Under the pieces are notes generated by a model. That model searched no databases and was not told the origin of the DNA. It saw only the letters and a program-made list of their open reading frames with translations. From Bolinopsis microptera (Eukaryota; Ctenophora; Tentaculata; Lobata; Bolinopsidae), in NCBI RefSeq assembly GCF_026151205.1, contig NC_087079.1, positions 4,793,230 to 4,857,229 on the forward strand: a stretch of DNA of 64,000 bases, in the 5' to 3' direction. Made by a program: the position numbers and the translations under genes. Below, in pieces: positions 1 to 64,000 of this stretch; the stretch's first letter is position 1; each line of letters begins with the position of its first letter.

Positions 1-326
1 AATTCTCTTAATCGATACAATACTGGAGTTCAGCTTTAAAGATAAATGATTAAGATGTGGTTCCCAACATAGCTGTTCGTCTATTATCACCCCAAGAAAC
101 TTTGTACATTGAACTTTTTCTAGCTTTTTGCCATCTATTGAAATCGTTAGAATCCTGTTAAAGGGCCGTGTTCTAGCACAGGTCTGTGTTGCTCTTGACA
201 AACCTGGCTGAAAATGCATAAAACAACTTTTCCCTGCATTTATATGTAACTTGTTAGACTCCATATAGTTACTGACTTGTTTCATTACATGATTAGCTTT
301 TTCATAAGCTTCCTGTGCTGAACGAC
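1..326 (-). pseudogene. LINE-A ORF2, segment after the RT YADD box (continues off left edge)
   Basis: The minus strand is open throughout and encodes the region just downstream of a reverse transcriptase active site: a helix-rich stretch, then INAGK, then the thumb-proximal motif KFLGVIIDE. It is the continuation of the ORF2 that stops at 9340 on the far side of the palindromic element. Counting one copy of the 6-bp duplication, the reading frame passes from the FADDTN box into this segment without a break. The rest of ORF2 and the 3' end lie beyond the window's left edge. Confidence 0.85.
321..326. repeat. 6-bp target site duplication, left copy
   Basis: AACGAC directly precedes the first base of the left arm and recurs directly after the last base of the right arm at 9334-9339. 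Removing one copy together with the element restores the LINE-A reading frame, which independently supports these exact boundaries. Confidence 0.9.
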
Positions 327-359
327 AGTAGTATATATACATACACCTGGCCGTCAATC

Positions 360-475
360 ACCTAGGTGTGAACTGCCCCCGGGGCCTCCCCGGGCTGAGC
401 TGCCCCCGGGAGCTGCCCCGGGGAGCTGAGGGACTGCCCCGGGGAGCTGGGGAACACCCTCCGTGAACCAGGGGC
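360..475. other. GC-rich terminal block of left arm
   Basis: Tandem runs of C4-G4 clusters (CCCCGGGG and variants) make this the most GC-rich stretch of an otherwise AT-rich element. The mirror copy lies at 9185-9300. A 95-codon ATG-initiated frame (354-641 minus; 9019-9306 plus) runs out through this block to the element end. Its Pro/Gly-rich C-terminus is set by the repeats, so I do not call it a gene. The block could fold strongly and may be a terminal recognition structure; that is inference. Confidence 0.6.
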
Positions 476-641
476 AATCGCAACAACAATCACCACAGCC
501 CGGGAACTCGCCCGGAACGGGCTCTCTGTGAGCCAGGTGTGAAATATCCTCGTAACGGGCTCCGGGGACCCTCGAGAGATCGTTCATTTGTTGTTGAGTT
601 CGATTGTTTAGTTTCACACCTCTCGGACTGGAACAAGACAT

Positions 642-1954
642 CTCAGATGTAAGTATATTTTTATTTTGTAGCGAATAATCTGTTCACGGGGCACACAAAA
701 CTGTCCCGGGCCCTTGTTCCTAAGATCCGCAAGTCCGGTGTGATCTTTCTTAGAGCACGAGGACTTTTATTGCAATAAATCCCTCGGTGTGAACCCGACC
801 CTCCCAGAGCAATAGGTCCCACAATTTGCAGCAAGTACTTGCTATATCAAAATCTACACAATCATATTTCAACTTACCCTCCCGATCTCCGCGTGACCAC
901 TCCCGGAATTATTATGTTTATCATCATTTCATATGTGTTATCTTTGAAACAGCAATCTACGACACGGCGAGATCTTGACCAATTTTTGTTTACACTTGAT
1001 GTCTAGTAATGCTACATAGTATTTCACAAGTCCGTTTTTTTAAAAATTTTCAACTTGAACTCAAGCTCCGGACACACAGAACTAGTAGCAACAATTGACG
1101 CTGCATTATTATTTTGAGGTGTGACAATTGTTTGAAGAGAGCTTTTCATAAATGTATCATGAGACCGTGATATGTTGAATATTGTCAAACCTGATCCCCC
1201 GTATTACGCCTGATTTACTTGAAATTCGTTTACCAATTTTGTAAATATGATTATTTGTTGTTATTTCGAAGAGAAGTGACTGAAAAGGTGCCAATTTTTC
1301 AATTCTGGGACTTGCAACAAAACGTTAGTTTGTCAGGTGAGTCAGTCATAATGTTAAACTGGAAGAGTAGCGCGGTTGAAACATGTATATAAAATTTTCA
1401 ATTGTTGAGTATTCTACGTATTCCAACAACATCTTGTTTTTCTTCATTTTGCTAATTCCGGAAGCATTAATTTTACGCTTCCATCATATTGTAAGATTTA
1501 AAATTGAGTAATTATAGGACTGTCAAATATTGCAACTAAATTTACAGGGGTCAATAACAGATAGTGATCCAATCACGTGACCGTTAATCCTTTCACGATA
1601 CAGTATTACTCCTTACGGACATAAACCATGTAGTGGAACTCACAGCTAGGAGCTCTACGTTTGAGACTCTGGCTAGGGGGAACTATGATATCCACCTTCA
1701 CGAGATGCATGCCACACCAGGTAATTACAGATTGAAGCAAATCCCAGTTACAGTTTTCAGTTTATTCAACCGAATCCGTTTTCCCTTTTGAATTATATGA
1801 TGATCATTTTGTAACAGTGCTGATTTTCATAAAACATCACGCAAAACATTCCAGGGTCTAGAACTGGTGACGATGCAACAAGACTGAACAATATCAAAAC
1901 AACATTCAAGCAAAATTGAGCGATGTTTGAGTAAATTGCTGAGCAGTCCCCAAG
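642..1954. other. Arm spacer without recognisable gene
   Basis: This AT-rich sequence lies between the GC-rich terminus and the zinc-finger promoter. I see no long open frame or known motif. It may hold the distal promoter of the zinc-finger gene. The mirror is 7706-9018. Confidence 0.5.
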
Positions 1955-1963
1955 TATATAAAG
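1955..1963 (+). promoter_or_regulatory. TATA box of left zinc-finger gene
   Basis: TATATAAAG lies about 33 bp upstream of the ATG at 1996. It fits a core promoter with a very short leader and favours that ATG over upstream non-ATG codons. Confidence 0.55.
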
Positions 1964-1995
1964 AGAACAAGGTTGGAAATTCATTTCAATCAGAG

Positions 1996-2637
1996 ATGTC
2001 GGTGTTTCGTCCTCTCTGCGATAAACAATTCGCAAACAAGCAAAGTCTGTCCTCACACAAAAGTCGGTATCATCGGAAGAAGGGAGAATCACACACAAGT
2101 TCTATCAACCACCCACCGTCAAAAGCTTATGTGACTGATGAAATAAGGGATAATCCTGAATATTCAGACGCTGATACAACAATATCTGAAGAAGATTATC
2201 AAGACAGTTCTAACTCTGAAGTAGCAAGTGTTGATGATGAGTCAAAAACAGAATCTGATCATATGACAAGTAGAGATAAGCTAGACTCTGACTCCCTGTG
2301 GCAACAAAAATGTAAGCGGAAAGAAGTACCAATCAAACAAATAAACAAAAAGGTGAAGATGTCGAAATTTATCAAAACTTTAGACGTTCTGTCACAAAGA
2401 AAGTTATGTAAGGAGGAAGACAAACGTTTTGACTTTTTATCCTCTTACATAATGAAAAATGAAGTGTTTGAGACATTGAAGCAGCGACTCAATAACTCTA
2501 GGCAAGACATCGCCACCGTTTTAAGTTTGGAAGAACGAGCTCTATTGGATGCAGTAATTACAACTACAAGTCTATCTGATGTCAACAAGCTAATGAACGA
2601 GAATAAAACAATCGTCAGTAAGATTCTTGAACTTTAA
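1996..2637 (+). CDS. C2H2 zinc-finger protein, left-arm copy (first zinc ligand lost)
   Basis: 213 codons. Residues 1-30 form one C2H2-like finger, with a C-x2-C start and an H-x4-H end (key run CDKQFANKQSLSSHKSRYH). An acidic Ser/Asp/Glu-rich linker follows (about residues 45-100), then a basic patch (KCKRKEVPIKQINKKVKM), then a helical C-terminus. The layout suggests a DNA-binding regulator with an acidic activation-type segment. In this copy the first zinc cysteine is Arg (CGT at 2008-2010, against TGT in the right-arm copy), so the finger is probably broken. The start is the ATG just after the TATA box; an upstream TTG in frame is not used. An AATAAA lies at 2816-2821. The family is not recognised. 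Because the arms are recent copies, conservation between them does not prove selection. Confidence 0.6.
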   Translation: MSVFRPLCDKQFANKQSLSSHKSRYHRKKGESHTSSINHPPSKAYVTDEIRDNPEYSDADTTISEEDYQDSSNSEVASVDDESKTESDHMTSRDKLDSDSLWQQKCKRKEVPIKQINKKVKMSKFIKTLDVLSQRKLCKEEDKRFDFLSSYIMKNEVFETLKQRLNNSRQDIATVLSLEERALLDAVITTTSLSDVNKLMNENKTIVSKILEL

Positions 2638-3709
2638 CCGTTGTTAACTATTGTTAAGTTTAATAACGAACATATAGTTGTTGAATATTTTGGATCAAAT
2701 TGACACTGTGTTGAATATTACAGTACACCTGTTACTGCTTGTTGTTGAAATTATAATTATATTTCTGGATTTAAAAGTATGATTGATATTGTACACAAGG
2801 TTGTACACAATTTTAAATAAACTGGTGGTGTTTTTGCGTTGATCTTTAATCCAGCACAAGAGCTGTAGTACCATCCGCAGGCCATCCACCTCTTTTGGGG
2901 TCAATCTCTTTTCATAGTTAGGTTTCGACTCTAGTAAACAAACCTATCCACTAATGATGATACAGATAAAATTACTAACCTGTTTAACAGCCCTATGCCT
3001 ACCCTACTGCCAGCTCAATACTGTATCTTTTTGGTGTAGGGTAATTGTATAGAACCATAGACAGTACCTTTTTGGTGTTGATCCAGCATGAGAGCTTAAG
3101 TGAACAATGAGGAGGTTCATGTAACCCTCTTCTTGTGATGACCACCGATGTAGTGTTGATGATCTCCTTTGTATGGTGATGATTCAAGAGGATCAGGTGT
3201 TCAATGTAATGAAATCTCTGTATACTACCCAGTACCCAACTGTTGGCGATCACTGCTTCTTGTGTGATCCTCATTCACACGACTGTTACAACTCCAAGTG
3301 ACATGCAACAACACATTTGTAGGATGCTCTCAAGACACATGCTACTGCACTGTTAAATTGCTGATAGGCGATTGTAAGGACGATTGTTCACGTAAATACG
3401 ACGTCTGGGATGACAGAAGAAGAGTGGACCCCTGTAGATCCATCTGGGGACCGTCATTGCTGTGGTGATTGTTGTTGTGATTATTTGTGAAGATGTGATC
3501 CTCCGATATGTAGTCCCTGCTCGCTCCAGCCTCTTGATACTGACTGTGATACCCCCCTGGTCAGATTGGCAAGCTTTTTATTCCTTTGGTATCATTAATT
3601 GCACGGTTTTTCATTGCTACCTTTGGAAATGCTTATGGCCTCCAGAAATTTAAACATACTCATGATTTTTATACAACAGTGGAATCATGAGTTTGGGTAT
3701 TTTACTCCA
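2638..3709. other. Inner left arm, no confident gene
   Basis: This block lies downstream of the zinc-finger gene. A 91-codon ATG frame runs on the minus strand (2999-3274; mirror 6386-6661). Next to it is a 69-codon frame sharing the core CWI-x4-K (LKLSCWINTKK versus LQLLCWIKDQRK), suggesting an old internal duplication of about 230 bp. Neither frame has a recognisable domain. GGTGATTGTTGTTGTGATTA near 3463 is an inverted relative of a motif near 484 in the same arm. Confidence 0.35.
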
Positions 3710-3967
3710 AAAGGATAGATTATCAAGGATTTTCATAGATTTTCAGGATTATCAAGGATATCAAGATTATCAAGGATTTTCATAGATTTTATAGATATAT
3801 CACAATCGAAAGAGTCATCAGAGATGACAGACTTTTCTGAGAAAGCAGTGTTTTGAAAATTTAGTTCGGACTTCCCTGACTTCCCAGGCTTCCACTGGCG
3901 GGCCCTGCGCGGAGAATGAGGGGGCGCAGAGGGGAAATCACGGGATGTCTGGGAAGTCTACTGTCAT

Positions 3968-4070
3968 GCCTATCATTATTATCAGTTGTCTATCATTATT
4001 ATCATTCACCTATAATTATTATCATTTGTCTATCATTATTTGAAATTTTTTATCATTATTACCACTTATT
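3968..4070. repeat. Short AT-rich tandem repeat at left edge of the unique centre
   Basis: Four imperfect copies of a roughly 20-bp unit built on CTATCATTATTATCA lie directly inside the left arm boundary. Confidence 0.7.
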
Positions 4071-4166
4071 TAATATTTAGTGAATAAACAATTAAAACGA
4101 ACTGTTACTATAAATTGTAATATGTGAAAATTACTTTAAACTATGTTATCCCTCTAGGGAAGGAAA

Positions 4167-4877
4167 CTAATAAATATCAATTACATTTAGAAAACGACCA
4201 TTACTGGCTATCCAACCAATAACAAAGTAACTATCACCAACTTTTAATTCAGGGATGATTTTGAACACTAAGTTGCTTTCAAAAATAACTGGTGTAAAAG
4301 TTTTATGTCCATCAGCAAAATATAATTCAAGTCTATAACCCCTTGAGCTCTCGTACTTCTTTAAAGTATACGATACAAGTTTCATTTGTGCATTAACTCT
4401 CTTCGAATGTTCAGCTTCTGATATAGCACTACACCCCAAACACTCAATTCTCTGTGCATTCATAGCTTCCAATGAAGAGTAGCACACTGGACAATTGTCT
4501 ATTTCAGCAGGTATCATGTTGATGAGTTGAGGGAAGTTATTCTTGAAGGAATACTGTACTTCAACCTCCTCGCCTATCTTGAAAGGTTCCATCGTTGCTT
4601 TCTTTAGAAGTAATGAATCCCAAACGTTGAACTTTAAATGTTTTGTTTTAAACGGTATATTTGTAGTAACTGTTAACCTCGTATACCCTCTTACTACTGG
4701 TCGAACTTCTGATATAAACCCGTAACAGTTGAAGAAAGCCATTTTGAAACGTAGTTGCCGATGTAAAACAAGAAATGAGTTCCAACATTGTTGTATCGAG
4801 CTTATAGTTATAGAGTTATACTTATTCTTTAGGTAAGTTACTGGTAAACACTTTAAGACCCTGTCCAGTGTCCGCAT
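4167..4877 (-). CDS. Putative OB-fold/zinc-ribbon single-strand DNA-binding protein
   Basis: 237 codons from the first ATG (4875-4877); an internal ATG at 4740-4742 (171 residues) is an equally plausible start. From the internal Met, the pattern is a first beta-rich module (FNCYGFISEVRPVVRGYTRL ... GEEVEVQY), then a four-cysteine ribbon (CPVC ... CLGC), then a second beta-rich module ending VGDSYFVIGWIASNG. OB-fold, zinc ribbon, OB-fold is the kind of order seen in replication protein A-like proteins, which hold single-stranded DNA. This is a structural impression; I recognise no family signature. The gene lies only in the unpaired centre, 135 bp from the next minus-strand gene, so the two may be co-expressed. 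Confidence 0.5.
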   Translation of the reverse strand: MRTLDRVLKCLPVTYLKNKYNSITISSIQQCWNSFLVLHRQLRFKMAFFNCYGFISEVRPVVRGYTRLTVTTNIPFKTKHLKFNVWDSLLLKKATMEPFKIGEEVEVQYSFKNNFPQLINMIPAEIDNCPVCYSSLEAMNAQRIECLGCSAISEAEHSKRVNAQMKLVSYTLKKYESSRGYRLELYFADGHKTFTPVIFESNLVFKIIPELKVGDSYFVIGWIASNGRFLNVIDIY

Positions 4878-5012
4878 ATATTTGTTGTCGTTAATTATGG
4901 TTGTGATATCCGACAAATACTTTTCATGATGTAGTGTATCCAAAACTACATTTTCAAATCAATAAAACTATTTAAAATTAGGTGATCGCATGAAAAATGT
5001 TAATATTTCAGT

Positions 5013-5570
5013 TTAAGGATTATCCTCTTTTATCTCGAGAACCTGCTTACAATCAAGTTCTGTACTAACATACACATTATTATTGGATGACTGAATAAGC
5101 TGTTTTAATATGCTAAATCCCTTAGTTTTAGATTCAAGCAATACTCCTGCTGTAAACGTTAAAATAAAAAAATAGAAATAATTTACATCTGACTCCAAAT
5201 TGTAAACAGGAGTGGCAGGAGGTTCAATGTCTATAGCAGTGATTATTGGAGAAATAAATGTGAAGTGTTCAAATTCAGTTTGTTGGATTTCTCCATTATA
5301 TCTCTGTAACAACATATCAACTTCATCAATTTTGAATCCTTTCCAGGAGAATAGAAAGCTATCCCTCTCTATAGTCGCGTTAAAGAGTGAAAACATCTTC
5401 CCATGATCGCGATTCAAATGTAAAAACAATGTTTTGTCTTCACGGTACAGATGTGCTGTTTTGTTGACCCCCTCAAAAAAGAAGTAGTTTTGTGTTTTGT
5501 TTGAATTAACTGGAAATTCAATGACGAAGGCCAGTGTAGAAACTACGCTAAATAAAAAATTAAAGTTCAT
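5013..5570 (-). CDS. Putative secreted or membrane protein, unidentified
   Basis: 185 codons from the ATG at 5568-5570, chosen because it opens a good signal peptide (MNFNFLFSVVSTLAFVIEF). Longer versions start at non-ATG or less suitable codons. N-linked glycosylation sequons follow (NKT twice, NAT). A mid-region FLFSWKGF faintly recalls the FxFTW core of WIF domains, too weak to name. A hydrophobic segment YFYFFILTFTAGVLL near residue 130 is a likely membrane anchor, with a short polar tail ending EIKEDNP. A signal peptide, sequons and anchor suggest a surface glycoprotein on a virus-like element. Its role is unknown. Confidence 0.5.
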   Translation of the reverse strand: MNFNFLFSVVSTLAFVIEFPVNSNKTQNYFFFEGVNKTAHLYREDKTLFLHLNRDHGKMFSLFNATIERDSFLFSWKGFKIDEVDMLLQRYNGEIQQTEFEHFTFISPIITAIDIEPPATPVYNLESDVNYFYFFILTFTAGVLLESKTKGFSILKQLIQSSNNNVYVSTELDCKQVLEIKEDNP

Positions 5571-7022
5571 GTTTGAATGGGGGAGGGGGTAAGACTTCAT
5601 TGCTTTTATACCCATATGGAACGATGTCATATTAAGTAAACATATCCCGAGCAAGTTTAATTGAATCCCTGGTTATTGTAAATGGGTTGAAAATGACAGT
5701 AGACTTCCCAGACATCCCGTGATTTCCCCTCTGCGCCCCCTCATTCTCCGCGCAGGGCCCGCCAGTGGAAGCCTGGGAAGTCAGGGAAGTCCGAACTAAA
5801 TTTTCAAAACACTGCTTTCTCAGAAAAGTCTGTCATCTCTGATGACTCTTTCGATTGTGATATATCTATAAAATCTATGAAAATCCTTGATAATCTTGAT
5901 ATCCTTGATAATCCTGAAAATCTATGAAAATCCTTGATAATCTATCCTTTTGGAGTAAAATACCCAAACTCATGATTCCACTGTTGTATAAAAATCATGA
6001 GTATGTTTAAATTTCTGGAGGCCATAAGCATTTCCAAAGGTAGCAATGAAAAACCGTGCAATTAATGATACCAAAGGAATAAAAAGCTTGCCAATCTGAT
6101 CAGGGGGGTATCACAGTCAGTATCAAGAGGCAGGAGCGAGCAGGGACTACATATCGGAGGATCACATCTTCACAAATAATCACAACAACAATCACCACAG
6201 CAATGACGGTCCCCAGATGGATCTACAGGGGTCCACTCTTCTTCTGTCATCCCAGACGTCGTATTTACGTGAACAATCGTCCTTACAATCGCCTATCAGC
6301 AATTTAACAGTGCAGTAGCATGTGTCTTGAGAGCATCCTACAAATGTGTTGTTGCATGTCACTTGGAGTTGTAACAGTCGTGTGAATGAGGATCACACAA
6401 GAAGCAGTGATCGCCAACAGTTGGGTACTGGGTAGTATACAGAGATTTCATTACATTGAACACCTGATCCTCTTGAATCATCACCATACAAAGGAGATCA
6501 TCAACACTACATCGGTGGTCATCACAAGAAGAGGGTTACATGAACCTCCTCATTGTTCACTTAAGCTCTCATGCTGGATCAACACCAAAAAGGTACTGTC
6601 TATGGTTCTATACAATTACCCTACACCAAAAAGATACAGTATTGAGCTGGCAGTAGGGTAGGCATAGGGCTGTTAAACAGGTTAGTAATTTTATCTGTAT
6701 CATCATTAGTGGATAGGTTTGTTTACTAGAGTCGAAACCTAACTATGAAAAGAGATTGACCCCAAAAGAGGTGGATGGCCTGCGGATGGTACTACAGCTC
6801 TTGTGCTGGATTAAAGATCAACGCAAAAACACCACCAGTTTATTTAAAATTGTGTACAACCTTGTGTACAATATCAATCATACTTTTAAATCCAGAAATA
6901 TAATTATAATTTCAACAACAAGCAGTAACAGGTGTACTGTAATATTCAACACAGTGTCAATTTGATCCAAAATATTTAACAACTATATGTTCGTTATTAA
7001 ACTTAACAATAGTTAACAACGG

Positions 7023-7664
7023 TTAAAGTTCAAGAATCTTACTGACGATTGTTTTATTCTCGTTCATTAGCTTGTTGACATCAGATAGACTTGTAGTTGT
7101 AATTACTGCATCCAATAGAGCTCGTTCTTCCAAACTTAAAACGGTGGCGATGTCTTGCCTAGAGTTATTGAGTCGCTGCTTCAATGTCTCAAACACTTCA
7201 TTTTTCATTATGTAAGAGGATAAAAAGTCAAAACGTTTGTCTTCCTCCTTACATAACTTTCTTTGTGACAGAACGTCTAAAGTTTTGATAAATTTCGACA
7301 TCTTCACCTTTTTGTTTATTTGTTTGATTGGTACTTCTTTCCGCTTACATTTTTGTTGCCACAGGGAGTCAGAGTCTAGCTTATCTCTACTTGTCATATG
7401 ATCAGATTCTGTTTTTGACTCATCATCAACACTTGCTACTTCAGAGTTAGAACTGTCTTGATAATCTTCTTCAGATATTGTTGTATCAGCGTCTGAATAT
7501 TCAGGATTATCCCTTATTTCATCAGTCACATAAGCTTTTGACGGTGGGTGGTTGATAGAACTTGTGTGTGATTCTCCCTTCTTCCGATGATACCGACTTT
7601 TGTGTGAGGACAGACTTTGCTTGTTTGCGAATTGTTTATCGCAGAGAGGACAAAACACCGACAT
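7023..7664 (-). CDS. C2H2 zinc-finger protein, right-arm copy (intact finger)
   Basis: 213 codons, identical to the left-arm copy except that both zinc cysteines are present (FCPLCDKQF), so this is the copy likely to fold. It has the same acidic middle, basic patch and helical C-terminus. The start is ATG at 7662-7664, about 33 bp from a TATA box. The opposite-strand frame at 7562-7867 is a shadow. The likely role is transcriptional or replicative regulation of the element; this is inference. Confidence 0.6.
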   Translation of the reverse strand: MSVFCPLCDKQFANKQSLSSHKSRYHRKKGESHTSSINHPPSKAYVTDEIRDNPEYSDADTTISEEDYQDSSNSEVASVDDESKTESDHMTSRDKLDSDSLWQQKCKRKEVPIKQINKKVKMSKFIKTLDVLSQRKLCKEEDKRFDFLSSYIMKNEVFETLKQRLNNSRQDIATVLSLEERALLDAVITTTSLSDVNKLMNENKTIVSKILEL

Positions 7665-7696
7665 CTCTGATTGAAATGAATTTCCAACCTTGTTCT

Positions 7697-7705
7697 CTTT
7701 ATATA
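7697..7705 (-). promoter_or_regulatory. TATA box of right zinc-finger gene
   Basis: Mirror of the box at 1955-1963 (TATATAAAG on the minus strand), at the same distance from the start codon. Confidence 0.55.
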
Positions 7706-9184
7706 CTTGGGGACTGCTCAGCAATTTACTCAAACATCGCTCAATTTTGCTTGAATGTTGTTTTGATATTGTTCAGTCTTGTTGCATCGTCACCAGTTCT
7801 AGACCCTGGAATGTTTTGCGTGATGTTTTATGAAAATCAGCACTGTTACAAAATGATCATCATATAATTCAAAAGGGAAAACGGATTCGGTTGAATAAAC
7901 TGAAAACTGTAACTGGGATTTGCTTCAATCTGTAATTACCTGGTGTGGCATGCATCTCGTGAAGGTGGATATCATAGTTCCCCCTAGCCAGAGTCTCAAA
8001 CGTAGAGCTCCTAGCTGTGAGTTCCACTACATGGTTTATGTCCGTAAGGAGTAATACTGTATCGTGAAAGGATTAACGGTCACGTGATTGGATCACTATC
8101 TGTTATTGACCCCTGTAAATTTAGTTGCAATATTTGACAGTCCTATAATTACTCAATTTTAAATCTTACAGTATGATGGAAGCGTAAAATTAATGCTTCC
8201 GGAATTAGCAAAATGAAGAAAAACAAGATGTTGTTGGAATACGTAGAATACTCAACAATTGAAAATTTTATATACATGTTTCAACCGCGCTACTCTTCCA
8301 GTTTAACATTATGACTGACTCACCTGACAAACTAACGTTTTGTTGCAAGTCCCAGAATTGAAAAATTGGCACCTTTTCAGTCACTTCTCTTCGAAATAAC
8401 AACAAATAATCATATTTACAAAATTGGTAAACGAATTTCAAGTAAATCAGGCGTAATACGGGGGATCAGGTTTGACAATATTCAACATATCACGGTCTCA
8501 TGATACATTTATGAAAAGCTCTCTTCAAACAATTGTCACACCTCAAAATAATAATGCAGCGTCAATTGTTGCTACTAGTTCTGTGTGTCCGGAGCTTGAG
8601 TTCAAGTTGAAAATTTAAAAAAAAACGGACTTGTGAAATACTATGTAGCATTACTAGACATCAAGTGTAAACAAAAATTGGTCAAGATCTCGCCGTGTCG
8701 TAGATTGCTGTTTCAAAGATAACACATATGAAATGATGATAAACATAATAATTCCGGGAGTGGTCACGCGGAGATCGGGAGGGTAAGTTGAAATATGATT
8801 GTGTAGATTTTGATATAGCAAGTACTTGCTGCAAATTGTGGGACCTATTGCTCTGGGAGGGTCGGGTTCACACCGAGGGATTTATTGCAATAAAAGTCCT
8901 CGTGCTCTAAGAAAGATCACACCGGACTTGCGGATCTTAGGAACAAGGGCCCGGGACAGTGTTGTGTGCCCCGTGAACAGAATATTCGCTACAAAATAAA
9001 AATATACTTACATCTGAGATGTCTTGTTCCAGTCCGAGAGGTGTGAAACTAAACAATCGAACTCAACAACAAATGAACGATCTCTCGAGGGTCCCCGGAG
9101 CCCGTTACGAGGATATTTCACACCTGGCTCACAGAGAGCCCGTTCCGGGCGAGTTCCCGGGCTGTGGTGATTGTTGTTGCGATT

Positions 9185-9300
9185 GCCCCTGGTTCACGGA
9201 GGGTGTTCCCCAGCTCCCCGGGGCAGTCCCTCAGCTCCCCGGGGCAGCTCCCGGGGGCAGCTCAGCCCGGGGAGGCCCCGGGGGCAGTTCACACCTAGGT
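9185..9300. other. GC-rich terminal block of right arm
   Basis: Mirror of 360-475, with the same clustered CCCCGGGG runs directly inside the element end. Confidence 0.6.
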
Positions 9301-9333
9301 GATTGACGGCCAGGTGTATGTATATATACTACT

Positions 9334-9339
9334 AACGAC
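9334..9339. repeat. 6-bp target site duplication, right copy
   Basis: AACGAC, matching 321-326 and directly abutting the right end of the palindromic element. Confidence 0.9.
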
Positions 9340-11815
9340 CTATCACAAAAATATTTGTATCATCAGCAAACAGGACGAATTCAGCCAAACTTGAGGAGCT
9401 CACAATATCATTTATATAAATCAGAAATAGTAGAGGTCCTAACACTGACCCCTGGGGTACACCATACTCAACTGAACACTTGTCCGATTTTTCAGTTTGA
9501 AAAGGAGTTACTTGGCTACGGTTTGTTAGATAGCTAGCAAGAGTTTTTAGTGCAATACCTCTTACTCCATAGTGTTCAAGTTTATGCAGGAGTTTATCGT
9601 GCTCAATTGTGTCAAATGCTTTACTTAGATCAATAAATATTCCAATTACATGATTTTTCTGTTCAATCATATTAAGTATTTTATTGACAGAATAGTTTAC
9701 GGCATGAGATGTTGGGTGTTGTTTTCTAAAACCAAATTGTCGATCATAAATCACGTTCATAGCACTGAGGTAATTATATAACCTATTATAAATTATTTTT
9801 TCAAGTATTTTGCCAAATATCGGTAATGTAGAAACAGGTCGATAGTTATCAAGGCATCGTGAGTCTCCTTTTTTATAAATTGGTGTAATAGAGCCCGTTT
9901 TAAGCTTGTTTGGAAAGACCCCATTGTCCAAGAACCAATTAAAGAATCTAGAGATATGACCAGACAGATAATTTACACTCTTTTTCAAGACTTTAACAGA
10001 GATATCACTTGCCTTCCCATTTTCAAGGCTACCAATAATTTTACTTATCTCTTCCTCGTCACAGGGGCTGAGAAAAAAAGAGTTCACTATTCTTTCTCTG
10101 CCCTTGAGGTATTGTTTAAACTTCGTTTTATTGAAATTGCCATCAGTTACCGTACGAGATGGTACAGAAGATTGAACTTTTGAATTAAGATTACGAGCAA
10201 TAGACGAGAAGTAGATGTTAAATCCGTTGGCAATCTCACGGCGTTCAGTTACAATTCTACCATCAATTAAGAATGATGCTTTTATATCTTTTTTAGATTT
10301 ACCCCTGAGTTCGTTAATCAATTCCCAGGTTTTTTAAATATTTCCTTTAGCAAGTTCAAATTTTTTCCCATAGTGGGCTTTTTTCGCAGATTTTATAGCT
10401 TTGTTTAAGATAGAACGATACTTCTTATACTTAAGATATAAAGTTTCCTCACCTAATGGGTTGATTTTGGTACACGAAGCCTTCCATCGCTTGTAGTGAA
10501 AGCCTTTAGTAAACACAGATTTAATTAACGCAGAAGTGATCCATGGATTCATCAATCTATTGCGTTTTGATTGAAAACCAGCAGTACAGTCCACTTTGAA
10601 ATTCAGTTCGATTTTTTCGTGGACAGTTTCGACAAATTTTTCAAAACCTTCCTCATCATACGAAAAGTTCGATTGGTAGATATCCTTTCCAATATCATTA
10701 AGGAAGCTTTCTATATTAGACTCACAGTAATCATACTTAGGTTTAAGTTTGGCATTATTTGAACTCTCTTTAATATTACACGATATGAAACAGAAGATTG
10801 GGTTATGATGGGAAATCTTGGATTCAAGAATTCCAGATCCTAAGACACGCTCAGTAGAGTTCACTAAAATATTATCAATTAAGCTTTCGTTGCAACCCGG
10901 CTTGGCATGGGTGGCAATCGATATCAAAGGGATTAAATTGTTACTGTAGATAGTTTGTTCAAATTCAGCTATGTTTCGTCCCTGGGCCAAAAGATCAAAA
11001 TTGAAGTCACCTGTCAAGGCTACATTATTAGACGGTAGGAATTTCATTAACACATCAAGCTCAGCAAGTGCATCTTGAATATCACCACTAGGGGGCCTGT
11101 AAACAACACCAGCAATCTGTGGAACCTCTGTGTTAGTGATCTCAACGAAAAGTGTTTCAAGATTGTCAGAGCATTTACACAACTTTTCGATTCGGCTGTA
11201 TTGGTACTGATTGTCAATATATATACCAAGGCCACTACCTTTCTTTTTCCCATCAGTTTTGGAGTTGTACTCACTGCTGTAACCATCAATTTTGTATAGA
11301 TCTTTATTTTCCTCATCAATGTTTGTTTCAGCTAGCGCAATAACTGCAAATTTCTCATCATATTGACTCATACCAGTAATAAAGCTGTCAAAGTTAGATG
11401 CGTTCCCATCAATGTTGTTAAACACAATAGATATAAACGGCTTGTTATGGCTAAGTATGTTTTTTGACAGCCGGTTGAAATTTGTTATGTTATAATACCT
11501 ACAGTCTTTTAGAATGTTTGAAATAGTCTCCATATCCTCGTCTCTTTCTACAGTGTTGGGATCATATTTGTCATAAATAATTGAGTTAAAAGGATTGTAC
11601 CTTTGGGATTTGAAGGCGTAACACTGACTGCAGTGCCACATTTGTTTAACATGATCAAATTTAAAACTCTGTTCAGAACATTTGGCATGATATATTGTAT
11701 CGCAACTCTCACATATTATGATTTTATGATGGCTTAGTACATTGCTATCACAACCTGGACATCTCTCTCTCTTGTAATATTGAAGTTTATTGAGGTCATA
11801 TCGGTAAGATATCAC
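9340..11815 (-). pseudogene. LINE-A ORF2: PHD finger, APE-type endonuclease and reverse transcriptase
   Basis: The N-terminus holds a PHD-like finger (CPGC, CESC, H-x2-C, CSQC; residues about 19-65). An APE-type endonuclease follows with AETN, VVYRPPS and GDFNFD; the usual SDH box reads SHH. The RT shows PIYKKGD, NYRPVS, FIDLSKAFDT, GVPQGSVLGP and FADD, spanning fingers and palm. One in-frame TAA (10334-10336) lies between endonuclease and RT; the frame is otherwise continuous. The palindromic element then splits the gene just after FADD. The start region overlaps the ORF1 end by 20 bp, suggesting coupled translation. The protein nicks target DNA and copies its RNA there. This copy is dead. 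Confidence 0.85.
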
Positions 11816-13601
11816 CCCTACTACCCCTACTTAGGGCACTCCTATAGTCACCATTTCCACCTTTAAATCTTTCCGTGGACTGACTTCCACCACGTTGTAC
11901 AATACACCGTTTTATATTCATACAAAATATTTTCAGGCCTTCTCTCCCGAGATGAACAACATCATTGACCAATGGTGTGCCATCACGTGAGAATCTACCA
12001 TACTTAGAGGGCATACATCCGTTAACAGAGCCTAGTACAGAGTTATCTATAATAAAAATGTTTTTCCTATTATAAACCATGTCGACAATTAAACTGTTTA
12101 ACTCCCCTATACGTGAGTTAACAAACTGTGATTTGGTGGGCAAGAGTAAACTAATATGAACTTTACTATTAGGATAAAATTGCTGAATTTCACAACATTT
12201 CTTCTTAAGCTTAGCAATAAGTGTTTTAGTGGATGGTCTGTTGGAATCATCTCGAATATCATTGATTCCCGTATGTATAACAATGTTCCGAAAAGGGCCT
12301 ATGTCTTTGGGAGCAGGAATATCGTCGATTTTAGCAGCCCACATTCGCTTACCGGGAACCCATTTTCCTAGAGTTCCAACATCTTTACCAAATTTAATGT
12401 ACTTAGTGTTTGAGTCTCCAATTAACACTGTGCTATTTTTGTAGAAAGGCGCAATATGCCTAAAAGTAAAGCTGTACCTCACAGAAGTTTTCTCTTCAGA
12501 TTCCTCGCCATCTTCTTCATTAGCGAGGGGTTCAATACCACGATTCCAGATTTCCTGGGACATTCTGGACATTACGTATACACTTCCATCTTTGAGCTTT
12601 AACGACTATTCAGTCGACTTGTGTGTGAACTTTATTGTGCGTTCTTCACCAAGGGTCAATAAGAACCTCATTGTCGCTGTGTTGGGGGATATGGCTACTG
12701 TTGCCTGTATATCTTGTAACAAGGCAAGAGTTCAATCAGCTCTTCCTATTGGGGAGAGAGGGGCGCACACAGTCCAAAAGATCTTGTATCTCCGGTGGAG
12801 TTTCCTTTGCCTGATGATAGGCTCCTGTGTACCAGTATCCATGTTCACCAAAGTAGACAACATCCCTGCTGCCACCAACCGAAGAAAAATCCGCACTATT
12901 GTCTTCCAGCAGCTTTATTAGTTTGCTGTGAAGCTCAACAGGCACTATATCTTCCTGATAAGTTAGATAAGGGTCACATGCAGGGCCTTCAGGTATTTGA
13001 GATGCAGCAAAGTGAGGAGAAGTAGTGTCATAAGGATAGAGTCATTGTAAGGTAGTTCACCTTCATCAAAGTTCTGTGTGGACGTTGAGGGACATACATG
13101 ATCATTGATCTTTTCCAATTGCACTTTTATCTGGGTCATCAGGTTGTCAACATGATCGAAAGTACTGCTGTTAGTCGGAGGTTGCTCTGTCATAGGTATA
13201 TTTTTGAGAGAGTCCTTCAGGCCATCAATCTCCTGTTTTAGAGAGTTGCTGGTTGTCTCAAGAGCTGAGCCACTCTCCTTTACTTTCGTAAGTACACCCT
13301 TGATAGAAGCTATGTCTTCAGTGATATTTTCAATTCCAGTTACTAATCGTTCTGTTCTTTTGGAGTGTTCTTTGAAACTGTCCTCCTTGAGTATGAGGTG
13401 TTTGATATGCTCGTTGAAGAACTCTATGGTTGTTGTACTTTCTTTGAGTTCCTCATTACACTTTGATATCTTAGAAATATTGCTAAAGAATTCTGTTAAG
13501 GCTTTGGATTTTTCCTCCTTCAATCTTCTTGTGCAAGGAAAGATAAAGCAGTCCGGGCACTTCCAGGAAGTGCTGTCACGCGCGCCGCTGCAATTTTGAA
13601 T
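11796..13601 (-). pseudogene. LINE-A ORF1: PHD remnant, coiled coil, AlkB-like dioxygenase, SGNH esterase
   Basis: Read in 5' to 3' order on the minus strand. First, the end of a PHD finger (WKCPDC, near 13565). Second, a coiled-coil segment rich in Glu/Lys/Ser (13523-13130). Third, an AlkB-like 2OG-Fe(II) dioxygenase (about 12945-12470): GSRDVVYFGEHGYWYTGAYH, RYTG, iron motif QHSDNE, SLG-type strand LGEERTIKF, and RYSFTFR, the 2OG-binding R-x5-R. Fourth, an SGNH esterase (about 12430-11890): GDSN, TGIND and NDVVHLG. At least three frame breaks (near 13020, 12735 and 12630) and a TAG (near 12612) inactivate it. The second iron-binding His is Arg (WNRG, CGT codon), one transition from His. The SGNH section alone is still open for 258 codons. 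Confidence 0.75.
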
Positions 13602-14867
13602 TCACGACATATCTGCATAAAAGGATAACTGATCATATCGGATATCATCGCAGAAAGAGGTACATTATTGTATAAATTCATCATCTAACTTATTCTTCTG
13701 TTTTGTCTGTGAAGTAAAATTAAAGTCCAGATCGATGCAACACTTATACAGGTAATCTCCGTAACAATCTCTATTTACATAATAACAAAGCTGCTGTTAC
13801 CGTACCCAAACGCAAAATGATGCCAAGGATGGAATCAGTCGCTCAATTTCACCATTCGTCACGTCCTTCAAATTGTAACAAACTTTTGTATTGAGTACTG
13901 CATCCTATCATCAATTGTAGATGAAAAAAGCGAATTTGGGTTTTGGTACAATTTATAAGTTTGTATTATTTCTTCGATTTTTCCGATTTTTCAATTAATA
14001 TTTATTGGTTATAATTATTACTCAATCGCATTTTTGAACTTGAAACAGATACTTCTTTAGCAGATTACAGACTATTCATATTTCTAGTATAACGTTGTCT
14101 GTTACTATAGGAACCTTTGAATAATAGTATAACTTTAATATTTAATCTAAACATATATAATGTTTTTGAGTTCGATAATTAAAAAAACAATTAAATCGGA
14201 GCTCAACCACTCAGCCACCCTGCAGACGAATGACCTATCCATATCATTAAATTACGCTATCTATCTATGATTTACAATCAATACTGTTCTTAAAAAGGAG
14301 CAACACCAGCAGGGGTCATCAGAATATCAGTTAATATCGACGTCAGCTAGTTGTTCCTTGATAAAGGAGCACTAAAACACTAATAAGTATATTGTTAATA
14401 TCGCCGATATACGCGGTGCATGGCAAATAATGGCTGAGTTCCGTATTCCTGAATTGCTTTTTTGTTATAAAATCACGATAAAAGCTATTGTTAGGATGAT
14501 TTGTTTAGAGCCCATTGCATATCAGGGCAGATTAGAACCAATCTAATTTGAGACTTAAGTTTCACTGACTATTGTGCAATGTGATCCATGGATTTATCAT
14601 GGTGTGGACTATGTGCTTATGTGCATTTTAATTTTGGGGTATTGAAACTTTTATTTTCGATAACAATAGTTTCTTTTGAAAAAATTGTCAGTTTAATTGA
14701 AAGGTTGACTTTTTCAGATTATTAAGAATTATTAAATATTAATTGTCACATTGATATAACATACCTATTATCTAACTTACAAGGTTACGTCAAAAAATGA
14801 TAACGAATATAACACGTATTATTATCTTATTATAATTTTACATAAAAAGTGCATCCGATTCACGTAC
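13602..14867. other. Gene-poor AT-rich region
   Basis: No coding signal was seen. It contains one tRNA-like remnant (14150-14225, listed separately). Confidence 0.5.
14150..14225 (-). other. tRNA-like remnant or SINE head (weak)
   Basis: The minus strand carries GGGTGGCTGAGTGGTTGAG, an exact match to a Pol III A-box of the Ser/Leu tRNA type. A degenerate B-box-like ATCGAACTC lies about 45 nt downstream. The stems do not pair convincingly. It may be a decayed tRNA gene or tRNA-derived SINE. Confidence 0.25.
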
Positions 14868-15194
14868 TTTAGTTCGACACGTACTCTAGTTCGACAACTA
14901 AAGTTCGCCAGAAATCACCAATGTCAAACATCGGTACGTGTCGAACTAGAGTCCAGGTAGCGTACTTTAGTTCGACAAATATTTTCCCTCCATTTTCTGC
15001 TTGTGATCCAACAGCTTACGTCAAAATTCAGATCATGTAACTGTTGCTACTATCAGATCACATAGACAATTGATTATACAATATTTATGAATATTCCTTT
15101 TACCCAGTCAAAGTTCTTTTGTCAAACTCAGTACGTGTCGAACTAAATTTAAGGTAGTTTGACAGAGTCGAACTTTAGGGGTTTGTCAAACTAC
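14868..15194. repeat. Scattered copies of a GTTCGAC/GTCGAAC motif
   Basis: Several direct and inverted copies of TTTAGTTCGACACGTAC-like sequence (14872, 14946, 14970, 15131) precede a compact 17-bp array. They look like the diverged ancestor of that array. A related pair lies near 59130. Confidence 0.55.
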
Positions 15195-15366
15195 GGTACG
15201 CGTAGTGCGCCACGTACCCTAGTGGGCCACGTACCCTAGTGCGACACGTACCCTAGTGCGACACGTAGGTACCCTAGTGCGACACGTACCCTAGTGCGAC
15301 ACGTACCCTAGTGCACCACGTACCCTAGTGCGACACGTACCCTAGTGCACCACGTACGGCCCTAGT
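15195..15366. repeat. 17-bp minisatellite
   Basis: About nine copies of CGTACCCTAGTGCGACA, with CACC and short GTAG variants. The motif differs from the flanking TAGTTCGACACGTAC by a few bases, so the array probably arose from it. Confidence 0.85.
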
Positions 15367-15636
15367 GCGAAAGAGGGAGGTCTTGTCTAACTTCAGGTTT
15401 CGCACTACAGTACGTTTACCGTTGGTACCAGTATAATGTTGATCATAAGAAAAGCCGTTTATGTGGTATTTTATTCTCTGCTCGTAGACATTTGATTTGA
15501 TAGATTTAAGATTTAGGTACATATCATCCAAATTTGTTGTACGGAAGTTTGATAATTACTTCCAACTTCCAAAATCAATTCAGTTTTATAGCCAGGGGTT
15601 CGAATAAAAAACTTTAAAAAAACTTACTTCATAGCT

Positions 15637-15676
15637 TGAAATGAAATGAAATGAAATGAAATGAAATGAAATGAAA
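15637..15676 (-). repeat. Pentanucleotide microsatellite tail of LINE-C
   Basis: Eight tandem GAAAT units on the plus strand. Simple-repeat 3' tails in place of poly(A) are usual for L2 and CR1 LINEs. Confidence 0.85.
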
Positions 15677-16053
15677 TAATGTGCTTGTATACCGCCCATA
15701 TGGTTAGCAACTGACACAAGTGCCAGGTACTAACCATGTCAGAGCGGTTCTAAAGGGTGAGGTGAAAATATCCAGCAACAAACAACTAAATCATCTCAAA
15801 AACAAATCTATTTAGGAAAAATTAAAACTTTAAATTTATCATATAGTAATCATAGGAAGATTTATTGATATATACCACACTACGATTAACAATAAACCAC
15901 CAAAAAAACTCTTTTAAAGTAACATAATATACTTATAGGAATCAAAAGAAGGATTATTAATATGTTAATACACATTGCACTAATAAATAAAGATACACCC
16001 TACAACAAATCATAAGAACAAAGAAAAAACAGCACTAATCACATACGGTCATA
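15677..16053 (-). other. LINE-C 3' UTR
   Basis: Non-coding LINE sequence between the pogo insertion and the microsatellite tail. No frame of note. Confidence 0.6.
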
Positions 16054-16998
16054 TACCTTATCGGACCTTATTTGGACGGACATTACATGAACGGACATAA
16101 TTGTGAACGGACATTAATATGAACGCTCGAAGGCATTCAAAACCATCAAAAATCCGAATTTTTTTCAATTTTTTGACGTTTTTTTAATTTCAGCAAATGA
16201 TTTTTTAATCCATTTTTTATACAGTAAGTAAGAAAAGCAGTCATTAATTGCAGTAAAAATGTGTGTACATGCAATGTGTGTACACATATTGCAATGTGTG
16301 TACATGCAATATGTGTACATGCAATGATCAGTGTCTAATATCACATATAATCTTCATTAAATGGGTTTTCGTGCATGAAATAGTCCATGCTTAAACAAGC
16401 ATCAGTGATTTCTAGCTTTGTGGAAACCTTTTTTATCAAACTACCCCGGTCCTGCATTTCATTGTTAACTTTTACAAGCCATTCGGCGTGAAGTGGTTTT
16501 ATCTTAGACAACTTTAGGTTAACCTTAACATCACGTGGAGCTTTCCTAGCACTGTTTCATTACCTCCCCTCAGTAATATGAACTATAACAACGTCGGACA
16601 ATGTCCTTGGCAACACGATTTACCGTAATATCTAGAGGCTGGAACAAGTTTGTCATGTTGGCGGGGACTAGCTCATGAACTATGTTGTTGAGTGCCATAA
16701 TTTCGTTGACTTTTTTCCGCCAAGTGACCCTTGAAAACATCATATACTAGTAGAGTTTTCTGTGCCTCCGGCAGACCAAGGAGAACCTTTCCGTCGTTAA
16801 CTTACGGCACAATAAAGTTCTCAAAGTTGTCATATTCTGGACAAAAAGTTCGAAATGGAAAAATTTTTGAAAAAATTTCAACGGACTTTAACTTGGACGG
16901 ACATTAATTGAACGGACTTTATTTGAACGGACATTAAGATGAACGCTAGGGCCTCCAGCGTTCAAGTAATGTCCGTCCAAATAAGGTCCGATAAGGTA
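16054..16998. mobile_element. Pogo/Tigger-like Tc1-mariner element, 945 bp, degenerate
   Basis: Inverted termini of about 40 bp (TACCTTATCGGACCTTATTT on both ends) match with one mismatch. The outermost TA at each end is consistent with a TA target duplication, as in Tc1/mariner transposons. Subterminal copies of GAACGGACATTA repeat several times at both ends. The interior holds a decayed transposase on the minus strand. Confidence 0.8.
16540..16760 (-). pseudogene. Pogo-type DDE transposase fragment
   Basis: The minus strand near 16690-16610 reads VPANMTNLFQPLDITVNRVA. This closely matches the region before the third catalytic acid in DDE_1 (pogo/Tigger/Jerky) transposases, where N-x-T-x-x-x-Q-P-L-D is characteristic. 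In-frame stops follow and the catalytic core upstream is not recoverable by eye. Confidence 0.75.
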
Positions 16999-19598
16999 AA
17001 TAATGTTTAAGGGTACCTTTGAAACTGTCTACGTTGCGTAGTGATCGTATCTCCCAGGGAAGTGAGTTCCAAGCAGTTGGTGCGTAGTTGGTGAATCGAC
17101 GTTGATCAATCTTACTATTTGTAGTTTTAGGAGTCTTTAGTCTGTAACAATCTCCTTCTACTTTTGATCTTGTACTAGCTATTGTCAATGGGTTTTCAAT
17201 CACTACAAGATTCTGTATGTAGGCCGGTGCAATCCCATGCACAGCTTTATAAGTTAACAGGCAGACTTTAAAGAAAATCCTTTGGTCAAGAGGAAGGATA
17301 TGTGCTCTCTTGTAGTAGGGAAGTAGGTCTTCTGATCGGTCTTTGATATTGTAGATGAACCGTATGGCACCATTGAGGGTTGATCTTGGCTTGTTAAGTC
17401 GTGTCTTTGGTAGGTTCATGTAAAGAGAATTACAGTAGTCGAGCTTTGATATTACAAGCTGTGTTATCATCATGAGTTTCACTCCTTCATCCAGATAGCG
17501 CCCAATCGTCCTTAGATTCATCATTGTCCAGCTGCATTTCTGTTTGACACTATTAATTTGTCTTTCCATGGTAAGAGACTTATCAAACTTTACCCCAAGA
17601 CTCTTCCAGCTGTCACCTTTACATTCAGTTGGAGTGATAGTTGTGTTTCCGAACTGAATCGTCACCTCCATTTTGCAGTCTTAAAGAACTTTTGATTTGC
17701 CTAGGACAAGTAGTTCTGTCTTCGACTCATTGAGTTTCATAAAGTTTCCATCCATCCAATGCTTGATTTCCGAGAGACATCTATTTATCCGATCTTTGAC
17801 ATCTGCAAGTTCGCTTGGGAAGCTTGGATGAAAAGATATGTATAACTGAGAGTCATCCGCATATAGCTGGATGTCTAGTCCAAATTTGGCAGCAATATTC
17901 TGAAGTTCTTTAATGTAGAGTATAAACAAGATGGGCCCTAGTAGGGATCCCTGAGGGACTCCAAAGAGGAGTTCAAGAAGAGACGAGATAGTATCGCCAA
18001 TCTTTACACAGAAATATCTGCTCTCAAGGTATGATCTCATCCATTGAAGGGCTTTCCCAGTTACACCATAATGCTTGAAAAGTTTCTCAAGGAGGATTTC
18101 GTGATCAATAGTGTCGAAAGCTGCACTGAGATCCAGGAGTACCACAGCCACGATGTTACCTGCTTGAATCTCCTTGTTTATGTCGTCAGTCATCCTGACA
18201 AGAAGGGTCTCACAGCTGTGCTGTGGGCGGTATCCAGACTGGACAGGGCAGTGAAGGTTGTTTATGTCCAGATGGTCATTCAACTGGTTCAGTACAATTC
18301 TTTCCAGGAGCTTGGATATAGCAGAAAGGTTCGATACTGGTCTATAGTTACTTAAACTGTCAACATCAGCGTTCTCTTTCTTAAGGGTTGGCTTAATAAC
18401 CGCTTTCTTCATTTGAAAAGGAAATGATCCTGTCTCAGTAGACGTGTTTAGGATGTGCAGGAGTACAGGTGTTAGCTCATCCACACAGCTCTTCAGTAGG
18501 AATGAAGGAATGGGATCCAGACAGCAGAACTTGTTACTCATCATTTTAACCAGTTTTCTGAGGTCTTCAGCACTGATAGGGGAAAATGTGTGAAGAGTTG
18601 AAACATAATCAGGTTCACTTGAAAGAGCAAGTGTTTCCTCCGGGACATTTTTGGATGCATCCAATTCAATGTCTTTCCGTATTTTGTTAACTTTCTCAGC
18701 AAAGAAGTCTTTGAAATCCTCTGACAGTTTTACAGGGTCTTGATGTTTGGGGAGATCCTGTGTCTCGTTACCAAGAAGTCTGTTAAGCTTCTTGTAAAGG
18801 GCCTTTGAGTCTCCTGATGATGCTCGAAGCGACTCTTTGTTATAAGAACATCTCTTCACAAACTCTAAACTAACAAATCTATCTCTGAGATCTATGTAGT
18901 CTTTCCTGGTACCCTTTCCTTTGCGCCATGCACGTTCGGCTGCTCTCCTCTTTTGACGTAGCAAACTATGGTCTAAGTCAAGCCACGGCATGGGTTTCTT
19001 CCGAAATTTCTTCTTTATAAGTTATAACAGGACAGTGCTTATCCATGAGTTGAGTAAGGACAGAGTTATACAGTGAAGTCGCTTCTTCAGCAGTTAAAAT
19101 TGGATCAATAGTTGACAGGTTGGAATTCCTTAGATCATCCTTAAAAATTTCAATGTCTATGGATTTGAAATTTCTGTAGCTCAGAAATTTGCCATTATCA
19201 TTCTTACTAAGTCGAGTGTCAACATCGAAGAGTACTAGAAAATGGTCTGAGGAAGTTCTTGACTGAACAATGTTAAAATTGCTGATCTTGTTCTCAAGAG
19301 ACTGGGTAGAGATCACTAGGTCCAGGGTACCGCCCTGATTATGAGTTGGGACTATTGGAACATGTTGTCGGAGGTTGTACTGAGCTAGCAAGTCCAGAAA
19401 CTTCTTTGGATAGTGTTCATCGGGTCTTTCAACATGAAAATTGAAATCCCCAGTCAAGAGAGGGTTTCCTGGCTTTGCACACAGTATTTTAAGGTATTCT
19501 TCAAACTCCTTTAGGAAGTCACATTCTGTGTACCTTGCTTTCTTTGTGTAGGGGGGTCAGTAGATGTTTACTAGTCTCAGCAACTCTGATTCAGAAAA
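16999..19598 (-). pseudogene. LINE-C ORF2: endonuclease C-terminus and reverse transcriptase, frameshifted
   Basis: The endonuclease enters at VNIY-stop-PPYT (TGA replaces the expected Arg codon near 19560). It continues with LLTGDFNFHVE and GGTLDLVIS, and SSDHFLV supplies the catalytic SDH. A frameshift near 18985 leads to the RT (KPTLKKEN, NYRPVSNLSAISK, LLDLSAAFDTIDH, GVPQGSLLGPILF, YADD). A second break near 17675 leads to the C-terminal domain (LDYCNSLYMNLP, LLTYKAVHGIAP). The last genuine residues precede the pogo terminus at 16998. It is an old, inactive copy. Confidence 0.85.
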
Positions 19599-20105
19599 AA
19601 ATAAACAAAATACGAGTAGGTATAGAAAAACATAATACTGATACAATCATGTTGCTTAACGTTTAATCCGTTTGTTGCTTAGTGTAACGATGCAGTCCAA
19701 TCTATTAAAATAGAAAGTTTGAATATAATTATAACTTCCAGTATAACATCCAGTTTTTCTTGAAAAAAACAAGGGCGAACTCGTCAACTCGTGATTTTAT
19801 GAGAAATTAATCATGGGATACAAGCGGGATTAGAGCCCCGTTACGAAGTTTATTACATTGTTACTTTACTCGGATCAATCGAGTAATTGGACTTAAAACG
19901 AAAACCAAAAAATTCATAATTGGTATTCATTCATCATACCTTATTTGTTATATATAGTTCATAAAAAATAATCGAAGCAATCACTAGAACGGCAAATTTT
20001 GAATTGCAACTGCGATCTGCACTTTTTTATTCATATCGCTATTACATTTACTGAGATGCACGGCGTATTGTTTAACTTAAACTACTCTTTGCTTTGTACT
20101 TGTAG
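19599..20105. other. Intergenic stretch
   Basis: AT-rich, between LINE-C and the CXC transposon. I see no gene or repeat. Confidence 0.5.
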
Positions 20106-20264
20106 TAGTACTCCAGTAGCAGGGAGGTGTTGAGTGTGCACTTCGATGTACAGAGTTTTTTGCTACTGATTCGGGTTAAATAGATCATTGGTAACTCAAA
20201 TCACCGAGGGGGGAATTTTGTGTCGCTAGCCCCAACCCTGTGGGGCCACGCCCATATTTCATAT

Positions 20265-20272
20265 CAGACGCG
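20265..20272. repeat. 8-bp target duplication of hAT element, left
   Basis: CAGACGCG, repeated at 21047-21054. The intact right inverted repeat of the host transposon has a single copy at this place. Confidence 0.95.
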
Positions 20273-21046
20273 CAGGCTTGTCCGCCGTGGCTAAATGGAT
20301 CGGCGGCGGCGTTTCACTAAAATTACACCGGCGGCGGCGGCGTACGCCGGCGTGAGCCGTGAAATCAAGGCCAACTAAATTGAGGTCTATGAAATATGAA
20401 TATGATCATGTACTTAATTTGGGTAATTTAGACTTAACTTCAACAAATGATGTTGGTATATTGTTATGTTATTATCTGCTATCAAATAAAAGTTGAGACA
20501 AATTGATACAATTATTTTATTTAAGGTAAAATACATAAACAATAAATTATTGCTGAAATCAATAAATCTCTCAATCTTTTTTGTTGGAAACAAAATCATA
20601 GTTTTTAGAACAAAACAGTGTATATTTGAAATTTTTAACATTCATCCTAGATCGCTGACTAGAAAGAATTAAACCTGCAGCCGACCAGGTTCTTTCAATT
20701 TTCGCACTACTGGCAGGTATACAATGCACTTATACTTACTATGTTTGAGAGTATTGGGAAAGTTTTTGCCTATCGGCCCAAAATCTTTAAAAAATCTGTA
20801 AAATTTCTTCTTCAGTCAAACTTATGAGTAGGTAGTTACTGTTAGCTAAAGGTGTGTATCATGTGTGTGTGTTGCCCCTAGCCGCTAATCGCTATAAGTA
20901 ACACTGATATCTTCAAATGAAGACAGAATTATTTTGAAGTCAGAAAATGCACGCCGTACGCCGATGTACGCCGGGGTGTATCGGCGGCGTTCGGCGTGGC
21001 AAAATCACCCGGCGGCGGCGGCGTTCGGCGGCGGCGGACAAGCCTG
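20273..21046 (-). mobile_element. Non-autonomous hAT element, 774 bp
   Basis: Termini CAGGCTTGTCCGCCG and its inverse, an 8-bp duplication and a transposase C-terminus together define the hAT superfamily. CGG/GGC triplet runs fill both subterminal regions (20301-20350 and 20975-21038). Confidence 0.92.
20577..20712 (-). pseudogene. hAT transposase dimerisation-domain fragment
   Basis: The minus strand reads SSAKIERTWSAAGLILSSQR and continues RSRM ... LFCSKNYDF. This is the conserved ERxFSxAGxIxSxxR block of the hAT C-terminal dimerisation domain. The rest of the transposase is missing, so the element is an internal-deletion derivative. Confidence 0.85.
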
Positions 21047-21054
21047 CAGACGCG
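21047..21054. repeat. 8-bp target duplication of hAT element, right
   Basis: CAGACGCG, identical to 20265-20272. Confidence 0.95.
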
Positions 21055-21251
21055 TATATGGAAAATTCGTATCTCAGCTTCTGAAGGGCTTAGAGACTTA
21101 AACTTGGGCTTAAAATGACCGCAATATGCATATTTATATTAGCACTATGAAGGTATCAAAGCCTTTAGGGACTTAGTTTTTGAGAAAAATGAAAAAAACT
21201 AATTTTGACCAAGGCGCGATGGCAATGCCAGGCTTTAAGCTACTAAAATTC

Positions 21252-22210
21252 ACGAAGTTGAGTATATAATATTGTGAAAGTTAAATATTTATTTATATTT
21301 TAAATAGTTCTGGGGTTTCCATGTAAGATTTGATGGTGCCAGGTTTGTTCAGGCGTACATGGAAATTATGCGATGAATATATAGGTAGGTATATAAAAAG
21401 TTTATCAATATAAAAATAGATCCAAAAATAGATCCAAAGATTCACACGGCAGTCAGGGAACTTCCAGACAGGATGCTTTTGAAACAGGTATAATTAGCGC
21501 TTTTGTAATACAAAGTAGTAAGTATACAAAGAGTAGAAATACCTACTTTGTTGCTGTCGTATTATATTCCACTGTGAAACATTGTTTCTTGATTGTACTG
21601 TGCTTACTACTAAATTACAATTTTTGAGTTATCTCTCACAACCTTTGAGATTAACCAACGTAACTGGATACCCTGCCTCTGGAATTCTCAACAGTACTCG
21701 ACAGTTATTTTGAAACGTGTACCAATTTCGCCTACTTCTTGGTTCAGCAGTGAAACCTTGTCGTGAATATGAATGCTTGGTTTGTTGTCATTCCAGTTGT
21801 TACTCTTTGGGGTCTTTGTGTGATACTTGGTAAGTTTCAGACGTTACTTTAGCGATTATATTGTTGCTTGAAGTTAGTTCCTATAATCATCAGTGTATTT
21901 ATTGATAAGTTATTGCTATCTACGCAGTTTGTATAATAAAGCAATATCGAAGAGCTAAGAGCATCGACTTTCAGGTTGTTTTGTGTTGATATTGTGGTCA
22001 CGCAAACAGTGGCTTTTGAGAAGGAGGGTGACATATCATCGTGTTTCAATCAATGCTTTAGATGGTGTAAGTTTGATGGTCGACTCAACTATTCTGAATT
22101 TTCTTAAATATTAAGAAGTTCAGCATTGCACTATGAATAGCTCTTTCATGAATATGATATTTTCGTATTAAATTTTAATTACTTCGTGATGATGGGTCTA
22201 ATAAATTTAG
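21252..22210 (+). other. Leader region of CXC transposon
   Basis: Between the inverted repeat and the first clear exon. An ATG at 21769 opens a 20-codon hydrophobic stretch ending at a good donor (G-GTAAGT at 21830), but its phase does not fit the next exon. I see no better first exon. Confidence 0.35.
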
Positions 22211-24877
22211 GACCTAGAGATTAGTATATCAGAAGAAGTTGTCCCCAGAGTGTCTTCTCCACCTCCTGTTGACGATGAAATTCCAGGACCATCAGGAATA
22301 AACGTTAGTCAATACAGCTTTCATAAATTAGTATATCAGTTGTGCAGGCTAACAATGTTTTTTATTCTAAAATTAATTAAATTGTTTTTTAGCCTCTAGA
22401 CTCCTATAGGTTACTTATTTGTGATATTCGGTTTTCTAACGAGAAATGTATCCTCCAATGTTATTATTTTTAGAGTAATGAAACGGGTCCGGAATCCAAG
22501 ATCAAAGGAATTAGTCTCTTACAAGACGGAGCCAAACTTGCAAAAGACACGAATGCAAACCGAGTATGTGTTTTATGCAAAAAAGAAGAAAAATTTCCAG
22601 AACGTAATTTAAAAGGTAAAATAAAACTATTATAAAGCTAGTAACGTTTTAGTTAAATACGATTTGAATCACTTTTAATTTCAGATAGATTTATTTCTTA
22701 CAGAGTCATTTTGAGCTTTACTGTTTTAAAACGTGATGAAGCTTAATTTCACAGGAGATGACGATAAACGAAAGCTGGTGCACGAAGCTGCCATTAAAAT
22801 GGGAGATAGTGAAGTTCTAGACAACATAGCTAAATGTCCCGACACTTTTCGCTTCCACAATCAGTCTAAGTCCAATAAAATGAAAAGTCCAAAACAGTGC
22901 TTTAAAAATTATATGAGAAAATTCAAAGAATTTAAACCCAAATCAACATCGAAAGATCTGTCTCAAGAAGCACAAGGAACTTCCAGTGAAACTACAAAGA
23001 GAAAACGTGAAAGCACCAGGTCTAGATCAGCAAGCGGAGAGATACCTGACCAACCGAGTAAGAGATCTAAAGCTACAAAATGCTCCATCTGTCAAAAGCG
23101 CAAAGCAGGATCATGGCCAAATCAAACCTCACAGCTATTTAGAGTCTCTGAGATGAAAATTGGAACCACACGGGCTTCAAAATTTCTGAGTGCAATGGCT
23201 TTCAACGAAGATGATCTCTGCAGGCAATACATCTACTGCCAATCCGTAGGTGATATCTTTGCAGCTGACATTTACTATCACAGTGCATGCATGTGCTCAT
23301 ACCTGCTTTCATATGAGAGACAGGTTGAAAAACTTATGAACAATTTTCTTAGAGAAAGCGAAGAGAATATTCACGACGACGGATTGAAGGAGGTATTCGA
23401 AAAGCTTGATTTCCAAACACAAGCTTACAAGCTGACTGCTATCACAGAGTGTATAAACAATGATTTAGATCTTAATTTCAATAATCGAGCGACAAAATTC
23501 AATCTGATCAAATTCTTCGGAGAGGATATATCATTTTCCTACCCTAAAGACAGATCTGTGACCCAGATAGTGTTCAAGTCATCAGTTCCAGTATCTGGAA
23601 TCATTGAACATAACCTTAGAGATCGTGATGCAATTACGGAATGTGCAAAAATCTTGTCAGCTGAAATCAGTTCATATAAGTTTGAATTGGAGGACAGTCT
23701 GTGCTTGCCTAGTGATTTGGCTATATCTTTAGAGCGATTCAAAGATGGAAGGCCGCCTCAATGGTTGAAGTTTATCTCGAAACTGTTCTCAGGCAGAAAA
23801 GTTGTGCAGGGAGATTCGTGGTTTCTGAAATTTGATGCATCATTTCAGTTCTTTTCTTGTTGGATCTCTGGTCTTAAGACACCGATGCACTGTGGCATAA
23901 CACAAGCTGTTCACTGTCTGACTAAGTCAAGAGAACTTATTGACATCATCAACAGGTTCGGCTTTGGAATAGGCTACGATTCAATGAAAAGAGACGACAT
24001 TGAAATGGCTCAGACAGATATTGATACTGCGGGAAAGGATCGATGCCCAGTGAATAATTCTATAAAACCTGGGATTCCAATCCAAGGAGCTGTGGATAAT
24101 TTCAATCACAAGGAAAGAACTGATAGTGGGGGAGACGTCAGCAACGACACCGTTCTTGTCATATGGCAGAATGGAAAAGAAGATGACATAGAACCAAGGA
24201 GAATGAGTAAGCGTGATAATACCAAATACGCTGTAGACAGAAAACGAAGTCTGCAGCACACGTTACCTTGCCAGCAGTTAATGACGTCGCAGCTTGCAAA
24301 AAATTCAGGAGAAATAAGCGAGGAGTTTTCGCCGATCACTCATCACATACACAAGAACTCAATTTTGACTGAAGTGAACGACGATTTCTTTGCATGGTTT
24401 GTATCCAGACTCAAAGGTACAAATGATATTCCCAATTTTACTGCTTTGCTCAGTAAATTAACATCTAGGGAAGTTAGAATGATGACAGCGAGATCATTTA
24501 TCCCGATACTGCCGTATCCTGCCACCACGATGGACAGCATCTACACTTCTATGATGAACTTCAAAGATGTGCTGCATCAGAGAGGCGAAAGTTCTGGAGC
24601 ACTATGGTGTGATGAAGGGGTGTACTGTCTGGCTAAAGACATACAACTATTGAAACCGGAATTGTTCGGGTCAATATTTTTAGGTCTTGGCCCGTTCCAT
24701 TGGAGTAAGATAATAATGGGGGCAATCGGAAAATGGCTAAATCCCTCAGGAATTGGAGAAGCCCTGAAAAAGTCCGGAGTGTTTGCAGCTGATGTTGCAC
24801 TGTCAAGTGTTCTGAAAGGAGGTGATTACATGAAAGCAAAAGACGGCATTAATATGATTGCTGAGTCTATATTATAA
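22211..24877 (+). pseudogene. CXC-transposon protein, N-terminal half (three exons)
   Basis: Phase-compatible exons: 22211-22303 (acceptor TTTAG, acidic DLEISISEEVV), 22474-22615 (a zinc knuckle, CVLCKKEEKF) and 22755-24877 (acceptor TTTCACAG). The large exon has a basic Ser-rich linker (about residues 75-105 of the frame), a Cys/His cluster (CSICQKR ... YYHSACMCSYL) and a long region with no motif I recognise. A 714-codon frame starting at GTG 22733 would include intron sequence; the splice at 22755 is preferred because it joins in phase 1. The frame then runs into the LINE-D insert and stops at once at its TAA repeat, so the true protein continued at about 25977. It probably contributes DNA binding and transposase function, by context only. 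Confidence 0.65.
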
Positions 24878-25976
24878 TAATAATAATAATAGGATTATGG
24901 CCACATGGCCATCTCGACAAAACTTGAAACCCAACTGCACTCTACGCTATTGCAGTTCGCACAATATTATCAAAAAGAAAAATGTTCCTATCCGGAACAT
25001 TTAATGATTAATTATTTTTAGGACGTTAACATGTAGTTCTGAATTTAACAATCAAGAAACATTGATTCCTCGGTATTTAGCAATCAATGGGTTATTAGAC
25101 ATGAAATGTGCATATGAATCATGCTCACATGTATTTATTTTTGACATCAAGGTTTCGCTGAGATCCCAGAAGTGACCCTTTGACGATGCTCCACTCGCTA
25201 TCAGTTCATTTTTATAACATTGAAGTCGAGCTTTGAATGCGTCTACTGAACTGGCTTCTTTAACCGAACTTGGTACTTTGTTCCAGTAATTGGCAACACG
25301 GTTACTGAGGACCTGATTTCCTCTTTTATCTTTTAGGATCTTGGTACCGCTACGTGATATCCTGAAAAGATCTTGTCCATAGTCCACTTTACCCGTCGTT
25401 ATTTTAAAGGTTTCAATAAGATCACCCCTCATACGGCGCTCCAGTAGTGTTGTTAACTGGAGGATTCTCAGTCTCTCATCGTATGGTAGGATACCAATCC
25501 CGTCGATTATTCGTGTAAATTCTCTCTGAACGTCTTCTATCTTCTTAATAGTCCTCCAGTTTCCGTGCTCTGCTGGTAGATTCCACACTTGCACAGCGTA
25601 TTCGATGTGAGGTCGAACTAGAGTTCTGTAGACATTTAGCATAACAAATTTGTTACGGCAGATCAAACTTCGTTTGATCCAGCCTATAACAGACTTTGCT
25701 TTTTTCACGGACTTATCTATATGATCACTCCGATAACCCAACTGAGATCATGTTTTGCGAAAAAATCAAGATAGCACTGTTGAATCAGGAATTTTTGATT
25801 AATTGAATTATTCGGACATTTAACTACACCTAAATCCCACACAACATCAGGAAGATTGAAATCTCCCATCATGATTAGTTCGGTATTAGGGGCTAGATTT
25901 TCAATCGCTACGGACAGATTAGATAACATTGATTGACACTTATCGATTGTTAATGAAGGGGATCGGTACGTCTGCA
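24878..25976 (-). mobile_element. LINE-D, internally deleted CR1-type LINE fragment
   Basis: A minus-strand fragment with a TAA-type microsatellite tail at its 3' end (24876-24892 on the plus strand). The upper part (25977-25717) is endonuclease (YRSPS, MMGDFNLPDVVWD). The lower part (25741-25052) is the post-RT C-terminal domain (VYRTLVRPHIEYAVQVWN, LERRMRGDLIETFKI). The RT palm between them is missing. The fragment splits the CXC-transposon gene, which resumes with YEAFLESDEF directly after it. Confidence 0.8.
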
Positions 25977-28475
25977 ATATGAAGCTTTTCTCGAAAGCGA
26001 TGAATTTATTCTATGTAAGGAGGGAATCGATCTTGACGGCATAGAATTTGACATTGAACAAGTATTAACAAAAGTCTATGATAACTCTGACGGAAACGAC
26101 TTTGAAAACTTTCATTAGACAGATTACACAAAGCATTTCTTGAATTCAAAGGATCTAATCACGGAAACGAAAACTTTCTCTACTGGGAACTTTTTCTGAG
26201 AGACATGTTCCCATGTGCGAGAGACTTCGAGGTATCCGTCAGAACTGGAAACTGGGAACTGTTTCTTTCTGCAGTGGAAAGGAGCTTAGGAATCTTCTTT
26301 GGCACAGGAAAGCCAAATTACAGTAGATATGGTGCACTATTTTATCAAGATTGTTTGGATGTACAGAGGAAGTTCCCTGCCCTACACAAGCACTTCAAAG
26401 ATGGGAACTTTGTCTGTTACTTATCAGAGCGCAAAGGAAGTGCGATAGGATTTGACCAGGCCCTGGAAAAGGCGTACAACTTCACGGCTAAGGCAGCAGG
26501 TGGTATTATTGGGTCAACTCGCCAGAAAGAAGCAGTGGCTCTGTGGAACATCATAAAGCACCACAAAGATTTGTTTGTCTCTTTCTTAAAAGAAACAGCA
26601 GATATTGGTGAACACCAAGGAGAGCTGAACCATCTTCACCACGAGTTCAATCTTAAGTCTGCAGGGAAGGGCAAGTCTCGAGCAGAAAAACTGGTCAACT
26701 ACATTAAAACAGTAGGCAATCCGTTTGAAGTTGATAGCTCTGCTAAGCTGATCAATCTAACAAGTCGTGAAGTTGTTGAAAACACAGAGTACCTGCTAAA
26801 CTGTGTAGAATTTGGACGAGCAAACTATGCCGAATTTGTCCAAGAACGTTTAGTTGAAAAAAGCAAGAGTTTACACGCCTCCATAAGCTTTAAATATCAG
26901 TCTCCTTATATGTCCATTGAATCCACTGTAATGGCCAAACAGAAGAAGGTAAAGGTGCTCACAGACGACCAACTAAATACATCTGCAGTAAACTTTATCG
27001 AGTATGCAGCGTCCAGGGGATGGGGATTGGAGGAAGTGATCATTTATCCTTTAACTTCACGTCCAGTTTATCTACTAGATAAAGATTCCCTGAAGCAAAA
27101 GAAAGCCCCAAAATCGGATCTTGCCAAACAATTGTTGCAATTACTTGACAAGGAATCGATTGTGGTTAGCAACACAAACCAGATACCTCATGTAGAAACG
27201 ACAGCAGTTGTAATTGATTTTATGGCGATTGTCAGGAAATTGACATCAGTCAAGTTAACAGATGTCAAAACCTTCGGCTCATTCTGTGAGAAAATTCTGA
27301 ATAACGTGACTTCATATGGGCAGCAAAGTGAACAGATATATCTTATTCTAGAAAACTATAAAGATATGTCTATCAAAGGAGCAGCACGAGCAACCAGGGC
27401 AACCAAAGACGGCAATTTGAATGTAGGTGCGGTTTGTGAGGTGGTGTCTGAGGAACAGTCCTTACCATCTCCTTTGGATGATTTCTTCGACAGACAGTCC
27501 AACAAAATCAGCTACCAGAACTTCTTTGTAAAATATTGCTATTCTCACTACAAATCAGCAAAGCCACTATATTTGGCAGGAGGCTTAAAATCTGACCCAG
27601 ATAAATGCACAGTGATTTCAGATGGTTTAATAGATGAAGCGAAAGAATCTAGGGCATCTCACGAGGAGGCTGATGATCGCATTATGTTTTCGGTCAATAA
27701 GATTCATGCTTTATCAACAGATTGCAGTGTTTCTGTTGTGTCACCTGACACAGACATTTTCGTAAACCTTCTTTGCTATCTCCAAAGTGCATGGCATGGT
27801 CTAAATCTTTACTTGCTCAGGAAGGGCGATTTTAAGGTAAAGACAATACGCCAAAAAGAATTGCTTCCTCTACACTTGCTACTGGGTAAGGTCGAGTCTA
27901 GTTTAGTGAGAAGCCTGCCTGCAGGACACGCACTAACAGGTTGTGACACTGTGTCAAAAGTTGGCACAAAGTTGGCTTTGTTAAAAGCTCTTAAGCAGTT
28001 CAGTCATTTTATCGAAGATTTTGGATTGGATGTGCTTGACGAGGATATGCTCGAAAAAACAGAACAATTTTTAGTGAAAGTAGTAGCTAACAAGGCCTTC
28101 ATGAACTGTGCAACTTTTGACGAACTTAGACTAAGAATGCGGCAGCAAATAAGAAACATAAGATTTGTGGATCTACCATGCTCGTCAAATGAAATAAGGC
28201 AGCATGTTCGAAGGGCTTATTTCCAAGCAAGGTTATGGCTTGAAGCTGGAACAGGGGATGCATCCCAAATCCTTGATGTTACAGAATACGGATACGACAG
28301 CAATTTATCCCCCACTTGGTTTGTGCCTCCTCAAAGACCCCTTGATATACCTGAACCATGTAAATGTAAATCCTGTGTCAGGATCACCTGCCCATGCAGA
28401 CAGAAACAATATGCATGCTCTCACTATTGTAAATGTCGTGAAATGTGCAAAAATCCGATAAACAATGCGAATTAG
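25977..28475 (+). pseudogene. CXC-transposon protein, C-terminal half with nuclease-like core and CXC domain
   Basis: The frame resumes after LINE-D with YEAFLESDEFIL and breaks near 26103-26120 (stop at 26116). It then runs open from about 26112 to the stop at 28473-28475; the first ATG is 26205. Three acidic motifs occur in order: SHEEADDR (about residue 485 from that ATG), VSPDTDIF (about 513) and TGCDT (about 578). Their spacing resembles the metal-binding acids of PIN/FEN (XPG-like) nucleases. The C-terminus (about 712-750) is a cysteine cluster of the tesmin/TSO1 CXC type: CKCKSC, CPC, C-x3-YACSHYCKC. The whole gene would encode about 1,600 residues. LINE-D and the frameshift make this copy inactive. 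Nuclease function is inference from motif order. Confidence 0.7.
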
Positions 28476-28672
28476 CAGAGATTCAATTTATTTTTAGTTA
28501 TATGAGTAGACATTGTTTGGTAATTGTAAAAATTTATATTGTTAGACGAATTGTTTTCAGTACAAATCAGTTATTTTGATCATTTGTAAGCTTTTGTTTA
28601 TGCTGTTACTCTTCTATCAGATTAAGCCAGCACATGTTTTACTTTTCACAATATTATATACTGTAATTGTTG

Positions 28673-29033
28673 AATTCTAGTAGCTTGAAGCCTGTCATTG
28701 CCATCGCGCCTCGGTGAAAATTAGTTTTTTTCATTTTTCTCAAAAAATGAGTCCCTAAACGCTTCAATACCTTCACAGTGCTAATATAAATATGCATATT
28801 GCAGTCATTTTAAGCCCAAGTTTAAGTCTCTAAGCCCTTCAGAAGCTGAGATACGAATTTTCCATATACGCGTCTGATATGAAATATGGGCGTGGCCCCA
28901 CAGGGTTGGGGCTAGCGACACAAAATTCCCCCCTCGGTGATTTGAGTTACCAATGATCTATTTAACCCGAATCAGTAGCAAAAAACTCTGTACATCGAAG
29001 TGCACACTCAACACCTCCCTGCTACTGGAGTAT
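28673..29033 (-). repeat. Right terminal inverted repeat of CXC transposon
   Basis: 361 bp, the uninterrupted copy pairing with the left repeat. Between the stop codon at 28475 and this repeat are about 200 bp of AT-rich 3' UTR. Confidence 0.92.
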
Positions 29034-29136
29034 AGAGGCTTTGCTTGTTCACCAAACAATTGAAGCAGAAAAGAGGCATTTTCCCCGTAACAGCTTCTAC
29101 TTTTGAAGGATCATTTTCTGCAAAATCCTCGAGAAT

Positions 29137-29445
29137 GTGCCCCCAGGTGTGCCTGAGATGTGCCCCAGGTGTGACCCAGGTGGTTCTGCCCGAGGTGTGC
29201 CCGAGGTGTGCCCGAGATGTGCCCAGGTTCTTTTCCCAAGGTTTCCCAATTACCATGCCCGAATTTTGCCCGAGATGTGCCCGAGATGTGCCCGAGGTGT
29301 GCCCGAGGTGTGCCCCAGGTGGTTCTGCCCGAGGTGTGCCCGAGGTGTGCTTTGTGCCCCAGGTGTGCCCGAGGTGTGCCCGAGGTGTGCCCGAGTTTGT
29401 GCCCCAGGTGTGCCCCAGGTGTGCCCCAGATGTGCATCGGCAGAT
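29137..29445. repeat. 11-bp G/C-rich minisatellite
   Basis: About 25 copies of GAGGTGTGCCC with CAG and GAT variants. Repetitive open frames on both strands (CPRCARGVPE on plus, HLGHTSGT on minus) are by-products of the repeat. Confidence 0.85.
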
Positions 29446-30382
29446 TACCGAGTTACCTGAAATGTAATTCGTTGATGTACATGAATCAAGCAAATAGTTA
29501 ATCTTTGGAGAAGATTCGGCATTTGTAGGTGTAACCACAGCAGTAACTCAGTAACGTCCAGCGATCAAAATATTGATTAGATTGAGAAGCGGTTCAGAGA
29601 CATTTCCTGACTGAGAAGCTGCAAACTGATGAAAAGACATGGCTGCTGTGGTATTTTATCGTGGGACCAGTAGTTTCATTGTGATCGAGCTTTTATTTCA
29701 GCTTCAAATTGAATACATGAATAGAAGAATAGAAGAATGGAGCAACTTTTTTGATGAACTTCTATTTGATTTTTTTAATTTGATTTTGATGGAAATTTAT
29801 AATACAATCCTCTACTTTTCCATAATTTAATTCAAACGTTTCTCAATTGCACAAAATCGTCCGTGATCGCTATAAAATAACGTCTAAATTGGATCTCTGT
29901 GCAAGGAGAGAGTCTGAGTATATCTATATAATGACCCATTAACAGTCCCGTGCAGGTTAAAAGGTGCAGTTTTCAGAGATCTGACGTTTATACCAGATTA
30001 TGTTTAACAATCCTGCGGTACCTCAAAAAGAACTGTTAAATAACGGGTGTCTACGAATTTAATGGGTTTGAAAATTTGAAATGCAACCGTTTAAAAGATG
30101 GTTTGATGACCCGTTTTATTGCAGTGCAATGGAAAGATCAAAGCATGTGGGTGAATTTATTGCGGCTGGCAATCATGAAGGTCCTCGACCAGTATCATAG
30201 CATTTAACGGAATGCGAATTTCCATTGTTTCGCGGCCTATTTACTAATACTAGTGTAAAGTATGGTAAGGGGTAGGGCCATTGGCCGTAGGGGTACTATT
30301 GCAGATATAATTGGACGTATAAATGACCTGTTTCTAATATTTTATGATTACGTTATTTGACCGAATGTTGCGTAAACATACA
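29446..30382. other. Intergenic stretch
   Basis: AT-rich. I found no gene, repeat or terminus I can support. Confidence 0.5.
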
Positions 30383-30440
30383 TTATTTTGAACGGACATT
30401 AAAATGAACGCTTCAGCGTCCAATCAATGCCAAATAAAAT
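30383..30440. mobile_element. Truncated terminus of the 16054-16998 pogo-like family
   Basis: TTTGAACGGACATTAAAATGAACGCT followed by CAGCGTCCAATCAATG matches the right-end arrangement near 16920-16985, with the outer inverted repeat decayed. It is a relic end. Confidence 0.55.
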
Positions 30441-30516
30441 AAAGTTGTACTACTAAAATAAACACTTCTTTAACACTGAACACTTCTATAATACATCTTC
30501 TAATATAAGTGAGCTT

Positions 30517-30688
30517 CTAGTAAGCTTCTAGTAAGCTTCTAGTAAGCTTCTAGTAAGCTTCTAGTAAGCTTCTAGTAAGCTTCTAGTAAGCTTCTAGTAA
30601 GCTTTTAGTAAGCTTCTAGTAAGCTTCTAGTAAGCTTCTAGTAAGCTTCTAGTAAGCTTCTATTAAGCTTCTAGTAAGCTTTTAGTAA
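30517..30688. repeat. 11-bp minisatellite (CTAGTAAGCTT)
   Basis: About 15 nearly perfect copies of CTAGTAAGCTT with rare C/T and G/T variants. Every unit contains AAGCTT and most contain CTAG, so each repeat is itself partly palindromic. Confidence 0.9.
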
Positions 30689-30719
30689 CAGTGCTGGCAA
30701 AATACGCGCCAGCACTGTT
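30687..30719. repeat. Perfect 12-bp hairpin at the end of the minisatellite
   Basis: AACAGTGCTGGC, a 9-nt loop, then GCCAGCACTGTT. It abuts the 11-bp array and shares AACAGTGCTG with the satellite at 43766-57908. Confidence 0.75.
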
Positions 30720-30730
30720 ATAATATAATT

Positions 30731-31041
30731 GATACCGAGAATAAAATCGGTCGCTCGTTTTTTTCCTATTCATTTACAATTGTAATAGATTAAGAAGAAC
30801 TACCCGAAGGCAGCTGTACTCGGCAATAAAGATTGAATAAACAACAGCTAATTGGACACTTATAACTACCACCCTTATCCCGAAATACTAAGTATCGACC
30901 CGAAAGCAACCCAAAGAAATTTTAACTTTATTGCAATTCGTAAGCCACCCTTATCCCGAAATACTAGGTATCGAACTTTATTATAATTCGTAAGTCGTGA
31001 ATGAATGGGAAAAGCGACCGACCGACTTCATTCTCGGTATC
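30731..31041. mobile_element. MITE, about 311 bp, unclassified
   Basis: Imperfect inverted ends of about 30 bp (GATACCGAGAAT, then a CGGTCG-rich segment). AATT flanks both sides (30727-30730 and 31042-31045), a possible 4-bp duplication. The interior has two copies of CCACCCTTATCCCGAAATAC (30869 and 30947). No coding capacity. Confidence 0.6.
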
Positions 31042-31045
31042 AATT

Positions 31046-32059
31046 TGCATTTGCGGACGGTTATTCAAATTGATATCATTTCCTTTTGTTTGGGAGAGAG
31101 AGAGACACTGTTGCGGTCCACTCTACCCATGATTATGGGTTTTGGTCAAATAAGCATATAGTGTATTCTGCTTAAGAAAGCAGTGATAGCAATGCTGAGT
31201 ATATCACTAGTTTGAAATGTCACAAGACTCAGTCTGATGAGGCAGGCTCCCGCTGCTCCGGCTGTATGCATGGTGCAAATCCGTATGTGAATTTTCATAT
31301 TATGAATATGTGTATTATAAGTATTTAGTTCTTTTGTTCCTGTTGCTCGGAGCGGCTTGATGTATTATACACCGTCATATTGCATGAGGTGTTTTTGATA
31401 GATTGCGTCTTTGCAGTTTACCGGTTATTTCCCAGATATCATGATATTCACAGCGATCCAGTCGAATTGTAACTTTGTAACACTTTGTAGACTTGGTTCT
31501 TACATGTTCGCTACGTAACAAAGAACATGTGCTTTGTGCAAATTCAATGATGTGCATCGCTTTGGAGAGTTTATAGTATCAGTACTCAGTAGCAATGTTG
31601 GAGTACTGCAGTAGGTTAGAACCCTCAGACGTCACAACTTGCTATACAGTACCCCTTTCAATCGTCTCAATTTCAGCAGTTGTAATTTTCCGATTAAAAC
31701 TATCAAAATTTGATCCAGTCCAGAACTCCATGATTTTTGATTATTTCAATTTGAGCGTATTGAAAACAGCACGAATCGTGCTAATAATAATATAAATGCT
31801 AGTATAAACGTACTGATTATAAGAGATAGGACAGTGCTATAATTAGCTTATAAATAAATGTGCTTTATAGTAGAAGTTCTATATAAAAGTGATAAATTTC
31901 TTAATTTTCTGCGGCATGAACCGATCATGACAGCTGCCCTTGCCATCCGGCACGCAGTCAAGCTTGAAATGAACGGTTCAGTGGTCTAGACTGGTAGTGG
32001 TACCTGAACTCTAATCACAGTGTTTCTACCGCGGCTGAGAGAGTCCATTATATCTCAAT
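31046..32059. other. Intergenic stretch
   Basis: Holds a short GA repeat near 31095. No gene recognised. Confidence 0.45.
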
Positions 32060-32640
32060 TTCTCAATAGTTCCCATAGTCTCTGTTTATGAATATGATAG
32101 CTTCGGATATCTTCTTCTCCTTATATCGACATAAAGCGAGCTGCACTTCTGCAGTCATATCTTGTGTCGGCTCCCCCAAACTGCAGATAGCCGATTGGTT
32201 TGTCAAGGTTAAAACGTTAGTTTGTCCACCAATTATACGAGGGTATGAATGCATATGCACTGCATGGATACGTCTCGAGAAAGCAACTAAGCAGTCATCA
32301 GATGACGGGTTTGACTGAGAGATTAACAGATATTGTCCCTCTGACAGTGACTCCTGGGAAAGCACTTCAGACAAGCGGAGAGTTCCCCAGTTTAGTGATT
32401 TAAGTGCAAATCTCCACTGCTGGAGGGAGTTTCTTGTAACTGAATAACCACAAATGGTTTAATACCAAACTCACGAAAAAGTTTAACTATTAGATCATTT
32501 ATACCTCTCCCGTAGCTGCATTTGGATAGGTTGATTTGAGGTAAACCGCATAAAAACGCGGAGCAGATTTAGATTTGGGCAGAGGAACATGTGATGATTC
32601 AGTGGGTTTGTCTTTGTCGGTGGGTTTTATCATCCGACTT
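32060..32640 (-). pseudogene. Decayed unidentified coding region
   Basis: The minus strand gives consecutive protein-like segments in shifting frames. First PTDKDKPTESSHVPLPKSKS leading to PRFYAVYLKSTYP (32635-32520), then GINDLIVKLFREFGIKPFVV (32510-32445), then NSLQQWRFALKSLNWGTLRL leading into a 103-codon frame (32374-32063) with YLLISQSNPSSDDC and ALCRYKEKKISEAIIFINR. At least two frame changes are needed. Composition looks coding rather than random, but I recognise no family. It may be a retroelement or host-gene remnant. Confidence 0.35.
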
Positions 32641-35600
32641 ATATCATGTAAGACGGTGTTATGATTGGTGGTATAAGGTAGCTTGTTTTATATTATTATT
32701 CATCAGGTTGTGCTTGATTGTTTATAGGATAAATTGAACAGTGTTATCGGAAGTCTATAATTCTGTTACCCGTAGCTAAAGCTTTTTACTGAAATTCCAA
32801 GCTGAAGCTCCCCCCTCCCGGCCCCCTAAAATAATTGCTCCCTGAATTCTTGTATTTTTATTTTTTGGATCCCCTGACTAAACTTCACATTTGAAAACAA
32901 CGCGATCAGCCGTGCGGTGATCTGTATTGGCTTTAAATTAAGGGTGTTTAATGCTTATGACTGTCATATCGAGGTCACATATCTGATAACGGCAACTTTG
33001 ATTTTTACAAATTAAGATATTCTAGGGCTGAATATGATAATGCATGGCTGAACTTATTGCAGGCCACAATCTGCAATTTTCATAATTCTGTTGAGCCGAT
33101 TTGATTTCCATTATCGTAGATTCTTTTTAAAGGGCAGCTCCGGTAGTGTTGTGACATTTTTTATCAATTTCTCTGCTCATTATGTACCTGGTGGAGACAC
33201 GAACAGAAAGTACAGTAGTAGAATTAGGAGCTGAAGAGCGGATGATGTGGAACCTGATGGTGTGAAGAGATGGTCTAAACACGCTATAAACTATATTCAC
33301 CCTTAAATCGTTCCAACGGGGAGCTCACACCGCAATTACTGATCTCGTATATTATAATGCTCTATTAATTGTCATATCTGGAATCCTTTTAGAACCTGCT
33401 GACTGTTGAAAGATGAGAGTGAAGCTAGGAAAAAGAGAAAAATGAATGATGCCAGCCGCCACGTGTTAAATTTAATTCTTGGGTATGGCGAATATCCCAT
33501 CAAAGATAAGTAACGACCTTAGCATTCGTCTCCAAGGTGATTAAGATCATGTCATTGGCAAATGGCACTTCCACACAGTTATAACCAGTGGAAGTGTCTA
33601 CTAATTGACTTGTTAGCACGTTCAGTTGTTACGCCCTTATTTCGCAAGTGCTTTTGTGAAGTTCAGTTGCTACGCCCTTATTCCGTAGTACGTGCTTTTG
33701 TGTTATTTATTTACCAATTCTTATCATTCTCAGCTGAATTTTTGTTTAGGATCATATCATGTTCGTGATCAGAAGAAACAATAATTAACCCATTTTGTAG
33801 TATGATTAAATCGTGACTGTTTTATTCATTTAACGGGTACATTTTGATATCATTTTGTTTTCCCACCGAAAGTAATTATTTGCAATTGTAGCCCATTTCA
33901 GGTATAAAATAGTTTAGTTCACTATGTGAGTTATGTCATACCGAAAAATTCACTTACATTCAACCTATTTGAAAACTATGCCAATAATTTTCGACGCACG
34001 GGAAAGAAACGTCCCATTATAGCAATATGGGATCATTCCGAGCAAAACCTAATTACCTAATTGTTCATAGCATCAGACTAAAATTTGCAGCTGCCTTCAA
34101 CATCAGAGTACGCGTTTGAAAACTTTGAGATCTACCGCAGAGATAGCTTAATTAATTATAGACGGAAAAACTTGTACTCCACGTGATCTTTCTGGGTCCT
34201 AATTTTGGTCAAAAAAATCCGCATATAACAGTCGTCAACCAACATAAACGAATGTTTTCTTATTAAACGCTGTTTGAATCCAACTCCTTCAATTGCGCAG
34301 ACAATGCAATCCATTTACTGACCCGAGTCCTGAACTGCGGTTTCATTAATTCCATATGTTATACTTCTGAGATACTGGGGTTTCCAAACTTATATAAAAT
34401 ATTGTAGTCCTACGGAGGTGTACCCACTTTCTGTGATTAAACCTTGCTCAGCCTTCCCCTCACTTTATTTATCTTTTTACTCCTTGGAGCTAGCTGGTTT
34501 AGAGCCACAACAATTATTCAACGTTAGTTGATCAACTGAAGATTTGGGCATAGTTTGTGATCTTCGTGAATTTAACGGCCATACTCCCTTGATGAATACT
34601 TGATCTGAGTAAAATCTGTTTGGCCACAAAAGTCTTTATAGAATTAATTTCTGTGGGGATGAATAGGCCCTAATCTGCTGAAGGTAAAACGAAACTTTAT
34701 ACTTGATGTTTTATGATCTGGGTTAGTAATACTATTATTACTATTATTACTATTATTACTAATAGTACTGGGCGTGGCTTGAAAGTGCAATTTATTTTCA
34801 TAGTGCGTATAATTTTTAACAAAAAATCCAATCCAATTTGTTGAGGCCGAGGATAACCATATTCCGGAAAACTGGTCAGACTAAACACACAGTGGAGTCC
34901 CTTGGTTTATTCTTATTATTTATACAGTTCAAGAAAACTAGTCAGGCCGGCGTGAGTCAGCCAGTGTGACCATGGCAACTGAAGATCTAGAAACAAAGTG
35001 TGATAGGAATGTGACTTTGCCTTCAATCCCCATTCCCCCATTTCCCTTCCATGCTGTTTGTGCAACACATGGTCACACCTTATGGGACTTAGGGAGGTAC
35101 TTTTAGGGGAACTTGATAGTCACTACATTTCTGTTTGAGTGGGGAAATCAGTAATCCCGTCTTCCACCTTGTTCCATCAGTTCAAGAATTTGTTCAAAAC
35201 ATCAGCAATAAGTTTGAAATTGCTCGGCCGAGTCTGTACGTGTCTGCGACCTCTGAAATTATGCCAAAATATATGTAATTGCATGGGAGAATTGTACTGT
35301 ACAAGTAATGGAGATAGTGTTCAATGCATGGTCATTTCCCGACCACCATATTAATTCCTTGCACAACTCTATTTTTAGGGACAATTAAATCTATTTTAGT
35401 ATCATAATTATTATGTAAAAATATCCTAAAATAGAATAATCTATGTTTGCAAACTGATTTGTAGAACGAGGCCGATCAGGTAATTTTTATGATTCCCATA
35501 AACAAATTGTTTTTGGAATGCATTGACAGTCTGATTGATTAAATTCGGACACTAGCATACAAAATTTGGTATCAATATCATATCCATAAATCCATAATGA

Positions 35601-35799
35601 GATAATGGTTCGGCGCTATGTTCGGCCATGTCGAAAATATCGATTATGTAAAACAAATGATTAATATTCCAACAATTGTAGCTCTTAAAAAGTTCCAAAT
35701 GCTTGACACTAATTATAAACAAAGTTATTAGTTAAATGGCTAGTTAAGAAAGTACGTGTTGCATTTTAAATACAATAGTACAATATCTGGATATATTTA
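32641..35799. other. Intergenic stretch with minor repeats
   Basis: No gene supported. Small features: a partial tandem pair of GTTCAGTTGCTACGCCCTTAT-like sequence (33617 and 33660), and a TTACTA microsatellite (34726-34764). Confidence 0.45.
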
Positions 35800-35802
35800 T
35801 TA

Positions 35803-36094
35803 GGGTCTGCCACACTACGCCTCTATTTCCCGAAGGTCTGCCCACACTACGCCATGTGGTGACGGGCCACATGGCGTGGGTCAAAAAAACCGGAATAGAG
35901 GCACGGATTTTAAAAATCCGTGCCAGAATTCCCCGAGAGTTCCACGCCAACTGGCGGGAGCTCTGCCCACACTACGCGCCTCGTTGTGTGAATCCGGTTT
36001 TTTGACCCACGCCATCATGTGGCCCGTCAGTCGTCACCACATGGCGTAATGTGGGCAGACCTTCGGGGAATAGAGGCGTAGTGTGGGCAGACCC
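35803..36094. mobile_element. Harbinger-type MITE, 292 bp
   Basis: Inverted ends start GGGTCTGC and end GCAGACCC, pairing over most of the arms (ACTACGCCATGTGG, GACGGGCCACATG). TTA flanks both sides (35800-35802 and 36095-36097), which fits the TWA target duplication of PIF/Harbinger. The centre is a self-complementary CACGGATTTTAAAAATCCGTG core. No coding capacity. Confidence 0.75.
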
Positions 36095-36201
36095 TTAGGC
36101 AGGTTCATAATTTCAAATAATATAATTATGAAATAAAATAATATAATTTCGGGGAGCTGGTATCCACTATCCGGGAAGTTGGTCGTTTAGCTCCGGACAG
36201 T

Positions 36202-36845
36202 CTATGCAACGTCTATGCAACGTCCGTGCAACAACAAAAGAACCGTCTATGCAACGTCTATGCAACGTCCCTGCACAATGAACACTCTATGCACACTCCC
36301 TGCACGGTCAGTCTATGCAACGTCTATGCAACGTCTATGCAACGTCTACAACCGGCTACTAACCGGCACTTAAAAAGTGGTCACTAGCCGGCTAGTGACC
36401 ACAAAGTGGCTACTAACCGGCTACTAAGCGGTCACTAGCCGGCTATTAGCCGAGCTCTAAAGCAGACCTATTAGTAGCCGGTTCTAAACCGGCTACTAGC
36501 CGGCACTTGAAAAGCGGTCACTAGCCGGCTACTAACCGGCTACTAACCGGCTAGTAACCACCAAGTGGCTACTAACCGGCTACTAACCGGTCACTAGCCG
36601 GCTCTTAAGCGGACCTACTAGTAGCCGGTTCCAAACCGGCTACTAGCCGGCACTTAGAAAGCGGTCACTAGCCGGCTACTAACCGGCTACTAACCGGCTA
36701 CTAACCGGTCACTAGCCGGCTCTTAAGCGGACCTACTAGCCGGCACTCGAAAAGCGGTCGCTAGCCGGCTACTAACCGGCTACTAACCGGCTAGTAACCA
36801 CCAAGTGGCTACTAACCGGTCACTAGCCGGCTCTAAAGCGGACCT
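36202..36845 (+). repeat. Left satellite arm of fold-back element (two 11-bp families)
   Basis: CTATGCAACGT units (36202-36350) followed by CTACTAACCGG / CACTAGCCGG units (36350-36842). They are grouped into higher-order blocks of about 120 bp that each include TTAAGCGGACCTACTAG or a variant. Confidence 0.9.
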
Positions 36846-37792
36846 TCTTCGTGGATCGGAATAAGTAATCGGGTTTGGATATATGAGGTGAAAAAATGAT
36901 CCTACGTCTATGACAAAAGTCTGCGCCTTCACAACATAGACCACTCTGCATAAATTGGGGGTATTATTGGCGTTTGTTTTGCTGCGCGCGACGACAGCTA
37001 TGTGTTAATTAATTGTTTTATCCAACGCGAATTTCAATTGTCAAACGATGCCGTTTAAATAAATTAGCCCCACATTTGTGTGCGGCGTACTAAATATTCG
37101 ATTATAATCCTGCACGCGCGCAATGATAAATTACGATTAAAAACATTGTACTTATGAATTAAGCAACTTATATTATTACTGAATATTTTTGTAACTTATG
37201 ACATGACAACAAAATAATGCAATATCCTATTTTTTTTTGACTCAATAAGATTAAACTTTTCATTGCAAACATTAACGGTTTGAGCAGGGCCGGGAAAATT
37301 GATCGTGCGTGGTGTGACCGCGGCGTATTTCTTGTTTATTTTTTATGTTGATTTGAAGGCCATTAAGGCATTTGACCCAGTCATAACAAATTTGAGTATT
37401 ATATCTTTTACGGTTTTTGCGGAACGTCGTGTTAAAGTTGATGCCCTGGTGTCAGTAAAATGGTAACAAATATATATAATATAAATAATTATAGTGTCCT
37501 TAGAATCAGAATGTAACCGTTGTATGGTTATACAACGGTATACTGGGAGACTTTGCGGCAGGAAACTGATCCGGCCTCCTAAATTCTTGACACCACTTTA
37601 GGGTTAATGGGTTCCTGCTAGTGTTAATAACAGGTAGCTAAACCTTTGTCATTGTGGCAAGTGTTGTGTGAGTGCTAGCTTCAATGAGCTTATTTGGCCA
37701 ATTTAGCCCCTGAGCAAGCTAGCTCGAATTTCTCACGCAGAACTGTTTACATTGGTTAATAGAGACATTGGTTAATAGTGACCACGGTTGTG

Positions 37793-37842
37793 GTTAGGGT
37801 TATGAATAGCTTCGGGGTTAGGGTTAAGGTTGGGATTAGGGT
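37793..37842 (+). repeat. Interstitial telomere-like repeats
   Basis: Four or five interrupted TTAGGG-like units (GTTAGGGTTA, GGGTTAGGGTTAAGG, GGATTAGGG) in the core of the fold-back element. TTAGGG is the ancestral animal telomere repeat. Confidence 0.65.
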
Positions 37843-37936
37843 GTCTGTATAAGAATCCCTGCAGGGACGTGATCAGTGAAAACGATGTGATCCCCAATTG
37901 AGTTCTAACGGATCACCGCAATCGGGGAACGAGGCG

Positions 37937-38510
37937 GATATTTTCTTTAGACGGGGTTATAGCGGAATACGACGCCGTTGTGCAGCTAGTCAACTCTGGT
38001 CTCTCAAAGTCTGCCGCTCTGGAGCAGATACACATTTCTCGGAGTCACTTCTCAAGAAAGCGATGTATCGCTGAAGCAGCAAAAGTTGACCTACCAGGTG
38101 TCCAACACGCAATGCGTGTTGGACACCTGGTAGGTCAACCTGGTAGGTCAACCTGCCTACTGGTCGCAGAACGAGAAGGATATTTTCTTTAGACGGGGTT
38201 ATAGCGGAATACGACGCCGTTGTGCAGCTAGTCAACTCTGGTCTCTCAAAGTCTGCCGCTCTGGAGCAGATACACATTTCTCGGAGTCACTTCTCAAGAA
38301 AGCGATGTATCGCTGAAGCAGCAAAAGTTGACCTACCAGGTGTCCAACACGCACTGCTGCAACTACGAGACGTCAGACTTCCTAGTGTTTACACCTTCGC
38401 AAACGAGATCTGCAACCGTAATCTTGCCACTCTTAGGACCCTTTGTACCCAAGGCGTCGTCCTAGCGCCCAAAAACAATTACACTGCTCCTCCACCACGA
38501 AGAAATTGAA
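37937..38510 (+). pseudogene. Duplicated block with helix-turn-helix-like coding sequence
   Basis: A block of about 190 bp occurs twice, 240 bp apart (37937 and 38177). Each copy encodes VIAEYDAVVQLVNSG followed by LSKSAALEQIHISRSHFSRK, which has helix-turn-helix character (two short helices around a Ser-rich turn). The first copy ends in a palindrome; the second continues to YTAPPPRRN and a stop at 38509. The in-frame starts are GTG, so no start is established. It is possibly a relic of the element's transposase. The family is not recognised. Confidence 0.4.
38086..38140. repeat. Near-perfect 26-bp inverted repeat
   Basis: Arms GTTGACCTACCAGGTGTCC...ACACGC and the inverse, separated by only two or three bases. 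It lies at the junction of the two copies of the duplicated block and is absent from the second copy, marking the point where the duplication formed. Confidence 0.85.
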
Positions 38511-38659
38511 TGTAATCAGTTTTCAGTATTTTTTTATTTTTCATAAAAATGTTGTAATCGATTTTGGAACTTACTTTCAAATAACGTGTTTCAAATAATT
38601 TGTTTCAAATAATTTGTTTATTTGGCAATAATGAATTATAGCCGGTCTGATTTAGAGTC

Positions 38660-39905
38660 GCCTAGAGCAGGTTAGTACTAGCCGGTTAGTAGCCGGTTAG
38701 TAGCCGGTTAGTAGCCACTTGGTGGGTACTAGCTGGTTAGTAGCCGGTTAGTAGCCGGCTACTAACCAGCTAGTACCCACCAGCCGGCTAGTGACCGCTT
38801 TTCAAGTGTCGGCTAGTAGCCGGTTTGGAACTAGAAGGTCCGCTTTAGAGCCGGCTAGTGACCGGTTAGTAGCCACTTGGTGGTTACTAGCCGGTTAGTA
38901 GCCGGTTAGTAGCCTGCTAGTGACCGCTTTTCAAGTGTCGGCTAGTAGCCGGTTTGGAACTAGAAGGTCCGCTTTAGAGCCGGCTAGTGACCGGTTAGTA
39001 GCCACTTGGTGGTTACTAGCCGGTTAGTAGCCGGTTAGCAGCCGGCTAGCGACCGCTTTTCGAGTGTCGGCTAGTAGGTCCGCTTAAGAGCCGGCTAGTG
39101 ACCGGTTAGTAGCCGGTTAGTAGCCACTTGGTGGTTACTAGCCGGTTAGTAGCCGGTTAGTAGCCGGCTAGTGACCGCTTTCTAAGTGCCGGCTAGTAGC
39201 CGGTTTGGAACCGGCTACTAGTAGGTCTGCTTTAGAGCTCGGCTAATAGCCGGCTAGTGACCGGTTAGTAGCCGGTTAGTAGCCACTTGGTGGTTACTAG
39301 CCGGTTAGTAGCCGGTTAGTAGCCGGCTAGCGACCGCTTTTCGAGTGCCGGCTAGTAGGTCCGCTTAAGAGCCGGCTAGTGACCGGTTAGTAGCCGGTTA
39401 GTAGCCACTTGGTGGTTACTAGCCGGTTAGTAGCCGGTTTGTAGCCGGCTAGTGACCGCTTTCTAAGTGCCGGCTAGTAGCCGGTTTGGAACCGGCTACT
39501 AGTAGGTCTGCTTTAGAGCTTAATAGCCGGCTAGTGACCGCTTAGTAGCCGGTTAGTAGCCACTTTGTGGTCACTAGCCGGCTAGTAGCCGGTTAGTAGC
39601 CGGCTAGTGACCACTTTTCAAGTGCCGGTTAGTAGCCGGTTGGTAATGTGAAGTTGAGGAGCTGTTATTACAAAAGTGGCTACTAGCCGGCTAGTAGCCG
39701 GCTAGTAGCCGGCTAGTAGCCGGTGTTCATATGGTACTGTGCAGGGACGTTGCATAGACGTTGCATAGACGTTGCATAGACGTTGCATAGACTGACCGTG
39801 CAGGGAGTGTGCATAGAGTGTTCATTGTGCAGGGACGTTGCATAGACGTTGCATAGACGGTTCTTTTGTTGTTGCATGGACGTTGCATAGACGTTGCATA
39901 GACTG
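38660..39905 (-). repeat. Right satellite arm of fold-back element
   Basis: Inverted counterpart of 36202-36845, about twice as long. It consists of AGCCGGTTAGT units (38660-39722) followed by ACGTTGCATAG units (39745-39902). The order of the families mirrors the left arm exactly. Confidence 0.9.
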
Positions 39906-40147
39906 TCCGGAGCTAAACGACCAAGTTGCCCACTATCCGTTGCTAGCTCCTTAGGTTTAATCACCGTCAAATAAATTTCAAGTTCCAACTCTTGTCTACC
40001 CTCCGGCCACACCCACACTTTATGGGTTTCTTAATTATACAGGTAAAATATCTAAAATCGGCTTATTTAGTAGGAAGGAGTAACGATAGCTGTTTGAGAT
40101 TCGTTATAAAATTATTCATTAAAATTATGAAATTATGAACCTGCCTA

Positions 40148-43100
40148 GTAGTTATCTAGGTACGCATCTCAAATGAAACATGTGGTTAATTTAGACAGTA
40201 CGTGTTATCTAATTATATCAGTATAGTGTACGTGTTGATTTAACTTTTATTAAGCCGAATATTTAAGGCCGTTTTACAAATAAGTTTTCAGACTCTTATT
40301 TAGCATATATTATGTACATATTCATAATTATGTATGTTAAACAATAGAAAATGATTTAAAAGTTTAAACAACGATACTAATAACCATAGTTATCCTACTG
40401 AATATCTCAAAGGTATCAGTCTGGATCTCCATGTTTAATAATGCGGATTTTCAAAAACATATAGTTAAGATAAGGTTTGTAGGCTAAAGATCGTGATCCA
40501 TACATATAAAATGGCCAATTGCGGTGTTGCACAAGCCGTGTCTATTTGCCAGTCTGTATTCTGTAATTCATTGGTTGCACTACGTTCAGTAGCCAGTTTG
40601 TCAACGTAGCTGCTAAGAAATATTGTTTGTTTATTCTAAATTTATTTATCAACCGTCGTAAAATATCACAAGGTGCTGCATCAGAGCTTTTCGTCTAGAA
40701 GTGGAACAAATTCCTTATAATATGGAGCCAGGGTGTGGACTGGCTACACCTGGTTTAAAGGCTTCAAATTCAATCCTATTACATATAAATACATAATAAA
40801 TGTAATAGATTTGTAGTGTTGTAATTAGTTGATTAAATTTACATTCAGTGCTGTTATTTTGATACTTTTTCTTTATTGTGGACACTGCAGTTTCATATTT
40901 TTGCTATCACTTCGGCATTCGACGCTGTCTTTGCTAAGCAAGAACCAACGATTTATAAGTAAAATAAAAAAGGCATAGGTACATTAGATTAGAAGATACT
41001 AAGATACTGCTTTTCTGAATACTTCGTTCACCCAACCACAGTGTTGCGTAATGCGTAGCTCATAATGGCACAGATTCCCTGAGTCTATAAGTTAAAGTAA
41101 GATACACGGCCTTTACCAGTTACAATCGTTACCATGGTAACTTTACCAGTTACAATCGTTACCAGTGACACGGGTTACACATCCTCACAGGCAAATTGCA
41201 AGCTTTGCTAGTGATTGAAGGCCCCTCTAAAGGGGGCTGTCTCTAATGGACTGACTAATTACTGACTAATTACATACATTATAATCAGTTTAAAATAAAG
41301 AATATGGGCATTCCTTAAAATTTGTATCAAACAAAGTCAAATGAAGTTAATTGGGATAAATTATAAAAAATGTAATTGTAATCGATGGTATATTAATTTT
41401 AATAGTTGCACGGCAAATTATGAAAGTGAAATAGTTTACAGAGGTGTAAATTCCTTAGGCACAAGTACAATATACATGGATAATATACATATACAAGTAC
41501 AATATAATGCTGACATTAGTGGACACACATTAGCCTTGGAGGATGTCGACATATCGGTTATGGGTTAATCAGAATCAGAGACTATTCCGCGAATAAAATA
41601 GTACAGTTATGTACTATAAATGTTATATAAATGCTTTCAAGTGAATTCTTATTAATACTTCGTCCGTAAAATTTTTTCGTCGACAAGAATACCGTCAAAG
41701 CTTTGACAAAGCTTATAATTACTTACAGTACCGGGTACCCATTACTAATTACTTTGCAGAATTACTCAATTATACTCACAGTACCGGGTACCCATTATCA
41801 ATTTCCATTGATTGGCAAAACCACGTTTAAAAAAAAAAACCCTACATTTTAAAACGTTTCTTCCCTCGCCCTAGCTTCCCTCAGAACTTTTTGACGCTGC
41901 AATAAGACGTCCAATCAGTCAAACATGCCTGACCACTGTTCTTTTTCGAGACAGGACTATAATTGTGCGACAGTTCTACCACCACCTGCACAATCTATGG
42001 TGATGAACATTGCAACACGTTTGTTTCAACCGGTATTGAATTGAATACCTTTCTTTCTCTTCTTCTTATAAAGTTCATTTCATTATAAATTGTCTGTGTG
42101 TTCCACGATCGAGGGTGCTGTTGTCTCAAGATCTTGTCTTTATATGACCGTGTGAATATTTGCATGCGTTAATATTTGATCACGTGTGAATATTTGATCA
42201 CGTGGTACATGTACCAGCTGCAAGTGGTGTAAGGGGGTATACTCCATTTGCTATTCAACAGCCACTATAAAATATTGTTTGTGGTGCAAGAACGCTCATA
42301 CAAATATTTTTTGCTCCATTAACTCCTAAAACGTTATAATTTAAAGCTTACCTGCGCGATAAAAGTGAAACGATTTATGATAGTCTCGGATGCTTAAATC
42401 CAAATGGTATTGATCCATGGTCTATACGCCAGCTTATACAATTAACAGCAAGCCGTATTATACTACGAACACGTGCTTTATCAAACTATCAAAAATTCGC
42501 GGTAATGCTCTCTCTAGACAATCACTATAATCACTCAATCACTATAATCACTCAAATGCAAATGACACAACTCTCAGGTCGGTAATTTCCACCACCATTT
42601 TCACCAGTATTGTAAGCATATAATTACAGGGTACGTGCTTTTTCCTGGAATCACGATAATAATCTCGAGAGTCAATCAGTCGATCACAAGATTACATCCT
42701 ATTGATGACTAGCACTGAGTACATGCACTATTGTTAACATTTCATGCAGGCTCCAGTATCGGTATATCTTAATGCAATCCTATTGGCCTATTGCAAGGTA
42801 CACCCTCTCTTAAGTAATGATATTTGTTATTCAGCTGGAAATTAGGACCGTCAGGCCAAAATATTTTGTCAAATAAGTGTAATTTTCCCAATTAATATGG
42901 GTATCAGACAGTTGTCAAAAAATGATGGTTTCAACCATTAAATGGTTAACGAACAAAATCGCACGGTACGTGTATTTCTATTGGTCAATGCTAATCAGCT
43001 GACTATATGATGGTGTTATTTCCCTGACTTGGCACATGATCACGTGTTGTTATTGCCTGCACGTGCTTTAAGTGGACTTTAAGATAATCAAATGAATTAT

Positions 43101-43765
43101 TTTGAAATCATGGGTATGATTCATGTTATGTTAGCCATGCTTAGCCTGCTTGCGACCACCATACTGGAACGGCTCAGCCCTCAGGAGGTACAGTCTGATA
43201 TCCTCCCCGGGCACAAGTTTTCTATAGAAATATAATTACTTTTAAAAAATTAGGTCTTCCAATTCTGATATTATTATTTCCCTGCGACCTTTGCATCCAC
43301 AAGTAGGGCTCATTAGAGAAGGGCAGACGTCTGGTTGTTTGTGTACGTGAGTTCTCTTACCAAGTTACCAGAGGCCTCCTCCTCATTTTAACACCTCTGT
43401 TTTGATTATCAGATGGTGCATTTTAGCACCTCTGTTCTGGTTACAAGGAGGATAGTTTGGGATTTGTTTAGGGATTGCTAAAAGTTAAAACGGGTGGGAG
43501 ATTGTTTATACTATCTGGGGATATTTAAAAGTGGGCCTGTTGGATGGCAAGACGCCTTTTTGGTTTGAGTACAACGGAAGTTGCAGTTAAAGTTTACAGT
43601 TAAATAACTAGGATATTCGAATTATTGACATAGTATCTGAGGAACACTGAGATATTGTAATTACAATTCTTAACGGTTTATTAAATTTGAAGTACTTTCC
43701 CTTGTCACCTTCCTGAACCAAATTGTAAGGAAAAGAGCCTTTTATCACATACTTAACAAAAGTGC
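40148..43765. other. Intergenic stretch with small repeats
   Basis: AT-rich and without a supported gene. A 75-codon ATG frame at 41341-41568 has no recognisable motif. Minor repeats: TTTACCAGTTACAATCGTTACC twice (41112 and 41141), CAGTACCGGGTACCCATTA twice (41728 and 41780), AATATTTGATCACGTG twice (42171 and 42188). Confidence 0.45.
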
Positions 43766-46700
43766 TGTAATGCTGTAGTGGAACTGGGAACACCACTTCA
43801 GAGCCTACTTAACAACAGTGCTGTAGTGGAACTGGGAACACCACTTCAGAGCTTACTTAACAACAGTGCTGTAGTGGAACTGGGAACACCACTTCAGAGC
43901 CTACTTAACAACAGTGCTGTAGTGGAACTGGGAACACCACTTCAGAGCTTACTTAACAACAGTGCTGTAGTGGAACTGGGAACACCACTTCAGAGCCTAC
44001 TTAACAACAGTGCTGCAGTGCTGTAGTGGAACTGGGAACACCACTTCAGAGCCTACTTAACAACAGTGCTGCAGTGCTGTAGTGGAACTGGGAACACCAC
44101 TTCAGAGCCTACTTAACAACAGTGCTGTAGTGGAACTGGGAACACCACTTCAGAGCCTACTTAACAACAGTGCTGTAATGCTGTAGTGGAACTGGGAACA
44201 CCACTTCAGAGCCTACTTAACAACAGTGCTGCAGTGCTGCAGTGGAACTGGGAACACCACTTCAGAGCTTACTTAACAACAGTGCTGTAGTGGAACTGGG
44301 AACACCACTTCAGAGCTTACTTAACAACAGTGCTGTAGTGGAACTGGGAACACCACTTCAGAGCTTACTTAACAACAGTGCTGTAGTGGAACTGGGAACA
44401 CCACTTCAGAGCCTACTTAACAACAGTGCTGTAGTGGAACTGGGAACACCACTTCAGAGCTTACTTAACAACAGTGCTGTAGTGGAACTGGGAACACCAC
44501 TTCAGAGCCTACTTAACAACAGTGCTGCAGTGCTGTAGTGGAACTGGGAACACCACTTCAGAGCTTACTTAACAACAGTGCTGCAGTGCTGTAGTGGAAC
44601 TGGGAATACCACTTCAGAGCTTACTTAACAATAGTGCTGTAGTGCTGTAGTGGAACTATGGGAACACCACTTCAGAGCTTACTTAACAACAGTGCTGTAG
44701 TGGAACTGGGAACACCACTTCAGAGCTTACTTAACAACAGTGCTGTAGTGGAACTGGGAACACCACTTCAGAGCCTACTTAACAACAGTGCTGTAGTGGA
44801 ACTGGGAACACCACTTCAGAGCTTACTTAACAACAGTGCTGTAGTGGAACTGGGAACACCACTTCAGAGCCTACTTAACAACAGTGCTGCAGTGCTGTAG
44901 TGGAACTGGGAACACCACTTCAGAGCTTACTTAACAACAGTGCTGCAGTGCTGTAGTGGAACTGGGAATACCACTTCAGAGCTTACTTAACAATAGTGCT
45001 GTAGTGCTGTAGTGGAACTATGGGAACACCACTTCAGAGCTTACTTAACAACAGTGCTGCAGTGCTGTAGTGGAACTGGGAATACCACTTCAGAGCTTAC
45101 TTAACAATAGTGCTGTAGTGCTGTAGTGGAACTATGGGAACACCACTTCAGAGCTTACTTAACAATAGTGCTGTAGTGCTGTAGTGGAACTGGGAACACC
45201 ACTTCAGAGCTTACTTAACAACAGTGCTGTAGTGGAACTGGGAACACCACTTCAGAGCTTACTTAACAACAGTGCTGTAGTGGAACTGGGAACACCACTT
45301 CAGAGCTTACTTAACAACAGTGCTGTAGTGGAACTGGGAACACCACTTCAGAGCCTACTTAACAACAGTGCTGTAGTGGAACTGGGAACACCACTTCAGA
45401 GCTTACTTAACAACAGTGCTGTAGTGGAACTGGGAACACCACTTCAGAGCCTACTTAACAACAGTGCTGCAGTGCTGTAGTGGAACTGGGAACACCACTT
45501 CAGAGCCTACTTAACAACAGTGCTGCAGTGCTGCATTGGAACTGGGAACACCACTTCAGAGCTTACTTAACAACAGTGCTGCAGTGCTGTAGTGGAACTG
45601 GGAACACCACTTCAGAGCTTACTTAACAACAGTGCTGCAGTGCTGTAGTGGAACTGGGAACACCACTTCAGAGCTTACTTAACAACAGTGCTGCAGTGCT
45701 GTAGTGGAACTGGTAACACCACTTCAGAGCTTACTTAACAACAGTGCTGCAGGGCTGTAGTGGAACTGGGAATACCACTTCAGAGCCTACTTAACAACAG
45801 TGCTGTAGTGCTGTAGTGGAACTGGGAACACCACTTCAGAGCTTACTTAACAACAGTGCTGCAGTGCTGTAGTGGAATTGGGAACACCACTTCAGAGCTT
45901 ACTTAACAACAGTGCTGCAGTGCTGTAGTGGAACTGGTAACACCACTTCAGAGCTTACTTAACAACAGTGCTGCAGGGCTGTAGTGGAACTGGGAATACC
46001 ACTTCAGAGCCTACTTAACAACAGTGCTGTAGTGCTGTAGTGGAACTGGGAACACCACTTCAGAGCTTACTTAACAACAGTGCTGCAGTGCTGTAGTGGA
46101 ATTGGGAACACCACTTCAGAGCTTACTTAACAACAGTGATGCAGTCCTGTAGTGGAACTGGGAACACCACTTCAGAGCCTACTTAACAACAGTGCTGTAG
46201 TGCTGTTAGTGGAACTGGGAACACCACTTCAGAGCTTACTTAACAACAGTGCTGTAGTGGAACTGGGAACACCACTTCAGAGATTACTTAACAACAGTGC
46301 TGCAGTGCTGTAGTGGAACTGGGAACACCACTTCAGAGCCTACTTAACAACAGTGTTTCAGTGCTGTAGTGGAACTGGGAACACCACTTCAGAGATTACT
46401 TAACAACAGTGCTGCAGTGCTGTAGTGGAACTAAGAACACCACTTCAGAGCTTATTTAACAACAGTGCTGCAGTGCTGCATTGGAACTGGGAACACCACT
46501 TCAGAGCCTACTTAACAACAGTGCTGCAGTGCTGTAGTGGAACTGGGAACACCACTTCAGAGCTTACTTAACAACAGTGCTGCAGTGCTGTAGTTGAACT
46601 GGGAACACCACTTCAGAGCCTACTTAACAACAGTGCTTCAGTGCTGTAGTTGAACTGGGAACACCACTTCAGAGCTTACTTAACAACAGTGCTGTAGTGC

Positions 46701-49700
46701 TGTAGTGGAACTGGGAACACCACTTCAGAGCTTACTTAACAACAGTGCTGCAGTGCTGTAGTGGAACTGGGAATACCACTTCAGAGCTTACTTAACAATA
46801 GTGCTGTAGTGCTGTAGTGGAACTATGGGAACACCACTTCAGAGCTTACTTAACAATAGTGCTGTAGTGCTGTAGTGGAACTGGGAACACACTTCAGAGC
46901 TTACTTAACAACAGTGCTGCAGTGCTGTAGTTGAACTGGGAACACCACTTCAGAGCTTACTTAACAACAGTGCTGCAGGGCTGTAGTGGAACTGGGAATA
47001 CCACTTCAGAGCCTACTTAACAACAGTGCTGTAGTGCTGTAGTTGAACTGGGAACACCACTTCAGAGCTTACTTAACAACAGTGCTGCAGTGGAACTGGG
47101 AACACCACTTCAGAGCTTACTTAACAACAGTGCTGTAGTGCTGTAGTGGAACTAGGAACACCACTTCAGAGCTTAGTTAACAACAGTGCTGCAGTGCTGT
47201 TATAGTGGAACTGGGAACACCACTTCAGAGCTCACTTAACAACAGTGCTGCAGTGCTGTAGTGGAACTGGGAACACCACTTCAGAGCCTACTTAACAACA
47301 GTGCTGCAGTGCTGTAGTGGAACTAGGAACACCACTTCAGAGCCTACTTAACAACAGTGCTGCAGTGCTGTAGTGGAACTAGGAACACCACTTCAGAGCT
47401 TACTTAACAACAGTGCTGCATTGCTGTAGTGGAACTGGGAACACCACTTCAGAGCTTACTTAACAACAGTGCTGCAGTGCTGCATTGGAACTGGTAACAC
47501 CACTTCAGAGCTTACTTAACAACAGTGCTGCAGTGCTGCATTGGAACTGGTAACACCACTTCAGAGCTTACTTAACAACAGTGCTGCAGTGCTGTAGTGG
47601 AACTGGTAACACCACTTCAGAGCTTACTTAACAACAGTGCTGCAGGGCTGTAGTGGAACTGGGAACACCACTTCAGAGCTTACTTAACAACAGTGCTGCA
47701 GTGCTGCATTGGAACTGGTAACACCACTTCAGAGCTTACTTAACAACAGTGCTGCAGTGCTGTAGTGGAACTGGTAACACCACTTCAGAGCTTACTTAAC
47801 AACAGTGCTGCAGGGCTGTAGTGGAACTGGGAATACCACTTCAGAGCCTACTTAACAACAGTGCTGTAGTGCTGTAGTGGAACTGGGAACACCACTTCAG
47901 AGCTTACTTAACAACAGTGATGCAGTCCTGTAGTGGAACTGGGAACACCACTTCAGAGCCTACTTAACAACAGTGCTGTAGTGCTGTTAGTGGAACTGGG
48001 AACACCACTTCAGAGCTTACTTAACAACAGTTCTGCAGTGCTGTAGTGGAATTGGGAACACCACTTCAGAGCTTACTTAACAACAGTGATGCAGTCCTGT
48101 AGTGGAACTGGGAACACCACTTCAGAGCCTACTTAACAACAGTGCTGTAGTGCTGTTAGTGGAACTGGGAACACCACTTCAGAGCTTACTTAACAACAGT
48201 GCTGTAGTGCTGTTAGTTGAACTGGGAACACCACTTCAGAGCTTACTTAACAACAGTTCTGCAGTCCTGTAGTGGAACTGGGAACACCACTTCAGAGCCT
48301 ACTTAACAACAGTGCTGTAGTGCTGTTAGTGGAACTGGGAACACCACTTCAGAGCTTACTTAACAACAGTTCTGCAGTGCTGTAGTGGAATTGGGAACAC
48401 CACTTCAGAGCTTACTTAACAACAGTGATGCAGTCCTGTAGTGGAACTGGGAACACCACTTCAGAGCCTACTTAACAACAGTGCTGTAGTGCTGTTAGTG
48501 GAACTGGGAACACCACTTCAGAGCTTACTTAACAACAGTGCTGTAGTGCTGTTAGTGGAACTGGGAACACCACTTCAGAGCTTACTTAACAACAGTGCTG
48601 TAGTGCTGTTAGTTGAACTGGGAACACCACTTCAGAGCCTACTTAACAACAGTGCTGTAGTGCTGTTAGTGGAACTGGGAACACCACTTCAGAGCTTACT
48701 TAACAACAGTTCTGCAGTGCTGTAGTGGAATTGGGAACACCACTTCAGAGCTTACTTAACAACAGTGATGCAGTCCTGTAGTGGAACTGGGAACACCACT
48801 TCAGAGCCTACTTAACAACAGTGCTGTAGTGCTGTTAGTGGAACTGGGAACACCACTTCAGAGCTTACTTAACAACAGTGCTGCAGTGCTGTAGTGGAAC
48901 TGGGAACACCACTTCAGAGCCTACTTAACAACAGTGCTGCAGTGCTGTAGTGGAACTGGGAACACCACTTCAGAGCCTACTTAACAATAGTGCTGTAGTG
49001 CTGTAGTGGAACTGGGAACACCACTTCAGAGCCTACTTAACAACAGTGCTGCAGTGCTGTAGTGGAACTGGGAACACCACTTCAGAGCTTACTTAACAAC
49101 AGTGCTGCAGTGCTGTAGTGGAACTGGGAACACCACTTCAGAGCCTACTTAACAACAGTGTTTCAGTGCTGTAGTGGAACTGGGAACACCACTTCAGAGC
49201 TTACTTAACAACAGTGCTGCAGTGCTGTAGTTGAACTGGGAACACCACTTCAGAGCCTACTTAACAACAGTGCTGTAGTGCTGTAGTGGAACTAGGAACA
49301 CCACTTCAGAGCTTACTTAACAACAGTGCTGCAGTGGAACTGGGAACACCACTTCAGAGCTTACTTAACAACAGTGCTGCAGTGCTGTAGTGGAACTGGG
49401 AATACCACTTCAGAGCTTACTTAACAATAGTGCTGTAGTGCTGTAGTGGAACTATGGGAACACCACTTCAGAGCTTACTTAACAATAGTGCTGTAGTGCT
49501 GTAGTGGAACTGGGAACACACTTCAGAGCTTACTTAACAACAGTGCTGCAGTGCTGTAGTGGAACTAGGAACACCACTTCAGAGCTTACTTAACAACAGT
49601 GCTGCAGTGCTGCATTGGAACTGGGAACACCACTTCAGAGCCTACTTAACAACAGTGCTGCAGTGCTGTAGTGGAACTGGGAACACCACTTCAGAGCCTA

Positions 49701-50140
49701 CTTAACAACAGTGCTTCAGTGCTGTAGTTGAACTGGGAACACCACTTCAGAGCCTACTTAACAACAGTGCTTCAGTGCTGTAGTGGAACTGGGAACACCA
49801 CTTCAGAGCCTACTTAACAACAGTGCTTCAGTGCTGTAGTGGAACTGGGAACACCACTTCAGAGCTTACTTAACAACAGTGCTGCAGTGGAACTGGGAAC
49901 ACCACTTCAGAGCTTACTTAACAACAGTGCTGCAGTGCTGTAGTGGAACTGGGAATACCACTTCAGAGCTTACTTAACAATAGTGCTGCAGTGGAACTGG
50001 GAACACCACTTCAGAGCTTACTTAACAACAGTGCTGCAGTGCTGCATTGGAACTGGTAACACCACTTCAGAGCTTACTTAACAACAGTGCTGCAGTGCTG
50101 TAGTGGAACTAGGAACACCACTTCAGAGCTTACTTAACAA
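43766..50140 (+). repeat. 48/56-bp satellite array, left block
   Basis: Roughly 115 tandem units. The base unit is 48 bp (AGTGGAACTGGGAACACCAC, TTCAGAGCTTACTTAACAAC, AGTGCTGT). Longer units of 56 bp carry one extra CAGTGCTG, and some 57-bp units have TGCTGTTAG. Runs of 48-bp units keep one frame open (LGTPLQSLLNNSAVVE), as do runs of 57-bp units near 48441-48725. These frames begin at GTG and are by-products of unit length. Confidence 0.95.
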
Positions 50141-51394
50141 GTGTTACATATAGAGGACTTCTGCGAGGATGAGGTTCTCCGTGATGCGGTATGGGTTGAA
50201 TGTGAGTCCCTGCAGAAACTGAACACCGAGGGAAGACACAAGGCAACAACAGCTTGGTTGTGCTCACAGGATGCACCCTATATTTACACTGACACAAATC
50301 CAGTGCACCCACCACAGGATATCAGTGGTTTCCCTAATATCAAAAGACTCCTGAGTCTTGTAAACTCGAGTATGGAGATAACTGGACCTCTGGACTCATG
50401 TCTGGTCATCAAGTATGGAAACAACCAAGCGAGTACTTCAATACACAATGACGGTGAGAAACTAATGGACCAGGAGAAATCGATTTGCTCTTTCTCACTG
50501 GGATGTGAACGGACGCTTGAGTTTTACGAGGGCACAACTGGGAAACCTAATTGTGTCAAGACGATAAGGATGAAGAACAACAGTCTTGTTGTAATGCGGC
50601 CTGGGACACAGCAGAATCTGAGGCATGCTGTGCGAGCAGAGCCGGCCACAAAGGGAGAGCCTCCAAAGAAATCGGAGCAAGTAAGATACTCCCTGTCATT
50701 TCGAGCTATTGTGAAATCTGGTGGCCAAGTTAGCTCTCAGAATATCAGCACAGAGACTAGTACACCAGCTTCTGGCACCGAAGCCCAAGTACATGCGCAA
50801 AGAGTCACGTTGGTTGCTGGAGACTCTTATGCTGAAAGATTGGACTCCGCAAAGCTGGGAAAAGGGAAAGTCACAGTCGTAAATGTTGCAGAAGGCGGAG
50901 CAAAAATGGACAAAGTCCAGAAACAGTTGGAGGACTACTGCACGGCACATCCTGATGTCCACGTTGAGAAGCTTCTGATCAGCGTAGGCACAAACGATAT
51001 TAGGCGTGTGGGGGATAAAATTGGTATTTTGAGGGGACCAGTAAAGCAACTTTTTGGTAAGATAGGCCTATTATTTCCCAACTGTAAGGTATATGTTCAA
51101 TCTCTATTGCCATTACCTTTACAGAATGATAACGATAAATTAACTAACAAGAGGGTAATGGATTTTAATAGGATTTTATACAATGAGTGTGTATTTAGGA
51201 GGTTCTTTTTCATGGATGTGTTTTATCCCTTTACAAAGTTTAAGAGAGCTCTAAGTGAGCCTGTTAAGAGATTTGATCCCTTATTTGAGAACAAAGGCAT
51301 TCACCCCAATCCTCAGAAAGGTATGGGTGTGTTGGCCAGATTTTATATTCGTGCCATCCACAGTAGATATTTTAATCCTTATATCTATCAGTAG
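50141..51394 (+). CDS. LINE-B ORF1 (5'-truncated): AlkB-like dioxygenase fused to SGNH esterase
   Basis: 417 codons remain. The frame opens at GTG directly at the satellite junction with a stop just upstream, so the true N-terminus is lost. Residues about 1-190: AlkB-like 2OG-Fe(II) dioxygenase with PYIYTDTNPVHPP, LVIKYGNN, iron ligands in IHNDGE (about 101), CSFSLGCERTLEF, second His in QQNLRHAV (about 160) and 2OG-binding RYSLSFR (about 182). All expected metal and 2OG ligands are present. Residues about 220-410: SGNH esterase with GDSY (nucleophile Ser), EGG, GTND and GIHPN (catalytic His). Esterase modules are known in CR1-like ORF1 proteins. The dioxygenase could repair or demethylate LINE RNA or cDNA; that is inference. 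It ends 82 bp before ORF2. Confidence 0.8.
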   Translation: MLHIEDFCEDEVLRDAVWVECESLQKLNTEGRHKATTAWLCSQDAPYIYTDTNPVHPPQDISGFPNIKRLLSLVNSSMEITGPLDSCLVIKYGNNQASTSIHNDGEKLMDQEKSICSFSLGCERTLEFYEGTTGKPNCVKTIRMKNNSLVVMRPGTQQNLRHAVRAEPATKGEPPKKSEQVRYSLSFRAIVKSGGQVSSQNISTETSTPASGTEAQVHAQRVTLVAGDSYAERLDSAKLGKGKVTVVNVAEGGAKMDKVQKQLEDYCTAHPDVHVEKLLISVGTNDIRRVGDKIGILRGPVKQLFGKIGLLFPNCKVYVQSLLPLPLQNDNDKLTNKRVMDFNRILYNECVFRRFFFMDVFYPFTKFKRALSEPVKRFDPLFENKGIHPNPQKGMGVLARFYIRAIHSRYFNPYIYQ

Positions 51395-51476
51395 TTCTTT
51401 TGTGCTGTCTTCTGAACCTTGTTAAGCTAATGATATGCAGTTGTAGTCTGGCAAGTATACTCACCTGTAAAACACC

Positions 51477-54400
51477 ATGATCGATTTAGTAACATACAGA
51501 TTTAGAGTTGGAGTGTTTAGTGGAAATTCTTTTGCAAAATCCATCAAACATCAGAACCGTAGACGTGGTACAGGTAGTATTTTTGATTATTTAGACAGCT
51601 GCATTGATTCTCGCTTATTATTTTATATTTTTTATGTTATATTCATATGTCACTTTTCGCTAATCACTATCACATATGTCGGGGTAAGTGGGTTGGCTTT
51701 TTCTAGGGTCACTTATGATTGCCGAGCCTTTGTACCAACATACCCAGTTCCTAACTTGTGCCGATGCTTTACAGTTTATTTCTTTTTATATTTAGCAAAT
51801 ATGTATTATCTGAGGAATAATTACAGTTTCGATGGTTTATATAGATTTTGCCAGATTTCAATCCATAAGAACTTAAATTGCATATTTACTGGTAGAACCG
51901 GCAATACACTCACGGGATGCATAATTTGGTTGTTTTTGATGAATGGTTTTTTGATAGTTTTAGTAAACCCTGGAATTGTAAACCCAGGGCCGTCTCCCAT
52001 AGGTGTTAGAGTTGGGAATGGTAATAAATTGAATGTTTACTTTCAGAATGTTCAAGGTCTCATCCCTTTTGGTGAACTGAACAATGCCCATCCAATGATT
52101 GATACCACTAAATGTCTTGAAGTGTCGACTTATCTTAATGAGGCTAAGATAGATATTGCAATACTTAACGAAACCTGGTTTAAGAGTTCTATTGCTGATA
52201 GTGAATTTCTGCACCCTGACAGATATAAGATATTTCGCTCTGATAGATCGAAGAAAACTCATCCACCAGATCCTTCTAATCCAACCCGGTTTAGGAGGAA
52301 TGGTGGAGGGGTCATGATTGCAGTGAGAGCAGACCTTGATCTAACTTCAAAGGAAGTTCATCTCAAGTATGGTGCAGAAATTCTTGCTGTGGAATTTAAG
52401 ACATCCACTGGAATTAAGTTTGTTGTATGCACATGTTATCGTGTTGGTACACTGGGCTCCGCAAATCATGAAAAAATTGTTGAGTCTTTGAAAACTCTTC
52501 TCAGAAGAAGAGGACTGAGTAAAGTCTTCATACTAGGAGATTTTAACCTGACCGGAGTTTCCTGGTCTACCCTGGCCAGCTCCTGTCCTATTGAGCAATC
52601 TTTTGTTAAATCTTTTGTTGATCTAGGCCTTCAACAATGTGTGTTAACACCTACCCACTGCAAAGGCAAAACACTTGACCTATTGCTCACAAACTCTGTG
52701 TCAAATATTAATGACCTAATGGTAGGTGAGAGAGATAGTGCTTGCAAGTCTGACCACTTCCCCATCAATTTTAAGATCAACGTTAAAGTTGGTAGGAAGA
52801 AGCCAGTCAGGCGTATGTGCTATAACTTTAAGACTGTGAACTGGGAGAGGCTAAACCATGAACTCCGACACACGAATTGGGATGCATTGCTCAATGGCAC
52901 AGAACCTGAAATTGGATGGAAAAAATTTAAGGACAAACTTTTTAATGTCACAGATAAATTTGTTAAAAAATGCTCTGTCAAGACTGATGGCCAAGATCCA
53001 TGGTTTGACTCGGAGTGTTATGATGCATGGCGTAAGAAAGTGAGATTACATAAAGAAAGGCATAAAAGTGATAGAGCTGAAATTGCATTCTCCCTTGCTA
53101 GGAAAAATTTCAAAAATGTGGTTGCTCAAAAAATGAGGGAAACATTAAATGAATCTGATGATAGTGCTTTAATAACAAAAAAATTTTGGTCCTATGTCAA
53201 ATCGAAGACAGCTAGTCAGCGGATCCCTGAGTTTGTAAGCCACAAAGGCACTGTCCGCAACTGCCCTGAAGACCAGGCCAACCTATTTAATGACTTTTTC
53301 TTCGAGCAGTTCTCTGAGGCATCAACTTATGACATAGATATAGATTACTCTAATGATTGGCGCTTTGATATTGAATTTGACCACAGAAGGGTTCGCAAAA
53401 TCCTTTCCAATATTAATGCTAATAAAGCTTATGGACCTGATGGTATCCATGGGAAACTTTTGAAAAACTGTGCGGTTGGGCTCGCATACCCTATATCAAT
53501 ACTTTTTCATTCATGCTACAACATTGGGACACTACCAAGGGAGTGGAAACTGGGGCACATTGTACCAATATTCAAGAAAGGGGATAAACATGAGGTTTCA
53601 AATTATAGGCCAATTTCTCTTACATGCTTAATCACAAAAGTTCTTGAACGCATAATAAGAGATGAGTTATTGGCACTTACTAATGGCATGATCAATGACA
53701 AACAGCATGGTTTCCGAGCTGAGAGATCTTGTGCAACTAATCTTGTAGGACTGTGCGACAGCCTAGCGCTCTCACTGAATGAAAATATGAGAACAGATGT
53801 AGTCTACTTTGATTTTGCCAAAGCATTTGACTCGGTTAACCATGATCTTATATTATTTAAGCTAAAGAGCAAATTTGGTATTGATGGGAGGCTACTGAAA
53901 TTCATCACTGATTATCTAAGAGACAGGCAACAACAGGTCTTGATAAGTGGCAAGTTTTCTTCTATGAGAAACGCCCAGTCTGGTGTACCTCAAGGGTCAA
54001 TTTTGGGACCATTGCTGTTCATTATGTTCATTGATGATATATCAGTGGGGATTTCACCAGGCACACAACTGTCACTGTATGCCGATGATACTAAAATTTG
54101 GCGTAAGATTGTTTCGGAGTCTGATATCCTGCGACTGCAGAAGGACATTGATTATCTCCATGACTGGTCACTTTCTAATAAAATGAGATTTCATCCCGAC
54201 AAATGTAAGGTCCTCACCGTCGCAGGAAGGATATCCGAAACAGTTTCCCTCCTTAGTGTCCTACCACTCTTTAACTTTGTATACTCCATGGGAAGAATCA
54301 CACTTGACTATGTTGATCATGAAAAGGATCTGGGTGTAATTGTGACATCAAATCTCGATTGGAAAGATCAGTGCTCCAAAGTCCTTTCTAAGGCAAACCA

Positions 54401-54989
54401 AAAATTAGGCATGGCGAGAAGAAATTGTTATTTTGTCCAAGACGTAAATCGTCGTAGAGTACTGTATCTCACTTTAGTGAGGAGCCTATTTGAGCATTGC
54501 TCGGTTATATGGAGACCAGTCACAAAATCCCAGATAAGCAAGCTGGAGGGCCTCCAAAAGCGTGCTATTAAGTGGATTCTTCACGAGGAGTATATGAGTT
54601 ATCCACCATCCACATACATTCAAAAATGCAGACAGCTGAAGATTATGCCGATTGAAGACCGCTTTGACTTCTTGGATCTCATCTTCTTCTTTAAAATTGT
54701 GAAGCAACATATACCTGTCACTTTACCCTCATATTTGCAACCATTTCAAGGCCACTCAAGGCTCAGAAATAGTCACATGGACTCTCTATGTTTTGTAAGC
54801 TCTATCTCACCTCGAGCAAGCTCCAACGCTTTTGCCAAGAATTTCTTCTATAGGACCCACACTAAGTGGAATCACATTCCTCTAGATATCCGTGAGATAG
54901 AGAGTATCACTGATTTTAAAAGTAAACTTTCCACATGTGGGGGAAAATTATCCCGGTGGATTCGGACTCTGAACTTGACTATTCAATAG
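51477..54989 (+). CDS. LINE-B ORF2: endonuclease and reverse transcriptase, apparently intact
   Basis: 1,170 codons from ATG 51477. The first 170 residues hold two hydrophobic stretches (LLFYIFYVIFICHFSLITIT and IIWLFLMNGFLIVLV), unusual for a LINE ORF2. The APE-type endonuclease starts near residue 186 (NVYFQNVQG), with NETW, GDFN (about 353) and SDHFPI (about 424). The RT has PIFKKGD, NYRPISLTC, FDFAKAFDS (about 778), GVPQGSILGP and YADD (about 867). The C-terminal domain includes LGVIVTSNLDW and a basic RKR-type region (RRNC, NRRRV). It nicks target DNA and reverse-transcribes the LINE RNA. With no stop or frameshift, it is the youngest LINE here. Confidence 0.93.
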   Translation: MIDLVTYRFRVGVFSGNSFAKSIKHQNRRRGTGSIFDYLDSCIDSRLLFYIFYVIFICHFSLITITYVGVSGLAFSRVTYDCRAFVPTYPVPNLCRCFTVYFFLYLANMYYLRNNYSFDGLYRFCQISIHKNLNCIFTGRTGNTLTGCIIWLFLMNGFLIVLVNPGIVNPGPSPIGVRVGNGNKLNVYFQNVQGLIPFGELNNAHPMIDTTKCLEVSTYLNEAKIDIAILNETWFKSSIADSEFLHPDRYKIFRSDRSKKTHPPDPSNPTRFRRNGGGVMIAVRADLDLTSKEVHLKYGAEILAVEFKTSTGIKFVVCTCYRVGTLGSANHEKIVESLKTLLRRRGLSKVFILGDFNLTGVSWSTLASSCPIEQSFVKSFVDLGLQQCVLTPTHCKGKTLDLLLTNSVSNINDLMVGERDSACKSDHFPINFKINVKVGRKKPVRRMCYNFKTVNWERLNHELRHTNWDALLNGTEPEIGWKKFKDKLFNVTDKFVKKCSVKTDGQDPWFDSECYDAWRKKVRLHKERHKSDRAEIAFSLARKNFKNVVAQKMRETLNESDDSALITKKFWSYVKSKTASQRIPEFVSHKGTVRNCPEDQANLFNDFFFEQFSEASTYDIDIDYSNDWRFDIEFDHRRVRKILSNINANKAYGPDGIHGKLLKNCAVGLAYPISILFHSCYNIGTLPREWKLGHIVPIFKKGDKHEVSNYRPISLTCLITKVLERIIRDELLALTNGMINDKQHGFRAERSCATNLVGLCDSLALSLNENMRTDVVYFDFAKAFDSVNHDLILFKLKSKFGIDGRLLKFITDYLRDRQQQVLISGKFSSMRNAQSGVPQGSILGPLLFIMFIDDISVGISPGTQLSLYADDTKIWRKIVSESDILRLQKDIDYLHDWSLSNKMRFHPDKCKVLTVAGRISETVSLLSVLPLFNFVYSMGRITLDYVDHEKDLGVIVTSNLDWKDQCSKVLSKANQKLGMARRNCYFVQDVNRRRVLYLTLVRSLFEHCSVIWRPVTKSQISKLEGLQKRAIKWILHEEYMSYPPSTYIQKCRQLKIMPIEDRFDFLDLIFFFKIVKQHIPVTLPSYLQPFQGHSRLRNSHMDSLCFVSSISPRASSNAFAKNFFYRTHTKWNHIPLDIREIESITDFKSKLSTCGGKLSRWIRTLNLTIQ

Positions 54990-55338
54990 AAACAAATCCG
55001 TAAAATAGTTTATTCAAGATTATCTATTCTTGCTGTCTGCATTCACATATTTCTCAATTTCATCTCACAGCACAATATTTTATGAATTGATTGAATGGGT
55101 GTGTGATTTTGTTTAAAGTAACTTATTACAATTTTATAAGGGCCCATGCTTGTGCAGGAGCTGCATTTGCACTCAATATCTGTGTTTTGGTGACCCTCAG
55201 GTCCTTTGGTTACATACATTTTGTCCGAGACAATTTCAACTTTGACAATCCATGCTTAGAGGACAATATTATATTTAACTAATTCATTGTGTAAACTTGT
55301 ATGTAATTGACTGATTTGAAAGATTTCAATAAAAAAAC

Positions 55339-57908
55339 AGTGCTGCAGTGCTGCATTGGAACTGGGAACACCACTTCAGAGCCTACTTAACAACAGTGCT
55401 GCAGTGCTGTAGTGGAACTGGGAACACCACTTCAGAGCCTACTTAACAACAGTGCTTCAGTGCTGTAGTTGAACTGGGAACACCACTTCAGAGCCTACTT
55501 AACAACAGTGCTGCAGTGCTGTAGTGGAACTGGGAACACCACTTCAGAGCCTACTTAACAACAGTGCTTCAGTGCTGTAGTGGAACTGGGAACACCACTT
55601 CAGAGCTTACTTAACAATAGTGCTGTAGTGCTGTAGTGGAACTATGGGAACACCACTTCAGAGCCTACTTAACAATAGTGCTGTAGTGCTGTAGTGGAAC
55701 TGGGAACACCACTTCAGAGCTTACTTAACAACAGTGCTGCAGTGCTGTAGTGGAACTAGGAACACCACTTCAGAGCTTACTTAACAACAGTGCTGCAGTG
55801 CTGCATTGGAACTGGGAACACCACTTCAGAGCTTACTTAACAACAGTGCTGCAGTGCTGTAGTGGAACTGGGAACACCACTTCAGAGCCTACTTAACAAC
55901 AGTGCTGCAGTGCTGCAGTGGAACTGGGAACACCACTTCAGAGCTTACTTAACAACAGTGCTGTAGTGGAACTGGGAACACCACTTCAGAGCCTACTTAA
56001 CAACAGTGTTTCAGTGCTGTAGTGGAACTGGGAACACCACTTCAGAGCCTACTTAACAACAGTGCTGCAGTGCTGCAGTGGAACTAGGAACACCACTTCA
56101 GAGCTTACTTAACAACAGTGTTTCAGTGCTGTAGTGGAACTGGGAACACCACTTCAGAGCCTACTTAACAACAGTGCTGCAGTGCTGCAGTGGAACTGGG
56201 AACACCACTTCAGAGCCTACTTAACAACAGTGCTTCAGTGCTGTAGTGGAACTATGGGAACACCACTTCAGAGCCTACTTAACAACAGTGCTGTAGTGCT
56301 GTAGTGGAACTGGGAACACCACTTCAGAGCTTACTTAACAACAGTGCTGCAGTGCTGTAGTGGAACTAGGAACACCACTTCAGAGCTTACTTAACAACAG
56401 TGCTGCAGTGCTGCATTGGAACTGGGAACACCACTTCAGAGCCTACTTAACAACAGTGCTGCAGTGCTGTAGTGGAACTGGGAACACCACTTCAGAGCCT
56501 ACTTAACAACAGTGCTTCAGTGCTGTAGTGGAATTGGGAATACCACTTCAGAGCCTACTTAACAACAGTGCTGCAGTGCTGTAGTGGAACTGGGAACACC
56601 ACTTCAGAGCTTACTTAACAACAGTGCTGTAGTGCTGTAGTGGAACTGGGAACACCACTTCAGAGCTTACTTAACAACAGTGCTGCAGTGCTGTAGTGGA
56701 ACTAGGAACACCACTTCAGAGCTTACTTAACAACAGTGCTGCAGTGCTGTAGTGGAACTGGGAATACCACTTCAGAGCTTACTTAACAACAGTGCTGTAG
56801 TGCTGTAGTGGAACTGGGAATACCACTTCAGAGCTTACTTAACAACAGTGCTGCAGTGCTGTAACTGAACTGGGAACACCACTTCAGAGCTTACTTAACA
56901 ACAGTGCTGTAGTGCTGTAGTGGAACTGGGAACACCACTTCAGAGCCTACTTAACAACAGTGCTTCAGTGCTGTAGTGGAACTGGGAACACCACTTCAGA
57001 GCTTACTTAACAATAGTGCTGTAGTGCTGTAGTGGAACTGGGAACACCACTTCAGAGCTTACTTAACAACAGTGCTGCAGTGCTGTAGTGGAACTAGGAA
57101 CACCACTTCAGAGCTTACTTAACAACAGTGCTGCAGTGCTGTAGTGGAACTGGGAATACCACTTCAGAGCTTACTTAACAACAGTGCTGTAGTGCTGTAG
57201 TGGAACTGGGAATACCACTTCAGAGCTTACTTAACAACAGTGCTGCAGTGCTGTAACTGAACTGGGAACACCACTTCAGAGCTTACTTAACAACAGTGCT
57301 GTAGTGCTGTAGTGGAACTGGGAATACCACTTCAGAGCTTACTTAACAACAGTGCTGCAGTGCTGTAGTGGAACTGGGAATACCACTTCAGAGCTTACTT
57401 AACAATAGTGCTGTAGTGCTGTAGTGGAACTATGGGAACACCACTTCAGAGCCTACTTAACAATAGTGCTGTAGTGCTGTAGTGGAACTGGGAACACCAC
57501 TTCAGAGCTTACTTAACAACAGTGCTGCAGTGCTGTAGTGGAACTAGGAACACCACTTCAGAGCTTACTTAACAACAGTGCTGCAGTGCTGCATTGGAAC
57601 TGGGAACACCACTTCAGAGCCTACTTAACAATAGTGCTGTAGTGCTGTAGTGGAACTGGGAACACCACTTCAGAGCTTACTTAACAACAGTGCTGCAGTG
57701 CTGTAGTGGAACTGGGAACACCACTTCAGAGCCTACTTAACAACAGTGCTGCAGTGCTGTAGTGGAACTGGGAACACCACTTCAGAGCCTACTTAACAAC
57801 AGTGCTTCAGTGCTGTAGTTGAACTGGGAACACCACTTCAGAGCTTACTTAACAACAGTGCTGTAGTGTTGTAGTGGAACTGGGAACACCACTTCAGAGC
57901 TTACTTAA
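55339..57908 (+). repeat. 48/56-bp satellite array, right block
   Basis: Roughly 46 further units, mainly of the 56-bp form, continuing the left block after LINE-B. The array ends abruptly at TTACTTAACCCCCTAAACC. Confidence 0.95.
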
Positions 57909-60765
57909 CCCCCTAAACCTAATAACTACCCGAGTCCTGCCAGATGAGCAAGCAATGAGCGCCAGCGGTAATGAAGCTAATTTGTGGAACTGGTTGTAGG
58001 TTGCAAGAGTTGACATTCGAATGGTCAGCATGTTATGTAAGCTGTCGTCTGTAATGCCTGTATAACTATAATGGCGGACGCGATATAAAGTAACAACTTG
58101 ATCATGTGGTTTTTATCAATACTTTTAAAGACAGTTGGACCGCGTTTCCAGCACGTATCCTCTTATTAAGAGGAAACCAGTTGGAGACACCTTAATAGAG
58201 TTTTGATGGAAGGTTTTCACAGCACTCATAAGCAAAGCACTGATAAGGTAGGCAAAGAATCTGCATGTGATACTTTAGTACTAATTTCTTGTGGTCCACC
58301 CAGTTCCAGCCTAATTCCAGTCTACTAGTTTCAATATAGTTCCATCCTCTGTAATTGCATACGTGAAGCAGATAGATATCATAATTTTGTTTTTTAACTC
58401 GCCTGCAATCATATTTTTATATTATTAATTATTATATTATACGTTTAGCGTGTACGATTGTTTGGATCATAATAATTATAGTTCCTCATTAAAAGTTTTT
58501 CTATCAGTTATGACCAATATTATATGGGGGACCAAATAGCCTATATTATTAGAGTTTAAGAGAATAAATCAAGTCAATATCAAACTCAAAGTCAGCGAAA
58601 GCTCATCATAATATTTTTCATTAACGTACGCATATCAATGATGATCTTCTATAGCGGCTCATTCAGTTCATAGTTATTTGTAGATAAAAGTGTCAAGCGA
58701 TATAGCACGATATCTCGTGTCTTGAAGCTTATCAAATCAACATTGATCAAGTAAATTCGATTCTCGGGCACTGGTCTGATTAGTTTCTCTTTCAGACAAT
58801 ACTTTACTTCAAATCAGCTAGATATCATCCCAGGCAACTGCGGTTGTTATTGTAAACGTCCAATTTATTACAGATAAATATTGGTCCACGCGAGGTTGTT
58901 TGATGCGATAAATATTTGTATGGCCTCGCTGATCGTTGCAGTTGATCTATGGTCTATTAGAGGCATACAAAAAGCCACGTCGAAGAACGGTGTTTATACT
59001 TTATACTTTCATAAGCTCCACCAACGACGTTTCAGTATTTTTAGTTAATTAATAGTTGTGGGTTTGCGACTTTTGTTAGGTTAAATGTTGGGGACTGGAA
59101 AGTTGTATTGTTACTAAAACCGGTATACGTACCATAGTTCGACACACACTGAAGTTCGACAAGACTGTTGAGACGTTTAACTGTTTAAGACTTGGAGTGA
59201 GGCATAGATCTGATTTTTTAATACTTGAGATATTTTTGTTACTTCGACAGAAAGTTTGGGGAGAGTTGCAGTTGTCATTGTCTAGCCAGTTCGTAATTTC
59301 TATTTATAAGTGTGTGTGTACTATCTTCAGAGATAACTAAAACAGAGTTCTTTCATTCTCGGGATATAATAGTCTAGATTCATGTCACATCTAACCAGCA
59401 ATGCTGTTAAATACGTAGCGTTTCAAGCAAACGTATGCATACGCAAAGGTTTATTTCTCACCTAGAGCCTCTCAGCCACTCCATTTTCCACGAATTCAAG
59501 GTTTATACTTTTATACTGAATTTTTGCCTAATAGTAATATCCTTTACGTATATGGGCCCTAACCCCGAATGGATTGTTCTTAAAAGCTACAATCACAATT
59601 TTCTAGAGAAAGTTATAAAATTAGCTCAATCATCTTTATGCTTTTATAGAGCTTTGTGATTCGCAGCTCTGAAATTCAATCATCTGTAGTTCTATACTTA
59701 GCATTTAATTCATTATCCTCAAATAGATAAATCTAAAAATAAGTGAGCCTGAAATAGAAACTCAATATACCCAAAAGCGTATTTGGCACTTATCGTTTGA
59801 TCAGAAGATTATAAGAAATGGCAACCAATCCAATAAAACTATGAGTATGTTCAATCATTGCCTAGCTGTAAAAGTGATTTAATTAGACTCGTAAATTAAG
59901 GAGTAAGCTATGAAGTTATGGCATAATATCCTGATAGTGATTATTTTGACAGGAAATTAAGCTTGCCGTGTTGTTTGGTTACAAAAATTGGCATCCGCAT
60001 CCCTAATTTTTTCGTTCAATCTTACAATGGTAATTTCTAATAGTGTACCTTCGTCAATAACATTTAAAAGCCAAAATATTTATCGCAAACAAATTAAATT
60101 GCGTGCACGGATTTACCGTGTCAAATAATTTTACTAATTATCATAATATTACTGATATTAGAGCAGCAGTGGTTGAGTCTTTTCTTTTTTTAAATATTAT
60201 GATAAACCAGCCAATTTTATGTCTATATTCTAATCTGGAAGAAATTAGAACTTATGAGTGAAACTAATGTTATTTTTCATAAAACTGATGTGTTTTTCAT
60301 TTTGCACACATGTTTATTGTTTGCTTCCTATTTTACTTTTTGAATTGACTTAAATTAGAAAATATTCGATTTCGGAAGCAAGAAATTCTGAGAAATCGAT
60401 AAATTTATCTTGTTAACTTCACATGCACCTGATGAACACTCCAGAACAGTCAATCAAATGATTAACTTTGACTTTCTACCCGTTTACTGTAACGTATCAG
60501 GCCGAATAAGCATCGACTCGGGTAAATCATGTCATAAGTGTTAAAAATAAGATCGATTATAAATTATACGGCGTTGTCTCTTGTCGCTCGTATATCCCGC
60601 TACCATGCCGTTCTAGCCGTGCCAAAACGCAACTAATTTGTATCAAGTTTCAAAGCACATGGTGCACCTTTTTGGTAAGAGTCCTATAAAGCTACAACTG
60701 TAAACTGTGTTTTTTATTAACTACTTTTAAAATATGGTCATTTCTTCTGACCATCCCAATATCAC
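57909..60765. other. Intergenic stretch
   Basis: AT-rich and without a recognised gene or terminus. ACCATAGTTCGACACACACTGAAGTTCGACA near 59132 (two half-sites) resembles the motif scattered at 14868-15194. Confidence 0.45.
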
Positions 60766-60816
60766 TACAACCTCTAAACAACCTCTAGACAACCTCTAGA
60801 CAACCTCTAGACAGTG
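60766..60816. repeat. Short 11-bp tandem repeat
   Basis: Four copies of ACAACCTCTAG with an A/G variant. Confidence 0.8.
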
Positions 60817-61417
60817 ACCAGGTAAGGTTATTATTTTGCTCGTATTATATCACGTGTTATTCCACTTACCATGATCTATTATCATATCGTTACAATCGTA
60901 TTATGACTTTATGAGATGGTACGTGCTTTTGCTGTTTACGTGTCCGTCATTATTGCTTATAGTTATATAACGAGTCGTTGTATTAAAATAATAATTTAAC
61001 TGTAGCTGTGATGTGATCATTTGTGCTCACGTCGTCTTTGTGATAATGAAATTTATTGAGAATCTTTGCGTTACACATGATCCTAAAGGCTACTTTAGGT
61101 TTAACAGTACTCAGCTCAGTTATGCTTGTGTATTATGAACGAAACTTAATTTTAATTTATTATCACAATACGGTTAAAATATTAATATTTCCTTTCCTAG
61201 CTAAATGGCCACTTGATATTAAAATTTTCCTTGTTAAACTGAGAATAAAATAGCCACTTCATGTTACAATTTTATTTGTATACTCCGCAGGCGTTTTCTG
61301 CGCACATCGACGCGCAAAATTATTTAGTGTTATCAATATGCGCCCACGCACACAGCAAAAACTTTAAATAGCTATTACTTAACGATTATAACGAGTTAGT
61401 CGAAGAACAATAAAATC

Positions 61418-61685
61418 ATGGCCTTATCCAAAAAGCCTGAACAGCTTCGTCGAATCCCACGTCGAATTCCATTGAAACATATCAAGGTGAAATCAGTGTT
61501 AGGGTTAAGGGTATAACTATAACTTTATGATTCAGATTGTTGGTGAAAATGGAGGATTAGGGTTAGGATCATTACGGTATTTTGGTATAATTCCACGAAG
61601 CTATGTCAAGCTTCTTGGACAGTGCCAAATTCCGCGTGGATCAATTGTCGATACTTTTATAATATACCTGAGCTCTGGTTTATAA
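61418..61685 (+). CDS. Possible small two-exon gene (weak)
   Basis: ATG at 61418 opens MALSKKPEQLRRIPRRIPLK, ending at a GTGA donor (61487). A TTCAG acceptor at 61531-61535 leads in the same phase to IVGENGGLGLGSLRYFGIIP and a stop at 61683-61685. The 49-bp intron would contain TTAGGG-like repeats. The joint is phase 0 on both sides and the composition is protein-like (basic N-terminus), but I recognise no family and the intron is very short. It could equally be chance. Confidence 0.2.
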
Positions 61686-61892
61686 CAAATAACGATTAAG
61701 ACAGTGGAAACTGAAAAATATTTGTATGAATTCTAGTTATTTTTCTACAAATAAACTAAGTACTATTGCCAATATTTCAATATATTGTAATATCGGCAAT
61801 TTGGTAGCTTGTAGACGAACAATTAACGGGCACTTAGTGCACGGTTGACGCACGGTAAGTAGTACAGTCTACATGCAGCATTCTGTTGACAC

Positions 61893-63289
61893 AAACACAC
61901 CCCTTACTGCTGCTATCCTACTTGTGAAACAAGCGCGTCACGCAGTACGCGTAGGCACATGGCTATGTGAACCTTACTGCAGCAGACACACCCCTTACTG
62001 CAGCAGACACACCCCTTACTGCAGCAGACACACCCCTTACTGCAGCAGACACACCCCTTACTGCTGCAGACACCCCTTACTGCAGCAGACACACCCCTTA
62101 CTGCAGCAGACACACCCCTTACTGCAGCAGACACACCCCTTACTGCAGCAGACACACCCCTTACTGCAGCAGACACACCCCTTACTGCAGCAGACACACC
62201 CCTTACTGCAGCAGACACACCCCTTACTGCAGCAGACACACCCCTTACTGCTGCAGACACACCCCTTACTGCAGCAGACACATCCCTTACTGCAGCAGAC
62301 ACACCCCTTACTGCAGCAGACACACCCCTTACTGCAGCAGACACACCCCTTACTGCAGCAGACACACCCCTTACTGCAGCAGACACACCCCTTACTGCAG
62401 CAGACACACCCCTTACTGCAGCAGACACACCCCTTACTGCAGCAGACACACCCCTTACTGCAGCAGACACACCCCTTACTGCAGCAGACACACCCCTTAC
62501 TGCAGCAGACACACCCCTTACTGCAGCAGACACACCCCTTACTGCAGCAGACACACCCCTTACTGCAGCAGACACCCCCCCTTACTGCAGCAGACACACC
62601 CCTTACTGCAGCAGACACACCCCTTACTGCAGCAGACACACCCCTTACTGCAGCAGACACACCCCTTACTGCAGCAGACACACCCCTTACTGCAGCAGAC
62701 ACACCCCTTACTGCAGCAGACACACCCCTTACTGCAGCAGACACACCCCTTACTGCAGCAGACACACCCCTTACTGCAGCAGACACACCCCTTACTGCAG
62801 CAGACACACCCCTTACTGCAGCAGACACACCCCTTACTGCAGCAGACACACCCCTTACTGCAGCAGACACACCCCTTACTGCAGCAGACACACCCCTTAC
62901 TGCTGCAGACACCCCCCTACTGCAGCAGACACACCCCTTACTGCAGCAGACACACCCCTTACTGCAGCAGACACACCCCTTACTGCAGCAGACACACCCC
63001 TTACTGCAGCAGACACACCCCTTACTGCAGCAGACACACCCCTTACTGCAGCAGACACACCCCTTACTGCAGCAGACACACCCCTTACTGCAGCAGACAC
63101 ACCCCTTACTGCTGCAGACACCCCCCTACTGCAGCAGACACACCCCTTACTGCAGCAGACACACCCCTTACTGCAGCAGACACACCCCTTACTACTGCAG
63201 ACACACCCCTTACTGCAGCAGACACACCCCTTACTGCAGCAGACACACCCCTTACTGCAGCAGACACACCCCTTACTACTGCAGACAGT
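61893..63289. repeat. 21-bp minisatellite
   Basis: About 63 copies of ACCCCTTACTGCAGCAGACAC, mostly perfect; one isolated founder-like copy lies at 61893-61913. CTGCTG and TACTACTG variants and a few indels shift the frame. As 21 is divisible by 3, all frames are long and open (HPLLQQT, TPYCSRH, TPLTAAD on plus; GVSAAVR, CVCCSKG on minus). CTGCAG is present in nearly every unit. Confidence 0.95.
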
Positions 63290-63813
63290 GACTTGCCTCC
63301 TCTTTCATTTCCTCTTTAAAAACAATATTACAAATCAGACTGAAGCCTGCTAAACGGTTTTAATTAATATTTAAATTGCCATTATACTATAGAGACCGGG
63401 TTCAACCATTTTTAACATTTTAAGTAATGTTACAGTTTTCCAAATATCAGTCATGCAAGTTTATATTTCATTCAAATTAAAGATTTATATGAATTCATTA
63501 TTACAACTTTTAAAGGAAAATGCCCAATTTTTTAATTTGGATTTTTTGGGGACAGGCTGCAAAGTTCCGAGCAATGTAAAGGAAATTGAATGTACAGTAA
63601 TTATATAAATTGTGAGATATTTGGAATCCTACGCACCTAATAAAAATAAAAAGGTAGTACCCTGATAATAACGAAGTGCACACTGTCATGTCGACTATTC
63701 GAAATATGCGGAGGTATCTTAAAAATCCGCTAAAGCTTAGTAATTATGCAGGTGAAGACAAATCACATCGCTGTCTACGCATTATGACTTAGAACATAAG
63801 TTAACTCATATAG
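63290..63813. other. Intergenic stretch
   Basis: AT-rich. No gene or repeat seen. Confidence 0.45.
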
Positions 63814-64000
63814 CGTAACAACAAAAACCACCGTGAGAGAAAACCGAGCCAAAGTGAGCGGCTACAGAACGGCAGCAGAGGCAATCAACGCACCAACTCA
63901 CCCACTGGTGGGGGACAAGACGGGTCTCAAAATGGTAGCCGCATGACAACTGTCCAGAACGAACAAGCTCAAGAAGAGCGCCTAGACAATTCTCTAAATG
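63814..64000 (+). CDS. Partial open frame at right edge, unidentified
   Basis: After a TAG at 63811-63813 the frame stays open to the window end with a hydrophilic Gly/Gln/Asn/Ser-rich protein (RGNQRTNSPTGGGQDGSQNG). The first ATG is at 63943. Composition is sharply more GC-rich than the region before it, suggesting the start of a gene or retroelement ORF1 continuing beyond the window. No domain is visible. Confidence 0.3.

Follow-up and report, generated by a model that had tools for sequence, protein, structure and literature searches.

A palindromic foldback element of Bolinopsis microptera, probably a non-autonomous relative of Polintons

MITEs and other non-autonomous derivatives rely on helper enzymes and retain the ends of their helper; for helper dependence and panhandle pairing, useful comparisons are the self-complementary or defective genomes of linear-DNA viruses, the transpovirons and the virophages. 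Polintons (Mavericks), 13–25 kb long, are recognised by a retroviral-type integrase, by packaging ATPase, protease and capsid genes, and by their ends, which in the vertebrate Mavericks described are (AGT)2//(ACT)2 with 6-bp target-site duplications, the inverted repeats of intact copies measuring 46–1,447 bp (PMC8097293). Polinton-like viruses of algae are described as having inverted repeats of hundreds to thousands of bp (PMC12220804). Long inverted repeats that form much of an element without transposase characterise the foldback elements FB, Galileo and Tetris, and those described have been assigned to cut-and-paste superfamilies (PMC2775673, PMC4079207). The Galileo target-site duplication is 7 bp, and in each of two Galileo copies the arms resemble one another, while those of different copies have diverged (PMC2775673).

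The window analysed here, a stretch of 64,000 nucleotides of contig NC_087079.1, contains a 9,007-bp element with foldback architecture, its terminal inverted repeats accounting for 80.8% of the length. It is thus shorter than a Polinton, and unlike a MITE it is long, coding and palindromic. Its most probable identity is a non-autonomous Polinton/Maverick relative, one of a class of helper-dependent palindromic satellites whose arms would be equalised during replication of linear DNA. The likeness to linear-DNA virus genomes, transpovirons and virophages, namely helper dependence and a panhandle, is part of this proposal, the window element being known from chromosomal sequence alone. Foldback architecture has been described for cut-and-paste transposons, and none of the titles listed in a search of the open-access literature, which covers few subscription papers, concerned a palindromic or foldback Polinton. 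If our reading is true, helper-dependent satellites with a conserved gene accompany Polintons, the divergence between two arms could date every insertion in a manner similar to LTRs, and the satellites would make Polinton replication in animals testable; we know of no direct observation of the latter.

Architecture and insertion of the element

Aligned base by base, the two arms are 3,641 bp each and differ by nine mismatches and zero indels (left-arm window positions 678, 699, 1042, 1043, 1489, 2008, 2683, 3528 and 3560). The original prediction, which gave two equal arms with about nine differences around a unique middle of 1,725 bp, exact 6-bp duplications, and terminal inverted repeats exceeding 80% of the element, is accurate in all these respects. 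Chance is excluded for a near-perfect inverted repeat of 3.6 kb without need of a statistic. The termini are AGTAGTATATATAC...GTATATATACTACT, and the features are:

321–326, no strand: left target-site duplication AACGAC, exact direct repeat with 9334–9339
327–3967, plus strand: left arm, giant terminal inverted repeat, from the arm alignment
327–844, plus strand: terminal 518 bp, 95.4% identical to L018 8405–8926, the end of a broken Polinton
1996–2637, plus strand: C2H2 zinc-finger ORF, left-arm copy, 213 aa, with a zinc-ligand Cys replaced by Arg (window 2008)
3968–5692, plus strand: single-copy spacer, 1,725 bp, from the arm alignment
4167–4739, minus strand: OB-fold protein, 190 aa, with conserved Cys residues; relatives occur in Polintons
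5013–5654, minus strand: spacer ORF of 213 aa; relatives mostly near integrase matches
5693–9333, minus strand: right arm, from the arm alignment
7023–7664, minus strand: C2H2 ORF, right-arm copy; the zinc ligand mutated in the left copy is intact here
8816–9333, minus strand: right terminal 518 bp, mirror of 327–844
9334–9339, no strand: right target-site duplication AACGAC, exact direct repeat with 321–326
9340–10321, minus strand, far-side continuation 1–320: interrupted LINE reverse-transcriptase ORF, the target (RVT_1, E=4.6e-31)

In four other copies, the ~82 bp with which the spacer begins is present in mirror image at both arm/spacer junctions. The window element lacks this stretch at its right junction, so ~80 bp was probably lost from the inner end of the right arm, the ancestral arm having measured ~3.7 kb.

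When the flanks are joined, a 306-aa LINE reverse-transcriptase frame is restored, which shows that the window element inserted as one unit. The window family has four further palindromic copies, all on other chromosomes and each bounded by a separate 6-bp duplication. Five copies with separate duplications, together with the restored frame, bear out the idea that the palindrome is mobilised as a whole, and the second genomic copy with these termini, on which the prediction had been made to depend, was found by the genome search. A false mirror image created by the assembly is scarcely credible in view of the nine inter-arm differences, the duplication, the restored target frame and the further copies on different chromosomes.

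A perfect 6-bp duplication and AGTAG ends are present in 10 of the 10 palindromes for which both ends were read; two of these, C2:16850743 and C5:1787045, were read only at their ends, and their C2H2 genes are equal-scoring or identical between halves. Excluded from the count are L013 (right end not intact), L057 (sequence cut before its ends), L053–L055 (three of nine family 2 end windows, without the AGTAGTGT end), the singles L052 and L056 (one end each), and L014's inner palindrome of 3.8 kb, which lacks both an AGTAG end and an exact duplication. End motifs are AGTAGT...ACTACT in the window family and in families 2 and 5, and AGTAGA...TCTACT in L058.

Of the eight joined sites, four have a frame of 164–306 aa across the insertion point. 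Two of the four, the window and L012, have RVT_1 matches; the other two are reverse-transcriptase-like by eye only, with no Pfam match. Four of 20 evenly spaced control stretches likewise had a frame of at least 150 aa across their midpoint (Fisher p=0.17, with flank lengths somewhat unequal between sites and controls), and a target preference is not claimed.

Relation to Polintons

The AGTAGT...ACTACT ends, the 6-bp duplication, the shared 518-bp terminus and the two spacer genes together point to a non-autonomous Polinton relative, and they support the Polinton-like integration that had been suspected from termini and duplication size. The element that shares the terminus, L018, contains a frame resembling an integrase (rve, E=8.6e-6, short of the Pfam cut-off), and a frame of the adjoining L017 matches a phage DNA-polymerase family (E=2e-6; no Pfam match), the two parts being assigned to one Polinton by adjacency. 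L018 has the window element's end, but this copy is broken: integrase and polymerase regions are in several frames, a LINE is inserted, and the left end was not found. An L017 frame taken by eye for a capsid protein had no Pfam match.

Relatives of the spacer genes are often found near integrases. For the 213-aa spacer gene, 24 of 30 matches have an integrase match no more than 20 kb away, in 19 cases at ~1.5–2 kb; for the OB-fold gene, whose product is likely to bind single-stranded DNA, the count within 20 kb is 12 of 21. The genome has 32 integrase matches, none of them in the window element. Nine have an open frame of 356–363 aa with no stop within the match, and these loci are possible helpers. 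Among the loci read, no integrase-bearing element joined the C2H2, 213-aa and OB-fold genes.

It had also been claimed that none of the hallmark genes is present. This holds as far as five ORFs searched against Pfam can tell: they gave no match to polymerase, integrase, ATPase, protease or capsid families, in a search that is weak here for the packaging ATPase, protease and capsid genes and could miss a strongly diverged small one. The longest frame in 327–9333, counted without splicing, is 263 aa, and spliced genes are possible. The claim has to be qualified by the spacer, with its two genes whose relatives accompany Polinton integrases.

Mutator elements have a 9-bp target-site duplication. 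A foldback element of a cut-and-paste superfamily such as Mutator or P, unrelated to Polintons, would be expected to have a duplication of 7 to 9 bp, and the ten palindromes read at both ends here have 6 bp. Long inverted repeats do occur in foldback elements of those superfamilies (PMC4079207, PMC2775673), but the Maverick end motif, the 518 bp in common with a Polinton and the two Polinton-type genes inside make this origin very improbable.

The C2H2 gene and a wider class of palindromes

Among 91 listed matches of 125, the C2H2 arm gene forms 37 inverted pairs, and by our own grouping of the listed matches it is the signature gene of five palindrome families. It is placed in both arms in four families and in the spacer in one. 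Inverted repeats are 3.4–3.9 kb in six measured copies, longer than those of vertebrate Mavericks; the arms also exceed those of Galileo (up to 1.2 kb) and Tetris (up to 1.7 kb) (PMC2775673, PMC4079207) and differ from them in carrying a conserved gene.

Between four families, C2H2 dN/dS is 0.32–0.49 (44 between-family pairs), which fits purifying selection. The C2H2 Pfam matches of the window arm ORF are below the curated cut-off. In the predicted structure, helices from about residue 151 to 213 have confidence above 80 and residues 25–116 are below 50; compared with the PDB, it had no match at E<0.001, and the structure gives no clue to function. A 450-aa zinc-finger/coiled-coil protein of L026 is weakly similar (E=0.03). 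The C2H2 protein is probably DNA-binding and of service to its satellite; whether in replication, packaging or expression is a guess.

Could these elements be ordinary dead-end deletion products of Polintons, in which one end was duplicated once and a few copies were made, with no independent life? The Polinton-type spacer genes would be accounted for, as would the existence of 7.1-kb derivatives that share the ends. Against this stand five families with one signature gene, its between-family dN/dS, and the scarcity of integrases near it: just 1 of the 91 listed matches, in a nested palindrome, has an integrase match at 20 kb or less. This reading is unlikely.

Likeness of arms within and between copies

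Arms group by element and not by side, with zero side-specific sites across elements. In four copies of the window family, arm-versus-arm identity is 99.7–99.9%. Divergence between the arms of one element is 0–0.31%, versus 0.33–2.46% between elements, with the exception of C9 versus C3 (0–0.28%). Both arms of the C1 copy contain a Penelope-like insertion that is absent from the other copies, placed at the same base and with an identical 9-bp repeat. Aligned over 2,163 columns, the two insertions show 4 mismatches and 4 gap openings, the latter amounting to 31 gap columns. The grouping by element and the shared retroelement insertion indicate that arms copy each other. Very recent formation, one of two explanations proposed originally for the near-identity, is not supported, as five copies up to ~2.5% apart have the arm/spacer junction in common.

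The other, continuing conversion between arms, is supported in the sense of recurrent copying. Ongoing gene conversion within the chromosome, without replication or transposition, as in sex-chromosome palindromes, would produce the high arm identity and could have spread the Penelope-like insertion to both C1 arms. It is nevertheless unlikely, as a LINE insertion stayed in one C1 arm without transfer, and as the two members of 9 of the 37 listed C2H2 pairs score over 3.5 bits apart, with one arm broken in some of them. Because one arm is intact and the other broken in some relatives, copying tied to replication or transposition seems more likely than conversion in place. Some conversion in place is possible, since slightly more substitutions separate C9 from C3 (3–5) than separate their own arms (1 and 3, in 1,802 bp compared), an excess of one or two substitutions. 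Within-copy likeness does not prove protein-primed replication either, because two copies of the cut-and-paste Galileo have it too.

For a Polinton satellite, the integrase and a protein-primed polymerase would be supplied in trans by Polintons, and the linear satellite DNA would replicate by strand displacement. The displaced strand could then fold back, its two arms pairing as a panhandle, and repair or copying inside this duplex would make the arms identical again at each cycle; after integration they would diverge slowly. A tentative and somewhat doubtful extension is that such self-complementary satellites of Polinton viruses form a self-sustaining class, with a panhandle, Polinton enzymes, arms recopied each cycle, an arm boundary that shifts over evolution and a C2H2 gene of their own. 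Panhandle replication predicts that arms are equal at integration and that insertions are passed between arms, and the sequences examined here fit both.

The window element and its genomic copies

The palindrome consists of two arms enclosing a single-copy spacer. The coordinates originally predicted for arms, spacer and 6-bp duplication all proved exact on re-reading, and the arm-to-arm alignment that had been proposed as a check gave nine mismatches and no indel.

Features of the window element
321-326, target duplication AACGAC (6 bp), left
327-3967, left arm, 3,641 bp
between the arms, spacer, 1,725 bp
5693-9333, right arm, 3,641 bp
9334-9339, target duplication AACGAC (6 bp), right
9332-10321, minus strand, flanking LINE sequence (RVT_1, E=4.6e-31, Pfam)

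Both arms terminate in AGTAGTATATATAC. When the flanks were fused, minus one AACGAC, an unbroken frame of 306 aa spanned the insertion site; as joining restores the LINE frame, the element entered as a single unit. Two long frames elsewhere in the window (17681-18991 and 51477-54989; 436 and 1,170 aa) resemble LINE reverse transcriptase by eye, and a long, strongly GC-skewed tandem repeat with several open frames (CSRHTPY/LTAADTP repeats) occupies 61873-63319.

The genome searched comprised 264.65 Mb in 232 contigs, the window being C8:4793230-4857229. The terminal 374 bp of the element had 35 matches genome-wide. Further copies, for which the original prediction had suggested looking, were found: four more full palindromes were read.

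Other palindromes of the window family
C9 (L009), arms ~3,720 bp, duplication CATCTC, perfect
C3 (L010), arms ~3,721 bp, duplication CATACC, perfect
C2 (L011), arms ~3,906 bp, duplication CTCAAT, perfect
C1 (L015/L016), 17.7 kb, duplication ACGTGA, perfect

Among the best candidates scored, a near-complete spacer was present only in these five palindromes. The initial ~82 bp of the spacer are two-sided in the C9, C3, C2 and C1 copies and are not mirrored at the right spacer junction of the window copy, which therefore probably underwent a small deletion. A C7 relative (L019) matched one arm, with interruptions, and no second arm lay within the stretch read. Two 7.1-kb derivatives on C5 (L012 and L013, 79 kb apart) have the same ends and are 98.9% alike; since their left flank is common, one probably arose by segmental duplication.

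Affinity with Polintons

In vertebrate Mavericks, (AGT)2//(ACT)2 ends are described together with duplications of 6 bp, and the inverted repeats measure 46-1,447 bp (PMC8097293); in algal polinton-like viruses the repeats are stated to reach thousands of bp (PMC12220804). Positions 1-518 of the arm match the end of L018 at 95.4% identity; this locus also has a weak ATPase match and an integrase-like frame of 151 aa (rve, E=8.6e-6, short of the Pfam cut-off). In the adjoining L017, a frame of 864 aa matches DNA polymerase in PHROGs (E=2e-6) and has no polymerase match in Pfam. This Polinton copy is broken, with a LINE inside, and no left end was located for it. An integrase match lay within 20 kb of the 213-aa spacer protein in 24 of 30 rows (at ~1.5-2 kb in 19 of these), and of the OB-fold spacer protein in 12 of 21; for both genes, the five window-family palindromes are among the remaining rows.

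The OB-fold assignment of the 190-aa spacer protein, which has conserved cysteines, is a prediction resting on an AlphaFold model (mean pLDDT 81, pTM 0.48). Five PDB entries matched at E<0.001 (a telomerase-TPP1-POT1 complex, three HIN-domain or related DNA-binding entries and baculovirus LEF-3), with low TM-scores of 0.25-0.34. By eye, the 213-aa protein (5013-5654) begins with a hydrophobic segment, has sites resembling those for N-glycosylation and is hydrophobic again close to the C-terminus; it may be a small membrane glycoprotein.

The element shares its ends with Polintons, falls outside them by gene content, and has the same build as foldback elements. Transposase loss together with repeat lengthening has been suggested as a route by which foldback structure arose repeatedly (PMC4079207); the window element would be the Polinton version of this evolution, plus a conserved gene. 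The component parts are of known kinds, and what would surprise specialists is their combination, the C2H2 gene and an insertion transferred from arm to arm.

Two further repeats were noted. L020 (2365-7246) holds a ~3.2-kb unit twice in tandem, with a 118-aa frame also present in the Polinton L018. L014 (1029-4831), 3.8 kb within an apparent Polinton remnant, is nearly fully self-complementary (97.6%); AGTAG ends and an exact 6-bp duplication are both absent there.

Equalisation of the arms

Arms were compared over two segments, 1,276 and 1,802 bp of the window arm, with both C1 arms in the first only. Divergence between the arms of one element was 0-0.31% of sites, versus 0.33-2.46% between arms of different elements, leaving out the ~5% distant C7 remnant and the near twins C9 and C3 (0-0.28% apart). 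In trees, arms paired by element for the window, C2 and C1 (first segment), and the C9 and C3 arms formed a single cluster. No ungapped site divided all left from all right arms. Because the arm/spacer junction is common to the copies, the palindrome is older than their split, and its arms must have been equalised afterwards.

The strongest marker of equalisation is in the C1 copy, where a Penelope-like element (GIY-YIG, E=0.0035, under the Pfam cut-off) breaks the C2H2 gene of both arms at the identical base, with an identical 9-bp repeat, AGGGATAAT, and an identical start. Aligned over 2,163 columns, the two insertions show 4 mismatches, with 31 gap columns from 4 gap openings. The element is a genome-wide repeat (at least 43 matches; 40 of 94 candidates scored). 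Two independent insertions at one site are not credible: one C1 arm has been copied onto the other.

Such copying is more probably linked to replication or transposition, perhaps through a panhandle mechanism suggested by the Maverick-type end motif and by protein-primed linear replicons, the general model behind the proposal. Repeats of the motif are thought to permit jumping-back in Mavericks (PMC8097293). Gene conversion in place would also keep arms equal, and would fit a slight excess of difference between C9 and C3 over that between their own arms (3-5 substitutions versus 1 and 3 in the second segment; 0-1 versus 0 and 1 in the first). We nevertheless consider it less likely, as a ~3.2-kb LINE insertion (RVT_1, E=5.5e-27) is confined to the left C1 arm, untransferred, and some pairs of the wider class join one intact and one broken arm (e.g. 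C4:8124826/C4:8128955 and C9:6708890/C9:6712563). Replication-linked or not, equal arms are not peculiar to Polintons: a similar pattern is reported for Galileo, with arms >99% alike within each of two copies and ~7% apart between them, two others being chimeric (PMC2775673).

The C2H2 gene and the wider class of palindromes

The C2H2 protein had 125 genome matches. The 91 rows kept gave 37 opposite-strand pairs within 12 kb, where random placement expects 0.37 neighbours; 32 were divergent and 5, the window family, convergent. Bit scores were at most 3.5 apart in 28 of the 37, and six arm pairs differed at 1, 0, 4, 0, 0 and 0 of 612-666 coding bases. Ends were read for five palindromes beyond the window family.

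Palindromes of the wider class
C4 (L027), 6,193 bp, duplication GTTGCA
C2:16850743, duplication CGTAGG, known from ends and C2H2 matches alone
C5:1787045, duplication CTGACC, known from ends and C2H2 matches alone
C3 (L058), 7,697 bp (our own reading), arms 99.7%, duplication TCATCA
C13 (L059/L060), 11,446 bp, arms 98.2%, duplication CATCAG

The C13 palindrome is nested, with an OB-fold gene on one side and an integrase match on the other, and holds a single C2H2 gene, in the spacer. Across five palindrome families (our grouping, including C21, L057, whose ends were not reached), the gene lies in both arms of four and in the spacer of one, so that arm boundaries are seen to move between families. 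At C11:19577466-19587862, an inverted C2H2 pair lies ~8 kb from a match to the 213-aa protein, with integrase matches absent from the surrounding 20 kb; this is possibly another palindrome carrying the 213-aa gene.

Nei-Gojobori point estimates of dN/dS were made with 11 of the 24 available coding sequences, drawn from four families: they were 0.32-0.49 across all 44 between-family pairs, and 0.15 to 1.58, from small counts, within families. An integrase match lay within 20 kb of the C2H2 gene in 1 of 91 rows, the nested C13 palindrome, with a query that would miss strongly diverged integrases. Constraint on the gene therefore appears to act within the palindromic elements themselves. In the left-arm copy of the window, Arg replaces Cys at a zinc ligand (position 2008); the ligand is kept in the right arm and in the family's four further palindromes.

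Nine C2H2 relatives in other public contigs were 46-85% identical. One, P0003, appears identical over its full length to the L040 protein of the present genome, so some of the nine may come from the same species.
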